Below, one piece after another: positions 1 through 64,000 of a DNA stretch of 64,000 nt. Location of the stretch: the NCBI GenBank assembly GCA_028284155.1, contig JANQSF010000006.1, positions 114,491 through 178,490 of the forward strand. Direction: 5' to 3'. Both the position numbers and the translations under genes were made by a program. Below the pieces are notes generated by a model. It was not told the DNA's origin, did no database searches, and worked only from the letters and a program-made list of their open reading frames with translations. Numbering within the stretch: the first letter of the stretch is position 1; each line of letters begins with the position of its first letter. Source of the DNA: Phycisphaeraceae bacterium (GTDB lineage Bacteria > Planctomycetota > Phycisphaerae > Phycisphaerales > Phycisphaeraceae).

Positions 1-173
1 ACGTGACCACGCGGCTGTTCGAGTTCGAGGGCAGCGGCGCCGCGACGTTCAACATCACGGTTACCCGCACACTGCCCGGCGGCATCCCGCAAGTGCTGGA
101 CGGTTTCGACGGCATGCTCGACGCGGACATGCCGGTGTTTACTCGCACAGTGAACGTGCCAGTCTCGCCGTAA
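1..173 (+). CDS. C-terminal end of a hypothetical protein (5' end outside window)
   Basis: An open frame enters from the left edge (codons in phase with position 3) and ends at a TAA at 171-173. About 56 residues are visible. They are rich in Thr, Val, Gly and Phe and read like the last beta strands of an extracellular or beta-sandwich domain, but no family can be recognised. It converges on the glycosyltransferase gene, whose stop lies 38 bp further on. The reading frame is short, so it is called mainly because it is open to the edge and fills otherwise unexplained sequence. Confidence 0.45.
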   Translation, partial: VTTRLFEFEGSGAATFNITVTRTLPGGIPQVLDGFDGMLDADMPVFTRTVNVPVSP

Positions 174-211
174 TCGAAGCAGTGCCGGACTTGATGGCGT
201 GACCAACCAAC

Positions 212-1138
212 TCAGCCGCGCAGGTATCCCCAGTATTGCGCGGCCTCAACCATCGACTTGTAGTACGCCTCTGTCGGCCAAGGTCGCCATCGTACGATCG
301 CGCGTACGGCGCGGCGGATCATCTCCCGCCAAGCCCACCAAGCCACGCCGAACCGTCCCGGCTCAGGCCGCCCGCGCGATCGCCGCCAATTCCGCCCGAT
401 CGCGACCTGCCACATGCGGACAAACCGCGCGCGAATGCGCCCCGCGGGGATGTAGTGTCTGACTTTCGCATCAGCCAACATCCAACCTCCGCCGCCGGCC
501 TTGAGCATCTCCCGCACGATCTCTACGTCTTCACCATTGAGTCGTTCCTTCCCAACCAGCCCCAACTCCGTGTCGTATCCACCGTCGGGTATCGCTGAAC
601 GCAACAACGCCATGTTCGCACCGCCCACGTGCGGCTTCTCCGCGTCCATGGGCTGGTCCTGTTCGAATCGATTGACGCCAAACACCTCTGGAAACAGGTC
701 TAACAACATGCGCTGACGCCGTGTCGGCTCCGACTCCAGCCACGGGTCGACAACGCCCGAGAGACACCCTGCATCGGCGTACTGCTTCGCACCGTCGACA
801 TAACCCTCAAGCCAACCGGGGTCCAGCAGCACGTCATCGTCCACAAAGAGCAGCCAATCGCCGTTTGCTTCCGTGACCAGCAGATTCAGTGCGTGACTCT
901 TGCCCTGTTCCCGTTCCAGCAAGTACCGAACTTTCACTTGACTATGTAGCTGCTTGTTCGCATCCACACCGTCTGCAAACTGCTGCACAACGGCAGCGGT
1001 CTCGTCGGTTGAGTTGTTATCGCAGACAAGCACTTCGAGTTCGACGTCGCCAGGAATGCGCAACGCCGTGATGGAGTCCAGCATTTGACGCAACAAGCCC
1101 GCCCGGTTCCAGGTCGCGATGGCAATGGACAGCTTCAT
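212..1138 (-). CDS. Family 2 glycosyltransferase
   Basis: A GT-A fold glycosyltransferase of about 308 residues. It opens with a typical GT2 nucleotide-binding strand (KLSIAIATWNR) and has DNNSTDET about 40 residues later. A DDDVLLDPGW segment carries the DXD-type metal site, and an NGEDVE segment towards the C terminus fits the catalytic-base region. No membrane-spanning stretch is obvious, so it probably acts at the cytoplasmic face of the inner membrane. It is the last gene of the leftward heptose block and may transfer the activated heptose made by its neighbours; acceptor and donor are inferred from context only. The ATG at 1138 fits the family start. A GTG at 1192 overlaps the stop of hddA and would add 18 residues that are not family-like. 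Confidence 0.88.
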   Translation of the reverse strand: MKLSIAIATWNRAGLLRQMLDSITALRIPGDVELEVLVCDNNSTDETAAVVQQFADGVDANKQLHSQVKVRYLLEREQGKSHALNLLVTEANGDWLLFVDDDVLLDPGWLEGYVDGAKQYADAGCLSGVVDPWLESEPTRRQRMLLDLFPEVFGVNRFEQDQPMDAEKPHVGGANMALLRSAIPDGGYDTELGLVGKERLNGEDVEIVREMLKAGGGGWMLADAKVRHYIPAGRIRARFVRMWQVAIGRNWRRSRGRPEPGRFGVAWWAWREMIRRAVRAIVRWRPWPTEAYYKSMVEAAQYWGYLRG

Positions 1139-1191
1139 GGAGTCAGACCGATCGCCAAGCCCGCGGCGGCCGTGCGTGTCGAACCGAGACA

Positions 1192-2196
1192 CTAATCCGT
1201 CGCTTCACCGCCGACGTATGAAACCCGCGAGCCGCCCACGTCGAATCGGAAGCGCACCTCTCGCAGGCCAAGCACCTCGCGCAGCCGTTGCTGTCGGGCT
1301 TGCTCGCAGTAAAACAGGAGGAAACCCGACCCGCCCGCCCCGAGCAGTTTTCCGCCAAGTGCGCCGTTTTGCACGGCCATGTTGTAGTACTCGTCAATCT
1401 GAGAACTGGAAATCCTGTCCGACAGCTCGCGTTTCAGCCGCCAGCCCTCGTCGAGGATTCGGCCGAAGTCGTCCAGGTTCTGTCGTGTCAGACTGTCACG
1501 CAGTTGACGTGCCAGGCTGGTCATCCGCCGCAGATTGGCCATGCCCTCGCCGTCGATCATGCGGTCGCGCTGGTGGCGGAGGATGTCACCGGCCTGACGT
1601 GTCTGCCCCAGGTAAAACATCATCAGGTTGCCTTCGAGCGTGCGAAACGTGTCCGGCGGAAGCCGGATCAATTCCACATCGACTCGGCCGGATGGGTCAA
1701 ACTGAATGAAGTTCAACCCGCCGTACGCCGCGGCGTACTGGTCCTGCTTGCCGATCGGCTCGTGAAGCCGATCGATTTCGAGTTGGCACGCTTCTGAGGC
1801 GAGTTGATCCTTGGTCGGGTACTGGTAGGCGCTGGCGTACAACGCGTGAAGCAGCCCAACAGTAAACGCGCTTGACGAACCCAACCCCGTGCCGGCTGGG
1901 ATGTCGGCGATGGAATTGATGTCCAGACCCGTCACGCCAAACTGCTGCAACGCCTCGCGCACGATCGGGTGCTGAATGTCCTCAACCCGATCGACCAATT
2001 CCGTCTTCGAGTACTTGACGAGCACCTTGTCCGGATCGAAAAACGGGTGGACAAAGACGTACATGTACTTGTCGATGGTCGTCGACAGCACGCAACCCGG
2101 CTCGCGTTGGTAAAACGCGGCAAGATCGCTGCCGCCGCCGGCGAAGCTGATGCGAAATGGCGTTTGCGTCCCGATCATGCCTTGAAAGCCGCTCAC
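1192..2196 (-). CDS. hddA: D-glycero-alpha-D-manno-heptose-7-phosphate kinase (GHMP kinase)
   Basis: A GHMP-superfamily kinase of 334 residues. The N terminus has the substrate-side motif FRISFAGGGSD, and the ATP-binding loop PAGTGLGSSSAF lies near residue 100. A Gly-rich C-terminal motif (KLLGAGGSGF) completes the family signature. HddA phosphorylates heptose-7-phosphate at C1 with alpha stereochemistry, giving the 1,7-bisphosphate. The neighbours support this assignment over galactokinase or mevalonate-type kinases: the next gene upstream fuses the phosphatase and nucleotidyltransferase for the following two steps, and gmhA is divergent nearby. The GTG at 2196 has a GGGAG about 11 nt upstream. 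An ATG at 2178 would align better with many relatives and cannot be excluded. Confidence 0.87.
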   Translation of the reverse strand: MSGFQGMIGTQTPFRISFAGGGSDLAAFYQREPGCVLSTTIDKYMYVFVHPFFDPDKVLVKYSKTELVDRVEDIQHPIVREALQQFGVTGLDINSIADIPAGTGLGSSSAFTVGLLHALYASAYQYPTKDQLASEACQLEIDRLHEPIGKQDQYAAAYGGLNFIQFDPSGRVDVELIRLPPDTFRTLEGNLMMFYLGQTRQAGDILRHQRDRMIDGEGMANLRRMTSLARQLRDSLTRQNLDDFGRILDEGWRLKRELSDRISSSQIDEYYNMAVQNGALGGKLLGAGGSGFLLFYCEQARQQRLREVLGLREVRFRFDVGGSRVSYVGGEATD

Positions 2197-2214
2197 GGCT
2201 TGGCGCGCTCCCTC

Positions 2215-3522
2215 TCACGCATCGTTGAGAACCCAATCGACCGCCGCGCTCACGTCGTCGGCCACGTGGTCGGGCGTCACGTCGACCTTGCCGTCCGCGC
2301 CGGCCGCGCCGGTACGCACCAAGATCGTCCGCAGGTCGGCCCGCCGCCCGCATTCGATATCGGTCGTCCGGTCGCCGATGATGAACGACCCAGCAGGATC
2401 GACGCCCAACTCAGCCACGCCGCGGTCGATCATGCCCGTGCCGGGCTTGCGGCACGCACAGTCGATCTTGTACTCCGATCGCTCGCCCTCGAACCCACGT
2501 TCGGGGTGGTGCGGGCAGAAGTAGATGCGATCCACGTACGCTCCCTGCTCGCCCAATAACGTTTCCATACGGGCGTGGATCGCGGCCAGGTCGTCGAAAG
2601 ACGCGAACCCCTTGGCGATGATGGGCTGATTCGTCACGACGACGGCCAGGTAATCGGACCGATTGACCCGCCGTATGGATTCGGCGGCGCCCGACAGCAA
2701 CTCAAACTGGTCCGGCCGACAGACCATCCCCTCCGCGTCTTTGTTCAGCACGCCGTCGCGATCGAAGAACACAGCCGGACGTCGATGCCGCCGGTTGAAC
2801 CGCTCGACGCGTCCGGTTTCGATGTCTTTGGCGACTTCCGCTAAGCGCTGCGGCGTGCCGACATCTTTGATGTACTGCGGCGTGTTGTAGGCGTGCAGCC
2901 GCTTGCCACCCTCGACCAATTTCGGAAACACGTCACGCCCGAAGTCGGCAAACGCGCCCGGCTCGACGTGCTGCAACAGGTCGCGTGACATGACGTACAT
3001 CGCCGCGCTGACCAGGTTGGGCAGGTACAGCCCGTCTTTCATTTCGCGTGGCTTGCGGTGAAACGCAGTCACAAGCCCCGAGTCTTCCGCCTCCAACAGG
3101 TCGCTGTCATGCGGGTGATCGTTTGGATGAACGACCAGCGTCGCCAAAGCGCCCGACGACGCATGGGCGTCGGTCAGGTGCGCCAGGTCCAGGTCGAGAA
3201 CCGTGTCGCCGTACAACACCAGAAACGACTCATCGAGCCTATCCGCCACCTCGCGGACCGCCCCGGCCGTCCCCAACGGCTCCGTCTCCTGGTGATAGTC
3301 GATCGCCAACCCGTAAGCCGAACCATCTCCAAAGTGCTGTCGGATCACGTCGCCCTTGTGACCGATGAGCAGCAGAACCCGCTCGACCCCCTCGCGTCGC
3401 GCCCAAGCGATCAGGTGTTCGAGGATCGGCCGACCGGCAATGGGCACCATCGGCTTGGGAACGTCGCGCGCCAACTCGCCCATGCGCTTGCCCGCTCCGC
3501 CTGCGAGGATGACCGCTTGCAT
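2215..3522 (-). CDS. Fusion of heptose-1-phosphate nucleotidyltransferase and heptose-bisphosphate phosphatase (HddC-GmhB)
   Basis: A two-domain enzyme of 435 residues. Residues 1 to about 240 are a sugar-phosphate nucleotidyltransferase: the start MQAVILAGGAGKRMGELARD is the NTP-binding loop, followed by PKPMVPIAGRPILEH and a VLYGDTVLDLD metal site. From about residue 250 a HAD phosphatase begins, with nucleophile motif FFDRDG (Asp254 and Asp256), then TNQP, then a zinc-type cluster CPHHPERG...CACRKP typical of GmhB, and IIGDRTTDIECG as the last HAD motif. The phosphatase removes the C7 phosphate of the heptose bisphosphate, and the transferase then adds GMP or AMP to C1. GDP is favoured because HddA is adjacent. 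The start follows the nucleotide-loop Met; the open frame upstream of it has no homology-like sequence. Confidence 0.87.
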   Translation of the reverse strand: MQAVILAGGAGKRMGELARDVPKPMVPIAGRPILEHLIAWARREGVERVLLLIGHKGDVIRQHFGDGSAYGLAIDYHQETEPLGTAGAVREVADRLDESFLVLYGDTVLDLDLAHLTDAHASSGALATLVVHPNDHPHDSDLLEAEDSGLVTAFHRKPREMKDGLYLPNLVSAAMYVMSRDLLQHVEPGAFADFGRDVFPKLVEGGKRLHAYNTPQYIKDVGTPQRLAEVAKDIETGRVERFNRRHRRPAVFFDRDGVLNKDAEGMVCRPDQFELLSGAAESIRRVNRSDYLAVVVTNQPIIAKGFASFDDLAAIHARMETLLGEQGAYVDRIYFCPHHPERGFEGERSEYKIDCACRKPGTGMIDRGVAELGVDPAGSFIIGDRTTDIECGRRADLRTILVRTGAAGADGKVDVTPDHVADDVSAAVDWVLNDA

Positions 3523-3723
3523 TTTCGTCGTATCCGAGGTCGTGGAGATCGAAGGGCCGCATTGTAGACCGCAATCGCGTGCTGAACCCCATGGCGGGCG
3601 GGCACGTAACATTGGCTACTATCGCTGCAATCCCGGAACGCCCAAGCCGTTCTGGAGTGGTCGGCCGCACCAGCCGATCTACCACAAAGCAGTCGAAGGA
3701 AGCCCGTCCCGAAGGTCCAGCCA
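3522..3723. promoter_or_regulatory. Shared upstream region between hddC-gmhB and gmhA
   Basis: About 200 bp separate two divergent start codons of the same pathway, so the promoters for both directions must lie here. A TACTAT hexamer near 3618 in the gmhA direction could be a -10 box with a leader of roughly 100 nt. No clear operator palindrome was found. Confidence 0.35.
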
Positions 3724-4331
3724 TGCCTCTAGCTCTCGAAGCAATCGATGCCTACTTGAACCGTCTGTGTGACACGATCGATCGACTCGACCGCGAGCAG
3801 ATCGACGACGTCGTCACGCTCTTCCGCGACGCGGCCGACGCCGGGCAGACCGTTTTCACGATGGGCAACGGCGGCAGCGGGTCGACCGCATCGCACATCG
3901 TTTGCGATCTGAACAAGGGGGCGTCGTACGACGCGGGTCGCGACAAGCGATTCAAGCTCGTCTGCCTGAACGACAACGTCGCTACAACGTTGGCCTACGG
4001 CAACGACGTCGGCTACGAGTCCATATTCGTCGAGCCGCTCAAGAATTTCATGAGCGCCGGTGACCTGGTGATCGGCATTTCCGGTAGTGGCAACTCGCCC
4101 AACGTCCTGCGCGCCGTCGAGTGGGCGAACGATCACGGCGGCGTGACGGTCGGCCTGACGGGCTACGGCGGCGGCAAACTCGGGCAGATCGCGCAGCACC
4201 ACCTGAACGTGCCGATCGACGACATGCAGATCGCCGAAGACCTGCACCTCGTGTTCGGCCACATCTTGCTGCGTGTGTTCTGCGACGAGGCGTCGGCGTC
4301 GCCCAGCGCCAAGCCGCAAGCGGCTTTATAA
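3723..4331 (+). CDS. gmhA: Phosphoheptose isomerase
   Basis: A SIS-domain protein of 202 residues that isomerises sedoheptulose-7-phosphate to heptose-7-phosphate, the first committed step of heptose synthesis. Diagnostic segments are FTMGNGGSGSTASH near residue 40, YESIFVEPL, and GISGSGNSPN, which binds the sugar phosphate. A late segment (AEDLHLVFGHIL) carries the conserved helix of the active site. It is divergent from hddC-gmhB across 200 bp and runs head to tail with the next gene at 10 bp. Its last residues (AKPQAAL) and stop are built from a short palindromic repeat shared with other gene ends in this window. An open frame extends upstream, but the ATG at 3723, preceded by GAAGG, gives the family length. 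Confidence 0.92.
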   Translation: MPLALEAIDAYLNRLCDTIDRLDREQIDDVVTLFRDAADAGQTVFTMGNGGSGSTASHIVCDLNKGASYDAGRDKRFKLVCLNDNVATTLAYGNDVGYESIFVEPLKNFMSAGDLVIGISGSGNSPNVLRAVEWANDHGGVTVGLTGYGGGKLGQIAQHHLNVPIDDMQIAEDLHLVFGHILLRVFCDEASASPSAKPQAAL

Positions 4332-4332
4332 T
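4327..4332 (+). promoter_or_regulatory. Candidate -10 box (TATAAT), possible leaderless start
   Basis: A perfect TATAAT overlaps the gmhA stop codon and ends 9 nt before the ATG at 4342. No Shine-Dalgarno is present between them. Transcription starting about 7 nt downstream would leave almost no leader. No recognisable -35 box lies at the usual distance. Confidence 0.4.
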
Positions 4333-4341
4333 CGCCGCACC

Positions 4342-5424
4342 ATGCACGACATCCCCACGCCCGCGCTGGTCATTGATTGGGAGATCGTTGACCGCAATAT
4401 CAAACGGCTGGCTGAGTACGCCGCACAACACGGCATCGGCGTTCGGCCGCACACCAAGACGCACAAGTCCGTCCTCATCGCCCAGATGCAGACGCAAGCC
4501 GGCGCGGTCGGTTTGACCGTCGCGAAGGTCGGCGAGGCGGAAGTCATGGCCGACGTGCACAGCGACCTGCTGTTGGCTTATCCGTGTGTCGACGCGGCGC
4601 GGTGCGAACGCGTCGCCGAACTTGCACACCGCACCATCCCGCACGTCGCCATCGATTCTGCACATGCCGCCGAGGCGTTGTCCACGGCGGCGCAGCGCGC
4701 CGACTCGACTATTGGAATTCTCGTCGATCTTGATGTCGGGAATGGACGGACCGGCGTGCAGACACCGCTGGCCGCGCGTGACCTGGCGTTGCATGTCGAA
4801 ACTTGCCCCGGCCTGCGCCTCGACGGCCTGATGGTCTATCCCGGCCACATCGGCAAGGCCATCGCCGATCAGGACGCCGCGTTGGCCGAGGTCGAATCAA
4901 CCATCGCTCACACGCTCAAGATTTGGAAGCGAAAGAAGCTGGCCGCGTCGATCGTCTCCGGCGGCTCGACGCCGACGGCGTTCACCTCGCACCTCGTCCC
5001 ATCATTGACCGAGTACCGCCCCGGCACGTACGTCTACAACGACATGAACTGCGTCCGGGGGGGTTTCGCGACGCTCGATGACTGCGCCGCACGCATCGTC
5101 TGCACGGTCGTCAGCAACGCCGTGCCGGGGCAGGTCATCATCGACGCGGGCGGCAAGACGCTGACCTACGACAAGTGCGGCCCCGCGCCCGATAGCGGGC
5201 ACGGCCACGTCGTCGAGTACTCCGAAGCGAAGATCACGAAACTGAGCGAAGAGCACGGGCAGGTCGATGTGACGAACTGCGAGCGAGCGCCCGAAATCGG
5301 CGAACGCGTGACGATCATCCCGAATCACATCTGCCCCTGTGTCAACCTGCAAGACCACATCTGGATCAAGGTGGACGAGACGCTCAAGCAAATGCCCGTC
5401 GACGCCCGAGGTATGCTCGTGTAA
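4342..5424 (+). CDS. D-threonine aldolase / D-serine dehydratase-like PLP enzyme
   Basis: A fold-type III PLP enzyme of 360 residues with an alanine-racemase-like N-terminal barrel and the C-terminal domain of the D-serine dehydratase-like family. The PLP lysine is predicted at Lys39 in PHTKTHK. The C-terminal HICPC (His329, Cys331) matches the metal site that distinguishes this family from alanine racemases. Members cleave D-threonine or related beta-hydroxy D-amino acids to glycine and an aldehyde, or deaminate D-serine; which reaction applies cannot be decided from sequence. It follows gmhA by 10 bp but has a good TATAAT of its own, so it may be transcribed separately. The ATG at 4342 gives the expected start IPTPALVID. 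Confidence 0.85.
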   Translation: MHDIPTPALVIDWEIVDRNIKRLAEYAAQHGIGVRPHTKTHKSVLIAQMQTQAGAVGLTVAKVGEAEVMADVHSDLLLAYPCVDAARCERVAELAHRTIPHVAIDSAHAAEALSTAAQRADSTIGILVDLDVGNGRTGVQTPLAARDLALHVETCPGLRLDGLMVYPGHIGKAIADQDAALAEVESTIAHTLKIWKRKKLAASIVSGGSTPTAFTSHLVPSLTEYRPGTYVYNDMNCVRGGFATLDDCAARIVCTVVSNAVPGQVIIDAGGKTLTYDKCGPAPDSGHGHVVEYSEAKITKLSEEHGQVDVTNCERAPEIGERVTIIPNHICPCVNLQDHIWIKVDETLKQMPVDARGMLV

Positions 5425-5459
5425 CACCGCGAGATGTTGCGGCGCCGCACTTCAACACC

Positions 5460-6398
5460 TCACGGCGTCGGCACGCTCACGATCGCCGTGTCTTTGATCG
5501 AGGCCGCCGGCACCGGTCGCTGCCGAACGCGTAGTTTGAGCGCGATACCTTTACCCTTGAGCTTGTACCCCTCGACGGTCGCCTTGTGCGCGTCGTCGAT
5601 CTTGAAGAGCGGCCGAAACTCCAGGTCCTTCAACTTCTCCAACCAGTCAGCCGCCTTGGCCACGTCCGGGTTGTCCGGCGCGGCCCGCCGGAGCGTCGAA
5701 CCGATCGCGTCCGTCGGGATCGGCAGTTCGCCCGCGAATACCTCGTGCAGCGCAAGCCGGGCTTTGCCGTTCTTCTGGAAGCGTAAGCCGAAACGCAACG
5801 AGAAAACCTGCTCGACACCGCCGTGGCGATACGCGAACGCCATCAGCATGCCGTCCGATTCGAGCTTGACCATGGGGTCGCCGACGCCGTTGGGCACGAC
5901 GTAGCCGCGTTGCTTCATCCACTCCTTATAACGCTGAATCATCAGCGCGTTCGCCTCGCGCTCGGTCAGGCTCATTTCGCGCACCCACTCGACCGTGCCG
6001 TCCGGCAGCGTCCGCTTTTTCACCCTAGCGTCGTCCGCATCGACGCCCCCACTGCCATTTGGCCGAAACCCATCAGGCGTCCCCGTGTTCACCTTGGCAG
6101 ACGCATCCAGCAGGTCCAGCAATCGCTGCTCAGCCCTTTGCGCGATTGCCTCACGCTCTTGCGGTGTCGTACTTTCGAGGAAGGCCTGATGCTCCTGCCA
6201 ATGCTGCGGTGTGGAGCGACTCAGCCAAATGACCACCCCCACCATCCCGACCCCGAGCAGCGCAACGACTAGCACGACGCGGACACACCACTTGCGCAAC
6301 CTCCGCCTCGGCCGCTTGTCCGCCCGTAGCCCCTCTTTTGATTGTGCAGGCACCTGGTCTGCGGACGGATAGTGCGCTGAATCGTGACGATTGGGCAT
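5460..6398 (-). CDS. Hypothetical single-pass membrane protein
   Basis: 312 residues with no recognised family. A very basic cytoplasmic stretch (about residues 25-38) is followed by one hydrophobic helix (about 39-62), so it is probably anchored in the inner membrane with the rest outside the cytoplasm. The first external part is rich in Glu, Gln and Arg and likely helical, and it is followed by a Gly/Asp linker and a mixed alpha/beta region. The ATG at 6398 is preceded by CCGGAGG with 6 nt spacing, which decides this start over an in-frame codon 24 nt upstream. It is the last gene of the leftward run and converges on the aldolase-like gene with a 35-bp gap. Confidence 0.6.
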   Translation of the reverse strand: MPNRHDSAHYPSADQVPAQSKEGLRADKRPRRRLRKWCVRVVLVVALLGVGMVGVVIWLSRSTPQHWQEHQAFLESTTPQEREAIAQRAEQRLLDLLDASAKVNTGTPDGFRPNGSGGVDADDARVKKRTLPDGTVEWVREMSLTEREANALMIQRYKEWMKQRGYVVPNGVGDPMVKLESDGMLMAFAYRHGGVEQVFSLRFGLRFQKNGKARLALHEVFAGELPIPTDAIGSTLRRAAPDNPDVAKAADWLEKLKDLEFRPLFKIDDAHKATVEGYKLKGKGIALKLRVRQRPVPAASIKDTAIVSVPTP

Positions 6399-6569
6399 GG
6401 TTTGCCTCCGGATTGGACCCATGCAAGTGTGTCAATCGGTCGACCCCGATGCGAACTTCGATTGGCCGATCCGCACCAGCCAATGCGAATCTGTGCCGGT
6501 TACGCAATCTCGGCAACAACCGCGCAGTGGCCCATAACCAGCCCAAGCAAGACGGTCCAGTCTGGGGAA

Positions 6570-9500
6570 TCACTGGCTGAGTTGATAGACCGCCCCGTCC
6601 GTACACGCGGCGTAGAGTCGGCCGAACGCCACGATGAGTCCGTCGCGTACCGGCCGGGCGGGCAGCGCGTGTGTGCCGAGATGCGAACCGTCGCGGGTTG
6701 AGTAGACGAGCAACTGCGAGCCGTCAGCCCCGCTGCTGCTTCGCGCAATGTAGAGCCTTTCACCGGCGACGACGAACGCGTCGGTTACCCGGCCGCCAGC
6801 GATCTTGCCTACCCAATCCGGTTGCTCGGGCAGCGTTCCGTCGGCCTTCAAGGTCACGCGGATCAGGCCGCCACGCAGCGTCTTCGACTTATTCGCCGAC
6901 GCTTCAATCGCATAAAGGGTCTTGCCGCCATCGGCCAGGCAGATCTTCGCGGCGTTGAGCTGCGCATAGTTCACACCGCCGGCGTCGTGTCGGCCGACGC
7001 CCGACTGACGCCGACTGAGCAGGCCGGCCGAACTGGCCGACCATATCCACGTCGCCGCATTAATGTCGCGCAACTCGTCCTTCGACGGGACGGAATGCCG
7101 CAACGCCCGGGCGCTGATCACGGCCGTCTCGATGTCGACGGTTTCGTCCGACTCGTACGTGGCCTTGAACGGCGTCACCCAAAGGCAGACGTTCTCGCCG
7201 TTGTGTACCAGCAGGTCGTTCACACGCCGGTTGCGCGTGCGGGCGCGGTACAGGTCTTTGTCTTCCAGCTTCCGCGTCGCGTCCGGGTCGGTCCACAGGC
7301 GTGTCTGCCAGACGATCCGCCCTTCTGCCGGGTCGAGTTTGTAGATTGAAATGCCGCCGTCGGTCGCGCTCTGACGACCGGCCGACACCACGACGCCGTC
7401 GCCATCGACCATCACCGAGCCGAACACCGGCCACGGCGATTCGAGTTGACTCTGCACGGTGATGCGTGTGTCGTTTCGGCCGGCCAGGAACTGCCAGACC
7501 AACTCGCCGTCCGACGCACGCAGGCAGTAGACCCAGCCGTCACGACTCCCAAACAGACAAAGCGCGTCGCCCTCGCCATGCAACACCGTCGGCGGCGAGT
7601 CGATGCGCGCCCAGGCTGTAAACGACCAAGCGACCTCACCGGACGACGGGTTAATCGCGTGAACCGCGTGCGCATCGGGAGCCGCGACAAACAGCTTGCC
7701 CGCCGCGGCTGTCGGGGCGCTGAGCAGGCCGACGATCTTCTCGTTGTCCTGCCAGTCCTGCGCAATCGGGCCGGTCGGCCAAGTCGCCAACACACGCCGC
7801 CAAGAGACCTTGAGGTCGCCCTTCACCGCCGTCCTGCTCGACGCCGAACGCCGCGCGTCGGCCAGGTGCATCGGCCAGTCATCAACTCGCGAAGCACCGG
7901 CCTTGACACCCTTCACCGTCCCGAACGCCGGCCCCTTCACCAACCGCTGGTCGTCCGACACAGGCTCGTCATGCGGTGTCGGTGACATCGCCAGGTAACC
8001 GTTGATGTATTCCGAACAGAGGCAGCCCAGCGGCGAGCCGTACAGCATGCCGTACGCGGGGAACAGCCCGACATCGCAGATCGTGCGCGTTTGGCCGCGC
8101 GTGATGTGGTCGCCCTTGTCGTTGATGAACGCGAGGCCGTACAGCGTGTATCCCGGCACACCCTTCAGGTCGGCGCACGACGCGTCAGCCTGACCCCAGC
8201 CGTACTTGCGCGTGAACTTACCGGTCTTGAAATCAAGCCCGAAGCCGCTCTGTTGGCCGACGATCACCTCGTCACCCTGCGCCATGACGATGCTGTAATG
8301 CCCACGTGCGTCGGCTCTCGGCGACGCCTCCCAAACCTTTGACCCATCCTTAGCGTCGAACCGAACGACCAGCGGCTCCTTGCCAAAGTTCGGCTTGTAC
8401 CCCTTCATCCCGAACGTCGCCGTGACGACACTATCGCGATGGTAGATCATGCGAAACAGCATCCGACCCTTCAGGGCCGTGTACTGCCATACCGGCTTGC
8501 CCGTCGCCGCGTCGAGCGCGACGATCCGGTCGGCCGGCGTCGCGTGCGATGCGCGGTTCTTGACCAGGTCGCGCTCCGCCGCCGCCACGTAAACCTTGCC
8601 ACCGCCGACCACCGCCCAGCCGATCGCCACCGCGCCGTCGATCGGCGTCTTCCAGAGCAGTTCGCCCGTGGCCGCGTCCGACAGGTAGGCCGTGTTGCCG
8701 TACGTCTGCAGCACCTTGCCGTCGAACACACGCACGACGAAGTGAATCTTGCGGACCGGGTCGTTCCACTTGTTCCAATCGTTCAACGGCGGCTGCTTCG
8801 GCCCATGCTCGAATCGCACCAGCGTCTTGCCCGTCTGCGCGTCGAGTGCCTGAAGATAGCCGCCCTCCTTCGGGTAGCAGTAAACCCGACCGTCCGATGC
8901 CGTCAGCGCGAAGCGCGGCGGCGTGTCGCCCCCGCCCGGCACGCCGTCGATCGTCCGCTTCCAACTCAGCAGGCCGTTGAACGCGTCGCGTGCGAACAGG
9001 TCGTTGCGGCGTTGTCGATTGAAACGCGACTCGGCGTCGTAGTTGATCGCCGTGTAGTAGACCCGACCGTCCGCCACGCGCAGGCCGACCTTCGACCCCG
9101 CGCCGTCCACACTCGTCGTCCCGGCGAGCCAACGCAGCGAGTGCGTCGGCGCGACTCGCTTGTCACTCGATGAAGGATTGCCGTCCGCCCCGTGGTCCCA
9201 ATGCCGCCACTCGTCCACATCACTTGGCAACGGCTCGACGTGCTTCTTCCACTGCCCGCCCTGTTTGAGCCACGCGACACCCGTCGGCGCGACGACGCGA
9301 CGGATCTCGTCCATCTTCGGGGCACGGTCGCCCAGTGCGTCGAGGTCGGCCACCAGCAGGTTGACCAGGTCGTTCGCATAAGGCAGTCGATCGTACGAGC
9401 GGACGAGTTGTAAGGACGCCATGCCGTAACGCCCCGCGGCGCGGATCGCCGATCGACTTGCCTTCAACCGCGCCGCGTCGTGCGTCAGGCCATGCACCAG

Positions 9501-9677
9501 CATCGACCCGCTCGCCGCAAGGTCGGCCTCCAACCGCCCGTCCGTTGTACCCACATGCACAACCAGGCCGGCATGAACGCCGGTCGCCTCGACCACGTCT
9601 TGCGCCGATTGGCCCAACCCGACCGACGACAGCCAGAGCGACAAGGCGACAGCGCACACGAGCCTATTGATAACCAC
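6570..9677 (-). CDS. Secreted PQQ-type beta-propeller protein with methyltransferase-like N-terminal domain
   Basis: 1,035 residues. A signal peptide ends near LSSVGLGQ. Residues of about 25-110 look like a Rossmann/methyltransferase fold (VVHVGTTDGRLEADL, then GLTHDAARL). The rest is a large outer-membrane-BamB-like propeller with many repeats of the form GRVYxxxAxDAxTGKxxW, for example VYVAAAERDL and VYCLRASDGELVWQ. Proteins of this architecture are common in planctomycetes and are probably periplasmic or envelope-associated, but their substrates are unknown. The GTG at 9677 is chosen because a GGAG lies 6 nt upstream (9684-9687); a TTG at 9689 is the alternative. It sits downstream of the DUF1501 gene on the same strand, a pairing often seen in this phylum. 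Confidence 0.82.
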   Translation of the reverse strand: MVINRLVCAVALSLWLSSVGLGQSAQDVVEATGVHAGLVVHVGTTDGRLEADLAASGSMLVHGLTHDAARLKASRSAIRAAGRYGMASLQLVRSYDRLPYANDLVNLLVADLDALGDRAPKMDEIRRVVAPTGVAWLKQGGQWKKHVEPLPSDVDEWRHWDHGADGNPSSSDKRVAPTHSLRWLAGTTSVDGAGSKVGLRVADGRVYYTAINYDAESRFNRQRRNDLFARDAFNGLLSWKRTIDGVPGGGDTPPRFALTASDGRVYCYPKEGGYLQALDAQTGKTLVRFEHGPKQPPLNDWNKWNDPVRKIHFVVRVFDGKVLQTYGNTAYLSDAATGELLWKTPIDGAVAIGWAVVGGGKVYVAAAERDLVKNRASHATPADRIVALDAATGKPVWQYTALKGRMLFRMIYHRDSVVTATFGMKGYKPNFGKEPLVVRFDAKDGSKVWEASPRADARGHYSIVMAQGDEVIVGQQSGFGLDFKTGKFTRKYGWGQADASCADLKGVPGYTLYGLAFINDKGDHITRGQTRTICDVGLFPAYGMLYGSPLGCLCSEYINGYLAMSPTPHDEPVSDDQRLVKGPAFGTVKGVKAGASRVDDWPMHLADARRSASSRTAVKGDLKVSWRRVLATWPTGPIAQDWQDNEKIVGLLSAPTAAAGKLFVAAPDAHAVHAINPSSGEVAWSFTAWARIDSPPTVLHGEGDALCLFGSRDGWVYCLRASDGELVWQFLAGRNDTRITVQSQLESPWPVFGSVMVDGDGVVVSAGRQSATDGGISIYKLDPAEGRIVWQTRLWTDPDATRKLEDKDLYRARTRNRRVNDLLVHNGENVCLWVTPFKATYESDETVDIETAVISARALRHSVPSKDELRDINAATWIWSASSAGLLSRRQSGVGRHDAGGVNYAQLNAAKICLADGGKTLYAIEASANKSKTLRGGLIRVTLKADGTLPEQPDWVGKIAGGRVTDAFVVAGERLYIARSSSGADGSQLLVYSTRDGSHLGTHALPARPVRDGLIVAFGRLYAACTDGAVYQLSQ

Positions 9678-9809
9678 GACGAACTCCAATTCATGAGTGG
9701 GACAGCGGCAGGACTCAAGAGATCCCGCACCCGATCGCTCAACTTGTTGTCCGATGCACGCGGTCAGTTACAGTCGCTCATTGCACAACCGCGGATCACA
9801 GCCAACGAC

Positions 9810-11222
9810 TCAAGCGATCAATTCATTGATCACTTCGCCCCCCACCTGCGACAACTGCTTGAACCGACCCGCGTGGAAGTAGGTCAGCTTGTTGTCGTCC
9901 AGCCCGAGCAAGCGCAGCAGCGTTACATGTAAATCGCGGATCGGGTGGACGACCTCGACGGCCTTGTCGCCGATCTCATCGGTCGCGCCGACGACCTGTC
10001 CCGCATTGACGCCGCCGCCGGCGAGCCAGATCGCCATCGCTTTGGCGTTGTGGTCACGGCCTTGTTTCACGCCGCCGCGCATGCCGTTGTCCGGGCTGCG
10101 CCCGAACTCGCCGCACCAGACGATCAGCGTTTGGTTGAGCATGCCGCGCTGTTTCAGGTCACGGATCAAGGCGGCGATCGGCTGATCCACCGCGCCGATG
10201 CGACGCCGGTGCGCGCGCTCGATGTAGTCGTGGCTGTCCCAGCCGGCCGCGTAGATCTGCACGAAACGCACCCCACGTTCAACCAGCCGACGCGCGAGCA
10301 AACATTGGCGTCCGAACCCATCGGTCAGTTCACCGCCGATGCCGTACGCGTCGCGCGTCGCCTGCTTTTCACGGTTCAGGTCGATCAGGTCGGGCACCTG
10401 CATCTGCATGCGGAACGCCAGTTCGTAGTTGGCCATGCGCGCGGCCAACTCGTCGTGTTGCGGGTGGCGCTTCATGTGTTCGCGGTTGAGCGTGGCTAAC
10501 AGGTCGAGGTTGGCGCGCTGGTGCTCACGCGTCACACCCTTGGGCGGGTGCAGGTCGAGGACGGGCGAGCCCTGGGCCCGAAACGGCGTGCCCTGGTAAT
10601 ACGGCGGCAGAAAACCGTTCGACCAGTTGGCCGCGCCGCCCTGCGGGTACGCGACCTCGGGCAGCACGACGAAACCGGGCAGGTCCTGGTTGATGCTGCC
10701 CAAGCCATAGGTCACCCACGCACCGATCGCCGGGTCGCCCCCGAAGCGGTTACCCGTGTTCATGTGGTAATTGGCCGTCGGGTGGTTGATCGACTCGCCG
10801 ACACAACCGCGGTAAACACACAACTCGTCCGCGACGCCGGCCAGGTGCTTCCAATGCTCGCACATGTCGATGCCGGCCTTGCCCGCCTTGACGAACTTGT
10901 ACGGGCTTTGCACGAAGTACCGCTTGCCCGACGCCATGGCCGACGCGAACTTGTCCTGCCGCTTGAACTCTTTGAGGTGGATGTCCCTCAGTTTCGGCTT
11001 CGGGTCGAACGTATCGATATGGCTCGGGCCGCCGGACATCATCAGGAAGATGCACCGCTTGGCCTTGGCAGCGACGTGCTGCGGCTTTACCGCCAACGGC
11101 CCTGCCGCTTGCGGCTTAGCGCTCTTGCCGCGCGACTCCCCCGTAACCAACCCATTGAACGCGACCGTCCCCAACGTCGCGCCCAACCCGTACATGACCT
11201 GCCTGCGTGTCGCATCCAGCAT
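9810..11222 (-). CDS. DUF1501 family exported protein
   Basis: 470 residues of the DUF1501 family, which is distantly related to alkaline-phosphatase/sulfatase folds and abundant in planctomycetes. The N terminus begins LDATRRQVMYGLGATLG, a twin-arginine-like signal. Family motifs visible are MSGGPSHIDTFDPKP, YFVQSPYKF, NYHMNTGNRFGG, FVQIYAAGWDSHD, VWCGEFGRSPDN and GRDHNAKAM. It is probably exported folded; function and substrate are unknown. The usual partner, a DUF1553/cytochrome-type planctomycete protein, is not adjacent here. The ATG at 11222 is supported by AAGGAG 8 nt upstream. Residues near 30 (SAKPQAA) are encoded by a copy of the palindromic repeat that also ends gmhA. Confidence 0.9.
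   Translation of the reverse strand: MLDATRRQVMYGLGATLGTVAFNGLVTGESRGKSAKPQAAGPLAVKPQHVAAKAKRCIFLMMSGGPSHIDTFDPKPKLRDIHLKEFKRQDKFASAMASGKRYFVQSPYKFVKAGKAGIDMCEHWKHLAGVADELCVYRGCVGESINHPTANYHMNTGNRFGGDPAIGAWVTYGLGSINQDLPGFVVLPEVAYPQGGAANWSNGFLPPYYQGTPFRAQGSPVLDLHPPKGVTREHQRANLDLLATLNREHMKRHPQHDELAARMANYELAFRMQMQVPDLIDLNREKQATRDAYGIGGELTDGFGRQCLLARRLVERGVRFVQIYAAGWDSHDYIERAHRRRIGAVDQPIAALIRDLKQRGMLNQTLIVWCGEFGRSPDNGMRGGVKQGRDHNAKAMAIWLAGGGVNAGQVVGATDEIGDKAVEVVHPIRDLHVTLLRLLGLDDNKLTYFHAGRFKQLSQVGGEVINELIA
11104..11123 (-). repeat. Palindromic repeat, family A, inside the DUF1501 gene
   Basis: On the minus strand this reads AGCGCTAAGCCGCAAGCGGC. The core is two 5-bp arms GCCGC/GCGGC around AA. 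It is in frame in the exported protein's N-terminal linker and encodes SAKPQAA, the same peptide as at the gmhA C terminus. Confidence 0.7.
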
Positions 11223-11282
11223 CGCTGAATCTCCTTGGGTCACCCCTATTCTACCCTCGCCGCCGAGCACAGGTCAGGCGGA

Positions 11283-12212
11283 TCAAGGCCCCACGCCAAA
11301 CGTCGCAACGACCGGCGCATGGTCCGACCCGCCGAGCAACGCCTCATCCGTCACGACCTTCGCGCTGCCCGGCACGACCCGCTCGGCCAATTCCGGTGAC
11401 GCCAGGATGAAGTCGATCGTGCTGCGGTACGGCTTTCGCAGGTAGGTCACGCGCTGGTCGGCCGACACACCCTTGTGCAGGTCGACGAGCGTCGCCGGCC
11501 GGTCAGCGGGCGCCTCAAGCAGGTGACGGATCGGCGCGCTGTCCGGCGTGTCGTTGAAGTCGCCAACCATCATGGTCCAATTCGTCGGCTTGTCGCGCCG
11601 CCGCTTTTCGATGATCCGGCGTGCGGCCGTCGCCTCGGCCAACCGCCACTTGCCCGACTGCGGGTCGTTCGCCGAGTCGCGTTTGCTCTTGAAATGCACG
11701 ACATACAGATCCAACGACTGCGACTCGCCAACACGCAGCTCGAACCGGGTCAGGTCGCGCGCGAATCGCCACGTTCGGCTGTCGTCCGGCAGACGCAACT
11801 CGGTGAATCGATGACTCGTCTGGCTGACGATCGGCAACCGGCTGATCAACCCCAGCCGAATCCCGCGCGTGCTGTTTGTCAAACTGGCCGAGACGTATCG
11901 GTAGCCCATGTCGCCCAGGTGCTCTCGCACCAGCGCCGCGAGCACGCCCTCATTCTCCAACTCCTGAAATGCCACGACGTCCGCATCGAGGTGCCGCAAC
12001 ACCCTCGCCACTTCCGCCAACTCGTCGGCCGGCTTGACCCGCGTCGACTCATCCTGCGTGTACGGGTCGTCGAACACGTCGAACAGGTTGAGCAGGTTGT
12101 AGGTCGCCACCGTAACTTGTTTGCGCGCAGGTGTGTCCTGCGCTGACGCTTCGCCGACCCACGCGACCGACCAAACCAACGCCACCATCAACCACACCGT
12201 TCGAAGCTTCAT
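11283..12212 (-). CDS. Secreted endonuclease/exonuclease/phosphatase-family protein
   Basis: 309 residues. A signal peptide (LMVALVWSVAWVGEASA) precedes a complete EEP domain. The domain has ATYNLLNLFD as its first strand, the metal-binding Glu in FQELENEGVL, a VVHFKSK strand, the catalytic GDFNDTPDS and a terminal GSDHAPVVA. Such domains hydrolyse phosphodiester or phosphoester bonds in DNA, RNA, inositol phosphates or sphingomyelin. Being exported and having a DNA-type arrangement, it may be an extracellular nuclease, but the substrate cannot be assigned. The ATG at 12212 gives the signal peptide directly; upstream in-frame sequence is not signal-like. It lies 60 bp upstream of the DUF1501 gene on the same strand. 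Confidence 0.86.
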   Translation of the reverse strand: MKLRTVWLMVALVWSVAWVGEASAQDTPARKQVTVATYNLLNLFDVFDDPYTQDESTRVKPADELAEVARVLRHLDADVVAFQELENEGVLAALVREHLGDMGYRYVSASLTNSTRGIRLGLISRLPIVSQTSHRFTELRLPDDSRTWRFARDLTRFELRVGESQSLDLYVVHFKSKRDSANDPQSGKWRLAEATAARRIIEKRRRDKPTNWTMMVGDFNDTPDSAPIRHLLEAPADRPATLVDLHKGVSADQRVTYLRKPYRSTIDFILASPELAERVVPGSAKVVTDEALLGGSDHAPVVATFGVGP

Positions 12213-12270
12213 CTTTGAGTCTCTCGCTTGTTGAACGTCACCGCCGCCATCGTACCATCCCAACGCCGCC

Positions 12271-12286
12271 TACGGCTTAGCGCGTG
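12271..12286 (-). repeat. Diverged copy of palindromic repeat family A at the asnB stop
   Basis: On the minus strand it reads CGCGCTAAGCCGTAGG. The asnB stop TAA lies inside the motif. The palindrome is less perfect than in the other copies. Confidence 0.45.
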
Positions 12287-14193
12287 TGCGAATCCCGCAA
12301 CCACTCCACCCACAACGCAAGCATCAGCAACGCAAACAACCGATGCGTGTGGTCCGCGCCCCCGGAAGTGTGGTCCTCGATCATCTGCTCGACCGCGAAC
12401 CGGTCGAACCCCAGGTCGCGCATCCGGCCGCCGATGACGCAGTCGCGCAGCGCCCCTTGCAACGGCCCGCGGAACCACCGCCCGATCGGGATCGCGAACC
12501 CGCGTTTCGGTCGCCGGGCGATCGCCGCCGGCAGCAAGTCTGCCGCCAGGTCACGCAGCACGGCCTTCGGCCGACCGCGCGGCATCAGCACGCTCAACGG
12601 CAGGTGCGCCGCCAAATCCACGACCTGATGATCCAACATCGGGCAACGCACCTCCAACCCAACCGCCATCGACGCCCGATCGACCTTGCGCAACAGGTCG
12701 AACGGCAGGTAATGATTCAGGTCCCACCGCGCCGCGGCCTGCGCCGGTTCCAAGTCGTTCGTCCAACCGTCATGGGGCGGCAGCATCGCGTCGCGCACAT
12801 CGGCCGCGGGCAGGTCAACGCCCATCGCTTCGATCTGCGCGTCGGTGAACAGGTGAATCATGCTCAGATACTGGTCGGCCGCGCGACGCTGCCCCGATGC
12901 AGCCAACAGACGCCGCGCCCGAGCGGTGAGTGAGCGCGGATTCGCGTCATCCAGCCAGTCGGCCGGCGCCTTGCTCAACCACCAGCCGTGCCGGCCGAGA
13001 ACCCGCATCGCGCGGTATCGGTCGTAGCCGGCGAACAGTTCGTCGCCGCCGTCACCCGACAGCGCCACCTTGACGTGCTCCCGCGTGACCTGGCTCAGCC
13101 AGTAGGTCGGCAGGATCGAGCTGTCAGCCGTCGGCTCACCGGACTCCGCCAGAAGAAGTCGCAGATCGTTCACCACATCGTCACTCGGTTCGGCTTTCAA
13201 TTCCGTGTGTCGTGATCCGATGTGCCGCGCGACCTGCGTAGCGAACGGGCTTTCGTCGTAGTCGCTGTCGCCCATCCGCACGCTGAACGTGCGAAGCGGC
13301 GACGCGCCTTGTTCGCGGAGTCGCTCCTGAGCCAACGCCGCCAACAGGGACGAGTCGATCCCGCCCGACAGGAACGCGCCAAGTTCTACGTCTGCTTCCA
13401 GGCGTGTCGCGACCGCGTCTTCCAATAGCTCGCGCACCGCCTCGCGCACACCGCGCGACGTGCCCGTGCGCGAGACTGGCGGCGACCGCCAGTACGGCTC
13501 GCAGTGCGGCCGACCCGCGTCGTCCACCGTCAGCCAATGACCGGCCGGCAATTCCTCGACGCCCGTGATCATCGACCCGCGCTGTGCATATCCGACACGC
13601 AGAAAGGCCTGCATCGCACCCGCGTCAATCCCCGGGCTCGCTTTGTCCGGCCAACCGGTGACCAGCGTCCCGACCAGGCTGGCGAACATCAGCTCGGCCG
13701 GCCGACCGTGCTCCCATCCCCAGCGCAGGTAGAGCGGCTTCTGCCCTAAGCGATCGCGGCACAAGAAAGTCGAACGCGCCGCGTGATCATGAATCGCAAA
13801 CGCGAACATGCCGTTGAGGTGTTTGGGCAACTGCTCGCCCCACTGCCGGTAGCCGTGAAGCAGCACCTCGGTATCGCAATGGTCGGTTTTGAAGGTATGG
13901 CCAAACCGTTCGAGTCGGCGGCGCAGGTCGCGATGGTTGTAGATCTCGCCGTTGAAGACGACGGTCAGAGCGCCGGCGTCGTCAGCCGATCCGACGGCCG
14001 GCGCGGTCATCGGCTGCGCCCCGTGTTTGTGGTCGATGATGCTCAACCGCGTGTGCGCCAGCGAGCAACGCGGCAGGTGAACGATGCCCTCGCCGTCCGG
14101 GCCGCGGTTTCGCATGTGTCTGAGCATCCGTTCGACGCGGCCGGTGTCAATCGGCCGATCGTCGAAGCTGAGGATGCCCGCGATGCCGCACAT
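12277..14193 (-). CDS. asnB: Asparagine synthase (glutamine-hydrolysing)
   Basis: 638 residues, full length for the bacterial AsnB family. Met-Cys-Gly-Ile at the start exposes the nucleophilic Cys2 of the glutaminase domain, which runs to about residue 210 and includes FNGEIYNH and LSGDGGDELFAG-type features of the second domain. The synthase domain has the PP-loop SGGIDSS near residue 275, which binds ATP and activates aspartate. It transfers amide nitrogen from glutamine to aspartate, or in some relatives to other carboxylates. It lies 40 bp downstream of aspS on the same strand. If the neighbouring AspRS is non-discriminating, AsnB would supply free asparagine while Asn-tRNA is made by transamidation. 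Its TAA stop falls in a palindromic repeat. Confidence 0.92.
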   Translation of the reverse strand: MCGIAGILSFDDRPIDTGRVERMLRHMRNRGPDGEGIVHLPRCSLAHTRLSIIDHKHGAQPMTAPAVGSADDAGALTVVFNGEIYNHRDLRRRLERFGHTFKTDHCDTEVLLHGYRQWGEQLPKHLNGMFAFAIHDHAARSTFLCRDRLGQKPLYLRWGWEHGRPAELMFASLVGTLVTGWPDKASPGIDAGAMQAFLRVGYAQRGSMITGVEELPAGHWLTVDDAGRPHCEPYWRSPPVSRTGTSRGVREAVRELLEDAVATRLEADVELGAFLSGGIDSSLLAALAQERLREQGASPLRTFSVRMGDSDYDESPFATQVARHIGSRHTELKAEPSDDVVNDLRLLLAESGEPTADSSILPTYWLSQVTREHVKVALSGDGGDELFAGYDRYRAMRVLGRHGWWLSKAPADWLDDANPRSLTARARRLLAASGQRRAADQYLSMIHLFTDAQIEAMGVDLPAADVRDAMLPPHDGWTNDLEPAQAAARWDLNHYLPFDLLRKVDRASMAVGLEVRCPMLDHQVVDLAAHLPLSVLMPRGRPKAVLRDLAADLLPAAIARRPKRGFAIPIGRWFRGPLQGALRDCVIGGRMRDLGFDRFAVEQMIEDHTSGGADHTHRLFALLMLALWVEWLRDSHTR

Positions 14194-14232
14194 GATTCAG
14201 GTCTCGCTGCGCACCGCGACGCCGCTGGCAAT

Positions 14233-16041
14233 TCACACCGCCTTGTCCGGCTGATGGTGCGTCTGCACGCGCAGGTTCAGCTCAGCCAACTGCGCCTCGT
14301 CCACCGGAGACGGCGCATCGACCATGAGGTCCGCGCCGATCTGCGTCTTCGGGAACGCGATCACGTCGCGGATGTTGTCGGTCCCGACCAAATGCATGAT
14401 GATCCGGTCGAAGCCGAATGCGAGTCCGCCGTGCGGCGGGCAGCCGAACTTCAGCGCGTCGAGCAGGAATCCGAACTTCGCCCGGGCTTCTTCTTCATCG
14501 ATGCCCAGCAGGTTGAAGACAAGTTGCTGCGTCTGCGGCCGATGGATACGGATCGACCCGCCGCCCAACTCGCTGCCGTTGAGCACCAGGTCGTATGCCT
14601 TGCTCATGACCGCCCCGGGGTCGCCGCCGCTTGACGGGTCGAGCTTGTCGATGTCGGTGTCGGTCGGTGCCGTGAACGGGTGGTGCAGGCTGTCCCAACG
14701 CTTCTGCTCGTCGTTGTACTCGACCAGCGGGAAGTCGACGATCCAGACCCACTTCCACTGCCCTTGCGGGATCATGTCCATGTCGGCCGCGACCTTGAGA
14801 CGCAACTCGCCCAGCACGCGGTCGACCACGCTCTTCTTGGCACTGACACCGAACGCCAGCAGGTCGCCGTCGACCGCGCCGGTGCGCTCCTGCAACGCCG
14901 CGCGGAATGGCTCGACGAACTTGGCCACGCCCGTCGCGAACGCGCCGTTGTCGAGTTTGGTGACCGGCAATCCACCTGCGCCGAACTGCTTGACCCACTC
15001 GGCGTAGCCGTCCGTCTGCTTACGCGTGAGCGACGCGCCGCCCGGCACGCGGATGCACTTGACGCACCCACCCTCGGCCAGCGCGCCACTAAACACCTTG
15101 AAGTCGCTGTCCGCGACGATGTCGCTGATGTCCACAAGCTCCAGCCCGAACCGCAGGTCGGGGCGGTCCGACCCGAACCGGCTCATCGCCTCGGTATAAC
15201 TCATCCGCTGGATCGGCGGCACGTCGACATCCAGAATCTCTTTCCAGATGCGACGCACCATGCCCTCCGACACGCGGATGACGTCGTCGACCTCGGCGAA
15301 GCTCATCTCGAGGTCGATCTGCGTAAACTCGGCCACACGGTCGGCACGCGGGTCTTCGTCGCGGAAGCAACGCACGATCTGAATGTACTTGTCGAACCCC
15401 GACGCCATCAGCACCTGCTTGTACAACTGCGGGCTTTGCGGGAGCGCGTAAAAGTTGCCCGCGTTGACGCGCGACGGCACGAGAAAGTCCCGCGCACCCT
15501 CGGGCGTCGAGCGACACAGGAACGGCGTTTCGATTTCGAGGAAGCCTTCCTCGTCGTAGTAGTCGCGGATGATCTTGGCGACCTTGTGGCGGATGCGCAG
15601 CGTGTTCTGCAAACGCTCTGAGCGCAGGTCGATGTAGCGGTACTTCAGCCGCTTCTCTTCATTGACCATGCCCGCCTCGATGGGGTTGAACGGCGGCGTC
15701 TCGCTCTTGTTGAGCACAGCCACGGCGGTCGCCTCGATCTCGACCGCGCCGGTCGCCAATTTTGGGTTGGCCAACGACTCGCCCTTCTCATTCTCGCCCC
15801 GGCTAACGACCTTGCCGGTGACCGACACCACGTCTTCGTGGCGCAACTTGTCCGCGGCGGCGTGCGCGTCGGGCGCGATGTCGGGGTCGAACTTGAGTTG
15901 GGTGACGCCGTCGCGGTCGCGCAGGTCGATGAAGATCAGCCCGCCGTGGTCGCGGTAATTATTGACCCAGCCCGCCAGGGTCACTTCCTGGTCGATGTGG
16001 TCGATCCGCAACTGGCCGCAACTGTGCGTGCGTGAGGGCAT
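14233..16041 (-). CDS. aspS: Aspartate-tRNA ligase, bacterial type, possibly non-discriminating
   Basis: 602 residues, the normal length for bacterial AspRS with a GAD insertion. The N-terminal anticodon-binding OB fold includes GWVNNYRDHGG. Motif 2 is visible as FRDEDPRADR, the GAD domain sits at about residues 300-410, and motif 3 reads GGLAFGFDR. It charges tRNA(Asp). His32 in RDHGG corresponds to the His found in non-discriminating AspRS, where discriminating enzymes such as that of E. coli have Leu, so it may also charge tRNA(Asn). The ATG at 16041 matches the family start (SRTHSCGQLR); upstream in-frame sequence is not AspRS-like. It is divergent from ribE. Confidence 0.95.
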   Translation of the reverse strand: MPSRTHSCGQLRIDHIDQEVTLAGWVNNYRDHGGLIFIDLRDRDGVTQLKFDPDIAPDAHAAADKLRHEDVVSVTGKVVSRGENEKGESLANPKLATGAVEIEATAVAVLNKSETPPFNPIEAGMVNEEKRLKYRYIDLRSERLQNTLRIRHKVAKIIRDYYDEEGFLEIETPFLCRSTPEGARDFLVPSRVNAGNFYALPQSPQLYKQVLMASGFDKYIQIVRCFRDEDPRADRVAEFTQIDLEMSFAEVDDVIRVSEGMVRRIWKEILDVDVPPIQRMSYTEAMSRFGSDRPDLRFGLELVDISDIVADSDFKVFSGALAEGGCVKCIRVPGGASLTRKQTDGYAEWVKQFGAGGLPVTKLDNGAFATGVAKFVEPFRAALQERTGAVDGDLLAFGVSAKKSVVDRVLGELRLKVAADMDMIPQGQWKWVWIVDFPLVEYNDEQKRWDSLHHPFTAPTDTDIDKLDPSSGGDPGAVMSKAYDLVLNGSELGGGSIRIHRPQTQQLVFNLLGIDEEEARAKFGFLLDALKFGCPPHGGLAFGFDRIIMHLVGTDNIRDVIAFPKTQIGADLMVDAPSPVDEAQLAELNLRVQTHHQPDKAV

Positions 16042-16158
16042 GGCTAGGCAACCTTTCGTGTAGCCGGGCGTATCCGGGGGTATCCGGGGGAAAACGAGCA
16101 GGATGATAGTCGGCTCACACCACGGCGACCGGACATACCTCCAGGGGCCGGGCGAGGC

Positions 16159-16164
16159 TAAACT
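16159..16164 (+). promoter_or_regulatory. Candidate -10 box for ribE (TAAACT)
   Basis: TAAACT ends 6 nt before the ATG at 16171, with no Shine-Dalgarno in between. This fits a leaderless start. A -35 box is not evident. Confidence 0.35.
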
Positions 16165-16170
16165 GCGACC

Positions 16171-16836
16171 ATGTTCACAGGCATCGTCGAAACCACCGGC
16201 CGAGTCGTGTCCCTGACCCGCAACGACTTCGGCGTTCGGCTCGTCATCAAGGCGGATGATTGGTCGCGAAAGGTCAACCCGGGTGACAGCGTGAGTGTCA
16301 ACGGCTGCTGTCTGACACAAGCGCCCGGAAAAGGTGACGCACCCGATGCGTTGTGTTTTGACGTCGTGAAACAGACGCTCGATGTCACCTCACTGGGCGG
16401 CCTGGAGGTGGGCGACCGGGTCAATCTCGAAGCCGCGGTGACACCCACGACCGCGATGGGCGGGCACTTCGTTCAAGGTCACGTCGACGACCTGGCAACG
16501 GTGGTTGACTTGCACGCCGGCGAGGACGAGTGGCGGGTCACGTTCGAGGTCGCCCGCGACCTGCTGCCGACGGTCGTGCCCAAGGGGTCGGTCTGCCTGG
16601 ACGGCGTAAGCCTGACCATCGCTGACGTCGAGATCGATTCGTCGCGATTTCAAGTCGTCTTGATTCCGACGACGCTGCGCGTCACGACCTTCGGCGACTT
16701 GCAAGTCGGGCAGAAGGTCAACGTCGAAACCGACATGGTGGCGCGGACGGTCGTACACACGTTGGCGTGTCAACGGGCGGCGCACTCCGGCGGAGGCGTG
16801 AGCGTCGACACGCTTCTCGACGCGGGATTTGTTTAG
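16171..16836 (+). CDS. ribE: Riboflavin synthase, alpha subunit
   Basis: 221 residues forming two tandem lumazine-binding barrels (about 1-98 and 99-200). The canonical N terminus MFTGIVETTGRV is present, as are GDSVSVNGCCL in the first barrel and GSVCLDGVSLTIA in the second. The internal duplication is the hallmark of this enzyme, which dismutates two 6,7-dimethyl-8-ribityllumazine molecules to riboflavin. No other rib genes are nearby, so it is a single-gene unit. It is divergent from aspS and convergent with purC. A TAAACT hexamer sits 6 nt before the ATG with no ribosome-binding site, so the mRNA may be leaderless. Confidence 0.95.
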   Translation: MFTGIVETTGRVVSLTRNDFGVRLVIKADDWSRKVNPGDSVSVNGCCLTQAPGKGDAPDALCFDVVKQTLDVTSLGGLEVGDRVNLEAAVTPTTAMGGHFVQGHVDDLATVVDLHAGEDEWRVTFEVARDLLPTVVPKGSVCLDGVSLTIADVEIDSSRFQVVLIPTTLRVTTFGDLQVGQKVNVETDMVARTVVHTLACQRAAHSGGGVSVDTLLDAGFV

Positions 16837-16851
16837 TTGTTGACCGGGTGA

Positions 16852-16900
16852 GGCAGACATTCCTGTCTGCCGACTGGGAAGGCAGACAGGAATGTCTGCC
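16852..16900. repeat. Perfect 20-bp inverted repeat (dispersed-element type)
   Basis: The arms GGCAGACATTCCTGTCTGCC (16852-16871) and its exact reverse complement (16881-16900) flank a 9-nt spacer. Each arm is itself nearly palindromic around ATTCCT. It lies just after ribE. It has no T-run, so it is more likely a mobile or dispersed palindrome than a simple terminator. Confidence 0.75.
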
Positions 16901-16920
16901 CCACTACGTCATCTTGAAGC

Positions 16921-16936
16921 GCGTCGCAAGCGACGC
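16921..16936. repeat. Short palindrome GCGTCGC-AA-GCGACGC
   Basis: Two perfect 7-bp arms are separated by AA. The layout matches repeat family A (7-bp arms, AA loop) with a different arm sequence. It lies in the ribE-purC intergenic region. Confidence 0.5.
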
Positions 16937-16955
16937 GGCTAAATGACGCGGCTTA

Positions 16956-17000
16956 ATAAAACGAAGCCCGCGGGTGGCGCGCCGCGAGCTTCGGTCGTTT
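16956..17000. terminator. Bidirectional terminator-like hairpin between ribE and purC
   Basis: Arms at 16962-16973 and 16982-16993 pair at 11 of 12 positions around an 8-nt loop. AATAAAA precedes it on the plus strand and CGTTT follows, so both convergent genes would have a short U-rich tail after the stem. Confidence 0.6.
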
Positions 17001-17044
17001 ACTGCCCCCCAGCGGGGAACAGATCACTTGCTTTCGTTTGTCGG

Positions 17045-18013
17045 TCAAAGTTGCAGGGCACTGCCGGTCAGTCGTTCGTACGCTTCGAGGTACTTGGCCA
17101 ACGTGTTTCGCACGACCTCGTCGGGCAGCTCCGGCCCGGGCGGGTTCTTATCCCATTGCCCCGCGTTGACCAGCTTCTGCAGATAGTTCCGCACGTACTG
17201 CTTGTCGTAACTGTCCTGGTCACGCCCGGGTTCGTACTCGTCGGCCGGCCAGAACCGGGAACTGTCCGGCGTCAACACTTCGTCAATGAGAATCGGTACA
17301 ACCGCGTTATTATTGTCACCCGTATCGGCCTTTGGCAAGCCAAACTCAAATTTTGTGTCGGCGATGATGATACCGCGCTGCGCGGCGTAGTCGCGCGCCA
17401 TGTTGTAAATCGTCAGACTCAGGTCGCGCAGCGTCGTCATTAACTCGGTACCGACCACTTCACACGCGCGTTCGAACGAGATGTTTTCGTCGTGCCCTTC
17501 GTCTTCCTTCGTCGAGGGCGTGAAGATCGGCTCGGGCAGTTGGTCGCACTGCTTCAGCCCTTCGGGAAGCTTGATACCGCACACGCTCTGTGTTTTCTGG
17601 TATTCCTTCCAGCCCGAGCCGGCCAGGTAGCCGCGAACGATGCACTCCACCGGCACGACGTTGCAACGGCGCCCCACGATCACCCGTCCACGCAACGACG
17701 CCTTCTGCGCGTCGTCCAGATCGGGCACGCGGTCGGCGTCGGTCGCGATCAGGTGGTGTTGCAGTCGATCGCCGAGTTTCTCGGCGATCATGTCGAACCA
17801 AAAGTTGCTGATCTGCGTGAGCACGACGCCCTTGCCGCCGATGCCGTTGGGCATCACGACGTCGAACGCGCTGATGCGGTCGGACGCGATGATCAGCAAC
17901 GCCTCAGTGCCGTCGTCGAGCGTGGCCTGGTAGATGTCGCGCACCTTGCCCTGGCGTCGGCCGGGCAGAGGCAGGTCGGTTTTCATGAGCGGTTCGGGCA
18001 TCGTCGTCATCAT
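17045..18013 (-). CDS. purC: Phosphoribosylaminoimidazole-succinocarboxamide synthase
   Basis: 322 residues, the longer SAICAR synthetase type. Motifs include GKVRDIYQ near the start (ATP-side loop), ASDRISAFDVVMPNGI, VECIVRGYLAGSGWKEY, and LIDEVLTPDSSRFWPADEYEPG, which contains the conserved metal and aspartate-binding residues. It joins CAIR and aspartate in step 8 of purine synthesis. Two in-frame ATGs lie at the start (18013 and 18010); AAGGAAG upstream supports initiation here. It follows pheS by 135 bp on the same strand and converges on ribE, with a bidirectional hairpin between. Confidence 0.95.
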   Translation of the reverse strand: MMTTMPEPLMKTDLPLPGRRQGKVRDIYQATLDDGTEALLIIASDRISAFDVVMPNGIGGKGVVLTQISNFWFDMIAEKLGDRLQHHLIATDADRVPDLDDAQKASLRGRVIVGRRCNVVPVECIVRGYLAGSGWKEYQKTQSVCGIKLPEGLKQCDQLPEPIFTPSTKEDEGHDENISFERACEVVGTELMTTLRDLSLTIYNMARDYAAQRGIIIADTKFEFGLPKADTGDNNNAVVPILIDEVLTPDSSRFWPADEYEPGRDQDSYDKQYVRNYLQKLVNAGQWDKNPPGPELPDEVVRNTLAKYLEAYERLTGSALQL

Positions 18014-18148
18014 GGTCGCATCTTCCTTGGGTTGTCAAACGGGAACACGCCTTCGTCATCCTAATCGCGCCGCACCTTGCTCGGTAACGCGGGGATTGAT
18101 TGTGGATTAGTTGTCCGGTTACGTCGCGCGGCGACCCGGGGCGATTGC

Positions 18149-19192
18149 TCAGAACTGCCGCAGGAATCGCACGTCGTTTTCGTACAGCCAGCGGATGTCG
18201 CCAATGCCGTATTTGCGCATCGCGAGGCGTTCAATGCCCAGCCCGAACGCGAAACCGGTCCATTCTTCCGGATCGTAGCCCACGGCCTCGAACACGGCCG
18301 GGTCGACCATGCCGCAGCCGCCAATCTCCATCCACTGCCAATCGCCAGTGCCGTGCAGGTCGATCTTGACCTCCAATTCAGCAGACGGCTCGGTGAACGG
18401 GAAGAAGCTCGGTCGCAAGCGCACGTCGGCTTCGGGACCGAACATCGCGTGAGCGAACTGGATGAGTGTCGTCTTCAGATCGGCCATGCTCACATTGCGA
18501 TCGACATACAGCCCCTCGACCTGGTGGAACATGGGCATGTGCGTCGCGTCGATTTCGTCCGGCCGATAGACACGACCCATCGCGACGACACGCACAGGCG
18601 GCTTGGTCTTCTCCATGACCCGGATCTGGATCGTGCTCGTCTGCGAGCGCAGCAGGTGCAGGTCGCCTTGCTTGCCGCCTTTCACATAGAAGTTGTCGTG
18701 CGGGTCGCGGGCGGGGTGATCGCTGGGGATGTTCAGCGCAACAAAGTTGTGATGCTCGTCCTCGACCTCGGGACCGGTGGCGACGTCGAAGCCCATTCGG
18801 CCGAACACGTCGATGAGTTCGTCGATGGTTTGCGTGATGATGTGCGTGCGGCCGAGGCGCGGGGGGAGGCCGGGCTCGGTGATGTCGAGGTTCGTAGTGC
18901 CTTTGGATTGGGGCGATGTTCCGCTGGCCGCTGAAGCGGCCGCTCCTCCGCCGTCGAGAGAGGCTCTCTTGTCGTCGAACGCCTGTTGGATTGATTGCTT
19001 CAGGGCGTTGGCACCCTGCCCGAACGCGGCCTTTTGCTCTTTGGGGACTTCCTTAAGCGCGGCCATGAGCGTTTTGAGCGCGCCCTTGCTGCCCAGGTAC
19101 TTGATGCGGAATTGCTCAAGCGACCCGGCGTCGGTCACGGCGGCAAGGTCGGCTTCGGCCTCGGTGCGGAGTTGGTCGATGCGTTCGGGCAT
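18149..19192 (-). CDS. pheS: Phenylalanine-tRNA ligase alpha subunit
   Basis: 347 residues. The N-terminal coiled coil is followed by the catalytic core with motif 2 (MFHQVEGLYVDRNV) and motif 3 (GFAFGLGIERLAMRKYG). It forms the alpha2beta2 enzyme with PheT. pheT is not in this window: the next gene downstream is purC, so pheS and pheT are apparently unlinked or pheT lies elsewhere. Between the coiled coil and core is a linker rich in Gly, Ala and Ser (from about residue 85) whose DNA contains a perfect palindrome at 18926-18941, suggesting in-frame insertion of a repeat. The ATG at 19192 starts MPERIDQL; a TTG nine bases upstream is less likely. Confidence 0.95.
   Translation of the reverse strand: MPERIDQLRTEAEADLAAVTDAGSLEQFRIKYLGSKGALKTLMAALKEVPKEQKAAFGQGANALKQSIQQAFDDKRASLDGGGAAASAASGTSPQSKGTTNLDITEPGLPPRLGRTHIITQTIDELIDVFGRMGFDVATGPEVEDEHHNFVALNIPSDHPARDPHDNFYVKGGKQGDLHLLRSQTSTIQIRVMEKTKPPVRVVAMGRVYRPDEIDATHMPMFHQVEGLYVDRNVSMADLKTTLIQFAHAMFGPEADVRLRPSFFPFTEPSAELEVKIDLHGTGDWQWMEIGGCGMVDPAVFEAVGYDPEEWTGFAFGLGIERLAMRKYGIGDIRWLYENDVRFLRQF
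18926..18941. repeat. Palindrome inside the pheS linker
   Basis: GGCCGCTGAAGCGGCC has 7-bp arms around GA. It lies in the low-complexity linker of pheS, outside conserved catalytic sequence. It resembles the other short GC-rich palindromes in this window in size and form. Confidence 0.6.
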
Positions 19193-19221
19193 GGGGCACA
19201 AGGATAGGTCGGCAGCGCGCT

Positions 19222-19236
19222 AAGCCGCAAGCGGCT
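19222..19236 (+). repeat. Palindromic repeat, family A, at the mqnA stop
   Basis: AAGCCGCAAGCGGCT, preceded by GCGCGCT. The mqnA TAG stop (read on the minus strand, 19235-19237) overlaps the repeat's edge. Confidence 0.65.
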
Positions 19237-20077
19237 ACGTCATGGGACGCACGCGGTCGATCATGCCGAGGTCGTGCGCCATTGCCCAAAACCGCTGCAT
19301 CGCCTCGACCTGTCGCGGCCCGACGTCGAATTTGAGCCATCGGCCGAGGTATTGCTTGGCCAGGTCGCGCGGCCAACCGTGCGTGTCGGCGTGGCGATCG
19401 ACGATCTGGTCGATGCGTGTCTGGTTGCGCTGTCGCGTGTCAGCCAACACCTGCGGCAGGTCACCCAGGTCGTCGCCGGCCCGGGCCATCCAGACGGCGA
19501 AGACGAACGGCAGGCCGGTCAGCTCTTTCCACGCGTGGCCGAGGTCGAGTTGGTGCGGGTAGCGCACGGCCGGCGGCGAGTCGGTGACGACCTTGTCGCC
19601 GATGAGCAACATCGCCTGCGGCCAGGCGACGGGTCGGCCGTCGGCGACGTGCTCGCGGGCGTGATAGTCGATGATCTTGGGGTGGACGTCGAACCGTTCA
19701 GCCAACAGGATGCGCAGCAGCGCGACGCTCGTGTGACTGTCGGTGTCGGCGTGGACTTCGACGATGTCGGCCAACGGCACGCGGCTGTAAAGACGCACCG
19801 TCAGCGTCGTTCCGTCGCAACCGATACCGCCGGATGGGATAATCTGCAACGGTGTCGCGCTGGTCTGATAGTCGATCACCGGGCACAGTGCCACGTCGAC
19901 CGTACCCGCTTCAAGGTCTGGCAACAGTTGACTAGGCACGTCGAACTTAACGACGGGGTCGGGGCCGTCTTCGAGGCCCTCGATGAGTGGTTTGGCGTTG
20001 AGAAAACTGACGCAGCCGACGCGTCGCACAGCGGCGTCCTGGGAAGGGACCGACCGGGATGGTATGTGTCCGGTCAT
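19235..20077 (-). CDS. mqnA: Chorismate dehydratase (futalosine pathway of menaquinone synthesis)
   Basis: 280 residues. It has a periplasmic-binding-protein-like fold typical of MqnA/MqnD: VGCVSFLNAKPLIEGL at the start, VDVALCPVIDYQ, and SGGIGCDGTT. It dehydrates chorismate to 3-enolpyruvylbenzoate, the first step of futalosine-dependent menaquinone synthesis. Its presence implies that this organism uses that route rather than the MenFDHCEB pathway, although the other mqn genes are not in the window. The ATG at 20077 begins MTGHIPSRSV; an upstream in-frame codon would overlap the divergent gene's start. A TACCAT hexamer lies 8 nt upstream with no ribosome-binding site. Confidence 0.9.
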   Translation of the reverse strand: MTGHIPSRSVPSQDAAVRRVGCVSFLNAKPLIEGLEDGPDPVVKFDVPSQLLPDLEAGTVDVALCPVIDYQTSATPLQIIPSGGIGCDGTTLTVRLYSRVPLADIVEVHADTDSHTSVALLRILLAERFDVHPKIIDYHAREHVADGRPVAWPQAMLLIGDKVVTDSPPAVRYPHQLDLGHAWKELTGLPFVFAVWMARAGDDLGDLPQVLADTRQRNQTRIDQIVDRHADTHGWPRDLAKQYLGRWLKFDVGPRQVEAMQRFWAMAHDLGMIDRVRPMT

Positions 20078-20085
20078 GGCGCGAC

Positions 20086-20091
20086 ATGGTA
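20086..20091 (-). promoter_or_regulatory. Candidate -10 box for mqnA (TACCAT)
   Basis: TACCAT read on the minus strand ends 8 nt before the ATG at 20077. There is no Shine-Dalgarno. Only 47 bp separate this ATG from the divergent gene's ATG, so both promoters are compressed into and across each other's coding starts. Confidence 0.3.
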
Positions 20092-20111
20092 GGCGTCGTT
20101 CCGCGTCCTGA

Positions 20112-20117
20112 TACACT
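20112..20117 (+). promoter_or_regulatory. Candidate -10 box for the enolase-superfamily gene (TACACT)
   Basis: TACACT ends 7 nt before the ATG at 20125, with no Shine-Dalgarno. No -35 box is clear. Confidence 0.3.
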
Positions 20118-20124
20118 GCCGCGC

Positions 20125-21510
20125 ATGAGTCACCCGACAGATATCCGTGTGCGCGGTGCTGCGTTGTACTTCATCCCCGTCCAGACGCGCGTGCCGTTGA
20201 AGTTCGGCACGGAAACGCTCACACACGTGACATGTGCGCGGGTGCGGGTGACGGTGGAAGACCGTCAGGGCAACACGGCCGAAGGGTGGGGCGAGACGCC
20301 GTTGAGTGTGCAGTGGGTTTGGCCGAGCGGCACGCCATACGACAAGCGACTTGAGGCACTGAAAGTTGCAACGGCGTCGTTTGCGCACGCGTGGACTGAT
20401 ATGCCCGCAGGTCACCCGATTGAGTTTGCCGATTGTGTGCTTGACTGCCTGCCCGGTTTCGAGCCCATCCCGTCCGTCGAAGACGAGCCCATGCCGCTTC
20501 TGGCGAAGCTTGTGTGCTTGTCGGCCTTCGACATCGCGATCCACGACGCCTTCGGCAAGCTAGTTGGTCTGCCGGTCTACGACACGTACAACGCCCAGTT
20601 CATGAGTGATGATCTGTCGAGGATGCTCAAGCCCGCGAAGGGATCGGACGTCTCCTTTCGCGGCAAGTACCCGCAAGACTTCCTGATCAACGAACCCCCC
20701 GACAAGCTCACCGGCTGGCACCTCGTTGGCGGACTCGACGCGCTGGACGATGCCGACCTGACCGGCGACGAGCCGGACGACGGCTACCCCGTGACGCTGC
20801 GACAGTGGATCGACCGCGACGGGCTGACGTGCCTGAAAATCAAGCTGCGCGGGAACGACGCAGAGTGGGACTACGATCGGCTCGTGCGCGTCGGGCGGAT
20901 CGGGATCGAACTCGGTGTCCTGTGGCTCACCACCGACTTCAACTGCACGGTCACCGACCCCGCGTACGTCAACGACATCCTCGACCGCCTGATGCGTGAC
21001 GAGCCGCGCATTTACGGCATGATTCTCTACGTCGAACAACCGTTCCCTTACGACCTGAAGGCGAACCATATCGACGTGCACAGCGTGTCGGCCCGCAAGC
21101 CGTTGTTCATGGACGAGAGTGCGCACGACTGGCGGCTGGTCCGACTCGGGCGTGAGTTGGGCTGGACGGGTGTGGCGCTCAAGACGTGCAAGACGCAGAC
21201 GGGGGCGCTGTTGAGTCTCTGCTGGGCCAAGGCGCACGGCATGACGCTGATGGTGCAGGACCTGACCAACCCGATGCTCGCGCAGGTGCCGCACGTTCTG
21301 CTGGCGGCGCACGCGGGCACGATCATGGGCGTCGAGACGAACGCGATGCAGTTTTACCCCGAGGCGAGTGCGGCCGAGGCGCGCGTGCATCCGGGGCTTT
21401 ATCAACGTCGCAACGGATGTGTCGATCTGTCGACGCTGGGCGGGGCGGGGTTTGGGTATCGGGTTGACGAGATCGAGCGGGAGTTGCCGGCGCCGGTGTG
21501 TGAGGTGTGA
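20125..21510 (+). CDS. Mandelate racemase/muconate lactonising enzyme-family protein (enolase superfamily)
   Basis: 461 residues, longer than the usual 360-400. The barrel has a KIK catalytic motif (Lys238, Lys240), metal ligands Asp271 (TTDFNC), Glu304 (YVEQPF) and Asp330 (FMDESAH), and a later ALKTCKTQTGA strand. The residues needed for abstracting a proton alpha to a carboxylate are therefore in place. The extra length comes from segments between the capping domain and barrel (about residues 165-230). Substrate is unknown; dipeptide epimerases, sugar-acid dehydratases and o-succinylbenzoate synthases all share this scaffold. Proximity to mqnA is suggestive of nothing specific, since the futalosine route does not use MenC. 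The start at 20125 is a leaderless-type ATG. Confidence 0.8.
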   Translation: MSHPTDIRVRGAALYFIPVQTRVPLKFGTETLTHVTCARVRVTVEDRQGNTAEGWGETPLSVQWVWPSGTPYDKRLEALKVATASFAHAWTDMPAGHPIEFADCVLDCLPGFEPIPSVEDEPMPLLAKLVCLSAFDIAIHDAFGKLVGLPVYDTYNAQFMSDDLSRMLKPAKGSDVSFRGKYPQDFLINEPPDKLTGWHLVGGLDALDDADLTGDEPDDGYPVTLRQWIDRDGLTCLKIKLRGNDAEWDYDRLVRVGRIGIELGVLWLTTDFNCTVTDPAYVNDILDRLMRDEPRIYGMILYVEQPFPYDLKANHIDVHSVSARKPLFMDESAHDWRLVRLGRELGWTGVALKTCKTQTGALLSLCWAKAHGMTLMVQDLTNPMLAQVPHVLLAAHAGTIMGVETNAMQFYPEASAAEARVHPGLYQRRNGCVDLSTLGGAGFGYRVDEIERELPAPVCEV

Positions 21511-21511
21511 T

Positions 21512-21538
21512 GCCCGCGGACGGCGGTCCGCGGGCTTT
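21512..21538 (+). terminator. Rho-independent-like terminator after the enolase-superfamily gene
   Basis: A perfect 9-bp stem (21512-21520 with 21527-21535) encloses a 6-nt loop and is followed by TTT. It begins 2 bp after the stop codon. Confidence 0.65.
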
Positions 21539-21634
21539 GGTGCAGTGCCACGGCTGAAATCATCAACCGCTGGTGCCCGTTGTTGCCCGTTGTTTCTCTC
21601 CAATTCTCCCCCTCTCCCTTTCTCCCGTGCTTGC

Positions 21635-22270
21635 TCAAACACTCACCCCTTCACAACCGACCCCCAGAAGATTCGCCAACAACCGCGGCCCCTCCACAGT
21701 CAGAAAACTCTCGGGGTGGAACTGCACGCCCTCCAGCGGCGCGTCGCCGTTGGGCAGCGCGCCGGGCTTGGCGCGCAGACCCATGATCTCGCCTTCGTCG
21801 GTCCACGCGCTGACCTCGAAGCGGTCGTCGTCAAACGTTTCTTTGAGAATGACGAGGCTGTGGTAGCGCGTCGCGACGAACGGGATCGACAGGCCGGAAA
21901 AGATCGACTTGCCGTCGTGGTGGATCGGCGAGGTCTTGCCGTGCATCAGGCGGTCGTTGCGGTCGATGGTCATGCCGTGGACGTGGCCGATGCACTGGTG
22001 GCCGAGGCAGACGCCCAGCAACGGTGTGCGCCCGGCGAAGTGTTCGATGATCTGGTTCGACACACCGCCTTCGTTCGGCGTGCAAGGCCCCGGCGAAATG
22101 ATCACGTGGTCCGGGTCGATCGCCACCGCCTCGTCGACCGTGATCTTGTCGTTCCGCACGACCTTGATCGGCAGGTCGTCGGGCGAGTGGCCGGCGTCGA
22201 TCATCAACTCGCCGATGCGCTGCACGAGGTTGTAGGTGAAACTGTCGTAGTTATCGATGAGCAGGATCAT
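21635..22270 (-). CDS. Anthranilate/aminodeoxychorismate synthase glutamine amidotransferase subunit
   Basis: 211 residues of the class I glutamine amidotransferase family (TrpG/PabA). It starts MILLIDNYDSFTYNL. The oxyanion loop is SPGPCTPNEGG, the nucleophile Cys lies in GVCLGHQCIG, and the His/Glu pair lies in GVQFHPESFL. It supplies ammonia to TrpE or PabB; these are not in the window, so trp or folate use cannot be separated, and one protein may serve both. A longer in-frame extension upstream of 22270 lacks similarity and is ignored. It is followed by a convergent terminator hairpin region and preceded on the same strand by a small lipoprotein gene. Confidence 0.92.
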   Translation of the reverse strand: MILLIDNYDSFTYNLVQRIGELMIDAGHSPDDLPIKVVRNDKITVDEAVAIDPDHVIISPGPCTPNEGGVSNQIIEHFAGRTPLLGVCLGHQCIGHVHGMTIDRNDRLMHGKTSPIHHDGKSIFSGLSIPFVATRYHSLVILKETFDDDRFEVSAWTDEGEIMGLRAKPGALPNGDAPLEGVQFHPESFLTVEGPRLLANLLGVGCEGVSV

Positions 22271-22322
22271 GGCGGCGTCCCGCGTGCGTTGCGCGTTTGG
22301 CTTTCGGATGGATGACAGCGTT

Positions 22323-22694
22323 TTAGTTTTGCCGGCTCGGCGTCGCGCCGTTCGGGTTCGGCGGCGGGAAGAGCGTTTCGTCGGCGTTGTCGGGCTTGGC
22401 TCTACGCGGCTGACCGTCCGGCTGCGGGCCGGTGTAGCCGTCGTCGGCCGGAGCGAACAATCTGCCCACGCCGCGGAACGCGTCGCCGATCGGATTGAGT
22501 ACGGCGTCAACGGGGCTTTGCTTCGGCGTCAGGTCGGGCATGTTCGGCGCCTGCGCCCGCGGCGCGGCCGTGGCGTTGGACTGGACGGAAAAACCCGGCC
22601 AAGCCCGGCGGCGCACCTCTTTGCGGTAACAGCCCGTCGTAAAGAGCAGCGTCAGCGTGAGGAGCAGAGAGAGGCAGATCGACTTTTTGAGCAT
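22323..22694 (-). CDS. Small lipoprotein of unknown function
   Basis: 123 residues. A short signal (MLKKSICLSLLLTLTLLF) ends in the lipobox TTGC, so Cys22 should be lipidated. The mature part is rich in Pro, Arg, Asp and Asn and looks disordered, without recognisable domains. It is 52 bp upstream of the trpG-like gene on the same strand, but no functional link is evident. It is called because the signal and lipobox are clear and the frame matches the local codon bias. Confidence 0.65.
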   Translation of the reverse strand: MLKKSICLSLLLTLTLLFTTGCYRKEVRRRAWPGFSVQSNATAAPRAQAPNMPDLTPKQSPVDAVLNPIGDAFRGVGRLFAPADDGYTGPQPDGQPRRAKPDNADETLFPPPNPNGATPSRQN

Positions 22695-22941
22695 GCGTTC
22701 ACGTCATAGGTTGCGGCGATCCGTCGCCCGGTGCGTGCGTGCAACCCGTAAGGATAGCGTGCGATGGGCACAGCATCCACGCCAAAGTTACAGGATCGTT
22801 TTACCTGCAACGCCATAAAACCGAGTCGTCCGCAGACCTGGATCGGTCCGCGACGGGACCGATCCACCGCGCGGAGATACGGGTCTGCGAACAGACCCGG
22901 CTTGGGGCCGCCTTGAAATGTTGGTAACGATCGCCGATTGG

Positions 22942-22947
22942 TACGAT
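22942..22947 (+). promoter_or_regulatory. Candidate -10 box (TACGAT)
   Basis: TACGAT ends 6 nt before the ATG at 22954. No Shine-Dalgarno is present. This fits the leaderless pattern seen at other gene starts in the window. Confidence 0.3.
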
Positions 22948-22953
22948 ATCGCC

Positions 22954-23829
22954 ATGTCTAAAACCCACCACACCGTGCCAACACTGGCCTTGCTGCTCAT
23001 CGTGATTGTTGCGCCGGCCGCGAACGCGGACCTGCGCATCGCGTGGTCAAAGAACTATCTGACCATCAGCAGTGCTCCTGGGACGCCTGAGGCTGACACG
23101 CTGCCCGGCGGGCCGATCCGCATCCACTACCTCGAAGCATATTGCCGCCCCGGCTCGACCGACCGCGTGTGGGGGCAGACCGTGATCGGCCACACGACGG
23201 AACTGGTCAGTGCGAGCAAGGACGGCAAACGCATCGAACTGAAGTGCACGTTGAAGGACGGCGTCGTCGTGACACACACGATCACAGCGGGCAAGGACGA
23301 CGTCGATTTCAAACTGACCGCGCACAACCCGACGGACGCCATGTCGTTAGCACACTGGGCGCAGCCTTGCATCCGTGTCGACCGGTTCGTCGGCGTGCCG
23401 AAGAAGCCGTCCGGCGAGGACTACCTGCCCAAGTCGTTCATCTTTGTCGATGGCAAACTCACACGACTGCCAAGCCAACCGTGGGCGACGAAGGCGCGCT
23501 ACACGCCCGGCCAGGTCTGGTGCCCAAAGCACGTCCCACGCACCGACGTGAACCCGCGCCCGCTGAGCAGCATCGTCCCGAGCAACGGCCTGATCGGCTG
23601 TTTCAGCAAAGACGAAAAGTGGCTGTTCGCCACCGCGTTCGAGCCGTACCAGGAACTGTTCCAGGGCGTGATCGTCTGCCTGCACAGCGACTTCCGCATC
23701 GGCGGGTTGAAACCCGGCGAGACGAAGAAGATCCGCGGCAAGGTCTACCTAATGAAGAACGACGTCAAGGGACTGCTTGCGCGGTATGCGAAGGACTTTC
23801 CCGAACAGGTCAAAACAAGCGCGGAATGA
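22954..23829 (+). CDS. Secreted protein of unknown function
   Basis: 291 residues with a clear signal peptide (ALLLIVIVAPAANA). The mature protein starts DLRIAWSKNYLTISS and has many alternating strands, including RIHYLEAYCRPGSTDRVWGQTVIGH-type patterns and AHWAQPCIRVDRF, where an Asn/His/Trp-rich stretch suggests a beta-sandwich carbohydrate-binding-like fold. Similar proteins are widespread in planctomycetes but have no described activity to my knowledge. It is monocistronic and converges on priA with a 1-bp gap. The ATG at 22954 gives the signal peptide directly. Confidence 0.75.
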   Translation: MSKTHHTVPTLALLLIVIVAPAANADLRIAWSKNYLTISSAPGTPEADTLPGGPIRIHYLEAYCRPGSTDRVWGQTVIGHTTELVSASKDGKRIELKCTLKDGVVVTHTITAGKDDVDFKLTAHNPTDAMSLAHWAQPCIRVDRFVGVPKKPSGEDYLPKSFIFVDGKLTRLPSQPWATKARYTPGQVWCPKHVPRTDVNPRPLSSIVPSNGLIGCFSKDEKWLFATAFEPYQELFQGVIVCLHSDFRIGGLKPGETKKIRGKVYLMKNDVKGLLARYAKDFPEQVKTSAE

Positions 23830-23830
23830 T

Positions 23831-26380
23831 CTACAGCAGCGACACCGGGTCGACATCGACGGCCGTGCGCGCATCGCTCTTGAGCAGGCGGGCGTTGCGC
23901 AGGGCGGTCATCAGTTTCTGTAACCGGCCCGCGTCGGGCGCGATCAATTCGATCTGTTGACGATGAAACTCGGCGATGCGCGCGATGGGGCACGGCGACG
24001 GGCCGCGCATTCGGACACCCGTGCTCAGTTCGTCATTCGCGACCGACAACGCCTCTGCCAACAGCTTGGCCTGTTCGACACAGGCGACCAGGTCTTTGTC
24101 GCGGCAGACGACCCGGGCCATGCGTGTGATCGGCGGCAGGCCGACCTGTTCGCGGAAGGTCAGCTCGCGTTCGGCAAAGCCGCGGTAATCGTGGTCGGCC
24201 GCGAGGCGGATCGTCGGGTCGTCCGGGCAGAAGGTCTGCACGATGACCTGCCCCGAGTCGGCCCCTCGGCCGGCTCGGCCGGACACTTGGGCGATCAGTT
24301 GAAACGAACGCTCGGCCGCGCGGAAGTCGGGCATGTGCAAGGCTGTGTCGGCGCTGATCACACCGACCAACCGAACGTTTGGAAAGTCCAGCCCCTTGGC
24401 GATCATCTGCGTACCGATCAGGATGTCCAGCGCGCCGCGACGGAACCGAGCCAGTGTCGCGTGGTAATCGTGACCGGTGCGCATCGTGTCGGAATCCATG
24501 CGTGCCCAAGTCGCGTCGGGGAACTTGCGTTCGATCTCTTCTTCGACGCGCTGCGTGCCCAGGCCGAACGTCGTGACCTTCTTCGTGCACTGCGGGCACT
24601 GCTTGGGCAGCAGTTGTTCCGTCCCACAGTGGTGACACATGACGTAGCCGCCGGTCGGCAGCGACCTGTCTTTGTGATAGACCATTGTCGTGTCGCAATG
24701 GTCGCAGTGCATGAGCCAGCCGCAGTTGTGGTCGGGGCAGGCGATGTAGTTGGCGTAGCCCCGGCGGTTGAGCAGCAGCATCGCCTGCCCGCCGGCCTTG
24801 AGCGTCTGTTGCAACGACGCCTCGAGCGCAAGGCTCAACAGGTGGACGCCCGCTTTGCCCGTCATCTGGTAACGCTTGCGCCGCTCACCGTTCAGGTCAA
24901 CAATGCGCACGCGCGGCAGGGTCAAACCCGGGGCGCGGGTCGTCAGTGTGTGCATCTGGTAGGGCTGACCTGCGCGACGGGTGTTGAAGTAGCTTTCCAG
25001 GCTTGGCGTGGCGGAGCCGAGCACGACCGGTGCGTCGAGCATCTGTGCGCGTTTGATCGCCACATCGCGTGCGTGGTAGCGCGGCAACTGGTCCTGCTTG
25101 TAACTCGACTCGTGTTCCTCGTCGACGATAATCAGCCCGACGCACGGCAGGGGCGCGAACACGGCCGAGCGCGCGCCCACGACGATGCGCGCTTCGCCCC
25201 GGCGGATGCGCTGCCACTGCTCGTGTCGCTGCGACGCCGTCAAGCCCGAGTGCAATACGGCCACGTCGCTGCCGTGCGCCGACGTGAAACGGTGCTTGAA
25301 CCGCGCCGCCGTCTGCGGCGTCAACGCGATCTCGGGCACGAGCACGATCGCCCCCGGCACTCCCGGCGAGGCCGATTCATCGGCCGCGTCCGAGCGCGCG
25401 ATCAGGTGTTCGATCACGCGCAGATACACTTCCGTCTTGCCGCTACCGGTCACGCCGTGCAAAAGATGAACACCAAACCCGCGGTCGATCGCGTCGGCCA
25501 ACCGCTCGACGGCCCGGTCCTGCTCCGGGTTCAGGATCAGGCGGGTCGTCGGGGGCGCGTTGTCGTCGCCGTCATCGTCTTCCGACCGGGCCAGGTCGGC
25601 GCGCATCGCCCAGCGCGTCTCGCTGACGAGCAGGCCCTTGTCGACCAGTTGCTTGACCGGCGAAGTCGTGCGCGCCCCGCCGGCGTCGGCAAGCTCTTTC
25701 ATCGCAACCCACGGCTCGCCTTCTCGCGAGAGGCGTACCGCCTCGTCGAAGACGCGGTGTTGGAGTTTGGTCAGTTTCGGCAAGTCGAGTTTGTCACTCG
25801 TGTCTTCGTCGTTTTCCCCGTGTTGCTGCGCGTCCGTCGCTTCGCGGTCGCCCGAAGTGCGGGCCTGCGGCCGCGCCGCTAAACGGACGGAGGTTGCATC
25901 CGATGCGTCGTCGGTTTCCGTATCGCGTGGATCGTGATCGTCACTCGGAACAAACCGATCACTCACGCGCACCATGACACGCTGCACCGACCCCGTCCCG
26001 TGCTTGACCGCCGCGGGGAGCATCGTGACCAGCACCATGCCCAGCGGGCAGCAGTAGTAGGCAGACATCCACCGCGCCAGGTCGATCAGGTCGGGTGTCA
26101 GGCTCACCGCGTGCGCGTCGAGCGACTTGATCGGTTTGACCTTCGCGAGTTTCGCGGGCGGCAGGTCGCAGGACTCCGACAGCGACACGACGTACCCGGT
26201 CACGTCCTTGTTGCCCCGCCCCAGCGGCACGGTCACGCGTTGCCCGACACGCACGTCGCGCAACCGGGCGGGCACGGCGTACGTCAAGCCGTCCGGCCCC
26301 GCGTCGATCCCCTGCTCGGGCGCGACGTGCGCGAACGCCACCGCGTCGATGGGCGTGTCGGTCTCGAAGAGTTGAGCCAC
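23831..26380 (-). CDS. priA: Primosomal protein N' (replication restart helicase)
   Basis: 849 residues. Domains in order: N-terminal 3'-DNA-binding fold, a winged-helix region, the DEAD-like helicase core with Walker A GVTGSGKT (Lys315) and the DEEH box, then a zinc region with paired cysteines at about residues 547-593 (CPDHNC, CDHC, CHHC, CPQC), and the C-terminal helicase and PriA-CTD. It reloads the replisome at stalled forks. An acidic Asp/Glu/Thr-rich insert of about 55 residues lies at roughly residues 150-200, before the helicase core. The start is GTG, with TATACT 5 nt before it and no Shine-Dalgarno, suggesting a leaderless mRNA. It is divergent from mutS. Confidence 0.93.
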   Translation of the reverse strand: MAQLFETDTPIDAVAFAHVAPEQGIDAGPDGLTYAVPARLRDVRVGQRVTVPLGRGNKDVTGYVVSLSESCDLPPAKLAKVKPIKSLDAHAVSLTPDLIDLARWMSAYYCCPLGMVLVTMLPAAVKHGTGSVQRVMVRVSDRFVPSDDHDPRDTETDDASDATSVRLAARPQARTSGDREATDAQQHGENDEDTSDKLDLPKLTKLQHRVFDEAVRLSREGEPWVAMKELADAGGARTTSPVKQLVDKGLLVSETRWAMRADLARSEDDDGDDNAPPTTRLILNPEQDRAVERLADAIDRGFGVHLLHGVTGSGKTEVYLRVIEHLIARSDAADESASPGVPGAIVLVPEIALTPQTAARFKHRFTSAHGSDVAVLHSGLTASQRHEQWQRIRRGEARIVVGARSAVFAPLPCVGLIIVDEEHESSYKQDQLPRYHARDVAIKRAQMLDAPVVLGSATPSLESYFNTRRAGQPYQMHTLTTRAPGLTLPRVRIVDLNGERRKRYQMTGKAGVHLLSLALEASLQQTLKAGGQAMLLLNRRGYANYIACPDHNCGWLMHCDHCDTTMVYHKDRSLPTGGYVMCHHCGTEQLLPKQCPQCTKKVTTFGLGTQRVEEEIERKFPDATWARMDSDTMRTGHDYHATLARFRRGALDILIGTQMIAKGLDFPNVRLVGVISADTALHMPDFRAAERSFQLIAQVSGRAGRGADSGQVIVQTFCPDDPTIRLAADHDYRGFAERELTFREQVGLPPITRMARVVCRDKDLVACVEQAKLLAEALSVANDELSTGVRMRGPSPCPIARIAEFHRQQIELIAPDAGRLQKLMTALRNARLLKSDARTAVDVDPVSLL

Positions 26381-26385
26381 GGCGC

Positions 26386-26391
26386 GAGTAT
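26386..26391 (-). promoter_or_regulatory. Candidate -10 box for priA (TATACT)
   Basis: TATACT on the minus strand ends 5 nt before the GTG at 26380. With normal spacing, transcription would begin at about the start codon itself. Confidence 0.4.
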
Positions 26392-26400
26392 AGAGGGGAA

Positions 26401-26499
26401 AGGGACCGAGGGATCGAGCGATCGAGCCACCAAGCGTGAGGCATCCGATTCACAATCCCTCAATGGCTCGGTGGCTTGATCCCTTGATCCCTCAATCCT
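26401..26499. repeat. Imperfect long inverted repeat (family B) between priA and mutS
   Basis: About 40 nt from AGGGACCGAGGGATCGAGCG pair imperfectly with the reverse complement of the block ending CTTGATCCCTCAATCCT, so the whole element can fold into one long hairpin. Internal GATCGAG steps repeat. The right half resembles the element found inside mutS at 28414-28481 (shared words include TGGCTCGGTGGCT). Confidence 0.7.
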
Positions 26500-26524
26500 G
26501 GACGTCCCGCTCCCCCTTCCCTTG

Positions 26525-26530
26525 TACCAT
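26525..26530 (+). promoter_or_regulatory. Candidate -10 box for mutS (TACCAT)
   Basis: TACCAT ends 6 nt before the GTG at 26537, with no Shine-Dalgarno. Confidence 0.3.
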
Positions 26531-26536
26531 CTCTCC

Positions 26537-29287
26537 GTGCCGCAGAAGAAGTCACACAACCCGAGCAAACTCACGCCCGCGATGCGGCAGTACCAGCGGT
26601 TCAAGCAGCAGCACCCCGACTGCGTGCTGTTCTTCCGCATGGGCGATTTTTACGAGATGTTTTACGAGGACGCGGAGTTGGCCCACCGCGTGCTCGGCGT
26701 GACGCTTACGCAGCGCACCGAGGGCGTGCCGATGGCGGGCGTGCCCTACCACGCGGTCGAGGGCTACCTGCGTCGCATGATCCAGGCCGGCTACCGCGTG
26801 GCGATCTGCGACCAGGTGCAGGACCCGGCCGAGGCCAAGGGCGTCGTCGACCGCGACGTCACGCGTGTGATCACACCGGGCACGCTGACCGACGAGTCGA
26901 TGCTCGACGACGGCGCGACCCGGCCGTTGGCGGCGATCGTGTGGTCTTCAGAGGACAACGCCTCGATCGCGTGGGCCGACCTGAGCACGGGTGAGTTTCA
27001 GGTGATGACGCTGCCGGCCGAGCAGGTCACGGACGAGCTGTCGCGCATCGGGGCCAGCGAGCTGCTCGCGGCGGACGACGACGACACCGGCGACCTGCCA
27101 CCGCGCGTCAAGGCGATCACCGATCGGCTCAGTTGCGTCGCGTCGCTGCGGCCCGGCTGGCAGTTCGAGTCGCACGAGGCGGGCGACGTGTTGCGCAAGC
27201 AGTTCGGTGTCGCGACGCTCGAGGGGTTCGGCTTCGCCGACGACGACCCGGCGCTGCCCGCGTGCGGCGCGATCGTGCACTACCTGCTCGAAACGCAACG
27301 CGTGTCGGGCGAGGACAACCGCCTGACCCACCTGCGTCCGCCCCGCCGCTTCCGGCGTGAGTCGCACCTGGTCATCGACGACACGTCGCTACGCAGCCTC
27401 GAAGTCGAACGCACGGTGCGGTCGCAATCGACCGAGGGCAGCCTGCTGGGCGTGTTGCAGGGCTGCCGCACGGCCATGGGCAAGCGGACGCTGCGGCACT
27501 GGCTGTGTTACCCGCTTTCCCAACGCGAGCCGATCCAACAGCGTCAGGGCGTTGTCGCGACGCTCGTGGCTGACGCGCGGCTGCTGGACGAACTGCGCGA
27601 CCTGCTCGACGGCGTGCAGGACGTGCAACGGATCGTCGGGCGCATCAGCGTCAACCGCGCAACGCCGCGCGACCTGGTCGGGCTGGGCGGCAGTGTGAAG
27701 CAGGCCGAGGCGCTGGCCGCGCTGCTCGACGCCGGTGACGCGCTTCGCCCCTACCACGACCTGTTGCGCACTGTGGCCGAACCGATGGCCGCGCTGGCGG
27801 GTCGCGTGCTCGACACGTGTGTCGAATCGCCGCCCGCGCACCTGCGTGAGGGCGGGCTGATCCGCGACGGCGTGGACGCGCAGCTCGACGAATACCGCGG
27901 CCTGCAACGCGACTCCAACACATGGCTAGCCCAATACCAGAAAGACCTGATCGACGAGACCGGCATCCCGTCGCTGAAAGTCGGCTACAACAAGGTGTTC
28001 GGCTACTACATCGAGGTCACCGCCGCGCACCGGCACAAGGTCGACGACAACGCCGAGCAATTCCGGGCCTGGACGCGCAAGCAGACGCTCAAGAACGCCG
28101 AGCGTTTTATCACGCCGCCGTTGAAAGAGTACGAGTCAAAGGTGCTCAACGCGACGACGCGCGCCGTCGCGCGCGAACAAGCGCTATTTACTGAGCTGTG
28201 CGCAGCCGCGCAGTCCAACCTCGACGCGCTCCAGACCTTCGCCCAAACCGTCGCGGAACTCGACGTGTTGGCTTGCTTCGCCCGCCGAGCGGTGCGTCAC
28301 CGCTACGTACGACCCACGATCGTGGACGAGCCGGTCTTGCACATCAAGGCCGGCCGACACCCCGTGCTGGACGAGTTGCTGGGGGATCGGTTTGTGCCGA
28401 ACGATGTTGAGTTAGGGACCGAGGGGGAAGAGTCGGACACAAAAGCCCTCGATGGCTCGGTGGCTCGGTCGCTCGGTCCCTCCTTAGCTCTCATCACCGG
28501 CCCGAACATGGCGGGTAAGTCGACCTACATCCGGCAGACGGCTTTGATCGCACTGCTCGCGCACACCGGGTCGTTCGTGCCGGCCGACGAGGCAAACATT
28601 GGCCTGTGCGACCGCATCTTTACGCGCATCGGCGCCAGCGACGAGTTACACGCGGGGCAGTCGACCTTCATGGTCGAGATGACCGAGACGGCCAACATCT
28701 GTCACCACGCCACCCCCGCAAGTTTGGTGATCCTCGACGAGATCGGTCGCGGCACAAGCACGCTCGACGGCCTGTCGCTAGCGTGGGCGATCGCTGAGCA
28801 CTTGGCGCAGCGCCGCTGCCGGTCGCTGTTCGCGACGCACTACCACGAGTTGACCGACCTGGCGTCGCGGTACGACAACGTGATCAACCTGAACGTGACC
28901 GTGCGCGAGTGGAAAGACCAAGTTGTGTTCCTGCACCGGATCGCGCAGGGCAAGACCGACCGCAGCTACGGCATCCACGTCGCGCGGATCGCGGGGTTGC
29001 CCGACTCGGTCGTGAAACGGGCCGACGCGTTGCTGGCCGAGTTGGAGGTCAAGCACCGGGCCGGGAGTGCTCGGGGGGGCGCAGGCAACGGCCAAGCGGC
29101 GGACGAATCGACACGCAAGCCGCAGACCGCCCCGGCTGACGACATGCCACTGTTCAGCGATCTCAGCCACCCAGTCGTCGATGCGCTGCGTGAAGCCGAT
29201 CTGAATCGACTTTCGCCGCTGGAAGCGTTCGACCTGCTTCGTGATCTCGCGGGGCAGTTGGATAAGCCGGAATCCGGGGATGCCTGA
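26537..29287 (+). CDS. mutS: DNA mismatch repair protein MutS
   Basis: 916 residues, a full-length MutS. The mismatch-reading domain carries FFRMGDFYEMF near residue 33 (the Phe-X-Glu element). The core and clamp follow, then the ATPase with P-loop GPNMAGKST (Gly655), the TFMVEMTETANI and DEIGRGTST motifs, and FATHYHEL. Just before the P-loop, about 23 residues (626-648) are encoded by a palindromic repeat (28414-28481). Relatives from memory, such as Thermus, join these segments directly. The frame is intact and all ATPase motifs remain. The start GTG at 26537 is preferred (MPQKKSHNPSK); a TTG at 26522 and an ATG at 26582 are alternatives. Confidence 0.94.
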   Translation: MPQKKSHNPSKLTPAMRQYQRFKQQHPDCVLFFRMGDFYEMFYEDAELAHRVLGVTLTQRTEGVPMAGVPYHAVEGYLRRMIQAGYRVAICDQVQDPAEAKGVVDRDVTRVITPGTLTDESMLDDGATRPLAAIVWSSEDNASIAWADLSTGEFQVMTLPAEQVTDELSRIGASELLAADDDDTGDLPPRVKAITDRLSCVASLRPGWQFESHEAGDVLRKQFGVATLEGFGFADDDPALPACGAIVHYLLETQRVSGEDNRLTHLRPPRRFRRESHLVIDDTSLRSLEVERTVRSQSTEGSLLGVLQGCRTAMGKRTLRHWLCYPLSQREPIQQRQGVVATLVADARLLDELRDLLDGVQDVQRIVGRISVNRATPRDLVGLGGSVKQAEALAALLDAGDALRPYHDLLRTVAEPMAALAGRVLDTCVESPPAHLREGGLIRDGVDAQLDEYRGLQRDSNTWLAQYQKDLIDETGIPSLKVGYNKVFGYYIEVTAAHRHKVDDNAEQFRAWTRKQTLKNAERFITPPLKEYESKVLNATTRAVAREQALFTELCAAAQSNLDALQTFAQTVAELDVLACFARRAVRHRYVRPTIVDEPVLHIKAGRHPVLDELLGDRFVPNDVELGTEGEESDTKALDGSVARSLGPSLALITGPNMAGKSTYIRQTALIALLAHTGSFVPADEANIGLCDRIFTRIGASDELHAGQSTFMVEMTETANICHHATPASLVILDEIGRGTSTLDGLSLAWAIAEHLAQRRCRSLFATHYHELTDLASRYDNVINLNVTVREWKDQVVFLHRIAQGKTDRSYGIHVARIAGLPDSVVKRADALLAELEVKHRAGSARGGAGNGQAADESTRKPQTAPADDMPLFSDLSHPVVDALREADLNRLSPLEAFDLLRDLAGQLDKPESGDA
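28414..28481. repeat. Palindromic repeat (family B) inserted in frame in mutS
   Basis: Perfect 10-bp terminal inverted repeats AGGGACCGAG (28414-28423) and CTCGGTCCCT (28472-28481) bound a 68-bp element. Its right half matches the priA-mutS intergenic element. It encodes a Glu/Ser/Asp-rich stretch immediately before the P-loop segment. Confidence 0.75.
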
Positions 29288-29460
29288 CCGTTCGGTCATC
29301 GCACATCGGTTTGATCTAAGAAAGTTGGATGGCCGGAATAACTGACGGGCCTGCGCGGTTGATACGGTCGGACACTCGCCGCTCCGCCGCCACGCGACCG
29401 GGGGCCGAGTCCTGGGGCCGAGTCGGTCTGTGTCCTTTCAATCGCCCCACTCCCCCTGAC

Positions 29461-29499
29461 AGCCCGCCTGGCGTTGCCCTCCTCGCCGGCGGGCTTTTT
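29461..29499 (+). terminator. Rho-independent terminator downstream of mutS
   Basis: AGCCCGCC (29461-29468) pairs perfectly with GGCGGGCT (29488-29495), and the stem runs directly into TTTTT. It faces the mutS direction, about 170 bp after its stop. The intervening sequence (29288-29460) has no recognisable gene or RNA family. Confidence 0.7.
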
Positions 29500-29505
29500 G
29501 CGCCA

Positions 29506-29925
29506 TCAGGGTGAGTTCAATTCGCTCGATTTGCTCCAAGACCATATGGCTCGCTCAGGAGTCCCAAAGGTCACTGACTGGGAATCGCTCGACCAGTAGA
29601 TACGGCCCGAGCCTTCGCGAAAGCGGATCACACCAATGGCTGGTTGAAGAAGCTCTTGCTCTGCGATGATTTGATCGGACTGATCACGAATCTCGAACCG
29701 GTAATACTGCCGTGTTCTGGAGGGACTCAACTGTTGCCCGAGATTCATCGCGTGCGCTTCAAACCGTCCATCGGGCGACTTCTCGGAGCGACCACCGCCG
29801 CCGGGCGGCAAGGGGTATTGAGTTCGTGGACTAGGAGTCCACAAACCGCTGAACGACACACTGGTCACGATCGCTGCGGCGACGACCACAACACCAATGA
29901 TTGAAATGATTGCACGTCTGGGCAT
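29506..29925 (-). CDS. Hypothetical membrane-anchored protein
   Basis: 139 residues. After a short basic start (MPRRA) a hydrophobic helix (about residues 5-25, IISIIGVVVVAAAIV) anchors or exports it. A Pro/Gly stretch follows, then a mixed strand region with SPDGRFEAHAM and WSSDSQSVTFG, reminiscent of a WD40/TolB-like propeller blade. It is too short to be a propeller itself. The ATG at 29925 is preferred over a TTG 33 nt upstream. Base composition is slightly less GC-rich than its neighbours. It ends next to the mutS terminator. Function unknown. Confidence 0.5.
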   Translation of the reverse strand: MPRRAIISIIGVVVVAAAIVTSVSFSGLWTPSPRTQYPLPPGGGGRSEKSPDGRFEAHAMNLGQQLSPSRTRQYYRFEIRDQSDQIIAEQELLQPAIGVIRFREGSGRIYWSSDSQSVTFGTPERAIWSWSKSSELNSP

Positions 29926-29968
29926 GCACGACTGATTGTCATTCGACCATCGAGTCAACGAGTCGGAG

Positions 29969-31195
29969 TTACGGCTGCATCGCCGCCGCTTCGCGCTGGA
30001 CCATCGCCCAGATCTGCTGCTGGGCGTCGGCGTCGCCTGATGCCGCTTTGAGGGCCAAGTCCGGGTTCGCCAACATGACCTGTTGCGTCAGGTCGGCGAT
30101 CTGCTCGCGGGTCAGTTCGGGCTTGGGCGCGGGCCGGTGCTGCTGCTGGGCGAAGGCCTCGCGCTGTTGCAGCAGCCGCTCGACGTTCGCCGCGACCTGC
30201 TGGCGCAGGCCGCGCAGTTCGTTCAACTCATGCTGTAACTGGTCGATGCGTTGCTCGGTGCGACGCAGCAGGGCCAGGTTCTGCTGCAGGATGTCGTTGT
30301 TGGGGAACGGCTTCGCCTGCGGCACGTTGGCCTGCGGCTGCGCGGGTACGGCGGCGAGGCCGGGGTTCAAGCCTTGAGCTACCTGATTGCGTTCGGCTTC
30401 GCGGGCTGCCATGGCCGCCTCGTATCGAGCACGTCGTTCAGCGACCACGTCGCTAAAGGTCAGTTCCTCACCCTCTGCACGTCGGCTGTTCAACTCACGC
30501 AACACGTCGAGGCGGGAATGGTGGGCCATGACTTTCTGCTGCTCGGTCGGGTCGAGCACGCTGATGTCACCGGTCTCATCGACTTCGCGACGCTGTTTGG
30601 GCGTCATGCGGATCGTGCCGCGCGGCACCTCGCCACGGACGACGTAATACGTGGACGTCATGACATTCGCACGGATAGCCGGGCCGCCGTAACTCAGATT
30701 CTGACCGCCCATGCCGGTCAGATAGGCCTTGTCGCGGGTCCAGACCGACGCGTACCGACCGCCCAGCGACCTGAGCATGCGCGGCGAGACGTGCTGCCCT
30801 CCCAGCGAAGGCGCAGCCGGGTCGATCACCGGGCCGGCACCCATATGCATGTGACGCACGACGCCGAGCCGCGTGTACGTCGCGTTCGCGTCGAGCATCG
30901 GCCCTTTGACGTCCATGTTCGGCTCGGTGCGCGCGGCCTCGCGCTGCATCTCGGCCAACGCTGCCCTGGATGGGGTCACGACGCGGTGCATGTTGGTCAT
31001 GCCGCGCGCCTGGTAGAGCGCTTTCTTGTAACGGTCGACCTCCTGGAACGGGACAATCCAGCCGTAGCCGGCCGCGCGTTTGAACATCGCGCGCGGGTCG
31101 TCTTTCGACGCGTCGGGCGCAGCAACAACGGCCTGCGTGAGCGTCAGGGCAACACACATGGCGCACCATAACGGAGGGGTTCTCTTTCCAAGCAT
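29969..31195 (-). CDS. Exported protein of unknown function with C-terminal coiled coil
   Basis: 408 residues. A signal peptide (CVALTLTQAVVAA) precedes a basic Met/Tyr/Arg-rich domain (about residues 25-230) with no recognised family; it includes HMHMGAGP and GGQHVSPRMLRSLGG. From about residue 260 the protein is Glu/Gln/Ala-rich, with a predicted coiled coil over roughly 300-345 (LLRRTEQRIDQLQHELNEL) and a Gln-rich C terminus. It is probably a periplasmic structural protein. The ATG at 31195 has GGAG 8 nt upstream and is preferred over one 6 nt further out. It is followed on the same strand by the small membrane protein 43 bp away. Confidence 0.6.
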   Translation of the reverse strand: MLGKRTPPLWCAMCVALTLTQAVVAAPDASKDDPRAMFKRAAGYGWIVPFQEVDRYKKALYQARGMTNMHRVVTPSRAALAEMQREAARTEPNMDVKGPMLDANATYTRLGVVRHMHMGAGPVIDPAAPSLGGQHVSPRMLRSLGGRYASVWTRDKAYLTGMGGQNLSYGGPAIRANVMTSTYYVVRGEVPRGTIRMTPKQRREVDETGDISVLDPTEQQKVMAHHSRLDVLRELNSRRAEGEELTFSDVVAERRARYEAAMAAREAERNQVAQGLNPGLAAVPAQPQANVPQAKPFPNNDILQQNLALLRRTEQRIDQLQHELNELRGLRQQVAANVERLLQQREAFAQQQHRPAPKPELTREQIADLTQQVMLANPDLALKAASGDADAQQQIWAMVQREAAAMQP

Positions 31196-31357
31196 CGGCA
31201 TCACTCCAGCGGCTTGGGCGGGTTGTCGAGTCGGGGCGTCGCCGCATGAGGGCATCAACCCTGTCGCGCGACTGTTCCCCAAGTTAACAAATGTGACATC
31301 CGTGTCAATGGTATTCGATGAAATGATTAGAAAAAGTATGGTTGTTTGCGGGGGATC

Positions 31358-31390
31358 GGGGGACAGGCCGGTTTCACCGGCCTGTCCCCC
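31358..31390. repeat. Perfect 15-bp hairpin upstream of the coiled-coil protein and after the EF-hand gene
   Basis: GGGGGACAGGCCGGT and its exact reverse complement are separated by TTC. It lies 48 bp after the EF-hand stop on the minus strand. There is no T-run, so it may act as a 3' stabiliser or be another dispersed palindrome. Confidence 0.65.
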
Positions 31391-31437
31391 AAATGACCCC
31401 GACGATCCGCCCGGTCGGGCTCGCAGGCTCCGACACG

Positions 31438-32658
31438 TCAATTCTGGGGTGCAACGCCCCATTCTTCCGCCAACTCAATGATGAAACCCTGGATTTCGGG
31501 GGCGCTCAGTTGGCCGTCACCGTCCTTGTCATGCCGGTCGTAACGGGCACGGGCATCCTCATCGATTCCCTTGATCAAGGCATCGCGCTCGCCGACATCC
31601 AGCCGACCGTCGCCGTTGGCGTCGAACCGGTTGGTCCACTTAGCAATGTTGACTTCGGCCTGCTTGGCCACACGTTCAGCCACTTCACGTCGTTCGTCGG
31701 CTGAAACCGTGCCGTCGCCATTGGAATCGGCCCACTTGATGGCGCGGGGCAACAGGCCGATGCCCGCCGCTTGCACCTTGGCCTGGAAGGCTTGCCGCTC
31801 GCCCTGACTGACTTCGCCGTCCCCATCGGTATCGAGCACGTCGCGTTCCCAGCCCTTGCCCACGGCCTGCAACTTCTCGCCAAACGCCACGATGGCGTCA
31901 CTTTCGGCCTGGCTGAGTTTGCCGTCGCCGTCGGCGTCGAAGTGCTTCATGCCCAGGTCGTCGACTTTGAGCCACCACTTGCCCTGCTCGTCCGCTTCGG
32001 CGGTTGCCCTCTCGCTGGCGTCCAGGAGGCCGTCGCCGTTGCTGTCGAACCGGCTGACCATGCGGTCTCGGCCACGCATGATCTCGCCGGAGGCCATCGC
32101 TCGGCGTTCGTCCGGCGAAAGCTCGCCGTCGCCGTCCTTGTCGTATTGCGCGCGGCGTTCCCCGAATGCGCCGCGGCGTCGCGGGCGATCGGGCGCCGGT
32201 GCGGGTGCGGCGTCGGGTACGGTGCGTGTGACCTCAATCTTGGGCAGTTTGCCCTCAGCCAAGGCCTTGTTCAACGCCTCGCGCTCAGGGCCGGTCAGCT
32301 TCTTATCTTCATTGATGTCGTACTTGTTGAGGACGGCTTGACGGACCGCGCGGCGGTACGCGTCGGCCTCGAACCAATCCAGCGAGCCGTTGCGGTTGCG
32401 ATCGAACAGCTTCATCGTCGCCCACTTGTCGTAGCTGCGGACGAACGCCTCTTTCTTGCCGCTGTCAGCCTCGTGCTCGGCCTCGTTCATCTCGCTATCA
32501 ACACCGGCGGCGCGGAGGAATGCAGCCCGCTGAGTACCGGGCACGTAGGGGTCGATAGCGCCCCGCGCCATTTCGGCCGGCTCGTCCTGTGCCGAGGTGA
32601 CCGGAGCGACAGCGAAAACCAAGGCTAGAGCGAGGCTGGTCAGGATCATGCGTTTCAT
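31438..32658 (-). CDS. Secreted protein with nine EF-hand loops
   Basis: 406 residues with a signal peptide (LALALVFAVAPVTSAQ). Nine calcium-type loops are visible: DRNRNGSLDWFE, DINEDKKLTGPE, DKDGDGELSPDE, DSNGDGLLDASE, DADGDGKLSQAE, DTDGDGEVSQGE, DSNGDGTVSADE, DANGDGRLDVGE and DKDGDGQLSAPE. Seven of these follow the DxDGDG or DxNGDG consensus closely; the first two are less canonical. It should bind several calcium ions outside the cytoplasm. Acidic, Ca-binding exported proteins of this kind are common in planctomycetes, often of unknown role. It is divergent from the type II secretion genes, so a link as a secreted substrate or envelope organiser is possible but unproven. GGAG upstream supports the ATG at 32658. 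Confidence 0.85.
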   Translation of the reverse strand: MKRMILTSLALALVFAVAPVTSAQDEPAEMARGAIDPYVPGTQRAAFLRAAGVDSEMNEAEHEADSGKKEAFVRSYDKWATMKLFDRNRNGSLDWFEADAYRRAVRQAVLNKYDINEDKKLTGPEREALNKALAEGKLPKIEVTRTVPDAAPAPAPDRPRRRGAFGERRAQYDKDGDGELSPDERRAMASGEIMRGRDRMVSRFDSNGDGLLDASERATAEADEQGKWWLKVDDLGMKHFDADGDGKLSQAESDAIVAFGEKLQAVGKGWERDVLDTDGDGEVSQGERQAFQAKVQAAGIGLLPRAIKWADSNGDGTVSADERREVAERVAKQAEVNIAKWTNRFDANGDGRLDVGERDALIKGIDEDARARYDRHDKDGDGQLSAPEIQGFIIELAEEWGVAPQN

Positions 32659-33033
32659 CGAAAGCTCCAATGCGACGGGTCGGCACCCCATTGGCCGACC
32701 TTGGGAAGTTGAATCGGGGCCGCGTCTCCACGACGACCACTGCCGGCCTGCAAACGCAGGACAGACCAACCGCCAGTGGCCCGATTCACTGTCGCCTACC
32801 GGAGTTTTTGTGGGTCGGATGCGATTTCTTTGCCTGCTGATGAAAAAAACATGGCCACCACGGCGTTCAGCGTTCATAGTTTCGGCATCCGGGCCGCGCG
32901 CAGTGTATGCGCCGCCCGAGCCGAAACGTCTGTAACAACGGCGTCAAAAGGCGCGATTCAGCCGAGGGCGACTGGCCGGCCACCTAGAATGGCGCTCGCC
33001 CCGGACTCATAACCCGAACAGGATGACCATCGC
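32659..33033. other. Intergenic region between the EF-hand gene and gspE
   Basis: 375 bp without a supported gene. On the EF-hand side two stem-loops are present: 32678-32684 with 32694-32700 (GGTCGGC arms), and 32737-32742 with 32774-32779 enclosing an inner CCTGC/GCAGG stem. Together they could form a structured 5' leader for the EF-hand mRNA. On the gspE side a TAGAAT hexamer is noted separately. A short frame starting at 32819 has no supporting signal and is not called. Confidence 0.5.
32985..32990 (+). promoter_or_regulatory. Candidate -10 box for the type II secretion operon (TAGAAT)
   Basis: TAGAAT lies 43 nt before the gspE ATG, giving a leader of about 35 nt if used. No clear -35 box is seen. 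As the only strong -10-like hexamer before gspE, it is the best candidate promoter for the run of genes to 55491. Confidence 0.35.
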
Positions 33034-34734
33034 ATGGACGTGGTTGACGCCCTGCTCGCCCAGGGCCAGATTACCGAAGCACAACTGACCGAGGCTCGTG
33101 AAGCCGCGCAGGAGAACGGCCACGCCGGCCGCGTTGATCGCGCGCTGATCGAGCTCGGCCACGTTGAAGAGGACGACCTGCTCCGCGTGGCCGGCGAGCA
33201 GTTGCACATCCCGGTCGTCGACCTGACCAAGGCGGAGGTCGATCGTGAGACGCTGGCAGCTATGCCGTCGCGACTCGTTCACCAGAAAACGCTGTTCCCC
33301 GTCGACCGAAGCAACGGCACGCTGCGCGTCGCGACTTGCGATCCTTACAACCTCTACGCGTTGGACGAAGTTCGACTCGCAACCGGGCTGCACGTCGAGC
33401 CGGTGCTCGCGCCCGAGTACCAGTTGCGCGCGTTGATCAAGACGCACTACGGCGTCGGCGGCGACACGCTCGACAAACTCATCGGCGACGAAGACGACGG
33501 GATCGAAACACTCGACGAGGGCACAGGCGGCGAAGGCGCTTCCGACGACCTGCTGAAGATGGCGCAAGAGGCGAGCGTTATCAAGCTGGTCAACGAGATT
33601 TTTCTCGAAGCGTTCAACGAACGCGCCAGCGACATCCACATCGAGCCATACGAAAACGACCTGCGTGTGCGTTACCGCATCGACGGCGTGCTGCAGGACG
33701 CGAAGGTACCGCCGACGATCCGCCGGTTCCAAGCCGCGATCATCAGCCGCATCAAGATCATGTCGCACCTGAACATCGCGGAGAAACGGCTTCCGCAGGA
33801 CGGGCGGATCAAGCTGCGCGTCGGCGGGCGGCAAGTCGATATCCGCGTCAGCGTCATCCCGATGCTGTTCGGCGAAGGCGTCGTGATGCGTGTGCTCGAC
33901 AAGTCGACCGTGCTCTACACGCTGACCGACCTGGGCATGGCCGACGACACCTTCGCCATCTTTGAAGACCAGATCAAACGGCCGCACGGCATTATCCTGG
34001 TCACCGGCCCGACCGGCAGCGGCAAGACGACAACGCTCTACGCCGCGCTTTCGGCGATCGTCAGTGACACGATCAAAGTGCTCACTGTTGAAGACCCTGT
34101 CGAGTATCACTTGGACGGCATCAATCAGATCCAGGTCAACTCGAAGATCGACTTCAGCTTTGCACGCGGCTTGCGCGCGATCCTGCGTCACGACCCGGAC
34201 GTGGTGATGATCGGTGAAATCCGCGACCGCGAGACGGCTGAGGCGGCGATCCAGGCCGCGATGACCGGCCACCTCGTGCTTTCAACACTGCACACGAACG
34301 ACGCATCGTCGTCGGCCACGCGCCTTGTGGACATGGGCGTTGAACCTTTCCTGGTCACGAGCACGCTGAACGCGGCGATGGCGCAGCGGCTGGTGCGGAC
34401 AATCTGCTCGGACTGCAAAGAGGCTTACGAGCCGAGCGAGGCCGACCGCGTCACTATGCCGGCCGACTTCGCGTTGGAGCCGGGCGAACAGCTTTACCGC
34501 GGCGTGGGCTGCCGCAAGTGCAACCAGACGGGCTACCGCGGACGAACGGGCTTGTTCGAATTGATGGCCTGCACGGATGAGATCCGTGAAAAGGTCATGG
34601 CCCACGCCCCGGCGCACGAGGTGCAAAACGTCGCGCGTTCGCAGGGGTTGCGTTTGTTACGTGAAGACGGTTGGCGACGTGTCCGCGCGGGCGAGACGAC
34701 GCCGGAAGAGGTGACGCGGAGCACGAAGGTCTAA
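33034..34734 (+). CDS. gspE: Type II secretion ATPase GspE
   Basis: 566 residues. The N-terminal MshEN/GspE-N domain (1-150) is followed by the secretion ATPase. Walker A is GPTGSGKT (residues 325-332). The Asp-box region reads EDPVEY, and Walker B is LRHDPDVVMIGEIRD, with the His box TLHTNDA after it. Two CxxC pairs (CSDC and CRKC) form the zinc-binding C-terminal element typical of GspE/PilB. It is a cytoplasmic hexameric ATPase that drives pseudopilus assembly. It is first in an uninterrupted run of T2SS genes, which favours GspE over PilB. Confidence 0.93.
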   Translation: MDVVDALLAQGQITEAQLTEAREAAQENGHAGRVDRALIELGHVEEDDLLRVAGEQLHIPVVDLTKAEVDRETLAAMPSRLVHQKTLFPVDRSNGTLRVATCDPYNLYALDEVRLATGLHVEPVLAPEYQLRALIKTHYGVGGDTLDKLIGDEDDGIETLDEGTGGEGASDDLLKMAQEASVIKLVNEIFLEAFNERASDIHIEPYENDLRVRYRIDGVLQDAKVPPTIRRFQAAIISRIKIMSHLNIAEKRLPQDGRIKLRVGGRQVDIRVSVIPMLFGEGVVMRVLDKSTVLYTLTDLGMADDTFAIFEDQIKRPHGIILVTGPTGSGKTTTLYAALSAIVSDTIKVLTVEDPVEYHLDGINQIQVNSKIDFSFARGLRAILRHDPDVVMIGEIRDRETAEAAIQAAMTGHLVLSTLHTNDASSSATRLVDMGVEPFLVTSTLNAAMAQRLVRTICSDCKEAYEPSEADRVTMPADFALEPGEQLYRGVGCRKCNQTGYRGRTGLFELMACTDEIREKVMAHAPAHEVQNVARSQGLRLLREDGWRRVRAGETTPEEVTRSTKV

Positions 34735-34743
34735 TCAATCGTC

Positions 34744-35946
34744 ATGGCTCACTTTCAGTACATCGCGCGCACGACTTCCGGCGAAAGGGTCACGGGAGTG
34801 ATCGAGGCCGGCAACATGTCGGCCGCAAGCCAGATCCTCGGCGAGCAGTCGTTGTTCCCCGTGCGTGTCACGGAGCAGGCAGCGCCCGGCGGCGCGCCCC
34901 AAGCGGGCGACGGCCTGCGTCTGAAAGTGCGCGACCTTTCGGCGATGTTTGAACAGTTGGCCGACCTGCTGCGCGCGGGTGTGCCAATGCTGCGCGCTTT
35001 GGAAACGCTCATCAAGACGAGCAGCAACGCCCGGCTCGAAGCGGTGGTCAAACATTTGCGCGACCGCGTCGCGGAAGGCAAAGGCCTGCACGAAGCGATG
35101 GGCGAGTTGCCCAAAGTCTTCAACACACTCACGGTCGCGATGGTGCGTGCCGGTGAACGTGGCGGCTTCCTTGAGCAGGTCATGACCGACCTGTCCGGCT
35201 ACCTCGAACGGCAGGACGAGTTGCGCTCGCGCGTGCGCGGCGCGATGATCTACCCCGCCGTGCTGGTCACCGTCGGCATCGGTGTCGTCGGGCTGTGCCT
35301 TGTTTGGCTGGTTCCCAAGTTCAAGCCGCTGTTCGCCGGCATCGACCTGCCGCTGCCGACGCGTGTGTTGTTCGCCGCCAGCGACATGATCTCCGTCTAT
35401 TGGCCGACGACGCTCGGCCTGCTTGGCATCATCGCGATCATCGCTCTGCTCTGGCTGCGGTCCGAGGCGGGCAAGACGCTTGGGTCCCGCATCCTCCTGC
35501 GTGTGCCCGTGATGGGCAGGACCATGCTCATGGTCAGCCTGACGCGGTTCTGCCGAATCCTGGGCACGATGCTGGCCAGCGGCGTGCCGATCATCCAGGC
35601 GTTGTCGATCAGCCGCGACGCGGCCGGCCTGCCGGCGCTGGCGGAAACGACGGAAGAGGCCATCGAGTCGGTTCGCGGCGGTCAGGGCTTAAGCCCGCCG
35701 CTGCGGGCGTCGGGCCTGATCCCGCCTCAGATCATCGAAATGATCGCCGTGGCTGAGGAGTCGAATCAGCTCGAAAAAACGCTCCTGAAGATCGCTGACA
35801 CGGTGGAAAGACGCACAAATCGCCAGGTTGACCAGGCGGTACGCATGCTGGAGCCGGTCATCCTCGTTGTGCTGGCAGGGACAATCCTGTTCGTCGCCCT
35901 TGGGCTGTTGTTCCCGATCTTTACCATGGCGAGGTCGATTAGCTGA
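34744..35946 (+). CDS. gspF: Type II secretion inner-membrane protein GspF
   Basis: 400 residues. Two T2SSF domains (about 70-190 and 270-395) each contain the AGVPMLRALETL or SGVPIIQALSIS signature, with three membrane helices near 165-195, 220-240 and 370-395. It is the polytopic platform that links the ATPase to the pseudopilus base. It starts 9 bp after gspE. The 166-bp gap to gspG holds a small hairpin (36022-36039) and a strong ribosome-binding site for gspG. Confidence 0.93.
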   Translation: MAHFQYIARTTSGERVTGVIEAGNMSAASQILGEQSLFPVRVTEQAAPGGAPQAGDGLRLKVRDLSAMFEQLADLLRAGVPMLRALETLIKTSSNARLEAVVKHLRDRVAEGKGLHEAMGELPKVFNTLTVAMVRAGERGGFLEQVMTDLSGYLERQDELRSRVRGAMIYPAVLVTVGIGVVGLCLVWLVPKFKPLFAGIDLPLPTRVLFAASDMISVYWPTTLGLLGIIAIIALLWLRSEAGKTLGSRILLRVPVMGRTMLMVSLTRFCRILGTMLASGVPIIQALSISRDAAGLPALAETTEEAIESVRGGQGLSPPLRASGLIPPQIIEMIAVAEESNQLEKTLLKIADTVERRTNRQVDQAVRMLEPVILVVLAGTILFVALGLLFPIFTMARSIS

Positions 35947-36112
35947 GTCATGGAAACCGGATTTCGAGCCCTCTCCGCCCTTTTGGGGGCCTGGAGACGG
36001 GCTTTAACTTTGTTTGAAACCCCCACCTGCCCTGGTGGGTATGCAAACTCAGACGCCCGCCGCGAACCTGCGCGGTCGGTACACCCTTAACGACTCGAAG
36101 GAGTATCGAGAC

Positions 36113-36586
36113 ATGAATCGCAACCGAATCGCTCGCAATGACTTCAAAGGCGGCTTCACCCTCGTCGAGGTGTTGCTGGTCATTGCGATCATCGGCATCC
36201 TCGCCACCGTCCTCGTCGTGACGATCGGCGGCACGCCCGACGCGGCGAAGAAAGACACCACGGAGATCCAGATCAAGCAGATTGCCGGCGCGCTGGAGAA
36301 GTTCGCCGCGCGAATTGGCCGGTACCCGACCGACAGCGAAGGCCTGCAGGCCCTGCTGACCGCCCCACAATTCGAAGACGAATCGCTCGCGGAGAAGTGG
36401 TCCGGCCCGTACTTGCAGCCGGAGCAGTTAAAAGACCCCTGGAACAACGACATCAACTACGAAGTCGCCGACGCCGGTTCTGACTTCGCTGGCGGCAAGA
36501 AATACAAGCTGACTTCCAACGGCCCGGACGGCACGGCCAACAGCGAAGACGACATCAGCAACATCACGGAAAACCAGGACGGCTAA
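36113..36586 (+). CDS. gspG: Major pseudopilin GspG
   Basis: 157 residues. The prepilin cleavage site is G14|F15 in KGGFTLVEV, with Glu19 at +5. The helix ALVLIVIAIIGILATV-like stretch follows, and the C-terminal part contains LKDPWNNDINYE and SNGPDG, the calcium-site region typical of GspG. It polymerises into the pseudopilus after cleavage by a prepilin peptidase, not encoded here. AAGGAG at 36098-36103 (9 nt before the ATG) decides the start; an upstream in-frame Met lacks a good site and would put a long leader before the cleavage motif. Confidence 0.94.
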   Translation: MNRNRIARNDFKGGFTLVEVLLVIAIIGILATVLVVTIGGTPDAAKKDTTEIQIKQIAGALEKFAARIGRYPTDSEGLQALLTAPQFEDESLAEKWSGPYLQPEQLKDPWNNDINYEVADAGSDFAGGKKYKLTSNGPDGTANSEDDISNITENQDG

Positions 36587-36594
36587 GGGGTTTC

Positions 36595-37290
36595 ATGACA
36601 GGTGAGTCGCCGACCCAATCCGAGTCGGTCAGGGGCCGTAGTGCGGGGCCGTGTCGATCTCAGACGCGTGAGGCATCGCCGCGCCCCAATCGTGCCGCGA
36701 CCGCCTTTACGCTGATCGAGGTCCTGCTGGCGATCGCCGTGTTGTCCGTCTTGGTCGCTGTTCTGGCCATCGCCTCGAGCACCGGCCCGGATTCGATCAA
36801 ATTCGACGAAGGCGTGCTGCGATTCGAAACCATGTTGCACGTCATGCGGGCCGAGGCCGCCAACAAGGGCCGGCGCTTCCGCATCGCGTTCGACGAAGAC
36901 GACCAGTCCATCAAGATTGAATACGAGCCGCAGCCGCTGGCGCAGCCCGGCCAGTACATCACGTGGGAGGACACAAGTTGGACGGAACTTGTCCCGCGAG
37001 AGTCGCTGATGGTCGACCGCTGCGTGCTCACCGGCGACAGCGCGTATCGCACGCTCACGTTCGCCTCGGGTGACACCCGCGACGCCACCGGCGCTGAGGT
37101 CGAAACGGTGGTATTCGAGCCAGACGGCACCAGCGACTCGGCACGGATCGAGCTTCTCCCGACCGACCAGCGTGACAAACGCCGCGCATTGATCGAACTG
37201 GACGGCCGAACCGGTCTGTTCACCACCAGCGTCATGACACCCAGCGAATGGGACACCTACGAGCAGGAGCAGTCGGATCTCTCCCCGTGA
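36595..37290 (+). CDS. gspH: Minor pseudopilin GspH-like
   Basis: 231 residues. A prepilin-like motif AFTLIEVLL with Glu42 at +5 follows a 37-residue basic leader. The -1 residue is Ala37, not the usual Gly, which could slow or change processing. The globular part (about 65-225) is strand-rich with FRIAFDEDDQ and ALIELDGRTG, fitting the GspH fold. Position after gspG and before gspI supports the call. It starts 8 bp after the gspG stop. Confidence 0.82.
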   Translation: MTGESPTQSESVRGRSAGPCRSQTREASPRPNRAATAFTLIEVLLAIAVLSVLVAVLAIASSTGPDSIKFDEGVLRFETMLHVMRAEAANKGRRFRIAFDEDDQSIKIEYEPQPLAQPGQYITWEDTSWTELVPRESLMVDRCVLTGDSAYRTLTFASGDTRDATGAEVETVVFEPDGTSDSARIELLPTDQRDKRRALIELDGRTGLFTTSVMTPSEWDTYEQEQSDLSP

Positions 37291-37328
37291 AGCTACGCGG
37301 GCAAGCCGACAATGACCGATAAGCCAGT

Positions 37329-37853
37329 ATGCAAGTCGTTGCCCCTAATCAACTTCGCCCGATCGCGCGTGGCCGCCGCCGCGGCGCGATCCTGCTCGAG
37401 GTCGTCGTGGGGCTGTCGCTCGTCGTGGTGGCGGCGGTGTTCATCCTCGACGGGTTGAACACCTCGCTGCGATCGACCCGCCGGGCGTCGCTGGAAGCCA
37501 CCGCCGCCGACCTGCAGGTGACAATCACGTCGTTTCTGCAAATGGGCGTCGTCGAAATGGTCAACGACGGCCCTCGTGCTTTCGAAGATCCGCTGCCGAT
37601 CGATCACGTCATCGACCCGAACTGGACATGGGAATTGGTCGTCAGCGAGTTGTCGACCGAGTCGGCCGTGCCGCCGGAGATGGCGCCCGACCTGCGGCAG
37701 GTGCAGGTCGTTATTCGGCATGAAGAAGAGGACTACGTCCTGCGTTCGACGCGGCTCATGCGCGTCCCGCCTTTGGAAGAAGAGGAAGAAGGTGCCGACG
37801 ACGACCTCGGTCTGCCGGACGGCTTGCCCGCCGGGGTGGGGGTGACGCCATGA
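37329..37853 (+). CDS. gspI: Minor pseudopilin GspI-like
   Basis: 174 residues. The motif RRRG19|A20ILLEVVVGLSL has Gly at -1 and Glu24 at +5. The following helix and a short globular part match GspI in size. The C terminus is a Glu/Asp-rich tail with Gly/Pro. Its TGA overlaps the ATG of gspJ by four bases, indicating translational coupling. Gene order (G-H-I-J) supports the name. Confidence 0.8.
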   Translation: MQVVAPNQLRPIARGRRRGAILLEVVVGLSLVVVAAVFILDGLNTSLRSTRRASLEATAADLQVTITSFLQMGVVEMVNDGPRAFEDPLPIDHVIDPNWTWELVVSELSTESAVPPEMAPDLRQVQVVIRHEEEDYVLRSTRLMRVPPLEEEEEGADDDLGLPDGLPAGVGVTP

Positions 37854-38587
37854 CGATGCACAGACCACGCATCGCGCATGCGCGACGCGCTTTCACACTG
37901 ACCGAGGTCGTGCTGAGCATCGGCCTGGCGCTTGGGCTGATGGGCACGTTGCTGTGGTTCTATCAACACGCGGCCGACACGCGCGACACCATCGGCCAGG
38001 ACCTCGACCGTTTGCAACAACGCAGGCTGGTCATGGACCGCGTCACCGAGCAACTGCGCGGCGCGATGTCGCATCGGTTTCTCAACATCGGCCTCGAAGG
38101 CCAGACCGACCGTGTGACGTTCATCGCCGCCCGCCTGCCCGGCAACGCCGCGTGGGCGGTGCGCGACGGGACGGACGACTTTGTCCCGCCCGAGCAGGAC
38201 GTGGTGTTGACCTCGTTCGCGTTGCGCATCGAAGAAGACGAGGACGGCTACGGCGTGATCCGCGGCGTCGAGATGCAAACGCAGAAACTGATCGCGACCG
38301 AAACCGCGGAAGAAGGTGAAGGCATCGAGTCGGCGCTGTTGTCGTCTGACTTCCTGTTCGTCCGCTTCCGCTACTGGGACGACGAAGGACAGGCCTGGCT
38401 GGATACGTGGGAAGAGGGCGGCATCCCCAAGGCGATCGAGGTCGCCTTCGGTTATGAGCCGCTGGAAGAAGACGCCGAGCCGATCGACTACCCGCATGAA
38501 CTGGTCAGCCGGGTGATCTACCTGCCCGGCGCGGCCGAACCTCAGGACGGGCTGGAAGAATTGCTTCGTTCACTGGGCGCGCCCTGA
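37850..38587 (+). CDS. gspJ: Minor pseudopilin GspJ-like
   Basis: 245 residues. A14|F15[10 protein letters not shown] is the prepilin motif, with Glu19 at +5 but Ala at -1, like gspH. The helix is followed by a strand-rich domain with [11 protein letters not shown] and [12 protein letters not shown], as in GspJ. The C terminus is acidic. It overlaps gspI by 4 bp (ATGA). Confidence 0.82.
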
Positions 38588-38649
38588 CTCGGCCTCACAC
38601 AACGCTTGATTAGACGAGTTCAACAAGACACGAACGACCTGACCGCACG

Positions 38650-40113
38650 ATGAACACGCCGCACGACAACACGACGAGCACGAGCCGGCACGAACGGCGT
38701 GCGCTGTCGATTCGCCCGCGCGGCGTTGTGCTGTTGGCCGTGTTGATCGTGATCACGATGTCGGCGATGGTCGCGGCCAGCCTGCTGTTCCGTATGCGGG
38801 CTGAGACGGCCACGTCCGCCGCCACGCTTTCCGGTGACCAGGCCCACGACGCGGCGATGAGCGGCATTGACACGGTCATCGCCATGCTCACCGCCCCGCC
38901 GCTCGAAGGCGCGCTGCCGCCGCTTAGCGACACGTCGCTCTGGCTGGACAACCCCGACATGCTCAAGAACCAGCTCGTCGTCGACGACGGCGCCAACCGC
39001 TGGTACTTCACGATCTACGCACCCAGTTCGGTCGACCCGGACAGCCCGCGATTCGGCGTCATCGACGAGACCGGCAAGGTCAATATCAACATCGCGCCCG
39101 ACGAAGTCTTGCTGAGCCTGCCGGGCATGACGCCTGAACTGCTCGACACGCTGCGCGACTACCTGGACAACAACGATGAGACGCGGCCCGACGGCGCGGA
39201 GCAAGACTACTACGACCAACTGCCCACCCCCTACCTCATCCGCAACGGCCCGCTGACGACGCTCGAAGAGTTGCTGCTCGTTAAAGGCTTCAATGCGTCG
39301 ATTCTTTATGGAGAAGACGCGAACTTCAACGGCCTGCTGGAACCGAACGAAGACGACGGCGACGAGAGTTTCCCGCCGGACGACAACGACGGCCAATTGA
39401 ATCGCGGCCTGCTCGGCGCGGCGACTGTTGATACCACCGGTCCCGACACCGACGCAGAGGGCAATCAGCGCATCAACCTGAACGGCCGAAACAGCAACCT
39501 GCGCGACACCGGCCTTTCCGACGCGACAATTTCGTTCATCGAAAGTGTCCGGGCGGACGGCGTGCAGTTCACGCACCCCAGCCAACTGCTGGGTATGACA
39601 CACCGCGTCCAGCGAAACGACCGACGATCGGGGCTGACGCAGGGGCAGACGCTTCGTTCACCCGTCGACGCCACCGACTTGCCGATCGTCATGGACAAAC
39701 TGACGACCAACCCCGGCGGTCGACGCGTGCCGATCTTCGGCCTGCTCAATGTAAATACCGCGTCGGTCGCCGCGCTGGCGGCGCTGCCGCAGATCGATGC
39801 GACGCTGGCACAGCAGATCGCCGAGACGCGTGTCACGCTCGACCCGCAACAACTGACTTCGACGGCCTGGCTGTACACAGAGGGGTTGCTTGACGAAGAA
39901 GCGTATAAGGCAGTCGCCCCACTGCTCACGCCACGCGGCTATCAGTTCCGCATCCGATCCATCGGGTTCGGCGTGCCCAGCGGGCGGTTCCGTATCATGG
40001 AAGTGATCGTTGACTTTGCGCAGGACCCGCCACGCATTGTTTACCAACGTGACCTGACCCGGCTCGGCCTGCCATTTCCACTCGACGCTGAACAGGAGGA
40101 ACTCGGGACGTAA
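38650..40113 (+). CDS. gspK: Minor pseudopilin GspK
   Basis: 487 residues. The motif RPRG25|V26VLLAVLIVIT has Gly at -1 but Ala30 at +5 where other pilins have Glu, as is typical of GspK, which caps the pseudopilus tip. The large insertion domain (about 100-330) includes NINIAPDEVLLSLPGM, a helix-hairpin-helix-like stretch seen in GspK, and an Asp/Asn-rich loop (SFPPDDNDG) that may bind calcium. It begins 62 bp after gspJ. Confidence 0.88.
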   Translation: MNTPHDNTTSTSRHERRALSIRPRGVVLLAVLIVITMSAMVAASLLFRMRAETATSAATLSGDQAHDAAMSGIDTVIAMLTAPPLEGALPPLSDTSLWLDNPDMLKNQLVVDDGANRWYFTIYAPSSVDPDSPRFGVIDETGKVNINIAPDEVLLSLPGMTPELLDTLRDYLDNNDETRPDGAEQDYYDQLPTPYLIRNGPLTTLEELLLVKGFNASILYGEDANFNGLLEPNEDDGDESFPPDDNDGQLNRGLLGAATVDTTGPDTDAEGNQRINLNGRNSNLRDTGLSDATISFIESVRADGVQFTHPSQLLGMTHRVQRNDRRSGLTQGQTLRSPVDATDLPIVMDKLTTNPGGRRVPIFGLLNVNTASVAALAALPQIDATLAQQIAETRVTLDPQQLTSTAWLYTEGLLDEEAYKAVAPLLTPRGYQFRIRSIGFGVPSGRFRIMEVIVDFAQDPPRIVYQRDLTRLGLPFPLDAEQEELGT

Positions 40114-40156
40114 TCGCGTAACGGCGTAATCAACAACGACCCGTGAAACCATCATC

Positions 40157-42007
40157 ATGCCCTTTGGTCTTTTTGAATCCCGATCCCGTTCGGCCGCGCC
40201 GCCGAGTCGATTCGTCGCTCTTGATATCGACGGCGGCGTGTTGCGTGTCGTCGACGCCGAGCCGCGTGGCGACAAACCGAGGTGCCGCAAGCTCGCGACT
40301 GTCCCACTGCCCGTCGACCTCGACCGCGAGAACGCGTCCGAAGTCGGGCGGGCCATTGGCGACGCACTCCGCCAGTTGAAGCTCGACGACCTCAAGGCCG
40401 TCATGGACGTCCCGCGCGGCAAGGCCGTGCTCAAGACGCTCACGCTCCCAACTGCCGACGCAAGCGAACTGCCCGGCATGGTCCGGTTCCAGGTCGAAAG
40501 CGACCTGCCGTTTGCCATCGACGAAGCGGTGATTGACTTCACGCTCGAGTCGCCGCCCGAAAGCGAGCCGTCCGCAAACGGCACGCAACCCGTGCTTGTC
40601 GCCGTGGTCAAGCAGGACGTCGTGTCGTGGTACGAGCAGGTCGCCGCGGAAGCGAAGATCAAACTCCACGCCATCGGCCTGCGGCCGTACGCCGACGTCT
40701 GCTGCCTCCAGGCATGCGTAACACCCGAGCAGTGGCAACAGACACTTGCCTTGGTTCACCTGCACCAGACCGAAGCCGAGATCAACGTCGTCACACGTGG
40801 CGTCATGACGTTCAGCCGATCGGCCACCGTGCCGCGCGGCAACGGCACGGCCATCGACGCGCTGGCGGTCGAGGTCATCCGAACAATCCAGAGCGCCACC
40901 GCCGCGCAGGGCAGTTCGAAGGTCGATCGCGTTTTCATCGCCGGTGACACGGGCAACGAAACCAAGGTCGTTGACACGCTCGCGCAGAGGTTGAGCCTGC
41001 CCTGTGAAGTACTCGACCCGACGGCTGCGCTCAAGCTCAAGAAGTCCAAAGCCGACCCGCGCGGCCTGGTCACGCCGCTGGGCCTGGCGATCGGGCACGG
41101 CGTTGAAGGCCGCGTCCCCTTCGACCTGTTGAACCCGAAGCGGCCGCCTGTCGAACGCGACCTGCGCAAGCTGCGCATGATCGGCGGCGGCGTGGCGGCG
41201 GCGCTCCTCATGCTCGTCCTGTTCACGATCGGCATCACGCGCAAGAACGCCGAGGAAACCCGATTAGCCGAGTTGCGCGGTCGGCACACGAAACTGACTA
41301 ACGATCTCAAGCCCGTTACTCGCTTGAAGAAGCGTTTGGCCGAGATCGAGCAGTGGCAGAAAGAAAGCCGCGCCTGGCTCGACCACTGGGCGAATGTCAC
41401 CGCCTTGTTCCCTGGGCCGAAAGACGCGTACGTCACCAGCCTGAAAGGGACGGCTGCGGGCACGATTCAGATCTCGTTGCGGGCCAAGTCGCAGACCGTC
41501 ATCAACGACCTGGCCGACCGGCTGCGCAAGGCGGGCTACTCGGTCAAGCCTCACAACAAACAACCGGCAGTCGACCAGTATGGCTACACGCAAGACACCA
41601 TGCTGACGTTGACACCGACCGACAACGTCAAGATCGACGTCAAGTCCTTGCGCGCCGAACCGCGTCCGAGCGACGACGGCTCGAAAACAATGATCAGCCA
41701 GCGCCGCTCAAGCTATTCGTCGCGCACGTCGAGCTATCGGCCTTCAACATCGTCTTCGTCGCGCAGTGACGACTCCCGGTCGTCCGCGAACAACGAACGT
41801 TCGTCGTCTTCAACGCAGGGCAGTTCCGAGCGCGGCTCGTCGAACTCACGGACGGACGAACGCTCGTCTTCGAGCAGTCGATCAAGTGATGAGCGATCGT
41901 CATCGTCGTCGCGCGAGAGAAGTTCATCAAGCGGCCGCGACGACGACCGTTCTTCGTCGTCGCGCAGCCGGTCGTCCCGTGACTCCAAAGGAGGTCGTTC
42001 ACGCTGA
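40157..42007 (+). CDS. gspL: GspL/PilM-like assembly protein with Ser/Arg-rich C-terminal tail
   Basis: 616 residues. Residues of about 18-330 form an actin-like PilM/GspL cytoplasmic domain (VALDIDGGVLRVVDAE; DLPFAIDEAV). A membrane helix lies at about 341-362 (GGGVAAALLMLVLF). A periplasmic coiled coil and a PilN/GspL ferredoxin-like domain follow (about 375-500). From about residue 514 to the end the sequence is a low-complexity tail of Ser, Arg and Asp, with many SSSSR steps. The tail has no counterpart in standard GspL. The stop overlaps gspM's ATG (TGATG). It would link GspE to the periplasmic part of the machine. Confidence 0.82.
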   Translation: MPFGLFESRSRSAAPPSRFVALDIDGGVLRVVDAEPRGDKPRCRKLATVPLPVDLDRENASEVGRAIGDALRQLKLDDLKAVMDVPRGKAVLKTLTLPTADASELPGMVRFQVESDLPFAIDEAVIDFTLESPPESEPSANGTQPVLVAVVKQDVVSWYEQVAAEAKIKLHAIGLRPYADVCCLQACVTPEQWQQTLALVHLHQTEAEINVVTRGVMTFSRSATVPRGNGTAIDALAVEVIRTIQSATAAQGSSKVDRVFIAGDTGNETKVVDTLAQRLSLPCEVLDPTAALKLKKSKADPRGLVTPLGLAIGHGVEGRVPFDLLNPKRPPVERDLRKLRMIGGGVAAALLMLVLFTIGITRKNAEETRLAELRGRHTKLTNDLKPVTRLKKRLAEIEQWQKESRAWLDHWANVTALFPGPKDAYVTSLKGTAAGTIQISLRAKSQTVINDLADRLRKAGYSVKPHNKQPAVDQYGYTQDTMLTLTPTDNVKIDVKSLRAEPRPSDDGSKTMISQRRSSYSSRTSSYRPSTSSSSRSDDSRSSANNERSSSSTQGSSERGSSNSRTDERSSSSSRSSDERSSSSSRERSSSSGRDDDRSSSSRSRSSRDSKGGRSR

Positions 42008-43248
42008 TGTCCGCACGCGAACGCATCCTCGCTTATGTCACGCTGGGCATGATTGTGCTCGGCCTGCTGTACCTCGGCGTGTTCAAGCTGATCATTCAGC
42101 CGACCAAAGAGGCGAACAAGCAGGCACAGCAGATGGCGCTCGACGTGGCTGAACTGGAAAACCAGGTCAACCTCGAACCGGAGTACCGCCTGCGTCTTCG
42201 TGACGTCACGAAGAAATCCTTCGGCACGAACAAAGATGTCGCGCTGCAAGCGGTCAGCGCGCACCTGACCGAGATCTTCAAGCAAGCCCGCCTCGGCCAA
42301 CCGAAGCTGAGCGCCGTCAACTCGGCGCGTCGCGTGGGCACGGCGCTACAAGTGGGTTGGCACGCCAGCGTGCGGGCGTCGCTCGACGAAGTGACGAACC
42401 TGCTCTATTTGCTTCAAAATGACCCGCACATCCATCGCATTGACGAAGCGACCTGGCTGCCCCTTCCAAATAGCAACGACGTCGAGTTCAAAGTGCGCGT
42501 GATGACGCTCGTGCTCGACCCCAAGACGCTGGGCGGCAAGATCGAGGTCGATCCGAAAGCACTGAAACTTGAAGCACGCCTCGCGGACGCGCAGCGCAAA
42601 GCGTACGACCTGATTGACGACCGCGACGTCTTCCGCCCGTACATCAAGAAACCGCCGCCGCCCCGGCCGACACCTCCCCCGCGGCGCAACGACCCGCCGC
42701 CGCAACGTAATGACCCACGCCCACCGCCGCCCCGCCCGGCCCCGATCAAATTGGTCGGCCTGCCCACGTGGCAGGGCAAACCGACGGCCGTCGTGCGGAA
42801 TACGGAGTCCGGTGAAACAACGCGCTACGAGTTAGGCGCCGACCTGCTGGGCGGCGAGATCGTCGCGATCGACTACCGGCCGATGGCGCACCCGTCTAAT
42901 CCACTGTTGCAGTCGTTCAGCCGTGTGATCGTCCGTACGCGCACGTCGTTTTATGCGGTTGAGGTCGGCCAGTATCTCAGCGAGAAGCGCCGCCTGCGCA
43001 CCGATCAGTTGCCGCTCGATGTGCGCGAGGCGTTCGTGCCCAAGCCGAATCCGAAACCGGTCGTGACGCCGACAACGTCACCCGGCGACAGCAAGCCGGA
43101 CACTGACAACAAACCCATCGTCGAACCGGACACGAAGCCGGTCGCCGTGCCGGATGACAACCCCACGCCTGCGGGCGACAACGCCATCTCGGGCCAACCT
43201 GATACCGAAGACGAATCCTCATCGAAGGAGACGCGCGATGAGCCGTGA
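42007..43248 (+). CDS. gspM: GspM/PilO-like protein with Pro-rich linker and GspC/PilP-like C-terminal region
   Basis: 413 residues. A membrane helix (about 8-30) is followed by a coiled coil and a PilO/GspM ferredoxin-like domain (to about 205). A Pro/Arg/Asn linker covers about 214-247 (PPPPRPTPPPRRNDPPP). Residues of about 248-335 (LVGLPTWQGKPTAVVRNTES; YELGADLLGGEIVAIDYR) resemble the homology region of GspC or PilP, which contacts the secretin N0 domain. A Pro/Asp-rich tail ends the protein. No separate gspC is present, so this protein may combine both roles. Its last codons overlap the gspD start by 11 bp. Confidence 0.7.
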   Translation: MSARERILAYVTLGMIVLGLLYLGVFKLIIQPTKEANKQAQQMALDVAELENQVNLEPEYRLRLRDVTKKSFGTNKDVALQAVSAHLTEIFKQARLGQPKLSAVNSARRVGTALQVGWHASVRASLDEVTNLLYLLQNDPHIHRIDEATWLPLPNSNDVEFKVRVMTLVLDPKTLGGKIEVDPKALKLEARLADAQRKAYDLIDDRDVFRPYIKKPPPPRPTPPPRRNDPPPQRNDPRPPPPRPAPIKLVGLPTWQGKPTAVVRNTESGETTRYELGADLLGGEIVAIDYRPMAHPSNPLLQSFSRVIVRTRTSFYAVEVGQYLSEKRRLRTDQLPLDVREAFVPKPNPKPVVTPTTSPGDSKPDTDNKPIVEPDTKPVAVPDDNPTPAGDNAISGQPDTEDESSSKETRDEP

Positions 43249-46200
43249 TTGTTTTGTGTCGTATGTACTGATGTTCGTGTTGAGCTTGTCCCCGCTTTCG
43301 AGCGGCGCGTTGGCGCAGGATGCGCCCGACACCGCGGCGCCCGCCGCGCAGGCCGATGCCGACGCCGCCGAGGCGAAGGCCGCTGACAACCCGGCCGACG
43401 CCGCCAAGGCGGACGGCACGGACGCACCGGCTAACACGACCGACGCCGCGCCGGCCACCGCGCAGGCCGATGTCGACGCCGCCGACGCGAAGGCCGCTGA
43501 CAACCCGGCCGACGCGCCTAAGGCGGACGGCGCGGACGCCCCGGCCAAAACGACCGTCGCAGCGCCCAGGCCCAAGCCCGACCCGAAGCGGAACATCCGC
43601 TTTCAGTACGACGGCATCCCGTTCAACGACGTGATCAAGCAGTTCGCGCAGTCGGCCGGCAAGCCGATCCTGGGCGAGTTCGATGTCGAAGGCGAACTGA
43701 CCTTCTTTGACGCCGAGCCGTACACGCTTGAAGAGGCCAAGGACACGCTGAACATCATGCTCGCGACGCGCGGGTTCATGATCGTGGAAGACGGCCGATT
43801 CATCCGCGTGGTCGCCCTGGTCGAGACGGCGCTGCTGCCGGTCAAGATCCTTGACGGGCTGGACAAACTGGAAGAACAGCGCCCCAGCGCCATCGTCACC
43901 GTCGTGCTGCCGGTCGAACACATCGACGTCGAGTCGACGGCCAAGGCGCTGGTGCCGATGGTCACGATTGTGGGCAAGATCGCGCCACTGACGCGCGGCA
44001 AGGCGATTCTGCTGACCGACCGGGCCGGCAACGTCAAGCGCATCCGATCGCTGCTGGCGTTGATGGACCGCGACCCGGACGACCAGAAGAAGATGGAGAT
44101 GAAGTCGTATCACATCAAGCTGGCGTCGGCCGACGCGGTGGCTTCGGTGATCAACTCCGTCGTACGCGGGACGAGTTCACGCTCGTCTTCGTCGTCGTCG
44201 TCACGTTCGTCGTCACCCAGTTCGAGCTCAACCATCATCGCCATGGCCGACCAGCGGACCAACTCGGTCGTCGTGCGCGGCACGGCCGACATGATTGAGT
44301 TGGCCGACCAGGTCGTGCAGATGCTGGACGACCCGAAAGCGACCGGCGGCGAGACGATGAAGGCGTTTGCGCTCAAGACGGCTGAGGCCGACGACGTCGA
44401 GGACGCGATCCAGGTGATGTTCGGCGGGTCGCGTTCATCGTCGTCCAGCAGTTCGCGCACGTCGTCTTCGCGACGAGTCTTTGTGTACGGCGACACGTCG
44501 ATGAACTCCGTCCTGGTTCGCGCCAACGCGGCCGACATGGTCAAGATCGAGGAGCTCATCCAGAAGCTGGACGGCGCTGTCACGAACTTCAACAACGTGC
44601 AAGCGTTCACGCTCAAGCACGTCACGGCCGAGGCAATCGGCACCGTGTTGCAAGGCGTGCTCTCACCGCGCGCCGCCAGCAGCCGCGGGACGCCGGCCAA
44701 ACTCGTGGCCGTCACCGTCGACAAGAACACGAATACGATCTACGTCTCCGGCCCGCCGCACATGCTCGAGAAGGCGGCGCAGATCATCAAAGAGATCGAT
44801 CAGGACAAGATCACCGCCAACCGCGAGATCCATATCGTCGCGCTCGAGGACGCCGACGCGCCGACGCTGGCCAATTCGCTCACGCAGATGTACAAGCAGC
44901 AACTCGGCGAGTCGCCCACCCCGGGCGCCATGCCGGTCATCCAAGGCATCGCGTCGAGCAACAGCCTGTTGATCTCTTCGTCCGCTGAACAGTGGGTCGC
45001 GCTTCAGAAGCTGATCGATCAGGTCAAGGAAGCGACGGTGCCGACGGACGTGCCGATCACGCGGATCATCCCGCTCAAGCACGCCCGTGCGACCGAGTTG
45101 GCTGTGACACTGCGTACCGTCTACGAAGCCAAGGGCGAAACGAAAGCCAAGGTTGTGACGCCCTCGCAACAGCAGTCTTCGTCTTCGTCACGCAAGGTCC
45201 CGCAGGCGCAACCAATCGCCGACCGCGGCAAGCCGTCGATCACGATCGCGGCGGCCGAACACAACAACAGTCTCGTCATCGTTGCGATTGAGAAAGACCA
45301 GAAGACGATCGCCGACGCCGTCGCCACGCTCGACGTGCCCGCCGATGCGGCGATCGACCCGATCCAGCTTGTCGAGTTGAAGTCAGCCAACGCCGAGTCC
45401 CTGGCCAAGACGCTCATGTCGATGGTGCCGAAGCCGGAGCGCGGCCAGTCGCAGGAGGTCTTCATCGAGGCCGACCCGTCGACGAACGCCGTGCTGATCC
45501 GCGCGCCCGAGTCGCAGCGGAAGATGATCGAGGAGATGATTGCGAAGCTCGATAAGAAGACGCAGGGCGCGGCCCGCGAGCTGCGCATGATCGAGGTGAA
45601 GCACGTGTCCGCCACGGGGCTCGTGCCGATGTTGCAACAGCTATTCGGCAACCAAACGCAAGGCCGCCCAAACCTGACCGGCGACGACGCGCGGTACTAC
45701 TGGTATTACATGGCCCGCTACCGCGCGGAGGCGGGCATTCAGGAAGACGAGCAACAGGCGATCGACCCCACCGCCAAGGTCGTCATCGCCGCCGCGCCGG
45801 GCGACCGCATGATCGTCGTGGACGCCCCGAGACCGATCGTCGAACAGATCGAGCGCATGATCAAGACGCTCGACCGCGAAGACGGCCCGGCCCAGCAGCA
45901 GGTCCGCACCTACACGCTCACGCGGTCAAACGCCGCCGAGTTGGCGCAGTCGCTGGCCCGCTTGTTCTCCAAGGACACGCGTGGTCAACCGCAAACACCC
46001 GGCGCGGAGGCGCCCGCGCGTTTCGAGGCCGACACGACCGCCAACCAACTGCTCGTCAGCGCGACGCCCGCGCAGTACGAAGCGATCGAAAAGGTGATCG
46101 AGGAAGTCGAAAAATCGACTGTCCAGGCGATGCAGACCAAGACCTTCCCGCTGCGCTTCGCCAATGCCGTCGATGTCGTGCCCGTGCTCGAGACGATGCT

Positions 46201-49200
46201 CGTCAGCGAGTTCGGCCAACGCACGCCGTCGATGCGCAGTTTCGGCTCTTACAGCGTCTACGCACCGCAATCGGCCAAGAAGACCGACGTGCGTGTCGCC
46301 GCCATGCCCGCGACGAATCACATCGTCGTGCAGGGCCCGCCGGATAAACTCGTCCTGGCCGAGGAGTTGATCAAGACGTTCGACACGAAGGAAGCCATAG
46401 CCGGCACGGTCGTGCAGGTCGTGTTCCTCAAGAATGCGCAGGCGCCGAGTCTGGCGTCGGCCGTGCAGGCCGTTCTCGCCGCCAAGGCGCAACGCCTGTC
46501 GGTCTCGCCGAACAGCCGGGCCTCGACGCAACCCACCGACGAGGTCGTCGTCACGCCCGAGCCGAACTCGAACAGCGTGCTCGTCCGCGGCTCCGCTGCG
46601 CAGGTCGAAGCAGCCGTGAAGATGATCGAACGCCTCGACCAGCAAAGCGACTCCGGCACGACGCAGATGCGCATCTTCAAGCTCAAAGAAGGCGACGCGG
46701 CCGCGCTGGCGACCAACCTGGACAAGCTGTTCGCCGACATCATTAAGCAACAAGGCTCGCGGGCCGACGGCCTGACGCCGCCGCCGTTCAGCGTCGGCGC
46801 GGACGACCGCACGAACAGCCTCGTCGTTTCCACGACGCCCGCCTACTTCCTGCTCGTCGAGCAGTTGCTCGAGCAGCTCGACAAAGCGCCGCAACGGGCC
46901 GACCGCAACGTGCAGTATTTCGTCTTGAAGAACGCCGACGCGTGGGACATGGCCGACCAGATCGAGGCGATGTACGAAGACCGCGAAGGCGACGAGAAGC
47001 CGGTCGTGCAGGCCGACCTGTTTTCCAACGCGCTGACCGTGGTTGCCAAGGACGCCGACCTCAAAACAATCGAAGAGATCGTCAGCAAGGTCGACGCCGC
47101 GGCCGAGGACAACTCGATCCAGGTGCGCGTCTTCCCGGCACGCAGCATGAAGGCGGCCAAACTTGCCCAGGCGCTCAAGAACCTCTACGAGCAGACGGCC
47201 GACACCGACGTGATCGTGACCGACCGCATCCCCCGACCGGGCGACGTGGTCATCCCCCTCGACCAGAAGAAACAGGGCGGCACGGATAAGCCCGGCGTGC
47301 AACCGGTCAAAGACGGGGCGAATGACAAGGTCCCGGGCGAGCGCGCGCAGGTCGGTGAAGAGGGCAAGGCCGGCCCGGCCGCGCAGGCCAACGCCCAGGC
47401 CGCGCCGAAGAAGAAGCCGCAGGTCATCATCGCCGTTGATGAGGCGACAAACTCGCTGATCATCTCGGGCACGGGCGACCAGCTCGACGAGATCGACATG
47501 CTCATGTTCAACCTGTCCGGCACGTCGACTACGCCGGAATACGACGTGCGAGTTTTCCCCGTCCGCCACACCGACCCGGCCGTGATCGTCCGCGTGATCA
47601 ACAGCCTGTTCAACCCCAACGCGGCGCGTCAGCAGCAACAGCAGAACAACAACCAGGCCCAGTTGATGCAGCAGCAGATGCTCAACCTGCAGCAGCAGAT
47701 GCTGAACCAGCAAGGCCGCGGCGAGCGCCCCGGCGGCGACGACTCGGCCGGCCAGGGTCGCGGCCAGCGCAACCAGCGGAATCAAGGTAACCAGGGCAAT
47801 CAACGCGGACAGCGCAACAACAACCAGCCGGCCGGACCGACCGTCAGCGCTGTGGCCGATACGCGTTCGAACAAGGTCATCGTGCGCGGCAAGCTGGCCG
47901 ACCTCGACCTGATCGGCGAGTTGATCCAACAACTCGACACGTCGACGCTCATCGCCTCGGAAGTCCGCGTCTTCACACTCCAGCACACCGACGCGACGCA
48001 GGTCGCCACCAACCTGCGCGAACTCGTCACCGGTCAGATCGGCGGCGGGCGGGCATCGAGTGTCAACTCGCAGCGGGCTGTGCTCATCAAGCAGCAGTTG
48101 GCCCAGCAGGTCGAGAACGCGGTCGACATGGCGACGGTCGTCAGCATCGCCGCCAACGCGCAGACCAACAGCGTCATCGTCGCCGCGCCCGGTGAGGCGA
48201 TGGGCGTCATCGCGCACATCGTCGAGGAGATCGACCAGTCGGCCGCGCTGGCGGCGACGCCCAGCGTCCGGCTCTACCCCGTCAAGCACGCGGACATGGC
48301 CACGATGGTCGCGAATCTCAACAGCATCTTTCAGCCGATGATCAGCGGCGCCGGTCAACGCAGTGGGCAAGGCCGGGTTGTCATCACCGGCGACGCGTCG
48401 TCCGGTGCGATCATCGTCTCGGCCTTCCCCGACCAGCACGAGATGATCGACCAGGTCATCAAGGAGATCGACAAGGCGCAGCCGGGCGAGGCACTGGTCA
48501 TCAAGGTCTACCCCATTGAAAACGCCGACGCCGCCAGCGTCGCGCAAACGCTGAGCCAGACACTCATCCCCGGCGGCCAGCCGACGCGCGTCAACCAGTC
48601 GACGCTGCGTTTTCTGCGTCAACCCGGCGGGCGCGGCGGCAACATCCCCGTTGCGCCAGGTACATCCGCCAACAGCGCGACGCAGGGCTACGCCCCGCTG
48701 CGCATCACGGCCGACCAGTCCAGCAACACGCTCGTCGTCCGCGCGACCGAGGAAGAACACGCCCGCATCGCCGAACTGCTGCAACAGATCGACATCGCGC
48801 CGGCCTCGACTCAGCCCGTCCAACTGATCGCGTTGCAACACGCTGACCCCGTCAATGTCGCTCAGGTGTTGAACCGCATCTACGTCGATCAGGACCAGTC
48901 GCAGCAAGGCCGATTCCTGCGCAACCTGCGACGCGGCGGTGGCAACTCGATCGTGATCGAGGGCGACCCCGACTCCCGCATGCTGATGGTGCGGGCCGAC
49001 GAGAAGACCTTCGCGAAGATCAAGGAGTTGGCGACGCAACTCGACGTCGCCAGCCCGGCCGGCCAATTGGCGCGCAAGCTGATCAAACTCAAGCACGCAC
49101 AGGCGTCGAGCGTCGCGCAAGCACTGACGCAGGCGTTCGCGCCCTCGACGACCGGCCGAACCGCAACAGCCATCCAGGCGATCGGCCGCCCCAACGGCGC

Positions 49201-52200
49201 GGGACGTACGGCACGGGCCGAGGACGAAAACGACCTCGTGACGGTTGTCGCCGAGCCGGTGTCGAACAGCATCATCGTCACCGCCAGCGAGGCGAATCAC
49301 ATCAAGGTCGCCGCGCTGATCGATCAGATCGACACGCAGGAACAGTCCGGCGTCGTGACGCAATTCCTCGTGCTCAAAAACGCCAGCGCCCCGGAGTTGT
49401 CCGTGGCCTTGTCCCGTGTGGCCGGCAACCTCTCGGCCTCGCCCGCGCAGTTCGTCCGTGGTCAGCGGGCCGGCAACACCGGAGTCAGCGCCACACAGAC
49501 CGTCGTCTCCGCCGACTCGGCCAGCAACGCGTTGATCTTCTCCGGCCCGTCGACCGACGTCGAACGCCTCAAGACGATGGCATCGCAACTGGACGTGACC
49601 GCGGCGGACGTCGAAACAGGCGCGTACATCATCCCAATCAAGAATGGCGACGCGACGCAGATGGCGCAGATCGTCCGCGACCTGTACCTGCAGACGATGC
49701 TGGGCGGCAAGTCGTTGGGTAACTCGACGCTGGCGGTTTCGGCCGAACCGATCTCCAACTCGCTGGTCGTGGTGTGCGACCAGAAGATGCTCATGCAATT
49801 GAAGTTCCTGACGGCCCAACTCGACTTCATCGCGCCCAAGCGCGGCGAGGTTCGGGTCGTGACGCTCAAGCACGCCGACCCGGTCGAGCTGCAGAAGGCG
49901 ATCCAGGAGATCTACGGCGGCGACGCCGTCATCGCCCAGCCTAACCAGGTGCAAGGCCAGGGCACGGCCCCTGCAAACAACGCCGGTCAGCCGCGTACCG
50001 CCCCGGCGGGCAACCGCCAAGGCGCGCAGCCGCGCCGCGGTGGGCAGCGGGGGTCGATCGGCACGCCGGGCACACTCGGCTCGGCCGCCGCCGCGGCCGG
50101 TGTCCTGCCCGCGCAGGTCGCGCCCGGCACGGGCAACCCGCAAGGACGCGTCAGCACAACTGTTCTTCCGCAACAGCGCTCGATCCTGATCACAGCCAAC
50201 GACGACGATTTTGCGGCGATCAAGAAACTCGCCGAGGCGATGGACGCCGCCGCCGCCGGCTCGGCACGGAAGACCAAAGTCGTCGTCCTCAAGAACACGT
50301 CGAACACGCGCATCGCCACGGCGTTGAATCAGATGTACGCCGCGGCCGCCCGCTCCAATGTTGACGACGACAAAGTCAGCGTCACCGCGCTGCAAGGGAC
50401 CGACGCGATCGTGATCGCGGCCGTGCAGTCCAAGCTGCCCGAGGTCGAGGAACTGGTCAAGCAACTCGACGCCAAAGAAGTCGCGCCGCAGCTTGAGTTC
50501 CGGATCTACACGCTCCAACACGTCACGCCGAGCAAGGTCGTGCCGATGGTCAAGCAGATGCTCGACCGCGCCCAGCAGGCGACCGGCGGCGACGCGATCG
50601 ACATCCAGGCCGATGACCGCACCAAGTCGATCATCGTGTCGGCCAAGGGCAACGTGTTTGACCAGGTCGGCAAGGTGATTGAAGTGCTCGACCGCGAGCC
50701 CGTGCACGCGGCGACCGAGGTCACCATTGTCCAACTGCAACGCGCTGACGCGACACGTCTCGCGGCCGTGTTGAACGAGACGCTCAAGCCCGCGGCCGAC
50801 GGCCAGGTGACGGCCGAGGCCCGCGCCCTGCAGGAACAGGTCAAGAAGCTGAGCATCAAGGACGAACTCGGCAGGTTGGTCACGCTCGACCTGACCAAGC
50901 CGATCCGCATCATCGCCGACCCGATCAACAACGACGATCAGGGCGCCAACGCATTGGTCGTTGCTTCGACGAAGGAAAACATCTCAGCGCTGAAGGCGTT
51001 GGTCGCGTTGATGGACCGCGTGCCGCTGGCCGAGGAATTGCGCGTCCGCATCGTCAAGCTCGACAACGCCGACGCGACGAGCGTGGCCCAGATGCTGACC
51101 CAGTTGTTCGCCGAGGGGCAAAAGCTGCTGGCCGGCCGTGTCGGATCGTCAACCGAAGGCAAGGCCGAGCCGCAAGACGCAACGGGCAAGGGTCTGGTCA
51201 ATCCGCTGAACGTCTCGGTCGATGTCCGCACGAATACGTTGGTCATGAGCGGCCGCAACGAGACGCTGCTTCTGGCCCAACAGGTCGTCGAGCAGGTCGA
51301 TCAGGAGACGCCGGTCGAGCTACGCGAGATCACGCTCGTGCAACTGAAAAATGCCGAAGCCACGTCGCTGGCGCCGACCTTGCAGACCATGCTTGACGCG
51401 CGCGTGACGCGGCAGGCGTCGCTGGGCATCCAGGACGCCGAGCGTTTCCGTGTGATCGTCGCGGCGGACGCCCGCAGTAATAGCCTGCTGGTCGGCGGCT
51501 CGCGTGACGGCATCAAACTCGTTGAAGACCTGGCTAAGAAAATGGACGATCAAGGTCCGGCGTTGGCGGGCCAGATCCAATTGTTTGCGCTCAAACACGC
51601 CAACTCCGGCACGATGAGCATCACGCTCCAGGCGCTGTTCGATCAGCGGTACGCCGCGGCGACCACGCCCGACGTGCAGCGACAGAAGCCGATCATCCTG
51701 CCCGACCTGCGCTCCAACGCCCTGCTCGTCGCGGCGAACGCCGACGACACGAACGTGCTCAAGGGCCTGCTCGAAAAGATGGACAAGGAACTGACCGACC
51801 CGGCCGTGTCGATCGAGGTCGTCTCGCTGAAGCACAACGACGCGGGCATCGTCGGCCCTTCCGTCCAACGTCTTTTCCAGGCGCGGCTCACAGCCAACAC
51901 CGTGCCGGGCACGACGCCCGCGCCGCAGGATCAGGTCAACATCGAGTACGACGCGCTGTCGAACGCGATCATTATCTCAGCCAGCAAAGAGAACCACACG
52001 CTGATCAAGCAATTGCTGACCAAGGTCGACATCGAGCCGCCGATCGAAACAAGCGTCGTGCGGATGTACCCGTTGCAGATCGCCGATGCGCAGCGAGTCG
52101 GCACGGTCTTGCAAAGCCTGCTTGAACAGGGCCTCTACAAGCCCGGCAGTGTGGTGGCGCAGGACAACGCGGTCGTTCAGGCCCGCGAGAAGATCGCCGT

Positions 52201-54916
52201 GGAGGTCGACACACGGACGAACGTGCTGATCGTCTCAGCCAGTAAAGAAAACTTCAACGTGATCGAGCAGATCATCAAGCAGCTCGATTCGAGTGAAGAT
52301 TACGGCGCGCTGGCGGACGTTCGCCTTTACGTCCTCAAGTTTGCCGACGCGACACGATTGGCCCCGACGTTGCAGCAGTTCTTTGACGCCAAGCGCGCAG
52401 CCGAGCAACAGACCGGCGGCGGCGCGGGCGAGCGGTCGTTGGCCGTGAGCGTCATCCCCGACGCGCGGACGAACACGCTGCTCGTGGCCGGCAGCCGCGA
52501 GCACTTCTCGAAGGTCGAGGCCATGGTCCGCGGGCTTGACCAGCAGCAGATCAAGCCGGCCAGCGAGTTCCGCATCTTCGTGCTCAAGCAGGCCACAGCC
52601 GCGGCGATTCAGCCGACCATCCAGCAACTGTTCGCCCAACGCGTCGCGCGCGGCGACACGACCGACCCGGTGACCGTCGTGGCCGACGCGCGGGCCAACG
52701 CGTTGGTCGTTGGCGCCAGCTACCAGGACATGCAGATGGTCGAGGGCCTCGTGCGGCAACTCGACATCGAGCCGAAGCGCGAGGGCTCGATGATGCACGT
52801 GTTCCCGCTTCGCAAGGCCGACGCCAACCAGGTCGCGACCACGCTGCGCAACCTGTACGCCAGCCAGGGTGGCGCGCGCACGGTCGCCGCGGGCACGGGG
52901 AACGCCGGCGGCGACGCGGGCGGTGTGACCATCAGCGTCGATGAACGAGTCAACGCACTGGTGGTGTCGGCGGGCAAGGCCGACCTGCTCCGCATCGGTG
53001 AGTTGATCAAGCAACTCGACACCGACACGGTCACGCACGTGACCGAGGTACGCGTGTTCACGCTCGAGTTCGCCGACGCGACGGCGATGTCCGAACTGTT
53101 GAACCAAACGCTGACCGCCCCGATGGCGACGCCGAACCCGAACGAGAGCCCGTCGCGACAAACCCTGTTGCAGGTCGTCAGCATCGACAAACAAAGTGGC
53201 GAGCAGATCGTCTCGCGGGCGTTGAAGGAAGGCGTGCTGATCACGCCCGATGTGCGGACCAATTCCGTTGTCGTGTCCGCGCCGCTGGACTACATGCCGC
53301 TGCTCGAACGCCTGATCCGCGAATTGGACCTGACCAGCCCGCGCGAGGCGCAGATCCGCGTGTTCACTCTGAAGAATGCCGACGCGCAACAGATGGCCGA
53401 CGTGCTGACCAGCCTCTTCCGCATGGAAGCGGCCGCCAATGCCGGCGAGGAGCGGGCGATCAAGTACACGCTCCGCCTACCCGACGGCAGCACGTCCGCC
53501 GCGACGGCGACGATCGGCACGGACCAGAAGTACGCGTTGACCGTGACGGTCGACCCGCGAACGAACAGCCTGCTGGTCGGCGGGACGCAGCACTACGTCG
53601 GCCTGTGCAGCGAGATGATCGAGACGCTCGACGCCAGCCCGGCGCAGGAACGCGTCACACGCGTCTACCGCCTGCGTCACGGCCAAGCCGTCGATATCGA
53701 GGCGTCGCTCGGGTCGTTCCTCGACCAGGAGCGGCAACGCTTGCAAGCGGCGCTTGGCAACGACCGGCTTGGCGCGGCGCAGCGGCTGCTCGAACGTGAG
53801 GTGTCGATCGTGGCCGAGCCCACATCGAACACCTTGCTCGTCTCTGCCAGCCCGCGCTACTTCCCGCAGATCGAGCAGATGGTCATCGAACTCGACGCGC
53901 CCAAGCCGCAGGTGCTCATCCAGGCCGTGTTGGCCGAGGTCACGCTCGACGACGGGCTGGACCTGGGCGTCGAGTGGCAGGTCAACAAGGAGGTGGGCAG
54001 CACAAACGTCGGCGTCGGGACGGACTTCGGCATCGAAGACGCCTTCAACGCGTTCGGCGGGATGGGCGTGGGTATCGCCGGCAGCGACTTCAGCATCTTC
54101 ATGCGCGCCTTGCAGACGCAGGGCAAGCTTGAGTTGATCTCGCGTCCGCAGATCCTGGCGTCGGACAACCAGCCCGCGTCGATCAACATCGGACAGCGCG
54201 TCCCGTTTGTGACCAACAGCCGGATCACCGAGGACGGCTCGACTGTCAACACCGTTCAGTACGAAAACGTCGGCATCATCCTCGACGTGACCGCACGCCT
54301 GACGGACGACGGCTTCGTGACCATGGATATCCACCCAGAAGTCAGCTCGATTTCGGATACTAGCGTGCAGATCAGCGAGGCCGTCAACGCCGTCGTGATC
54401 GACACGCGTTCAGCCGACACCCGTGTCACTGTCCAGGACGGTCAGACGGTCGTGATCGGCGGCCTGATCACGGCCAGCGACAGCTTCCGCGTCGCGAAGG
54501 TCCCGCTGTTGGGCGACATTCCCATCCTGGGCGAGGCGTTCAAGAGCACCAGCCGCGACCGCCAACGGCGCGAATTGCTCATCATCCTGACGCCGAAGGT
54601 CATCCGCACGGTCGAGCAGGCCGACGCGATCTCCCGTCGCCAGCGTGAGCGGCTTGAGAGCATGAAACAGAGCGGCGAAAACATGCGCGACAAGGGGCTG
54701 GACGACAAGTCGTTCACGCTTCCACTCAAGGACGTGTACCCCGCGCACAGCGTGCCCAACGGCCACGCCAAGCCCGAAGACGGCGATGACAAGCCGGCCA
54801 CGAGCAAGAACGGCAAGCCGCGTCAGGGGCCGACAGTCATCGAGATCGACGTTGGCAAGGCGCCCAAGTCGAGCAAGCCACCGCCGGACAAACCGACTGT
54901 GGAGGTCGAACAGTGA
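43238..54916 (+). CDS. gspD: Giant type II secretion secretin GspD with about 37 N1-type repeats
   Basis: 3,892 residues, about six times a usual GspD. A signal peptide (LSLSPLSSGALAQ) precedes an Ala/Asp-rich tandem repeat (about 37-112) and an N0-like domain (about 119-192, RNIRFQYDGIPFNDV). About 37 N1-like domains follow, averaging 92 residues, each with FxLKxADAxxLAxxL, a variable loop, DxRTNSLLVSA and a closing IxxLD. Loops hold Ser-, Gln/Asn- or Gly-rich inserts. The secretin core spans about 3557-3790: VPFVTNSRI, NVGIILDVTARL, DTRVTVQDGQTVVIGG and VPLLGDIPILG. A basic Pro-rich tail ends it. GAAGGAG (43224-43230) sets the ATG at 43238. The frame is open throughout; no frameshift is apparent. 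Confidence 0.93.
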   Translation: MSRDCFVSYVLMFVLSLSPLSSGALAQDAPDTAAPAAQADADAAEAKAADNPADAAKADGTDAPANTTDAAPATAQADVDAADAKAADNPADAPKADGADAPAKTTVAAPRPKPDPKRNIRFQYDGIPFNDVIKQFAQSAGKPILGEFDVEGELTFFDAEPYTLEEAKDTLNIMLATRGFMIVEDGRFIRVVALVETALLPVKILDGLDKLEEQRPSAIVTVVLPVEHIDVESTAKALVPMVTIVGKIAPLTRGKAILLTDRAGNVKRIRSLLALMDRDPDDQKKMEMKSYHIKLASADAVASVINSVVRGTSSRSSSSSSSRSSSPSSSSTIIAMADQRTNSVVVRGTADMIELADQVVQMLDDPKATGGETMKAFALKTAEADDVEDAIQVMFGGSRSSSSSSSRTSSSRRVFVYGDTSMNSVLVRANAADMVKIEELIQKLDGAVTNFNNVQAFTLKHVTAEAIGTVLQGVLSPRAASSRGTPAKLVAVTVDKNTNTIYVSGPPHMLEKAAQIIKEIDQDKITANREIHIVALEDADAPTLANSLTQMYKQQLGESPTPGAMPVIQGIASSNSLLISSSAEQWVALQKLIDQVKEATVPTDVPITRIIPLKHARATELAVTLRTVYEAKGETKAKVVTPSQQQSSSSSRKVPQAQPIADRGKPSITIAAAEHNNSLVIVAIEKDQKTIADAVATLDVPADAAIDPIQLVELKSANAESLAKTLMSMVPKPERGQSQEVFIEADPSTNAVLIRAPESQRKMIEEMIAKLDKKTQGAARELRMIEVKHVSATGLVPMLQQLFGNQTQGRPNLTGDDARYYWYYMARYRAEAGIQEDEQQAIDPTAKVVIAAAPGDRMIVVDAPRPIVEQIERMIKTLDREDGPAQQQVRTYTLTRSNAAELAQSLARLFSKDTRGQPQTPGAEAPARFEADTTANQLLVSATPAQYEAIEKVIEEVEKSTVQAMQTKTFPLRFANAVDVVPVLETMLVSEFGQRTPSMRSFGSYSVYAPQSAKKTDVRVAAMPATNHIVVQGPPDKLVLAEELIKTFDTKEAIAGTVVQVVFLKNAQAPSLASAVQAVLAAKAQRLSVSPNSRASTQPTDEVVVTPEPNSNSVLVRGSAAQVEAAVKMIERLDQQSDSGTTQMRIFKLKEGDAAALATNLDKLFADIIKQQGSRADGLTPPPFSVGADDRTNSLVVSTTPAYFLLVEQLLEQLDKAPQRADRNVQYFVLKNADAWDMADQIEAMYEDREGDEKPVVQADLFSNALTVVAKDADLKTIEEIVSKVDAAAEDNSIQVRVFPARSMKAAKLAQALKNLYEQTADTDVIVTDRIPRPGDVVIPLDQKKQGGTDKPGVQPVKDGANDKVPGERAQVGEEGKAGPAAQANAQAAPKKKPQVIIAVDEATNSLIISGTGDQLDEIDMLMFNLSGTSTTPEYDVRVFPVRHTDPAVIVRVINSLFNPNAARQQQQQNNNQAQLMQQQMLNLQQQMLNQQGRGERPGGDDSAGQGRGQRNQRNQGNQGNQRGQRNNNQPAGPTVSAVADTRSNKVIVRGKLADLDLIGELIQQLDTSTLIASEVRVFTLQHTDATQVATNLRELVTGQIGGGRASSVNSQRAVLIKQQLAQQVENAVDMATVVSIAANAQTNSVIVAAPGEAMGVIAHIVEEIDQSAALAATPSVRLYPVKHADMATMVANLNSIFQPMISGAGQRSGQGRVVITGDASSGAIIVSAFPDQHEMIDQVIKEIDKAQPGEALVIKVYPIENADAASVAQTLSQTLIPGGQPTRVNQSTLRFLRQPGGRGGNIPVAPGTSANSATQGYAPLRITADQSSNTLVVRATEEEHARIAELLQQIDIAPASTQPVQLIALQHADPVNVAQVLNRIYVDQDQSQQGRFLRNLRRGGGNSIVIEGDPDSRMLMVRADEKTFAKIKELATQLDVASPAGQLARKLIKLKHAQASSVAQALTQAFAPSTTGRTATAIQAIGRPNGAGRTARAEDENDLVTVVAEPVSNSIIVTASEANHIKVAALIDQIDTQEQSGVVTQFLVLKNASAPELSVALSRVAGNLSASPAQFVRGQRAGNTGVSATQTVVSADSASNALIFSGPSTDVERLKTMASQLDVTAADVETGAYIIPIKNGDATQMAQIVRDLYLQTMLGGKSLGNSTLAVSAEPISNSLVVVCDQKMLMQLKFLTAQLDFIAPKRGEVRVVTLKHADPVELQKAIQEIYGGDAVIAQPNQVQGQGTAPANNAGQPRTAPAGNRQGAQPRRGGQRGSIGTPGTLGSAAAAAGVLPAQVAPGTGNPQGRVSTTVLPQQRSILITANDDDFAAIKKLAEAMDAAAAGSARKTKVVVLKNTSNTRIATALNQMYAAAARSNVDDDKVSVTALQGTDAIVIAAVQSKLPEVEELVKQLDAKEVAPQLEFRIYTLQHVTPSKVVPMVKQMLDRAQQATGGDAIDIQADDRTKSIIVSAKGNVFDQVGKVIEVLDREPVHAATEVTIVQLQRADATRLAAVLNETLKPAADGQVTAEARALQEQVKKLSIKDELGRLVTLDLTKPIRIIADPINNDDQGANALVVASTKENISALKALVALMDRVPLAEELRVRIVKLDNADATSVAQMLTQLFAEGQKLLAGRVGSSTEGKAEPQDATGKGLVNPLNVSVDVRTNTLVMSGRNETLLLAQQVVEQVDQETPVELREITLVQLKNAEATSLAPTLQTMLDARVTRQASLGIQDAERFRVIVAADARSNSLLVGGSRDGIKLVEDLAKKMDDQGPALAGQIQLFALKHANSGTMSITLQALFDQRYAAATTPDVQRQKPIILPDLRSNALLVAANADDTNVLKGLLEKMDKELTDPAVSIEVVSLKHNDAGIVGPSVQRLFQARLTANTVPGTTPAPQDQVNIEYDALSNAIIISASKENHTLIKQLLTKVDIEPPIETSVVRMYPLQIADAQRVGTVLQSLLEQGLYKPGSVVAQDNAVVQAREKIAVEVDTRTNVLIVSASKENFNVIEQIIKQLDSSEDYGALADVRLYVLKFADATRLAPTLQQFFDAKRAAEQQTGGGAGERSLAVSVIPDARTNTLLVAGSREHFSKVEAMVRGLDQQQIKPASEFRIFVLKQATAAAIQPTIQQLFAQRVARGDTTDPVTVVADARANALVVGASYQDMQMVEGLVRQLDIEPKREGSMMHVFPLRKADANQVATTLRNLYASQGGARTVAAGTGNAGGDAGGVTISVDERVNALVVSAGKADLLRIGELIKQLDTDTVTHVTEVRVFTLEFADATAMSELLNQTLTAPMATPNPNESPSRQTLLQVVSIDKQSGEQIVSRALKEGVLITPDVRTNSVVVSAPLDYMPLLERLIRELDLTSPREAQIRVFTLKNADAQQMADVLTSLFRMEAAANAGEERAIKYTLRLPDGSTSAATATIGTDQKYALTVTVDPRTNSLLVGGTQHYVGLCSEMIETLDASPAQERVTRVYRLRHGQAVDIEASLGSFLDQERQRLQAALGNDRLGAAQRLLEREVSIVAEPTSNTLLVSASPRYFPQIEQMVIELDAPKPQVLIQAVLAEVTLDDGLDLGVEWQVNKEVGSTNVGVGTDFGIEDAFNAFGGMGVGIAGSDFSIFMRALQTQGKLELISRPQILASDNQPASINIGQRVPFVTNSRITEDGSTVNTVQYENVGIILDVTARLTDDGFVTMDIHPEVSSISDTSVQISEAVNAVVIDTRSADTRVTVQDGQTVVIGGLITASDSFRVAKVPLLGDIPILGEAFKSTSRDRQRRELLIILTPKVIRTVEQADAISRRQRERLESMKQSGENMRDKGLDDKSFTLPLKDVYPAHSVPNGHAKPEDGDDKPATSKNGKPRQGPTVIEIDVGKAPKSSKPPPDKPTVEVEQ
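43346..43573 (+). repeat. Tandem duplication of a 114-nt unit in gspD
   Basis: Two copies (43346-43459 and 43460-43573) differ at a few positions. Each encodes a 38-residue Ala/Asp/Lys-rich segment beginning AQAD. They lie between the signal peptide and the N0 domain. Confidence 0.85.
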
Positions 54917-55491
54917 TGTGGCCCGCACCGCGTGTCGTATTGGCGATACTGACTGTGGCCTTGGCGCTGTGCGTCGGCTGTAACGGCACCGGCAAACCGT
55001 CCACATCGGGTGGGCCCGGTGGCGACACGCCACCTTCCATTAACGACAAGCCGTTGAACGATGGCGATGTCGCGACTCCTTCACCGCGCATCGATCGTCC
55101 TTCGCTCATGGCTCAACAAGGGGCCGGCGATTGGGACGACGACCCGCTGCCCGACGGCGTGCAGGTCAAGCTGTTGCTCTATCAACAGACCGAGGGCGTG
55201 ATCAGCGCGGTGGCGTTGCGCCGCGGGACGGTCGAGTTCGCGATGTACGACGGGACGCCCAAGGACTCAGCCCTGGACGAAACCGAGCCGCTGCGCACGT
55301 GGCGATACACCGCCGCCGCCTTGCGTCCGTTGGGCAGGAAGACGCTGGTCGGCACGCAATACTTGATCGCCCTGGACTGGGGCGACAAGCTTCCCACACA
55401 ACCGGCTGTCAAGATCGTGGCCCGGCTGCTCAAACCCGGCGGCGCGGCGATTCAGGCAACGCCGGTGACGGTCGTGGTGGGCGGCCAGTAA
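54916..55491 (+). CDS. Lipoprotein encoded directly after gspD (pilotin candidate)
   Basis: 191 residues. The signal (VVLAILTVALALCVGC) ends in a lipobox LCVGC, so it should be an outer-membrane lipoprotein. A Gly/Pro/Asp linker (about 25-70) leads to a strand-rich domain (about 75-190) with VQVKLLLYQQTEGVISAVAL and VEFAMYDGTP, resembling no recognised family. Its ATG overlaps the gspD stop (TGATG), so it is translationally coupled to the secretin. Lipoproteins in this position often act as secretin chaperones or pilotins, so that role is a reasonable inference without sequence proof. It is the last gene of the run. Confidence 0.7.
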   Translation: MWPAPRVVLAILTVALALCVGCNGTGKPSTSGGPGGDTPPSINDKPLNDGDVATPSPRIDRPSLMAQQGAGDWDDDPLPDGVQVKLLLYQQTEGVISAVALRRGTVEFAMYDGTPKDSALDETEPLRTWRYTAAALRPLGRKTLVGTQYLIALDWGDKLPTQPAVKIVARLLKPGGAAIQATPVTVVVGGQ

Positions 55492-55530
55492 TCGCGCTGC
55501 GAGCCGGAGAGTCGTTGTGGATTTGGGGGG

Positions 55531-55552
55531 AGCGCTAAGCCGCGAGCGGCTT
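55531..55552 (+). repeat. Palindromic repeat, family A, after the T2SS lipoprotein
   Basis: AGCGCTAAGCCGCGAGCGGCTT: 7-bp arms around GA, one base different from the other copies. It lies between the lipoprotein stop and the tRNA. Confidence 0.7.
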
Positions 55553-55564
55553 TGGAAAGGGTAA

Positions 55565-55650
55565 TGCGGGCGAGAGGATTCGAACCTCCACGGGGTTTGA
55601 CCCCCACTAGGACCTGAACCTAGCGCGTCTGCCAATTCCGCCACGCCCGC
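55565..55650 (-). tRNA. tRNA-Leu (anticodon CAG)
   Basis: The minus strand folds into a complete type II tRNA. The acceptor GCGGGCG pairs with CGCCCGC, followed by discriminator A. The anticodon arm is CTAGG-TTCAGGT-CCTAG, giving anticodon CAG. The long variable arm TGGGGGTCAAACCCCGT and the T arm GGAGGTTCGAATCCTCT are intact. CCA is not encoded. Confidence 0.95.
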
Positions 55651-55728
55651 GGCGGTGAGTTGAGTGCAAAGTTTAGGGCCGGGCCCCGGATAATCAAGCG
55701 GGATCGAATGTCGGCTGGGCCAGCCCGT

Positions 55729-56277
55729 TCAAAGCTCGATCGCCGTGATGTTCGTGTTCGTGTAAACGCAGAGATTGCCCGCGATCGCCATCGCGTTGGC
55801 GACGACCTCGGCCGGGGACTGGTCGGTGTGATTGACCAACGCCCGCGCCGCCGCAGTCGCGTACGACCCGCCGCTGCCGATGCCCAGGATCCCGTCGCTC
55901 GGCTCGATCACGTCGCCGCCGCCGGACACGATCAGGCTGCACGACTTGTCCGCCACGATCAGCAGGCTCTCCAGCCGCCGCAGCATCCGGTCGGTCCGCC
56001 AGAGTTTGGCTAGCTCGACCGCCGCTTTCTTGAGGTTCTGCGGCGACTCCTTCAACCGGGCCTCAAACTTGTCCAGCAGGGCGAACGCGTCGGCCGCCGC
56101 CCCGGCGAATCCTGTCAGCACGCCGGCCTCCTCAGCCCCCATCCCGTCGACCTTGCGGACCTTGACGGCGTCGGCCTTGGCGACGACGTCGGCCATCGTC
56201 ACCTGCCCGTCGCCGGCAATCGCGACGTCGCCGCCGCGTCTCACACAAAGAATCGTCGTGGCGTGATAGGTGGACAT
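55729..56277 (-). CDS. hslV: ATP-dependent protease HslV (ClpQ)
   Basis: 182 residues of the proteasome-like HslV family. [21 protein letters not shown] carries the Thr nucleophile at residue 7, with six residues to be removed as a propeptide. [10 protein letters not shown] and [16 protein letters not shown] complete the signature. It needs HslU as its ATPase partner, not present in this window. The ATG at 56277 gives the family length. TAACAT lies 5 nt upstream with no ribosome-binding site. It is divergent from rsmH across 149 bp. Confidence 0.93.
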
Positions 56278-56282
56278 GCCGC

Positions 56283-56288
56283 ATGTTA
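56283..56288 (-). promoter_or_regulatory. Candidate -10 box for hslV (TAACAT)
   Basis: TAACAT on the minus strand ends 5 nt before the ATG at 56277; no Shine-Dalgarno. Fits the leaderless pattern. Confidence 0.3.
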
Positions 56289-56413
56289 GGGAGCCAGTGA
56301 TGACAGGGTGAGCCGGTGACAGGGTGACGGCGTGTGTGGAACTACGGTTGACGTCCCACTGTTTAGCGGTAGGCCCGCAGGGCCACCTACTCCGCTCAAT
56401 CCACGATCGCCGA

Positions 56414-56419
56414 TACAGT
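56414..56419 (+). promoter_or_regulatory. Candidate -10 box for rsmH (TACAGT)
   Basis: TACAGT ends 7 nt before the ATG at 56427; no Shine-Dalgarno. No clear -35 box at the usual distance. Confidence 0.3.
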
Positions 56420-56426
56420 TCATGCC

Positions 56427-57431
56427 ATGTCCGACCCGCACGACGCACCCATCGACAACGGCGATCTACACGACGACGAAGGCAACGCCGGGTCCGGCCA
56501 CGCCCCCGTGCTCGTCGGCCCGATCCTCGTCCTGCTCGCGCCGCAACCCGGTCAGACGATGCTCGATTGCACGGCCGGCCGAGGGGGCCACGCCGTCGCG
56601 ATCACGCCGCGCCTGGCTCCAAACGGTCGTTATATCGGACTCGACCTCGACCCCGACAACGTCGCGCACGTGCGTGAACGGCTCGAAGCCGCGTCGGCCG
56701 AGGTCGCGGTCGACGTGGTCAAAGCCAACTTCGCCGACGCCCGCGTGGCGTTGAACGCGCTCAACATCAACAAAGTCGACCTGCTGCTGGCCGACCTGGG
56801 CTTCGCGTCGACGCAGATGGACGACGCATCACGCGGATTCTCGTTCATGCGCGACGGGCCGCTGGACATGCGGTTGGACCCGACGCAACCGACCACCGCG
56901 GCCGACCTGGTCAACGGCATGGGACAGGCCGATTTGGCCGACCTGATCTACGAGTTCGGCGAGGAACGACGCAGCCGGCGCATCGCTCAAAAGATTGTCG
57001 AAGCGCGGGTTGAATCACCGATTAACACCACGGCTCGGCTTGCGCAGATCGTTCGCGGCGTCTACCACGCGGCCCACGCCCGGCACCGCACCAAAGCCAA
57101 GCGCTCCAGTCGGGGGCGGTCCACAGGATCGAGTCGACACGACCCGGCGACCCGCACGTTTCAGGCGTTGCGTATCGCCGTCAACGGGGAACTCGACGCC
57201 TTGCGCAATCTACTGGACAACCTGCCCGACCTCTTGGCCAGCCACGGACGCGCAGCCATCGTCAGCTTCCACTCGTTGGAAGACCGCATGGTCAAACGCG
57301 CCTTCGCCGAGTTGGACAAGCGCGGCGTGGCGACCCGGCTGAACCGCAAGGTCGTCACGGCCGATGAGGCGGAGTTGGCGACCAACCCGCGCAGCCGGTC
57401 AGCCAAACTCCGTGCGATTCGTTTTAACTGA
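56427..57431 (+). CDS. rsmH: 16S rRNA (cytosine-1402-N4)-methyltransferase
   Basis: 334 residues of the RsmH/MraW family. SAM-binding motif [14 protein letters not shown] near residue 45, [33 protein letters not shown] and [14 protein letters not shown] are all present, and the C terminus ends with [12 protein letters not shown]. It methylates C1402 of 16S rRNA. It is normally at the head of the division and cell-wall cluster; here mraZ is absent upstream, but an ftsL-ftsI pair follows after one inserted gene. Confidence 0.94.
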
Positions 57432-57515
57432 TAACCAACCCGCCGCGCCACGGCGGTTTCGATAACAACCAACCTGAAGAAGCGGCCCCTTGTCGGCTCC
57501 GGTGGAACACTCAGT

Positions 57516-58583
57516 ATGAAGCGAGAGACCAAGGTCGGATTGCTGGTGGGGTTGCTGATCATCGTGCTGATCGGGATTGTCGTAAGCGACCACCTCTCGG
57601 TCGTGCAGCAACAAGACTCTGCCGCATTGGACGGATTCGCAGGCGACGCGCAGCGCGGCATCGATGGCGGCGCACCGCCCGCCAACTCAATCGGAGAACG
57701 CGACCCGCGTGTCGAGACCAACGACCACGGCACCCGCCGGAACGAGGGCGAGCCGATCCCGCCGCCCAATCCGCGCCCGGAGGGCAACGCGAACAACAAC
57801 CGGCGTAACGACAACAACAACCCGCCCCCGCGGCCCGGCCCGCGTGACCGCCGCCCCAACAACGACGTTGAGGAACTCGCCCCGTCTTACCACCGCGTCG
57901 AAGCCGGTGACAATCTCTGGAAGCTGGCTCAGAAGTTCTACGGCGACGGCGCGAAGTACTGGAAAGAACTGAAGCGCGCCAACCCCAACGCCGTGGGCGC
58001 GAACGACTCGTTGAAACTGGGCACGCGACTGGTCATCCCCAACAAAGCCACGCTCGACGCACGGTTGGGGCGGGCCAACAACAGCGACCCCGTCCGCGAC
58101 AACCTGACCGACCCGGCCGCCCGCGACCTGTACGACCAACTTCGCCCGCGGCCGAACGGGTCACAGCCGAACACGCCCCGCCCCACCGCGCAGATCGCTG
58201 TTGCCAAGCCGGGCGACACGCTTAGCCATCTTGCGGCGCGTCACTTGGGCAGCAGCCGACACTGGCGTGCGTTGTTGCAAGCCAACCGCGACCAGTTGTC
58301 GTCCGAGCACGACCTTCGCCCGGGCATGAAGCTCAAGCTTCCCACTATCGCGCAGCCCTCGTCGACCAACACTGCCAACAACAGCAATAACAACACACCA
58401 ACCCCGCCGGCAACGCCGACGGCCAACCAATACAAGGTCAAACCCGGTGACACGTTCTATGCCATCGCACGCCGCACGCTGGGTGACGGCAACCGTTGGC
58501 GTGAGATCTACAACGCCAACCGGTCCCGTATCCGCAACCCCAACGCCCTGCCGGCCGGGTTGACGCTGGTCATCCCACGATGA
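57516..58583 (+). CDS. Membrane-anchored protein with three LysM domains
   Basis: 355 residues. A membrane helix (about 8-25) is followed by a Pro/Asn/Arg-rich disordered stretch (about 60-120). Three LysM domains follow at about 126-175 (HRVEAGDNLWKLA), 225-272 (VAKPGDTLSHLA) and 305-354 (KVKPGDTFYAIA). They should bind peptidoglycan or related glycan outside the cytoplasm, anchoring the protein to the inner membrane. Its place between rsmH and ftsL is unusual and suggests a role at the cell wall or septum. Confidence 0.85.
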   Translation: MKRETKVGLLVGLLIIVLIGIVVSDHLSVVQQQDSAALDGFAGDAQRGIDGGAPPANSIGERDPRVETNDHGTRRNEGEPIPPPNPRPEGNANNNRRNDNNNPPPRPGPRDRRPNNDVEELAPSYHRVEAGDNLWKLAQKFYGDGAKYWKELKRANPNAVGANDSLKLGTRLVIPNKATLDARLGRANNSDPVRDNLTDPAARDLYDQLRPRPNGSQPNTPRPTAQIAVAKPGDTLSHLAARHLGSSRHWRALLQANRDQLSSEHDLRPGMKLKLPTIAQPSSTNTANNSNNNTPTPPATPTANQYKVKPGDTFYAIARRTLGDGNRWREIYNANRSRIRNPNALPAGLTLVIPR

Positions 58584-58634
58584 CCTCAATCAAGTTCAAC
58601 ACCCCGGGCCAATCGATTCACTCATTGCATTGCC

Positions 58635-58943
58635 ATGTTCTACAAGGTCCTCCTGCTGATTGTGTGTGCGACCCTGATTGCGGCGACGCTTGTGGTCATC
58701 CGTCAGCAACGGCTCGAGCAGGCGCACGCGATGACGCAGATGCACCGTCAGATCGACCGCGATCGCCAGAAACTGTGGGTGCTGCAGGCCGACATTGCCG
58801 ATCATCTTGATCCGCGCCGCCTGGAGGCGGCCATCACGCGGACCCGACTCCCCCTTGACCCGCTGACCCCGATCGACGTGCCGGTGGACCGGCCGTTCTA
58901 TCTGGTCAGTCAAACGCTCGAGGGAGACGGTGTCGGACGGTAA
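58635..58943 (+). CDS. ftsL: FtsL-like small division protein
   Basis: 102 residues with one membrane helix (about 4-20, VLLLIVCATLIAATLVV) and a basic, coiled-coil-prone periplasmic part (about 25-60, QMHRQIDRDRQKLW). Sequence conservation of FtsL is low, so the call rests on topology, size and position between rsmH and ftsI, the usual place. It overlaps the ftsI start by 14 bp. Confidence 0.65.
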   Translation: MFYKVLLLIVCATLIAATLVVIRQQRLEQAHAMTQMHRQIDRDRQKLWVLQADIADHLDPRRLEAAITRTRLPLDPLTPIDVPVDRPFYLVSQTLEGDGVGR

Positions 58944-60798
58944 GTCCATTTCCCCATCCCGAATAGAGGCGAAAGACGCATACGAGGCCCCGCCCGCGCT
59001 GTTGCGGCCGATGCCCCGCGTCGAGCGCGATCAGGTCGAACCCGGCCAGGCTAATCAGTACTTCGGCCGGGCGCTGGTCATCGGCCGGCTCTCAGCCGTC
59101 GCGGTCACGATCGTGATGATCGCCCTGCTCGGCCGGGTTGTGCAATTGCAGGTCGCGCCGCCGAAGCAGATCGCCGAGATGATCGGCACGCAGACGAGCA
59201 AGGTCGCGCTCAAGGGACGACGCGGCCACCTGATGGACCGCAACAGCCGCATCATCGCGACCAGCGGGCTCGGCCACTCGCTCTTTGTCGACCCGTTCCT
59301 GATCGACGACCCCAACACCTTTTCCGAAACGGTCGGCTACACGCTCGACTACGACCCGGCGACCATCGAGCAGCGGCTCTTCCAACGGCGTAACAGCCGT
59401 TACGTCGTGATCGACAAGAACATCAGCTCACGACGGATGGGCATGCTCGAAGGCTTTCAGCTTGGCGGGCTTGGCGTTCGGCCGTTCCTGGAACGACACT
59501 ACCCGCAGGGCGATCTGGCCGGGCAGGTCATCGGCTTTGTGGGCGCCGAAGAACGCGGCGTCGAAGGCCGAGGGCTCGAGGGCATCGAACGGCTGTTCGA
59601 TGCCTACCTGCGCGGCAAGCCCGGCGCGATGACCTACCTGCGCGACGCCAAGCGTCAACCGCTCTGGGTGCAGCGCGAGGGGTACAAGCAGCCGATGGAC
59701 GGCCGATCGATTCGGCTCAGCCTTGACATGACGATTCAAGCCATCGCGCAGAACGCGTTGCAGGAAACGTGCGAGCAGTTCTCAGCCGAGTCGGGACAAC
59801 TGGTCATGCTCGACCCGCACACGGGCGAGATCCTCGCGATGGCCAACTATCCGACCTTCGATCCGAACGACCTGAGCCAACCGGGCATGAGGCCGGCCGC
59901 TTGGCGAAACCGCTGCGTGACCGACGTGCTCGAACCCGGATCGACGTTCAAGCCGTTCGTGTGGGCGGCGCTCACCGACGCCGGTATCGGCAAGCCGTCT
60001 GAGATGATCGACTGCGGCCCGGGCTATTGGGTCACGCCGTACGGCCGACGCCTGCGCGACGCCAGCGGACACGGGCGGGTCGACTGGATGCACGTGCTGA
60101 TCGAGTCGAGCAACATCGGCATGGCCAAGGTCGCCGAACGCACAAGCCGGGCCGGGTTGAACCAGATGGTCAGCGCGTTCGGCTTCGGTCGCCCCACCGG
60201 CAGCGCGCTGCCCGGCGAGGTCGGGGGGATCCTTAACCCGCTGCGTCGGTGGACCAAGTACTCCATGAGCAGCATCCCGATGGGTCAGGAGATCGGGACG
60301 ACTCCGTTGCAGATCGCCGCCGCGTTCTGCCCGCTTGCCAATGGCGGCCTGATGGTCACGCCCACGATCGTCGCCGTCCACCCCGACGAGCCGTTGGCCA
60401 GCTCGCCGATCTACGAACGCATTCTGACGCCCGAAACGGCTGAGCTAACCAAGAACGTCCTGCGTCGGGTCGTGACGGAGGGCACCGGCCGAAAGATCAA
60501 GTCATCGCCCTACGGCATCTTCGGCAAGACGGGCACAGCCCAAGTGCCGAACCCGACCGGCCGCGGCTACCTGCCGGGTCAATACATCGCCGGCTTCGTC
60601 GGCGGCGCGCCGCTGGACAGGCCGCGCGTCGTGGTGGCCTGCTTCATCCAGCGACCCGACAAACGCAAGGGCTACTACGGCGGCCTCGTCGCCGCGCCGT
60701 GCGTTCGCAAGGTCATCGAACAGACGCTCGTCTACATGGGCGTCGAGCCGGACGCCGCCGAGTTGGAACGCCATCGGCCGATGGTCGTACGGCGGTAG
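58930..60798 (+). CDS. ftsI: Penicillin-binding transpeptidase of the FtsI type
   Basis: 622 residues. A membrane helix (about 52-75) and a PBP dimerisation domain (about 95-230, GRRGHLMDRNSRIIATS) precede the transpeptidase. Catalytic motifs are STFK (Ser338 with Lys341), SSN (393-395) and KTGT (533-536). It crosslinks peptidoglycan, probably at the septum. It starts with GTG inside the ftsL end. Many planctomycetes lack most division genes, so an intact FtsI in an rsmH-ftsL context suggests a lineage that kept septal wall synthesis. No murE, mraY or ftsW follows; gcvT is next. Confidence 0.92.
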   Translation: MSDGKSISPSRIEAKDAYEAPPALLRPMPRVERDQVEPGQANQYFGRALVIGRLSAVAVTIVMIALLGRVVQLQVAPPKQIAEMIGTQTSKVALKGRRGHLMDRNSRIIATSGLGHSLFVDPFLIDDPNTFSETVGYTLDYDPATIEQRLFQRRNSRYVVIDKNISSRRMGMLEGFQLGGLGVRPFLERHYPQGDLAGQVIGFVGAEERGVEGRGLEGIERLFDAYLRGKPGAMTYLRDAKRQPLWVQREGYKQPMDGRSIRLSLDMTIQAIAQNALQETCEQFSAESGQLVMLDPHTGEILAMANYPTFDPNDLSQPGMRPAAWRNRCVTDVLEPGSTFKPFVWAALTDAGIGKPSEMIDCGPGYWVTPYGRRLRDASGHGRVDWMHVLIESSNIGMAKVAERTSRAGLNQMVSAFGFGRPTGSALPGEVGGILNPLRRWTKYSMSSIPMGQEIGTTPLQIAAAFCPLANGGLMVTPTIVAVHPDEPLASSPIYERILTPETAELTKNVLRRVVTEGTGRKIKSSPYGIFGKTGTAQVPNPTGRGYLPGQYIAGFVGGAPLDRPRVVVACFIQRPDKRKGYYGGLVAAPCVRKVIEQTLVYMGVEPDAAELERHRPMVVRR

Positions 60799-60892
60799 GA
60801 GTTGTGCCTCACTCCATCTCTGAGATACGGACTCGCGACCGTGCCCGTATGATCAACGCGATCCTACGTCGCGTCATCAACGGAGCCGCCCC

Positions 60893-62014
60893 TTGCACCG
60901 CACGCCCTTTCATCAGTTCCACGTCGAGCACGGCGCAAAGATGGTCGACTACGCCGGCTGGGAAATGCCCATCCGCTACACCTCGATCATTGCCGAACAC
61001 AAACAGGTCCGGTCGTCGGGTGGCCTTTTCGACGTTTCGCACATGGGTCGGATCAAGTTTGGTGGTCGGCACGGGCGCAAGCTGCTTGAACGCATCCTGA
61101 CGCGTCGCGTCAGCGACATGGACGAAGGGCAGTGTCGTTACAGCCTGATCTGCAATGCGCACGGCGGCGTGATCGAAGACGTGCTGGTGTATCGCTACGA
61201 CGGCCACTGGTTGTTGGTCGTCAACGCTTCGAACCGGCAGAAGGTGCTGGCCCACATCGAGGCGTCGATCGGCGACCTGAAGGCGAAGGTCGAAGACCTC
61301 ACATTCAAGACGGCGATGGTCGCGATGCAGGGGCCGAACGTGATGGACCAGATCGCGCGGTTCTCGAGTGAGGTGCCGTCGCTCAAGCGGTATCGCTTCT
61401 GCGTCAAGAACCTGTTCGTTGTGAAGCTAACGATCAGCCGAACGGGCTACACGGGCGAGGACGGCGTTGAGGTGATCCTGCCGGCCAACATGGCTGAGAA
61501 GGCGATCAAGATGATGTACAAGGAGCCGTCGAACGATGAGGAAGCGGCCGCGGTCATGACGCCGGCCGGCCTGGGCGCACGCGACTCGCTGCGCATCGAG
61601 GCGGGGATGCCGCTGTACGGACACGAGTTGGCTGAGGACATCGACCCGCTGACGGCCGGGCTGAACTTCGCCGTCGATATGGATAAAGGAGAAGACGGCC
61701 CGACCGGCGCGGACGAACGATTCATCGGGCAGGAAGCGTTGTTCGCCGTCGCGAAGGCCGGGCCGGGTCGCAAACTGGTCGGCCTGAAGCTCGACGGCAA
61801 ACGTACCCCGCGACAGGGCATGGGCGTGTTGAAAGGCGACCAGGCGATCGGCCACCTCACCAGCGGCTGTTTGTCGCCGACGCTGGAGGCGCCGATCGCG
61901 ATGGCCTACGTCGCGGCACGGTCGTGCGGTGAGGGCGATTCGTTGGTGGTCGATTTCGGCGGCAAGCAGGTCGAGGCGGAAGTTGTGCCGCTACCGTTTT
62001 ACAAGCGGAAGTGA
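60893..62014 (+). CDS. gcvT: Glycine cleavage system T protein (aminomethyltransferase)
   Basis: 373 residues. The start TTG gives MHRTPFHQFHVEHGAKMVDYAGWEMP in family register. Other motifs: FDVSHMGRI, NASNRQKVLAHI, SRTGYTGEDGVEV, DSLRIEAGMPLYGHEL and the C-terminal GHLTSGCLSPTLEAPIAM. It transfers the aminomethyl group from the H protein to tetrahydrofolate. GGAG lies 7 nt before the TTG, which supports this start. The other gcv genes are not nearby. It converges on the sigma-factor gene with a 1-bp gap. Confidence 0.94.
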   Translation: MHRTPFHQFHVEHGAKMVDYAGWEMPIRYTSIIAEHKQVRSSGGLFDVSHMGRIKFGGRHGRKLLERILTRRVSDMDEGQCRYSLICNAHGGVIEDVLVYRYDGHWLLVVNASNRQKVLAHIEASIGDLKAKVEDLTFKTAMVAMQGPNVMDQIARFSSEVPSLKRYRFCVKNLFVVKLTISRTGYTGEDGVEVILPANMAEKAIKMMYKEPSNDEEAAAVMTPAGLGARDSLRIEAGMPLYGHELAEDIDPLTAGLNFAVDMDKGEDGPTGADERFIGQEALFAVAKAGPGRKLVGLKLDGKRTPRQGMGVLKGDQAIGHLTSGCLSPTLEAPIAMAYVAARSCGEGDSLVVDFGGKQVEAEVVPLPFYKRK

Positions 62015-62015
62015 T

Positions 62016-62957
62016 CTAGGCGCTGCGTCGCTGAGGCGGCAGGTCGTCGGCAACATCGTTGTCCTGCCCGTCCGCGTCGGATTCTGACGTCTTCTGTCTT
62101 CGGCGCTTCTTTGAAGTCAGCGGCGGCTGGAACGGCTTGTCCGAGTTCATGCGGTCGTTGAGCTTTTCGAGCGCCTCGATCTCGATCTGACGGACACGCT
62201 CGCGGGTCAGGCCGATGTGTCGGCCGATCTCTTTGAGCGTCAACGGCTCGTCGCCTTCAAGGCCGTAGCGCAACCGGAGGATCGTCGCTTCGCGCTCGTC
62301 GATCACTTCGAGCAGTTGGCGGATCGTGTCGAGGTCGTCGTCAGCCAACACCTGCTCATCCGGCGGCGCGTTGCGCGTGTCGGTGAGCATCTCCGAAAGC
62401 GACGTGCCTTCGCCGGTGTCGTCGCCGCGCATGGGGCGTCGGCTGGCGCGAACGGCCTTGCGGATGATGCGCACCTTACGCAATGGCAACTCCATTGCCT
62501 CGGACAGTTCCTTGATATTCGGCGTCCGACCGAGCTTCTCTTCCAGCTCACGTGACGTCTTCTTCCACTTCGAGATCAGCTCGACCATGTACGCGGGGAT
62601 GTGGATCGGCTGAACGGCGTTGATCAGCGCACGCTTGATCGCCTGCTTGATCCACCACGACGCGTAAGTGCTGAAACGCGCGCCCTGATCCGGGTCGAAC
62701 GCCTCGACCGCGCGGAGCAATCCCAAATTGCCCTCTTCGATCAGGTCCTGCAGGGGCAGACCGCGGTTGCCGTAACGCTTGGCGATGTTGACGACCAGGC
62801 GGAGGTTGGAGCGGATCATTTGGTCGCGCGCGTACGGGCAGTTCTCGCGCAGAATCCGCCAACACAGGTCTTTCTCCTGCTCGGCGGTCAGCAGCGGGGC
62901 CTCGTCGATCTGTCGCAGGTAGATCTCGAGGCCGGACTTGACGGCACGTGCTCCCAT
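62016..62957 (-). CDS. Primary-type RNA polymerase sigma factor (sigma-70 family)
   Basis: 313 residues. Region 1.2 (GLEIYLRQIDEAPLLTAEQE), region 2 (NLRLVVNIAKRYGNRGLPLQDLIEEGN, then FSTYASWWIKQAI), region 3, and region 4 (EREATILRLRYGLEGDEPLTLKEIG, then LTRERVRQIE) are complete. Region 1.1 is missing, as in group 2 or short RpoD-like factors. The C terminus ends in a basic then acidic low-complexity tail. The ATG at 62957 has GGGAG 10 nt upstream. Whether it is the housekeeping sigma or an alternative cannot be told from the window. Confidence 0.9.
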   Translation of the reverse strand: MGARAVKSGLEIYLRQIDEAPLLTAEQEKDLCWRILRENCPYARDQMIRSNLRLVVNIAKRYGNRGLPLQDLIEEGNLGLLRAVEAFDPDQGARFSTYASWWIKQAIKRALINAVQPIHIPAYMVELISKWKKTSRELEEKLGRTPNIKELSEAMELPLRKVRIIRKAVRASRRPMRGDDTGEGTSLSEMLTDTRNAPPDEQVLADDDLDTIRQLLEVIDEREATILRLRYGLEGDEPLTLKEIGRHIGLTRERVRQIEIEALEKLNDRMNSDKPFQPPLTSKKRRRQKTSESDADGQDNDVADDLPPQRRSA

Positions 62958-63050
62958 TCGCTTCAAACTCCCACCACGCGCACGACATGACGCGGGGTTA
63001 CCTCGGATATCGGCGGATTGGGAGGGAGGCTTGACGTGGAAGAGCTGCTG

Positions 63051-63087
63051 GCTGACAGCGGTCAGCGATTAGCTGTTAGCGATAAGC
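63051..63087. repeat. Short palindrome and repeated GATTAGCTGTTAGCGATAAGC-like stretch
   Basis: GCTGAC-AGCG-GTCAGC is a perfect 6-bp stem, followed by alternating TTAGC/GATAAGC words. It lies between the sigma factor and ROK genes and resembles degraded dispersed repeats. Confidence 0.4.
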
Positions 63088-63126
63088 GGAGCGTTTCGCC
63101 GCTTCGCGGTTCCCAGGAAGGCGAGC

Positions 63127-64000
63127 CTAACGCAGCCGCCCGTCTTGGTGCGCATCCCACGCGCCGGCGGCGGCCCCGATAATCCCCGCGTCGTTGCCGA
63201 GCAACGCCGGTTCGAGCCGCACGCGGCTTTCCAGGATCGTCCAATCGAAATAATCGAACCACTTGCGCACACGCTCGAACAGGTAGTCGCCAGCCAGGAT
63301 CATGCCGCCGGCGAACACGATCATCTGCGGGTCGAACAATCGGCAGACATTGACGCAGACCATGCCCAGCCAACGGGTCACGTCGTTGACGATCTCCTCG
63401 GCCAGGTCGTCGCCCGCCTTGGCCGCATCGAAAACGGCCCGCGCGCCCAAGTCGCCTTCGCGTTTCAGCACTTCGCACAGCAACGACGCTCGGCCGGCGG
63501 CGATCATCTCCTCGGCTCGGCGTCCTGCCGACGCGGCGGAGGCGTATTGCTCGAAACAACCCGGCGCGCCACTGGTCCAGCGCTCGCCGTCGGGGTTCAC
63601 CACGACGTGCCCGACCTCCGCGCCGTAACCGTGCGCGCCGTGCAGCATGCGGCCGTCGATGATGATGCCCGCGCCGATGCCCGTCCCGAGCGTGAACATG
63701 ACCAGGTGGCGGATGCGCCGATCACGCCCCGCGCCGGCCCAGAACTCCCCCATCGCCGCCGCGTTCGCGTCGTTTTCCAACACAGCCGGCCGACCGGTCA
63801 GTTCGGCGATCCGGTCGCGCACGGCAATATTCGTCCAGCCCTGAAGGTTCGGTGCCGCCAGCACGACGCCGTTGTCGAAATCGACCGGCCCCGGCGCGCC
63901 GACCCCGATGCCCGCGATGTCTTTCAGCCGCATGTCAGCCTCGGCCGCGACGTTCTTCGCCGCCTCGGCCATGACCTGAATCACACGGTCCGGCCCGTGC
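63127..64000 (-). CDS. ROK-family sugar kinase, probably glucokinase (5' end outside window)
   Basis: About 291 residues visible; the frame is open to the right edge. It shows GIGVGAPGPVDFDNG, a VLENDANAAAMGEFW nucleotide/sugar motif with the catalytic Asp, TLGTGIGAGIIIDG and AEVGHVVVNPDGE. Most ROK proteins next have a CxCGxxGC zinc motif; here it reads WTSGAPGC, keeping only the last Cys. Zinc binding may be lost or altered. The family phosphorylates glucose or related sugars, or acts as a repressor; no DNA-binding domain is in the visible part. Confidence 0.82.
   Translation of the reverse strand, partial: HGPDRVIQVMAEAAKNVAAEADMRLKDIAGIGVGAPGPVDFDNGVVLAAPNLQGWTNIAVRDRIAELTGRPAVLENDANAAAMGEFWAGAGRDRRIRHLVMFTLGTGIGAGIIIDGRMLHGAHGYGAEVGHVVVNPDGERWTSGAPGCFEQYASAASAGRRAEEMIAAGRASLLCEVLKREGDLGARAVFDAAKAGDDLAEEIVNDVTRWLGMVCVNVCRLFDPQMIVFAGGMILAGDYLFERVRKWFDYFDWTILESRVRLEPALLGNDAGIIGAAAGAWDAHQDGRLR

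Follow-up and report, generated by a model that had tools for sequence, protein, structure and literature searches.

How far can a secretin reach? The question is raised by a 64,000-nucleotide stretch of DNA from a Phycisphaeraceae bacterium (contig JANQSF010000006.1, positions 114,491 to 178,490; here referred to as the window), which encodes a GspD-type secretin about five times the size of an ordinary one (giant GspD). How far a secretin extends across the periplasm is believed to depend in part on how many N rings it has, and the longest case found, as described in an excerpt of PMC5745081, has six rings.

Domain architecture of the giant GspD

The initial annotation, made from the sequence and its open reading frames, described a secretin frame running from 43238 to 54916 with an N0-like domain, a run of about 37 N1-type domains and a secretin core of the standard kind. 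This description was borne out by profile counting: position 43238 is that of Met29, the probable start, in a 3,920-codon frame, and the N0 domain, 37 N1-type domains and the core follow one another in that order (Table 1). The 37 domains are 36 repeats recognized by a purpose-built repeat profile plus a divergent N1 domain, which was recognized by a profile alignment to the N1 domain of 5wq7 and has the b-a-b-b-a order in the structure model. Pfam alone matches 35 Secretin_N stretches, so the profile search that the annotation had proposed as a check on the nature of the repeats came out in its favor. The N-terminal block matches GspD-type structures (profile E of 1e-37) and the C-terminal block matches 6hcg (2.4e-82 by profile comparison), while the core scores 171.8 bits against PF00263 and has a Foldseek match to 6i1x at 2.6e-27, as befits a double-barrel secretin core. 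The computed mass of the monomer is about 416 kDa, which amounts to 6.2 MDa for 15 copies. Structure models, for which 39 of the 77 usable C-terminal and 27 of the 53 usable N-terminal locus segments served as input, reached pTM values of only 0.46 and 0.40 and are not reliable for the packing of the repeats. The first two repeats (aa 340-440) have Ser-rich loops that look like the long Ser/Arg-rich tail at the C-terminal end of the PilM/GspL-like protein encoded upstream. A frame of 1,604 aa on the minus strand (45926-50740) lies antisense to the repeat array.

Like GspD, PulD and XcpQ (6hcg, 5wq7, 5zdh, 6i1x), the giant protein combines N0, N1-type domains and a core and is encoded in a T2SS operon; unlike them, it has 37 N1-type domains instead of three and 3,892 aa instead of about 620-750. 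Judged from its sequence, the giant gene is therefore a variant of the T2SS GspD and not a standard GspD. Its score against the GspD model TIGR02517 (1208 bits; cut-off, 351) is inflated by the repeats, as is that against the PilQ model TIGR02515 (385 bits; cut-off, 284), and it also passes the cut-off of the SctC model. PilQ is typically encoded in a pilus operon and carries an AMIN domain. No AMIN domain is found among the Pfam matches of the giant GspD, and the T2SSG, GspH and T2SSK families are encoded upstream, which argues against its assignment as a type IV pilus secretin PilQ.

Table 1. Coordinates of the T2SS genes, the domains of the giant GspD and the linked lipoprotein gene in the window
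Feature	Position	Strand	Basis or remark
GspE-type ATPase	33013..34734	+	PF00437, PF05157
GspF	34735..35946	+	PF00482
GspG major pseudopilin	36014..36586	+	PF08334
GspH	36595..37290	+	PF12019
Probable GspI	37329..37853	+	Pilin-like N-terminus by eye, without Pfam match
Probable GspJ	37850..38587	+	Pilin-like N-terminus by eye, without Pfam match
GspK	38650..40113	+	PF21687
PilM/GspL-like protein	40157..42007	+	PF11104
GspM-like protein	42007..43248	+	Weak T2SSM match, synteny
Giant gspD	43154..54916	+	Longest single open frame, 3,920 codons
Probable start (Met29) of giant gspD	43238	+	Product of 3,892 aa
Signal-peptide-like N-terminus	43238..43318	+	Read by eye from the translation
N0 domain	43625..43810	+	aa 158-219 of the 3,920-aa frame
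N1 domain, divergent	43880..44074	+	About aa 243-307, limits by eye
36 N1-type (Secretin_N) repeats	44099..53896	+	aa 316-3581, linkers of 8-11 aa
Secretin core	54107..54607	+	aa 3652-3818, PF00263
Putative lipoprotein, 192 aa	54913..55491	+	Overlaps giant gspD stop codon, lipobox-like start

Genomic context

The giant gspD closes a T2SS operon with the gene order E-F-G-H-I-J-K-L-M-D, in which the I and J assignments are probable, and the same operon context is found for its relatives. The GspM-like protein has an N-terminal hydrophobic stretch, a Pro-rich linker and a conserved C-terminal domain; its T2SSM match is weak (0.053 in the window; 6 of 20 relatives match, the best at 0.0062). A search with its extra conserved domain gave no known relative, and a possible resemblance of this domain to GspC gained no support. 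GspC itself (T2SSC, PF11356) has no match in the same genome, but this family was matched in only 2 of 14 control genomes. Downstream of the giant gspD, the lipoprotein gene is followed by those of MraW, a LysM protein, a transpeptidase and GcvT, with the cell-wall genes (MraW, LysM protein and transpeptidase) at 56427-62014.

Ordinary-length secretins and the origin of the array

Members of the same family, G014 and G023, have gspD genes of 742 and 743 aa whose products contain three N domains each by the same profile, in agreement with the number that the annotation had given for ordinary GspD, and linkers of 8 and 8 residues. These genes, as well as the gspD of G019 (741 aa, three N domains), occupy the same place in the operon, after the E, F, G, K and M-like genes, which identifies the giant as the same machine part with more rings. 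The difference is mainly 34 extra N domains, roughly a twelve-fold gain of ring domains. When 6 ordinary GspDs were compared with 109 giants, the commonest best match of the ordinary N3 domain was the last giant repeat (180 of 654 comparisons; 41 for the next position) and the ordinary N2 best fitted several inner repeats, which hints that the array may have grown between N1 and N3.

Ordinary-length secretins also coexist with the giants. Two proteins with a secretin core, of 701 and 698 aa, are encoded in the genome of the window, and neither reaches the cut-offs of the named secretin models. In the closed genome G034, the giant is accompanied by a further secretin gene (971 aa, four N domains detected) that has relatives of E, F, G and K within 20 kb. 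One frame in the genome of the window (C62, L108:5596-10134) runs for 1,513 aa from stop to stop, with the membrane and ATPase parts of an ABC transporter followed by a secretin core; it is either a fusion or two genes without an intervening stop.

Distribution of giant secretins

The initial annotation had called for a search for long GspD in other Phycisphaerae; such proteins were found, and they are conserved there. A whole-length protein search yielded 397 homologs at E <= 1e-3 among 1,812 scored candidates. The best 120 of these are 2,262-6,165 aa long and carry 23-62 repeats (median, 42), including some proteins cut at an end and 10 that do not look complete; over homologs and loci of named genomes together, the arrays comprise 20 to 62 repeats. 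Database proteins of the same family, including P0004, P0010 and P0047 (4,393-5,812 aa), go under source-given names, "type II secretion system protein D" or "secretin N-terminal domain-containing protein," and no studies of them were found in searches of open-access papers. The same searches, with most subscription journals and preprints outside their scope, turned up no title or listed abstract that describes giant secretins, so the annotation's remark that a secretin this large is not known to have been described holds provisionally.

Among the 41 genomes near the window (its own included), 14 have at least 31 Secretin_N matches. The occurrence is patchy in the family of the window, with 3 genomes out of 25, and more frequent in the rest of the order, with 11 out of 16. 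In 13 of these 14 genomes, the array lies in one uninterrupted frame of 3,109 aa or more, and in G040 it is split over frames. Single-contig genomes have intact giant frames of 3,776-4,856 aa, e.g., in G034 (4,634 aa), G245 (4,856 aa) and G322 (4,557 aa). In a sample of 393 genomes that was even over the phylum and limited to those with a completeness of 90% or more, the giant-specific block has matches in 32 at E <= 1e-30, a threshold that misses more divergent giants such as those of G025 and G034. Named genomes were also scanned and yielded 106 relatives, of which 80 were kept; all 80 loci encode arrays, and their titles name Planctomycetota (Phycisphaerae and others) and Verrucomicrobia, with a few apparent mislabels. 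The nearest named relative is a Phycisphaeraceae metagenome-assembled genome (MAG), which matches at 71% in the block. L048, L053, L064, L078, L083 and some other loci have titles such as Akkermansia muciniphila, Klebsiella pneumoniae or Proteobacteria but match at ~47-48% in the block and resemble the Verrucomicrobia-titled ones; these are probably mislabeled MAGs.

Secretin frames of intermediate length, ~1,200-1,550 aa, occur in other families of the phylum (G074, G150, G204, G277, G297 and others), as seen in a scan that scored 14 candidates per genome and gave match numbers, which are not repeat counts. G277 also has a 3,265-aa frame with N0N1 and 15 detected repeats, in which the core was not found. 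Arrays split over two or three frames in the MAG loci L028, L071 and L090, and the split array of G040:C1, reflect either sequencing errors or real decay.

Conservation of the repeats

Linkers between the repeats of the giant GspD are 8-11 residues long in all 35 gaps, and the median linker is 9 aa in each of the best 120 of the 397 homologs. Inserted sequence falls elsewhere: of the 48,142 inserted residues counted over 4,819 repeats of 110 proteins, 47,407 lie in one loop, from the first helix to the second strand, and thus within the domain rather than between domains. The repeats of the giant GspD are ~25% identical to each other. Comparison with its relatives gave a mean identity per relative of 0.40-0.60 at matched repeat positions, as opposed to 0.23-0.27 for other pairs; the repeat order is thus conserved, and these values indicate an old array in which each position has its own character. 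The least conserved positions are repeats 1-4 and 21 (mean identity, 0.30-0.32) and the most conserved are repeats 28 and 35 (0.62). In 6 close pairs of named relatives, which did not include the window gene, dN/dS was 0.075-0.134; the medians per repeat were 0.03-0.11, and no single repeat exceeded 0.64, as expected of repeats under purifying selection in these related genes.

Raw repeat numbers favored even values, which made up 69 of 87 regular arrays (18 odd) and 88 of a set of 120 (32 odd), and distinct indel events numbered 54 even and 33 odd, a preference that would have fitted the ring pairs of Thermus PilQ. The test covered 120 of 198 proteins, a pool of database and locus copies in which some are the same protein; 78 were left out because of gaps (44), a missing N0 (28) or a missing core (6). 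Correction for relatedness removed the excess, and array growth by pairs of repeats was rejected as unsupported: in a set of 104 proteins obtained by removal of near-duplicates, 32 of 51 independent pairs differ in repeat number, with the difference even in 16 and odd in the other 16, and 21 parity changes were observed versus 24.8 in shuffles. A repeat subtype with a period of 2 was not seen either (mean identity of 0.2715, 0.2727 and 0.2853 at lags of 1, 2 and 4, respectively).

A lipoprotein linked to the giant secretins

The putative lipoprotein encoded next to the giant gspD has relatives downstream and on the same strand in 74 of the 80 named giant loci, with aligned starts 51-978 bases past the array frame. 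The six loci counted as lacking it include two that break off within the gene (L025 and L034), one that stops 714 bases past the array frame (L024) and one in which the C-terminal part is shortened (L068); L049 and L088 are without it at the threshold used. It adjoins 9 of 11 giants in additional genomes (7 of 9 independently, since the G017 and G118 loci are the same DNA as L031 and L042) and is absent at G025 and G034, which belong to one genus. None of 12 stretches around ordinary-length secretin genes contained it, as judged with a profile that was built from giant-linked copies and may miss distant versions. The Gly-Cys pair at the lipobox position is invariant in all 15 members chosen for alignment, and a crude pattern finds a lipobox in 40 of 68 members, at least two of them doubtful (L054, L076). 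The protein has no Pfam match, and comparison with the PDB gave nothing significant (best E of 0.19, to an unrelated protein). This distribution suggests a partner specific to giant secretins; its gene lies next to the secretin gene, as do those of GspS/AspS/PulS-like pilotins, and the protein is perhaps pilotin-like. It could serve as a pilotin-like or stabilizing partner of the giant secretin.

Architecture and length of the channel

How these domains are arranged in the envelope can be approached by comparison with known secretins. Excerpts of the published structural work describe Thermus thermophilus PilQ as a 350-A-long secretin with six rings that spans most of a wide periplasm (PMC5745081) and f1 pIV as 220 A long with two N domains (PMC8563730). 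PilQ resembles the channel predicted for the giant GspD in having extra N rings, which stack across a wide periplasm according to the excerpt of PMC5745081; it differs in having six rings and 757 aa and in being a type IV pilus and DNA uptake secretin. The difference between PilQ and pIV corresponds to ~32 A per ring and would give the giant tube a length of ~140 nm. At 2.5 nm per ring, the tube would be ~110 nm long. Overall, a stacked tube would measure about 100-140 nm. We consider it probable that the giant GspD is a T2SS secretin whose 38 N-terminal domains (N0 and 37 N1-type domains) stack into a periplasmic channel of ~100 nm; such a tube is plausible and is favored in this analysis because of the linkers, which are like those of ordinary GspD, and the Thermus PilQ precedent.

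In such a channel, ~15 copies would assemble by the usual secretin route; the core would make up the gated outer-membrane pore, every N1-type domain would contribute a ring, and N0 would contact the inner-membrane part (the L- and M-like proteins). The pseudopilus would drive substrates along the tube, and the extra rings would let one T2SS bridge an enlarged periplasm, at least at some sites. An enlarged periplasm in planctomycetes is reported, in the passages of PMC5394234 on this subject, for Planctopirus and Gemmata and not for Phycisphaerae; the same passages describe sites in Planctopirus at which the inner membrane is kept near the wall. Because ordinary-length secretin genes coexist with the giants in the window's genome and in G034, the periplasm is unlikely to be uniformly wide, and the giant system may thus operate at certain sites or be bent.

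Several observations argue against the stacked tube. The number of repeats, 20 to 62, varies more than a fixed membrane distance suggests; the array is present in only 3 of the 25 genomes of the window's family; repeats 1-4 and 21 are weakly conserved; and the low-pTM models do not fix the packing. The variation in length, the low pTM, the lower conservation of repeats 1-4 than of the core-proximal ones and the presence of ordinary-length secretins in the same genome would also suit a tether, in which the core-proximal repeats form rings and the rest are strung out like beads, so that N0 can reach an inner membrane lying at a variable distance. This arrangement is unlikely, although it is the strongest competitor: a flexible tether would tolerate variable linkers, but the linkers stay at ~9 residues as in ordinary GspD, the inserted sequence is confined to a domain loop, and the order and sequence of the repeats are conserved.

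Conserved short linkers suggest a rigid stack, which makes it rather improbable that the rings form a stack that is not straight but bends, runs along the envelope or sits in an invagination of the inner membrane. Membrane invaginations are described for planctomycetes in the excerpted part of PMC5394234, and the closed genome G034, with both giant and ordinary-length T2SS-type secretin genes, would be in keeping with such a geometry. That the array is cleaved off and has a role of its own, such as that of a periplasmic scaffold, leaving behind an ordinary secretin, is very improbable: no observation was found in its favor, and N0, N1, the array and the core keep one chain and one order. Finally, the split arrays mentioned above would fit an assembly artefact, but a frameshift, collapse or false joining of repeats, the hazard flagged in the initial annotation, is practically ruled out and the array is genuine, because there are 397 homologs and intact frames in single-contig genomes, the repeats are too different from each other for a collapse, and the related genes are under purifying selection.

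Implications

Quite possibly, if tentatively, Planctomycetota and Verrucomicrobiota have a class of T2SS in which 20-62 stacked repeats and a dedicated lipoprotein make up trans-periplasmic tunnels of ~70-220 nm that export folded proteins. If so, giant secretins would be the longest single-protein secretion channels known, and the periplasm that folded proteins would cross on their way out would be a greatly enlarged one. With its 20-62 repeats, and its place in T2SS operons in records of two phyla, this family makes the reach of secretins testable, with the close relatives that have an ordinary GspD in the same operon position as a natural comparison. It likewise makes testable in what way a pseudopilus might operate over a distance of 100 nm and whether protein tubes bridge the enlarged periplasm of planctomycetes and their relatives.
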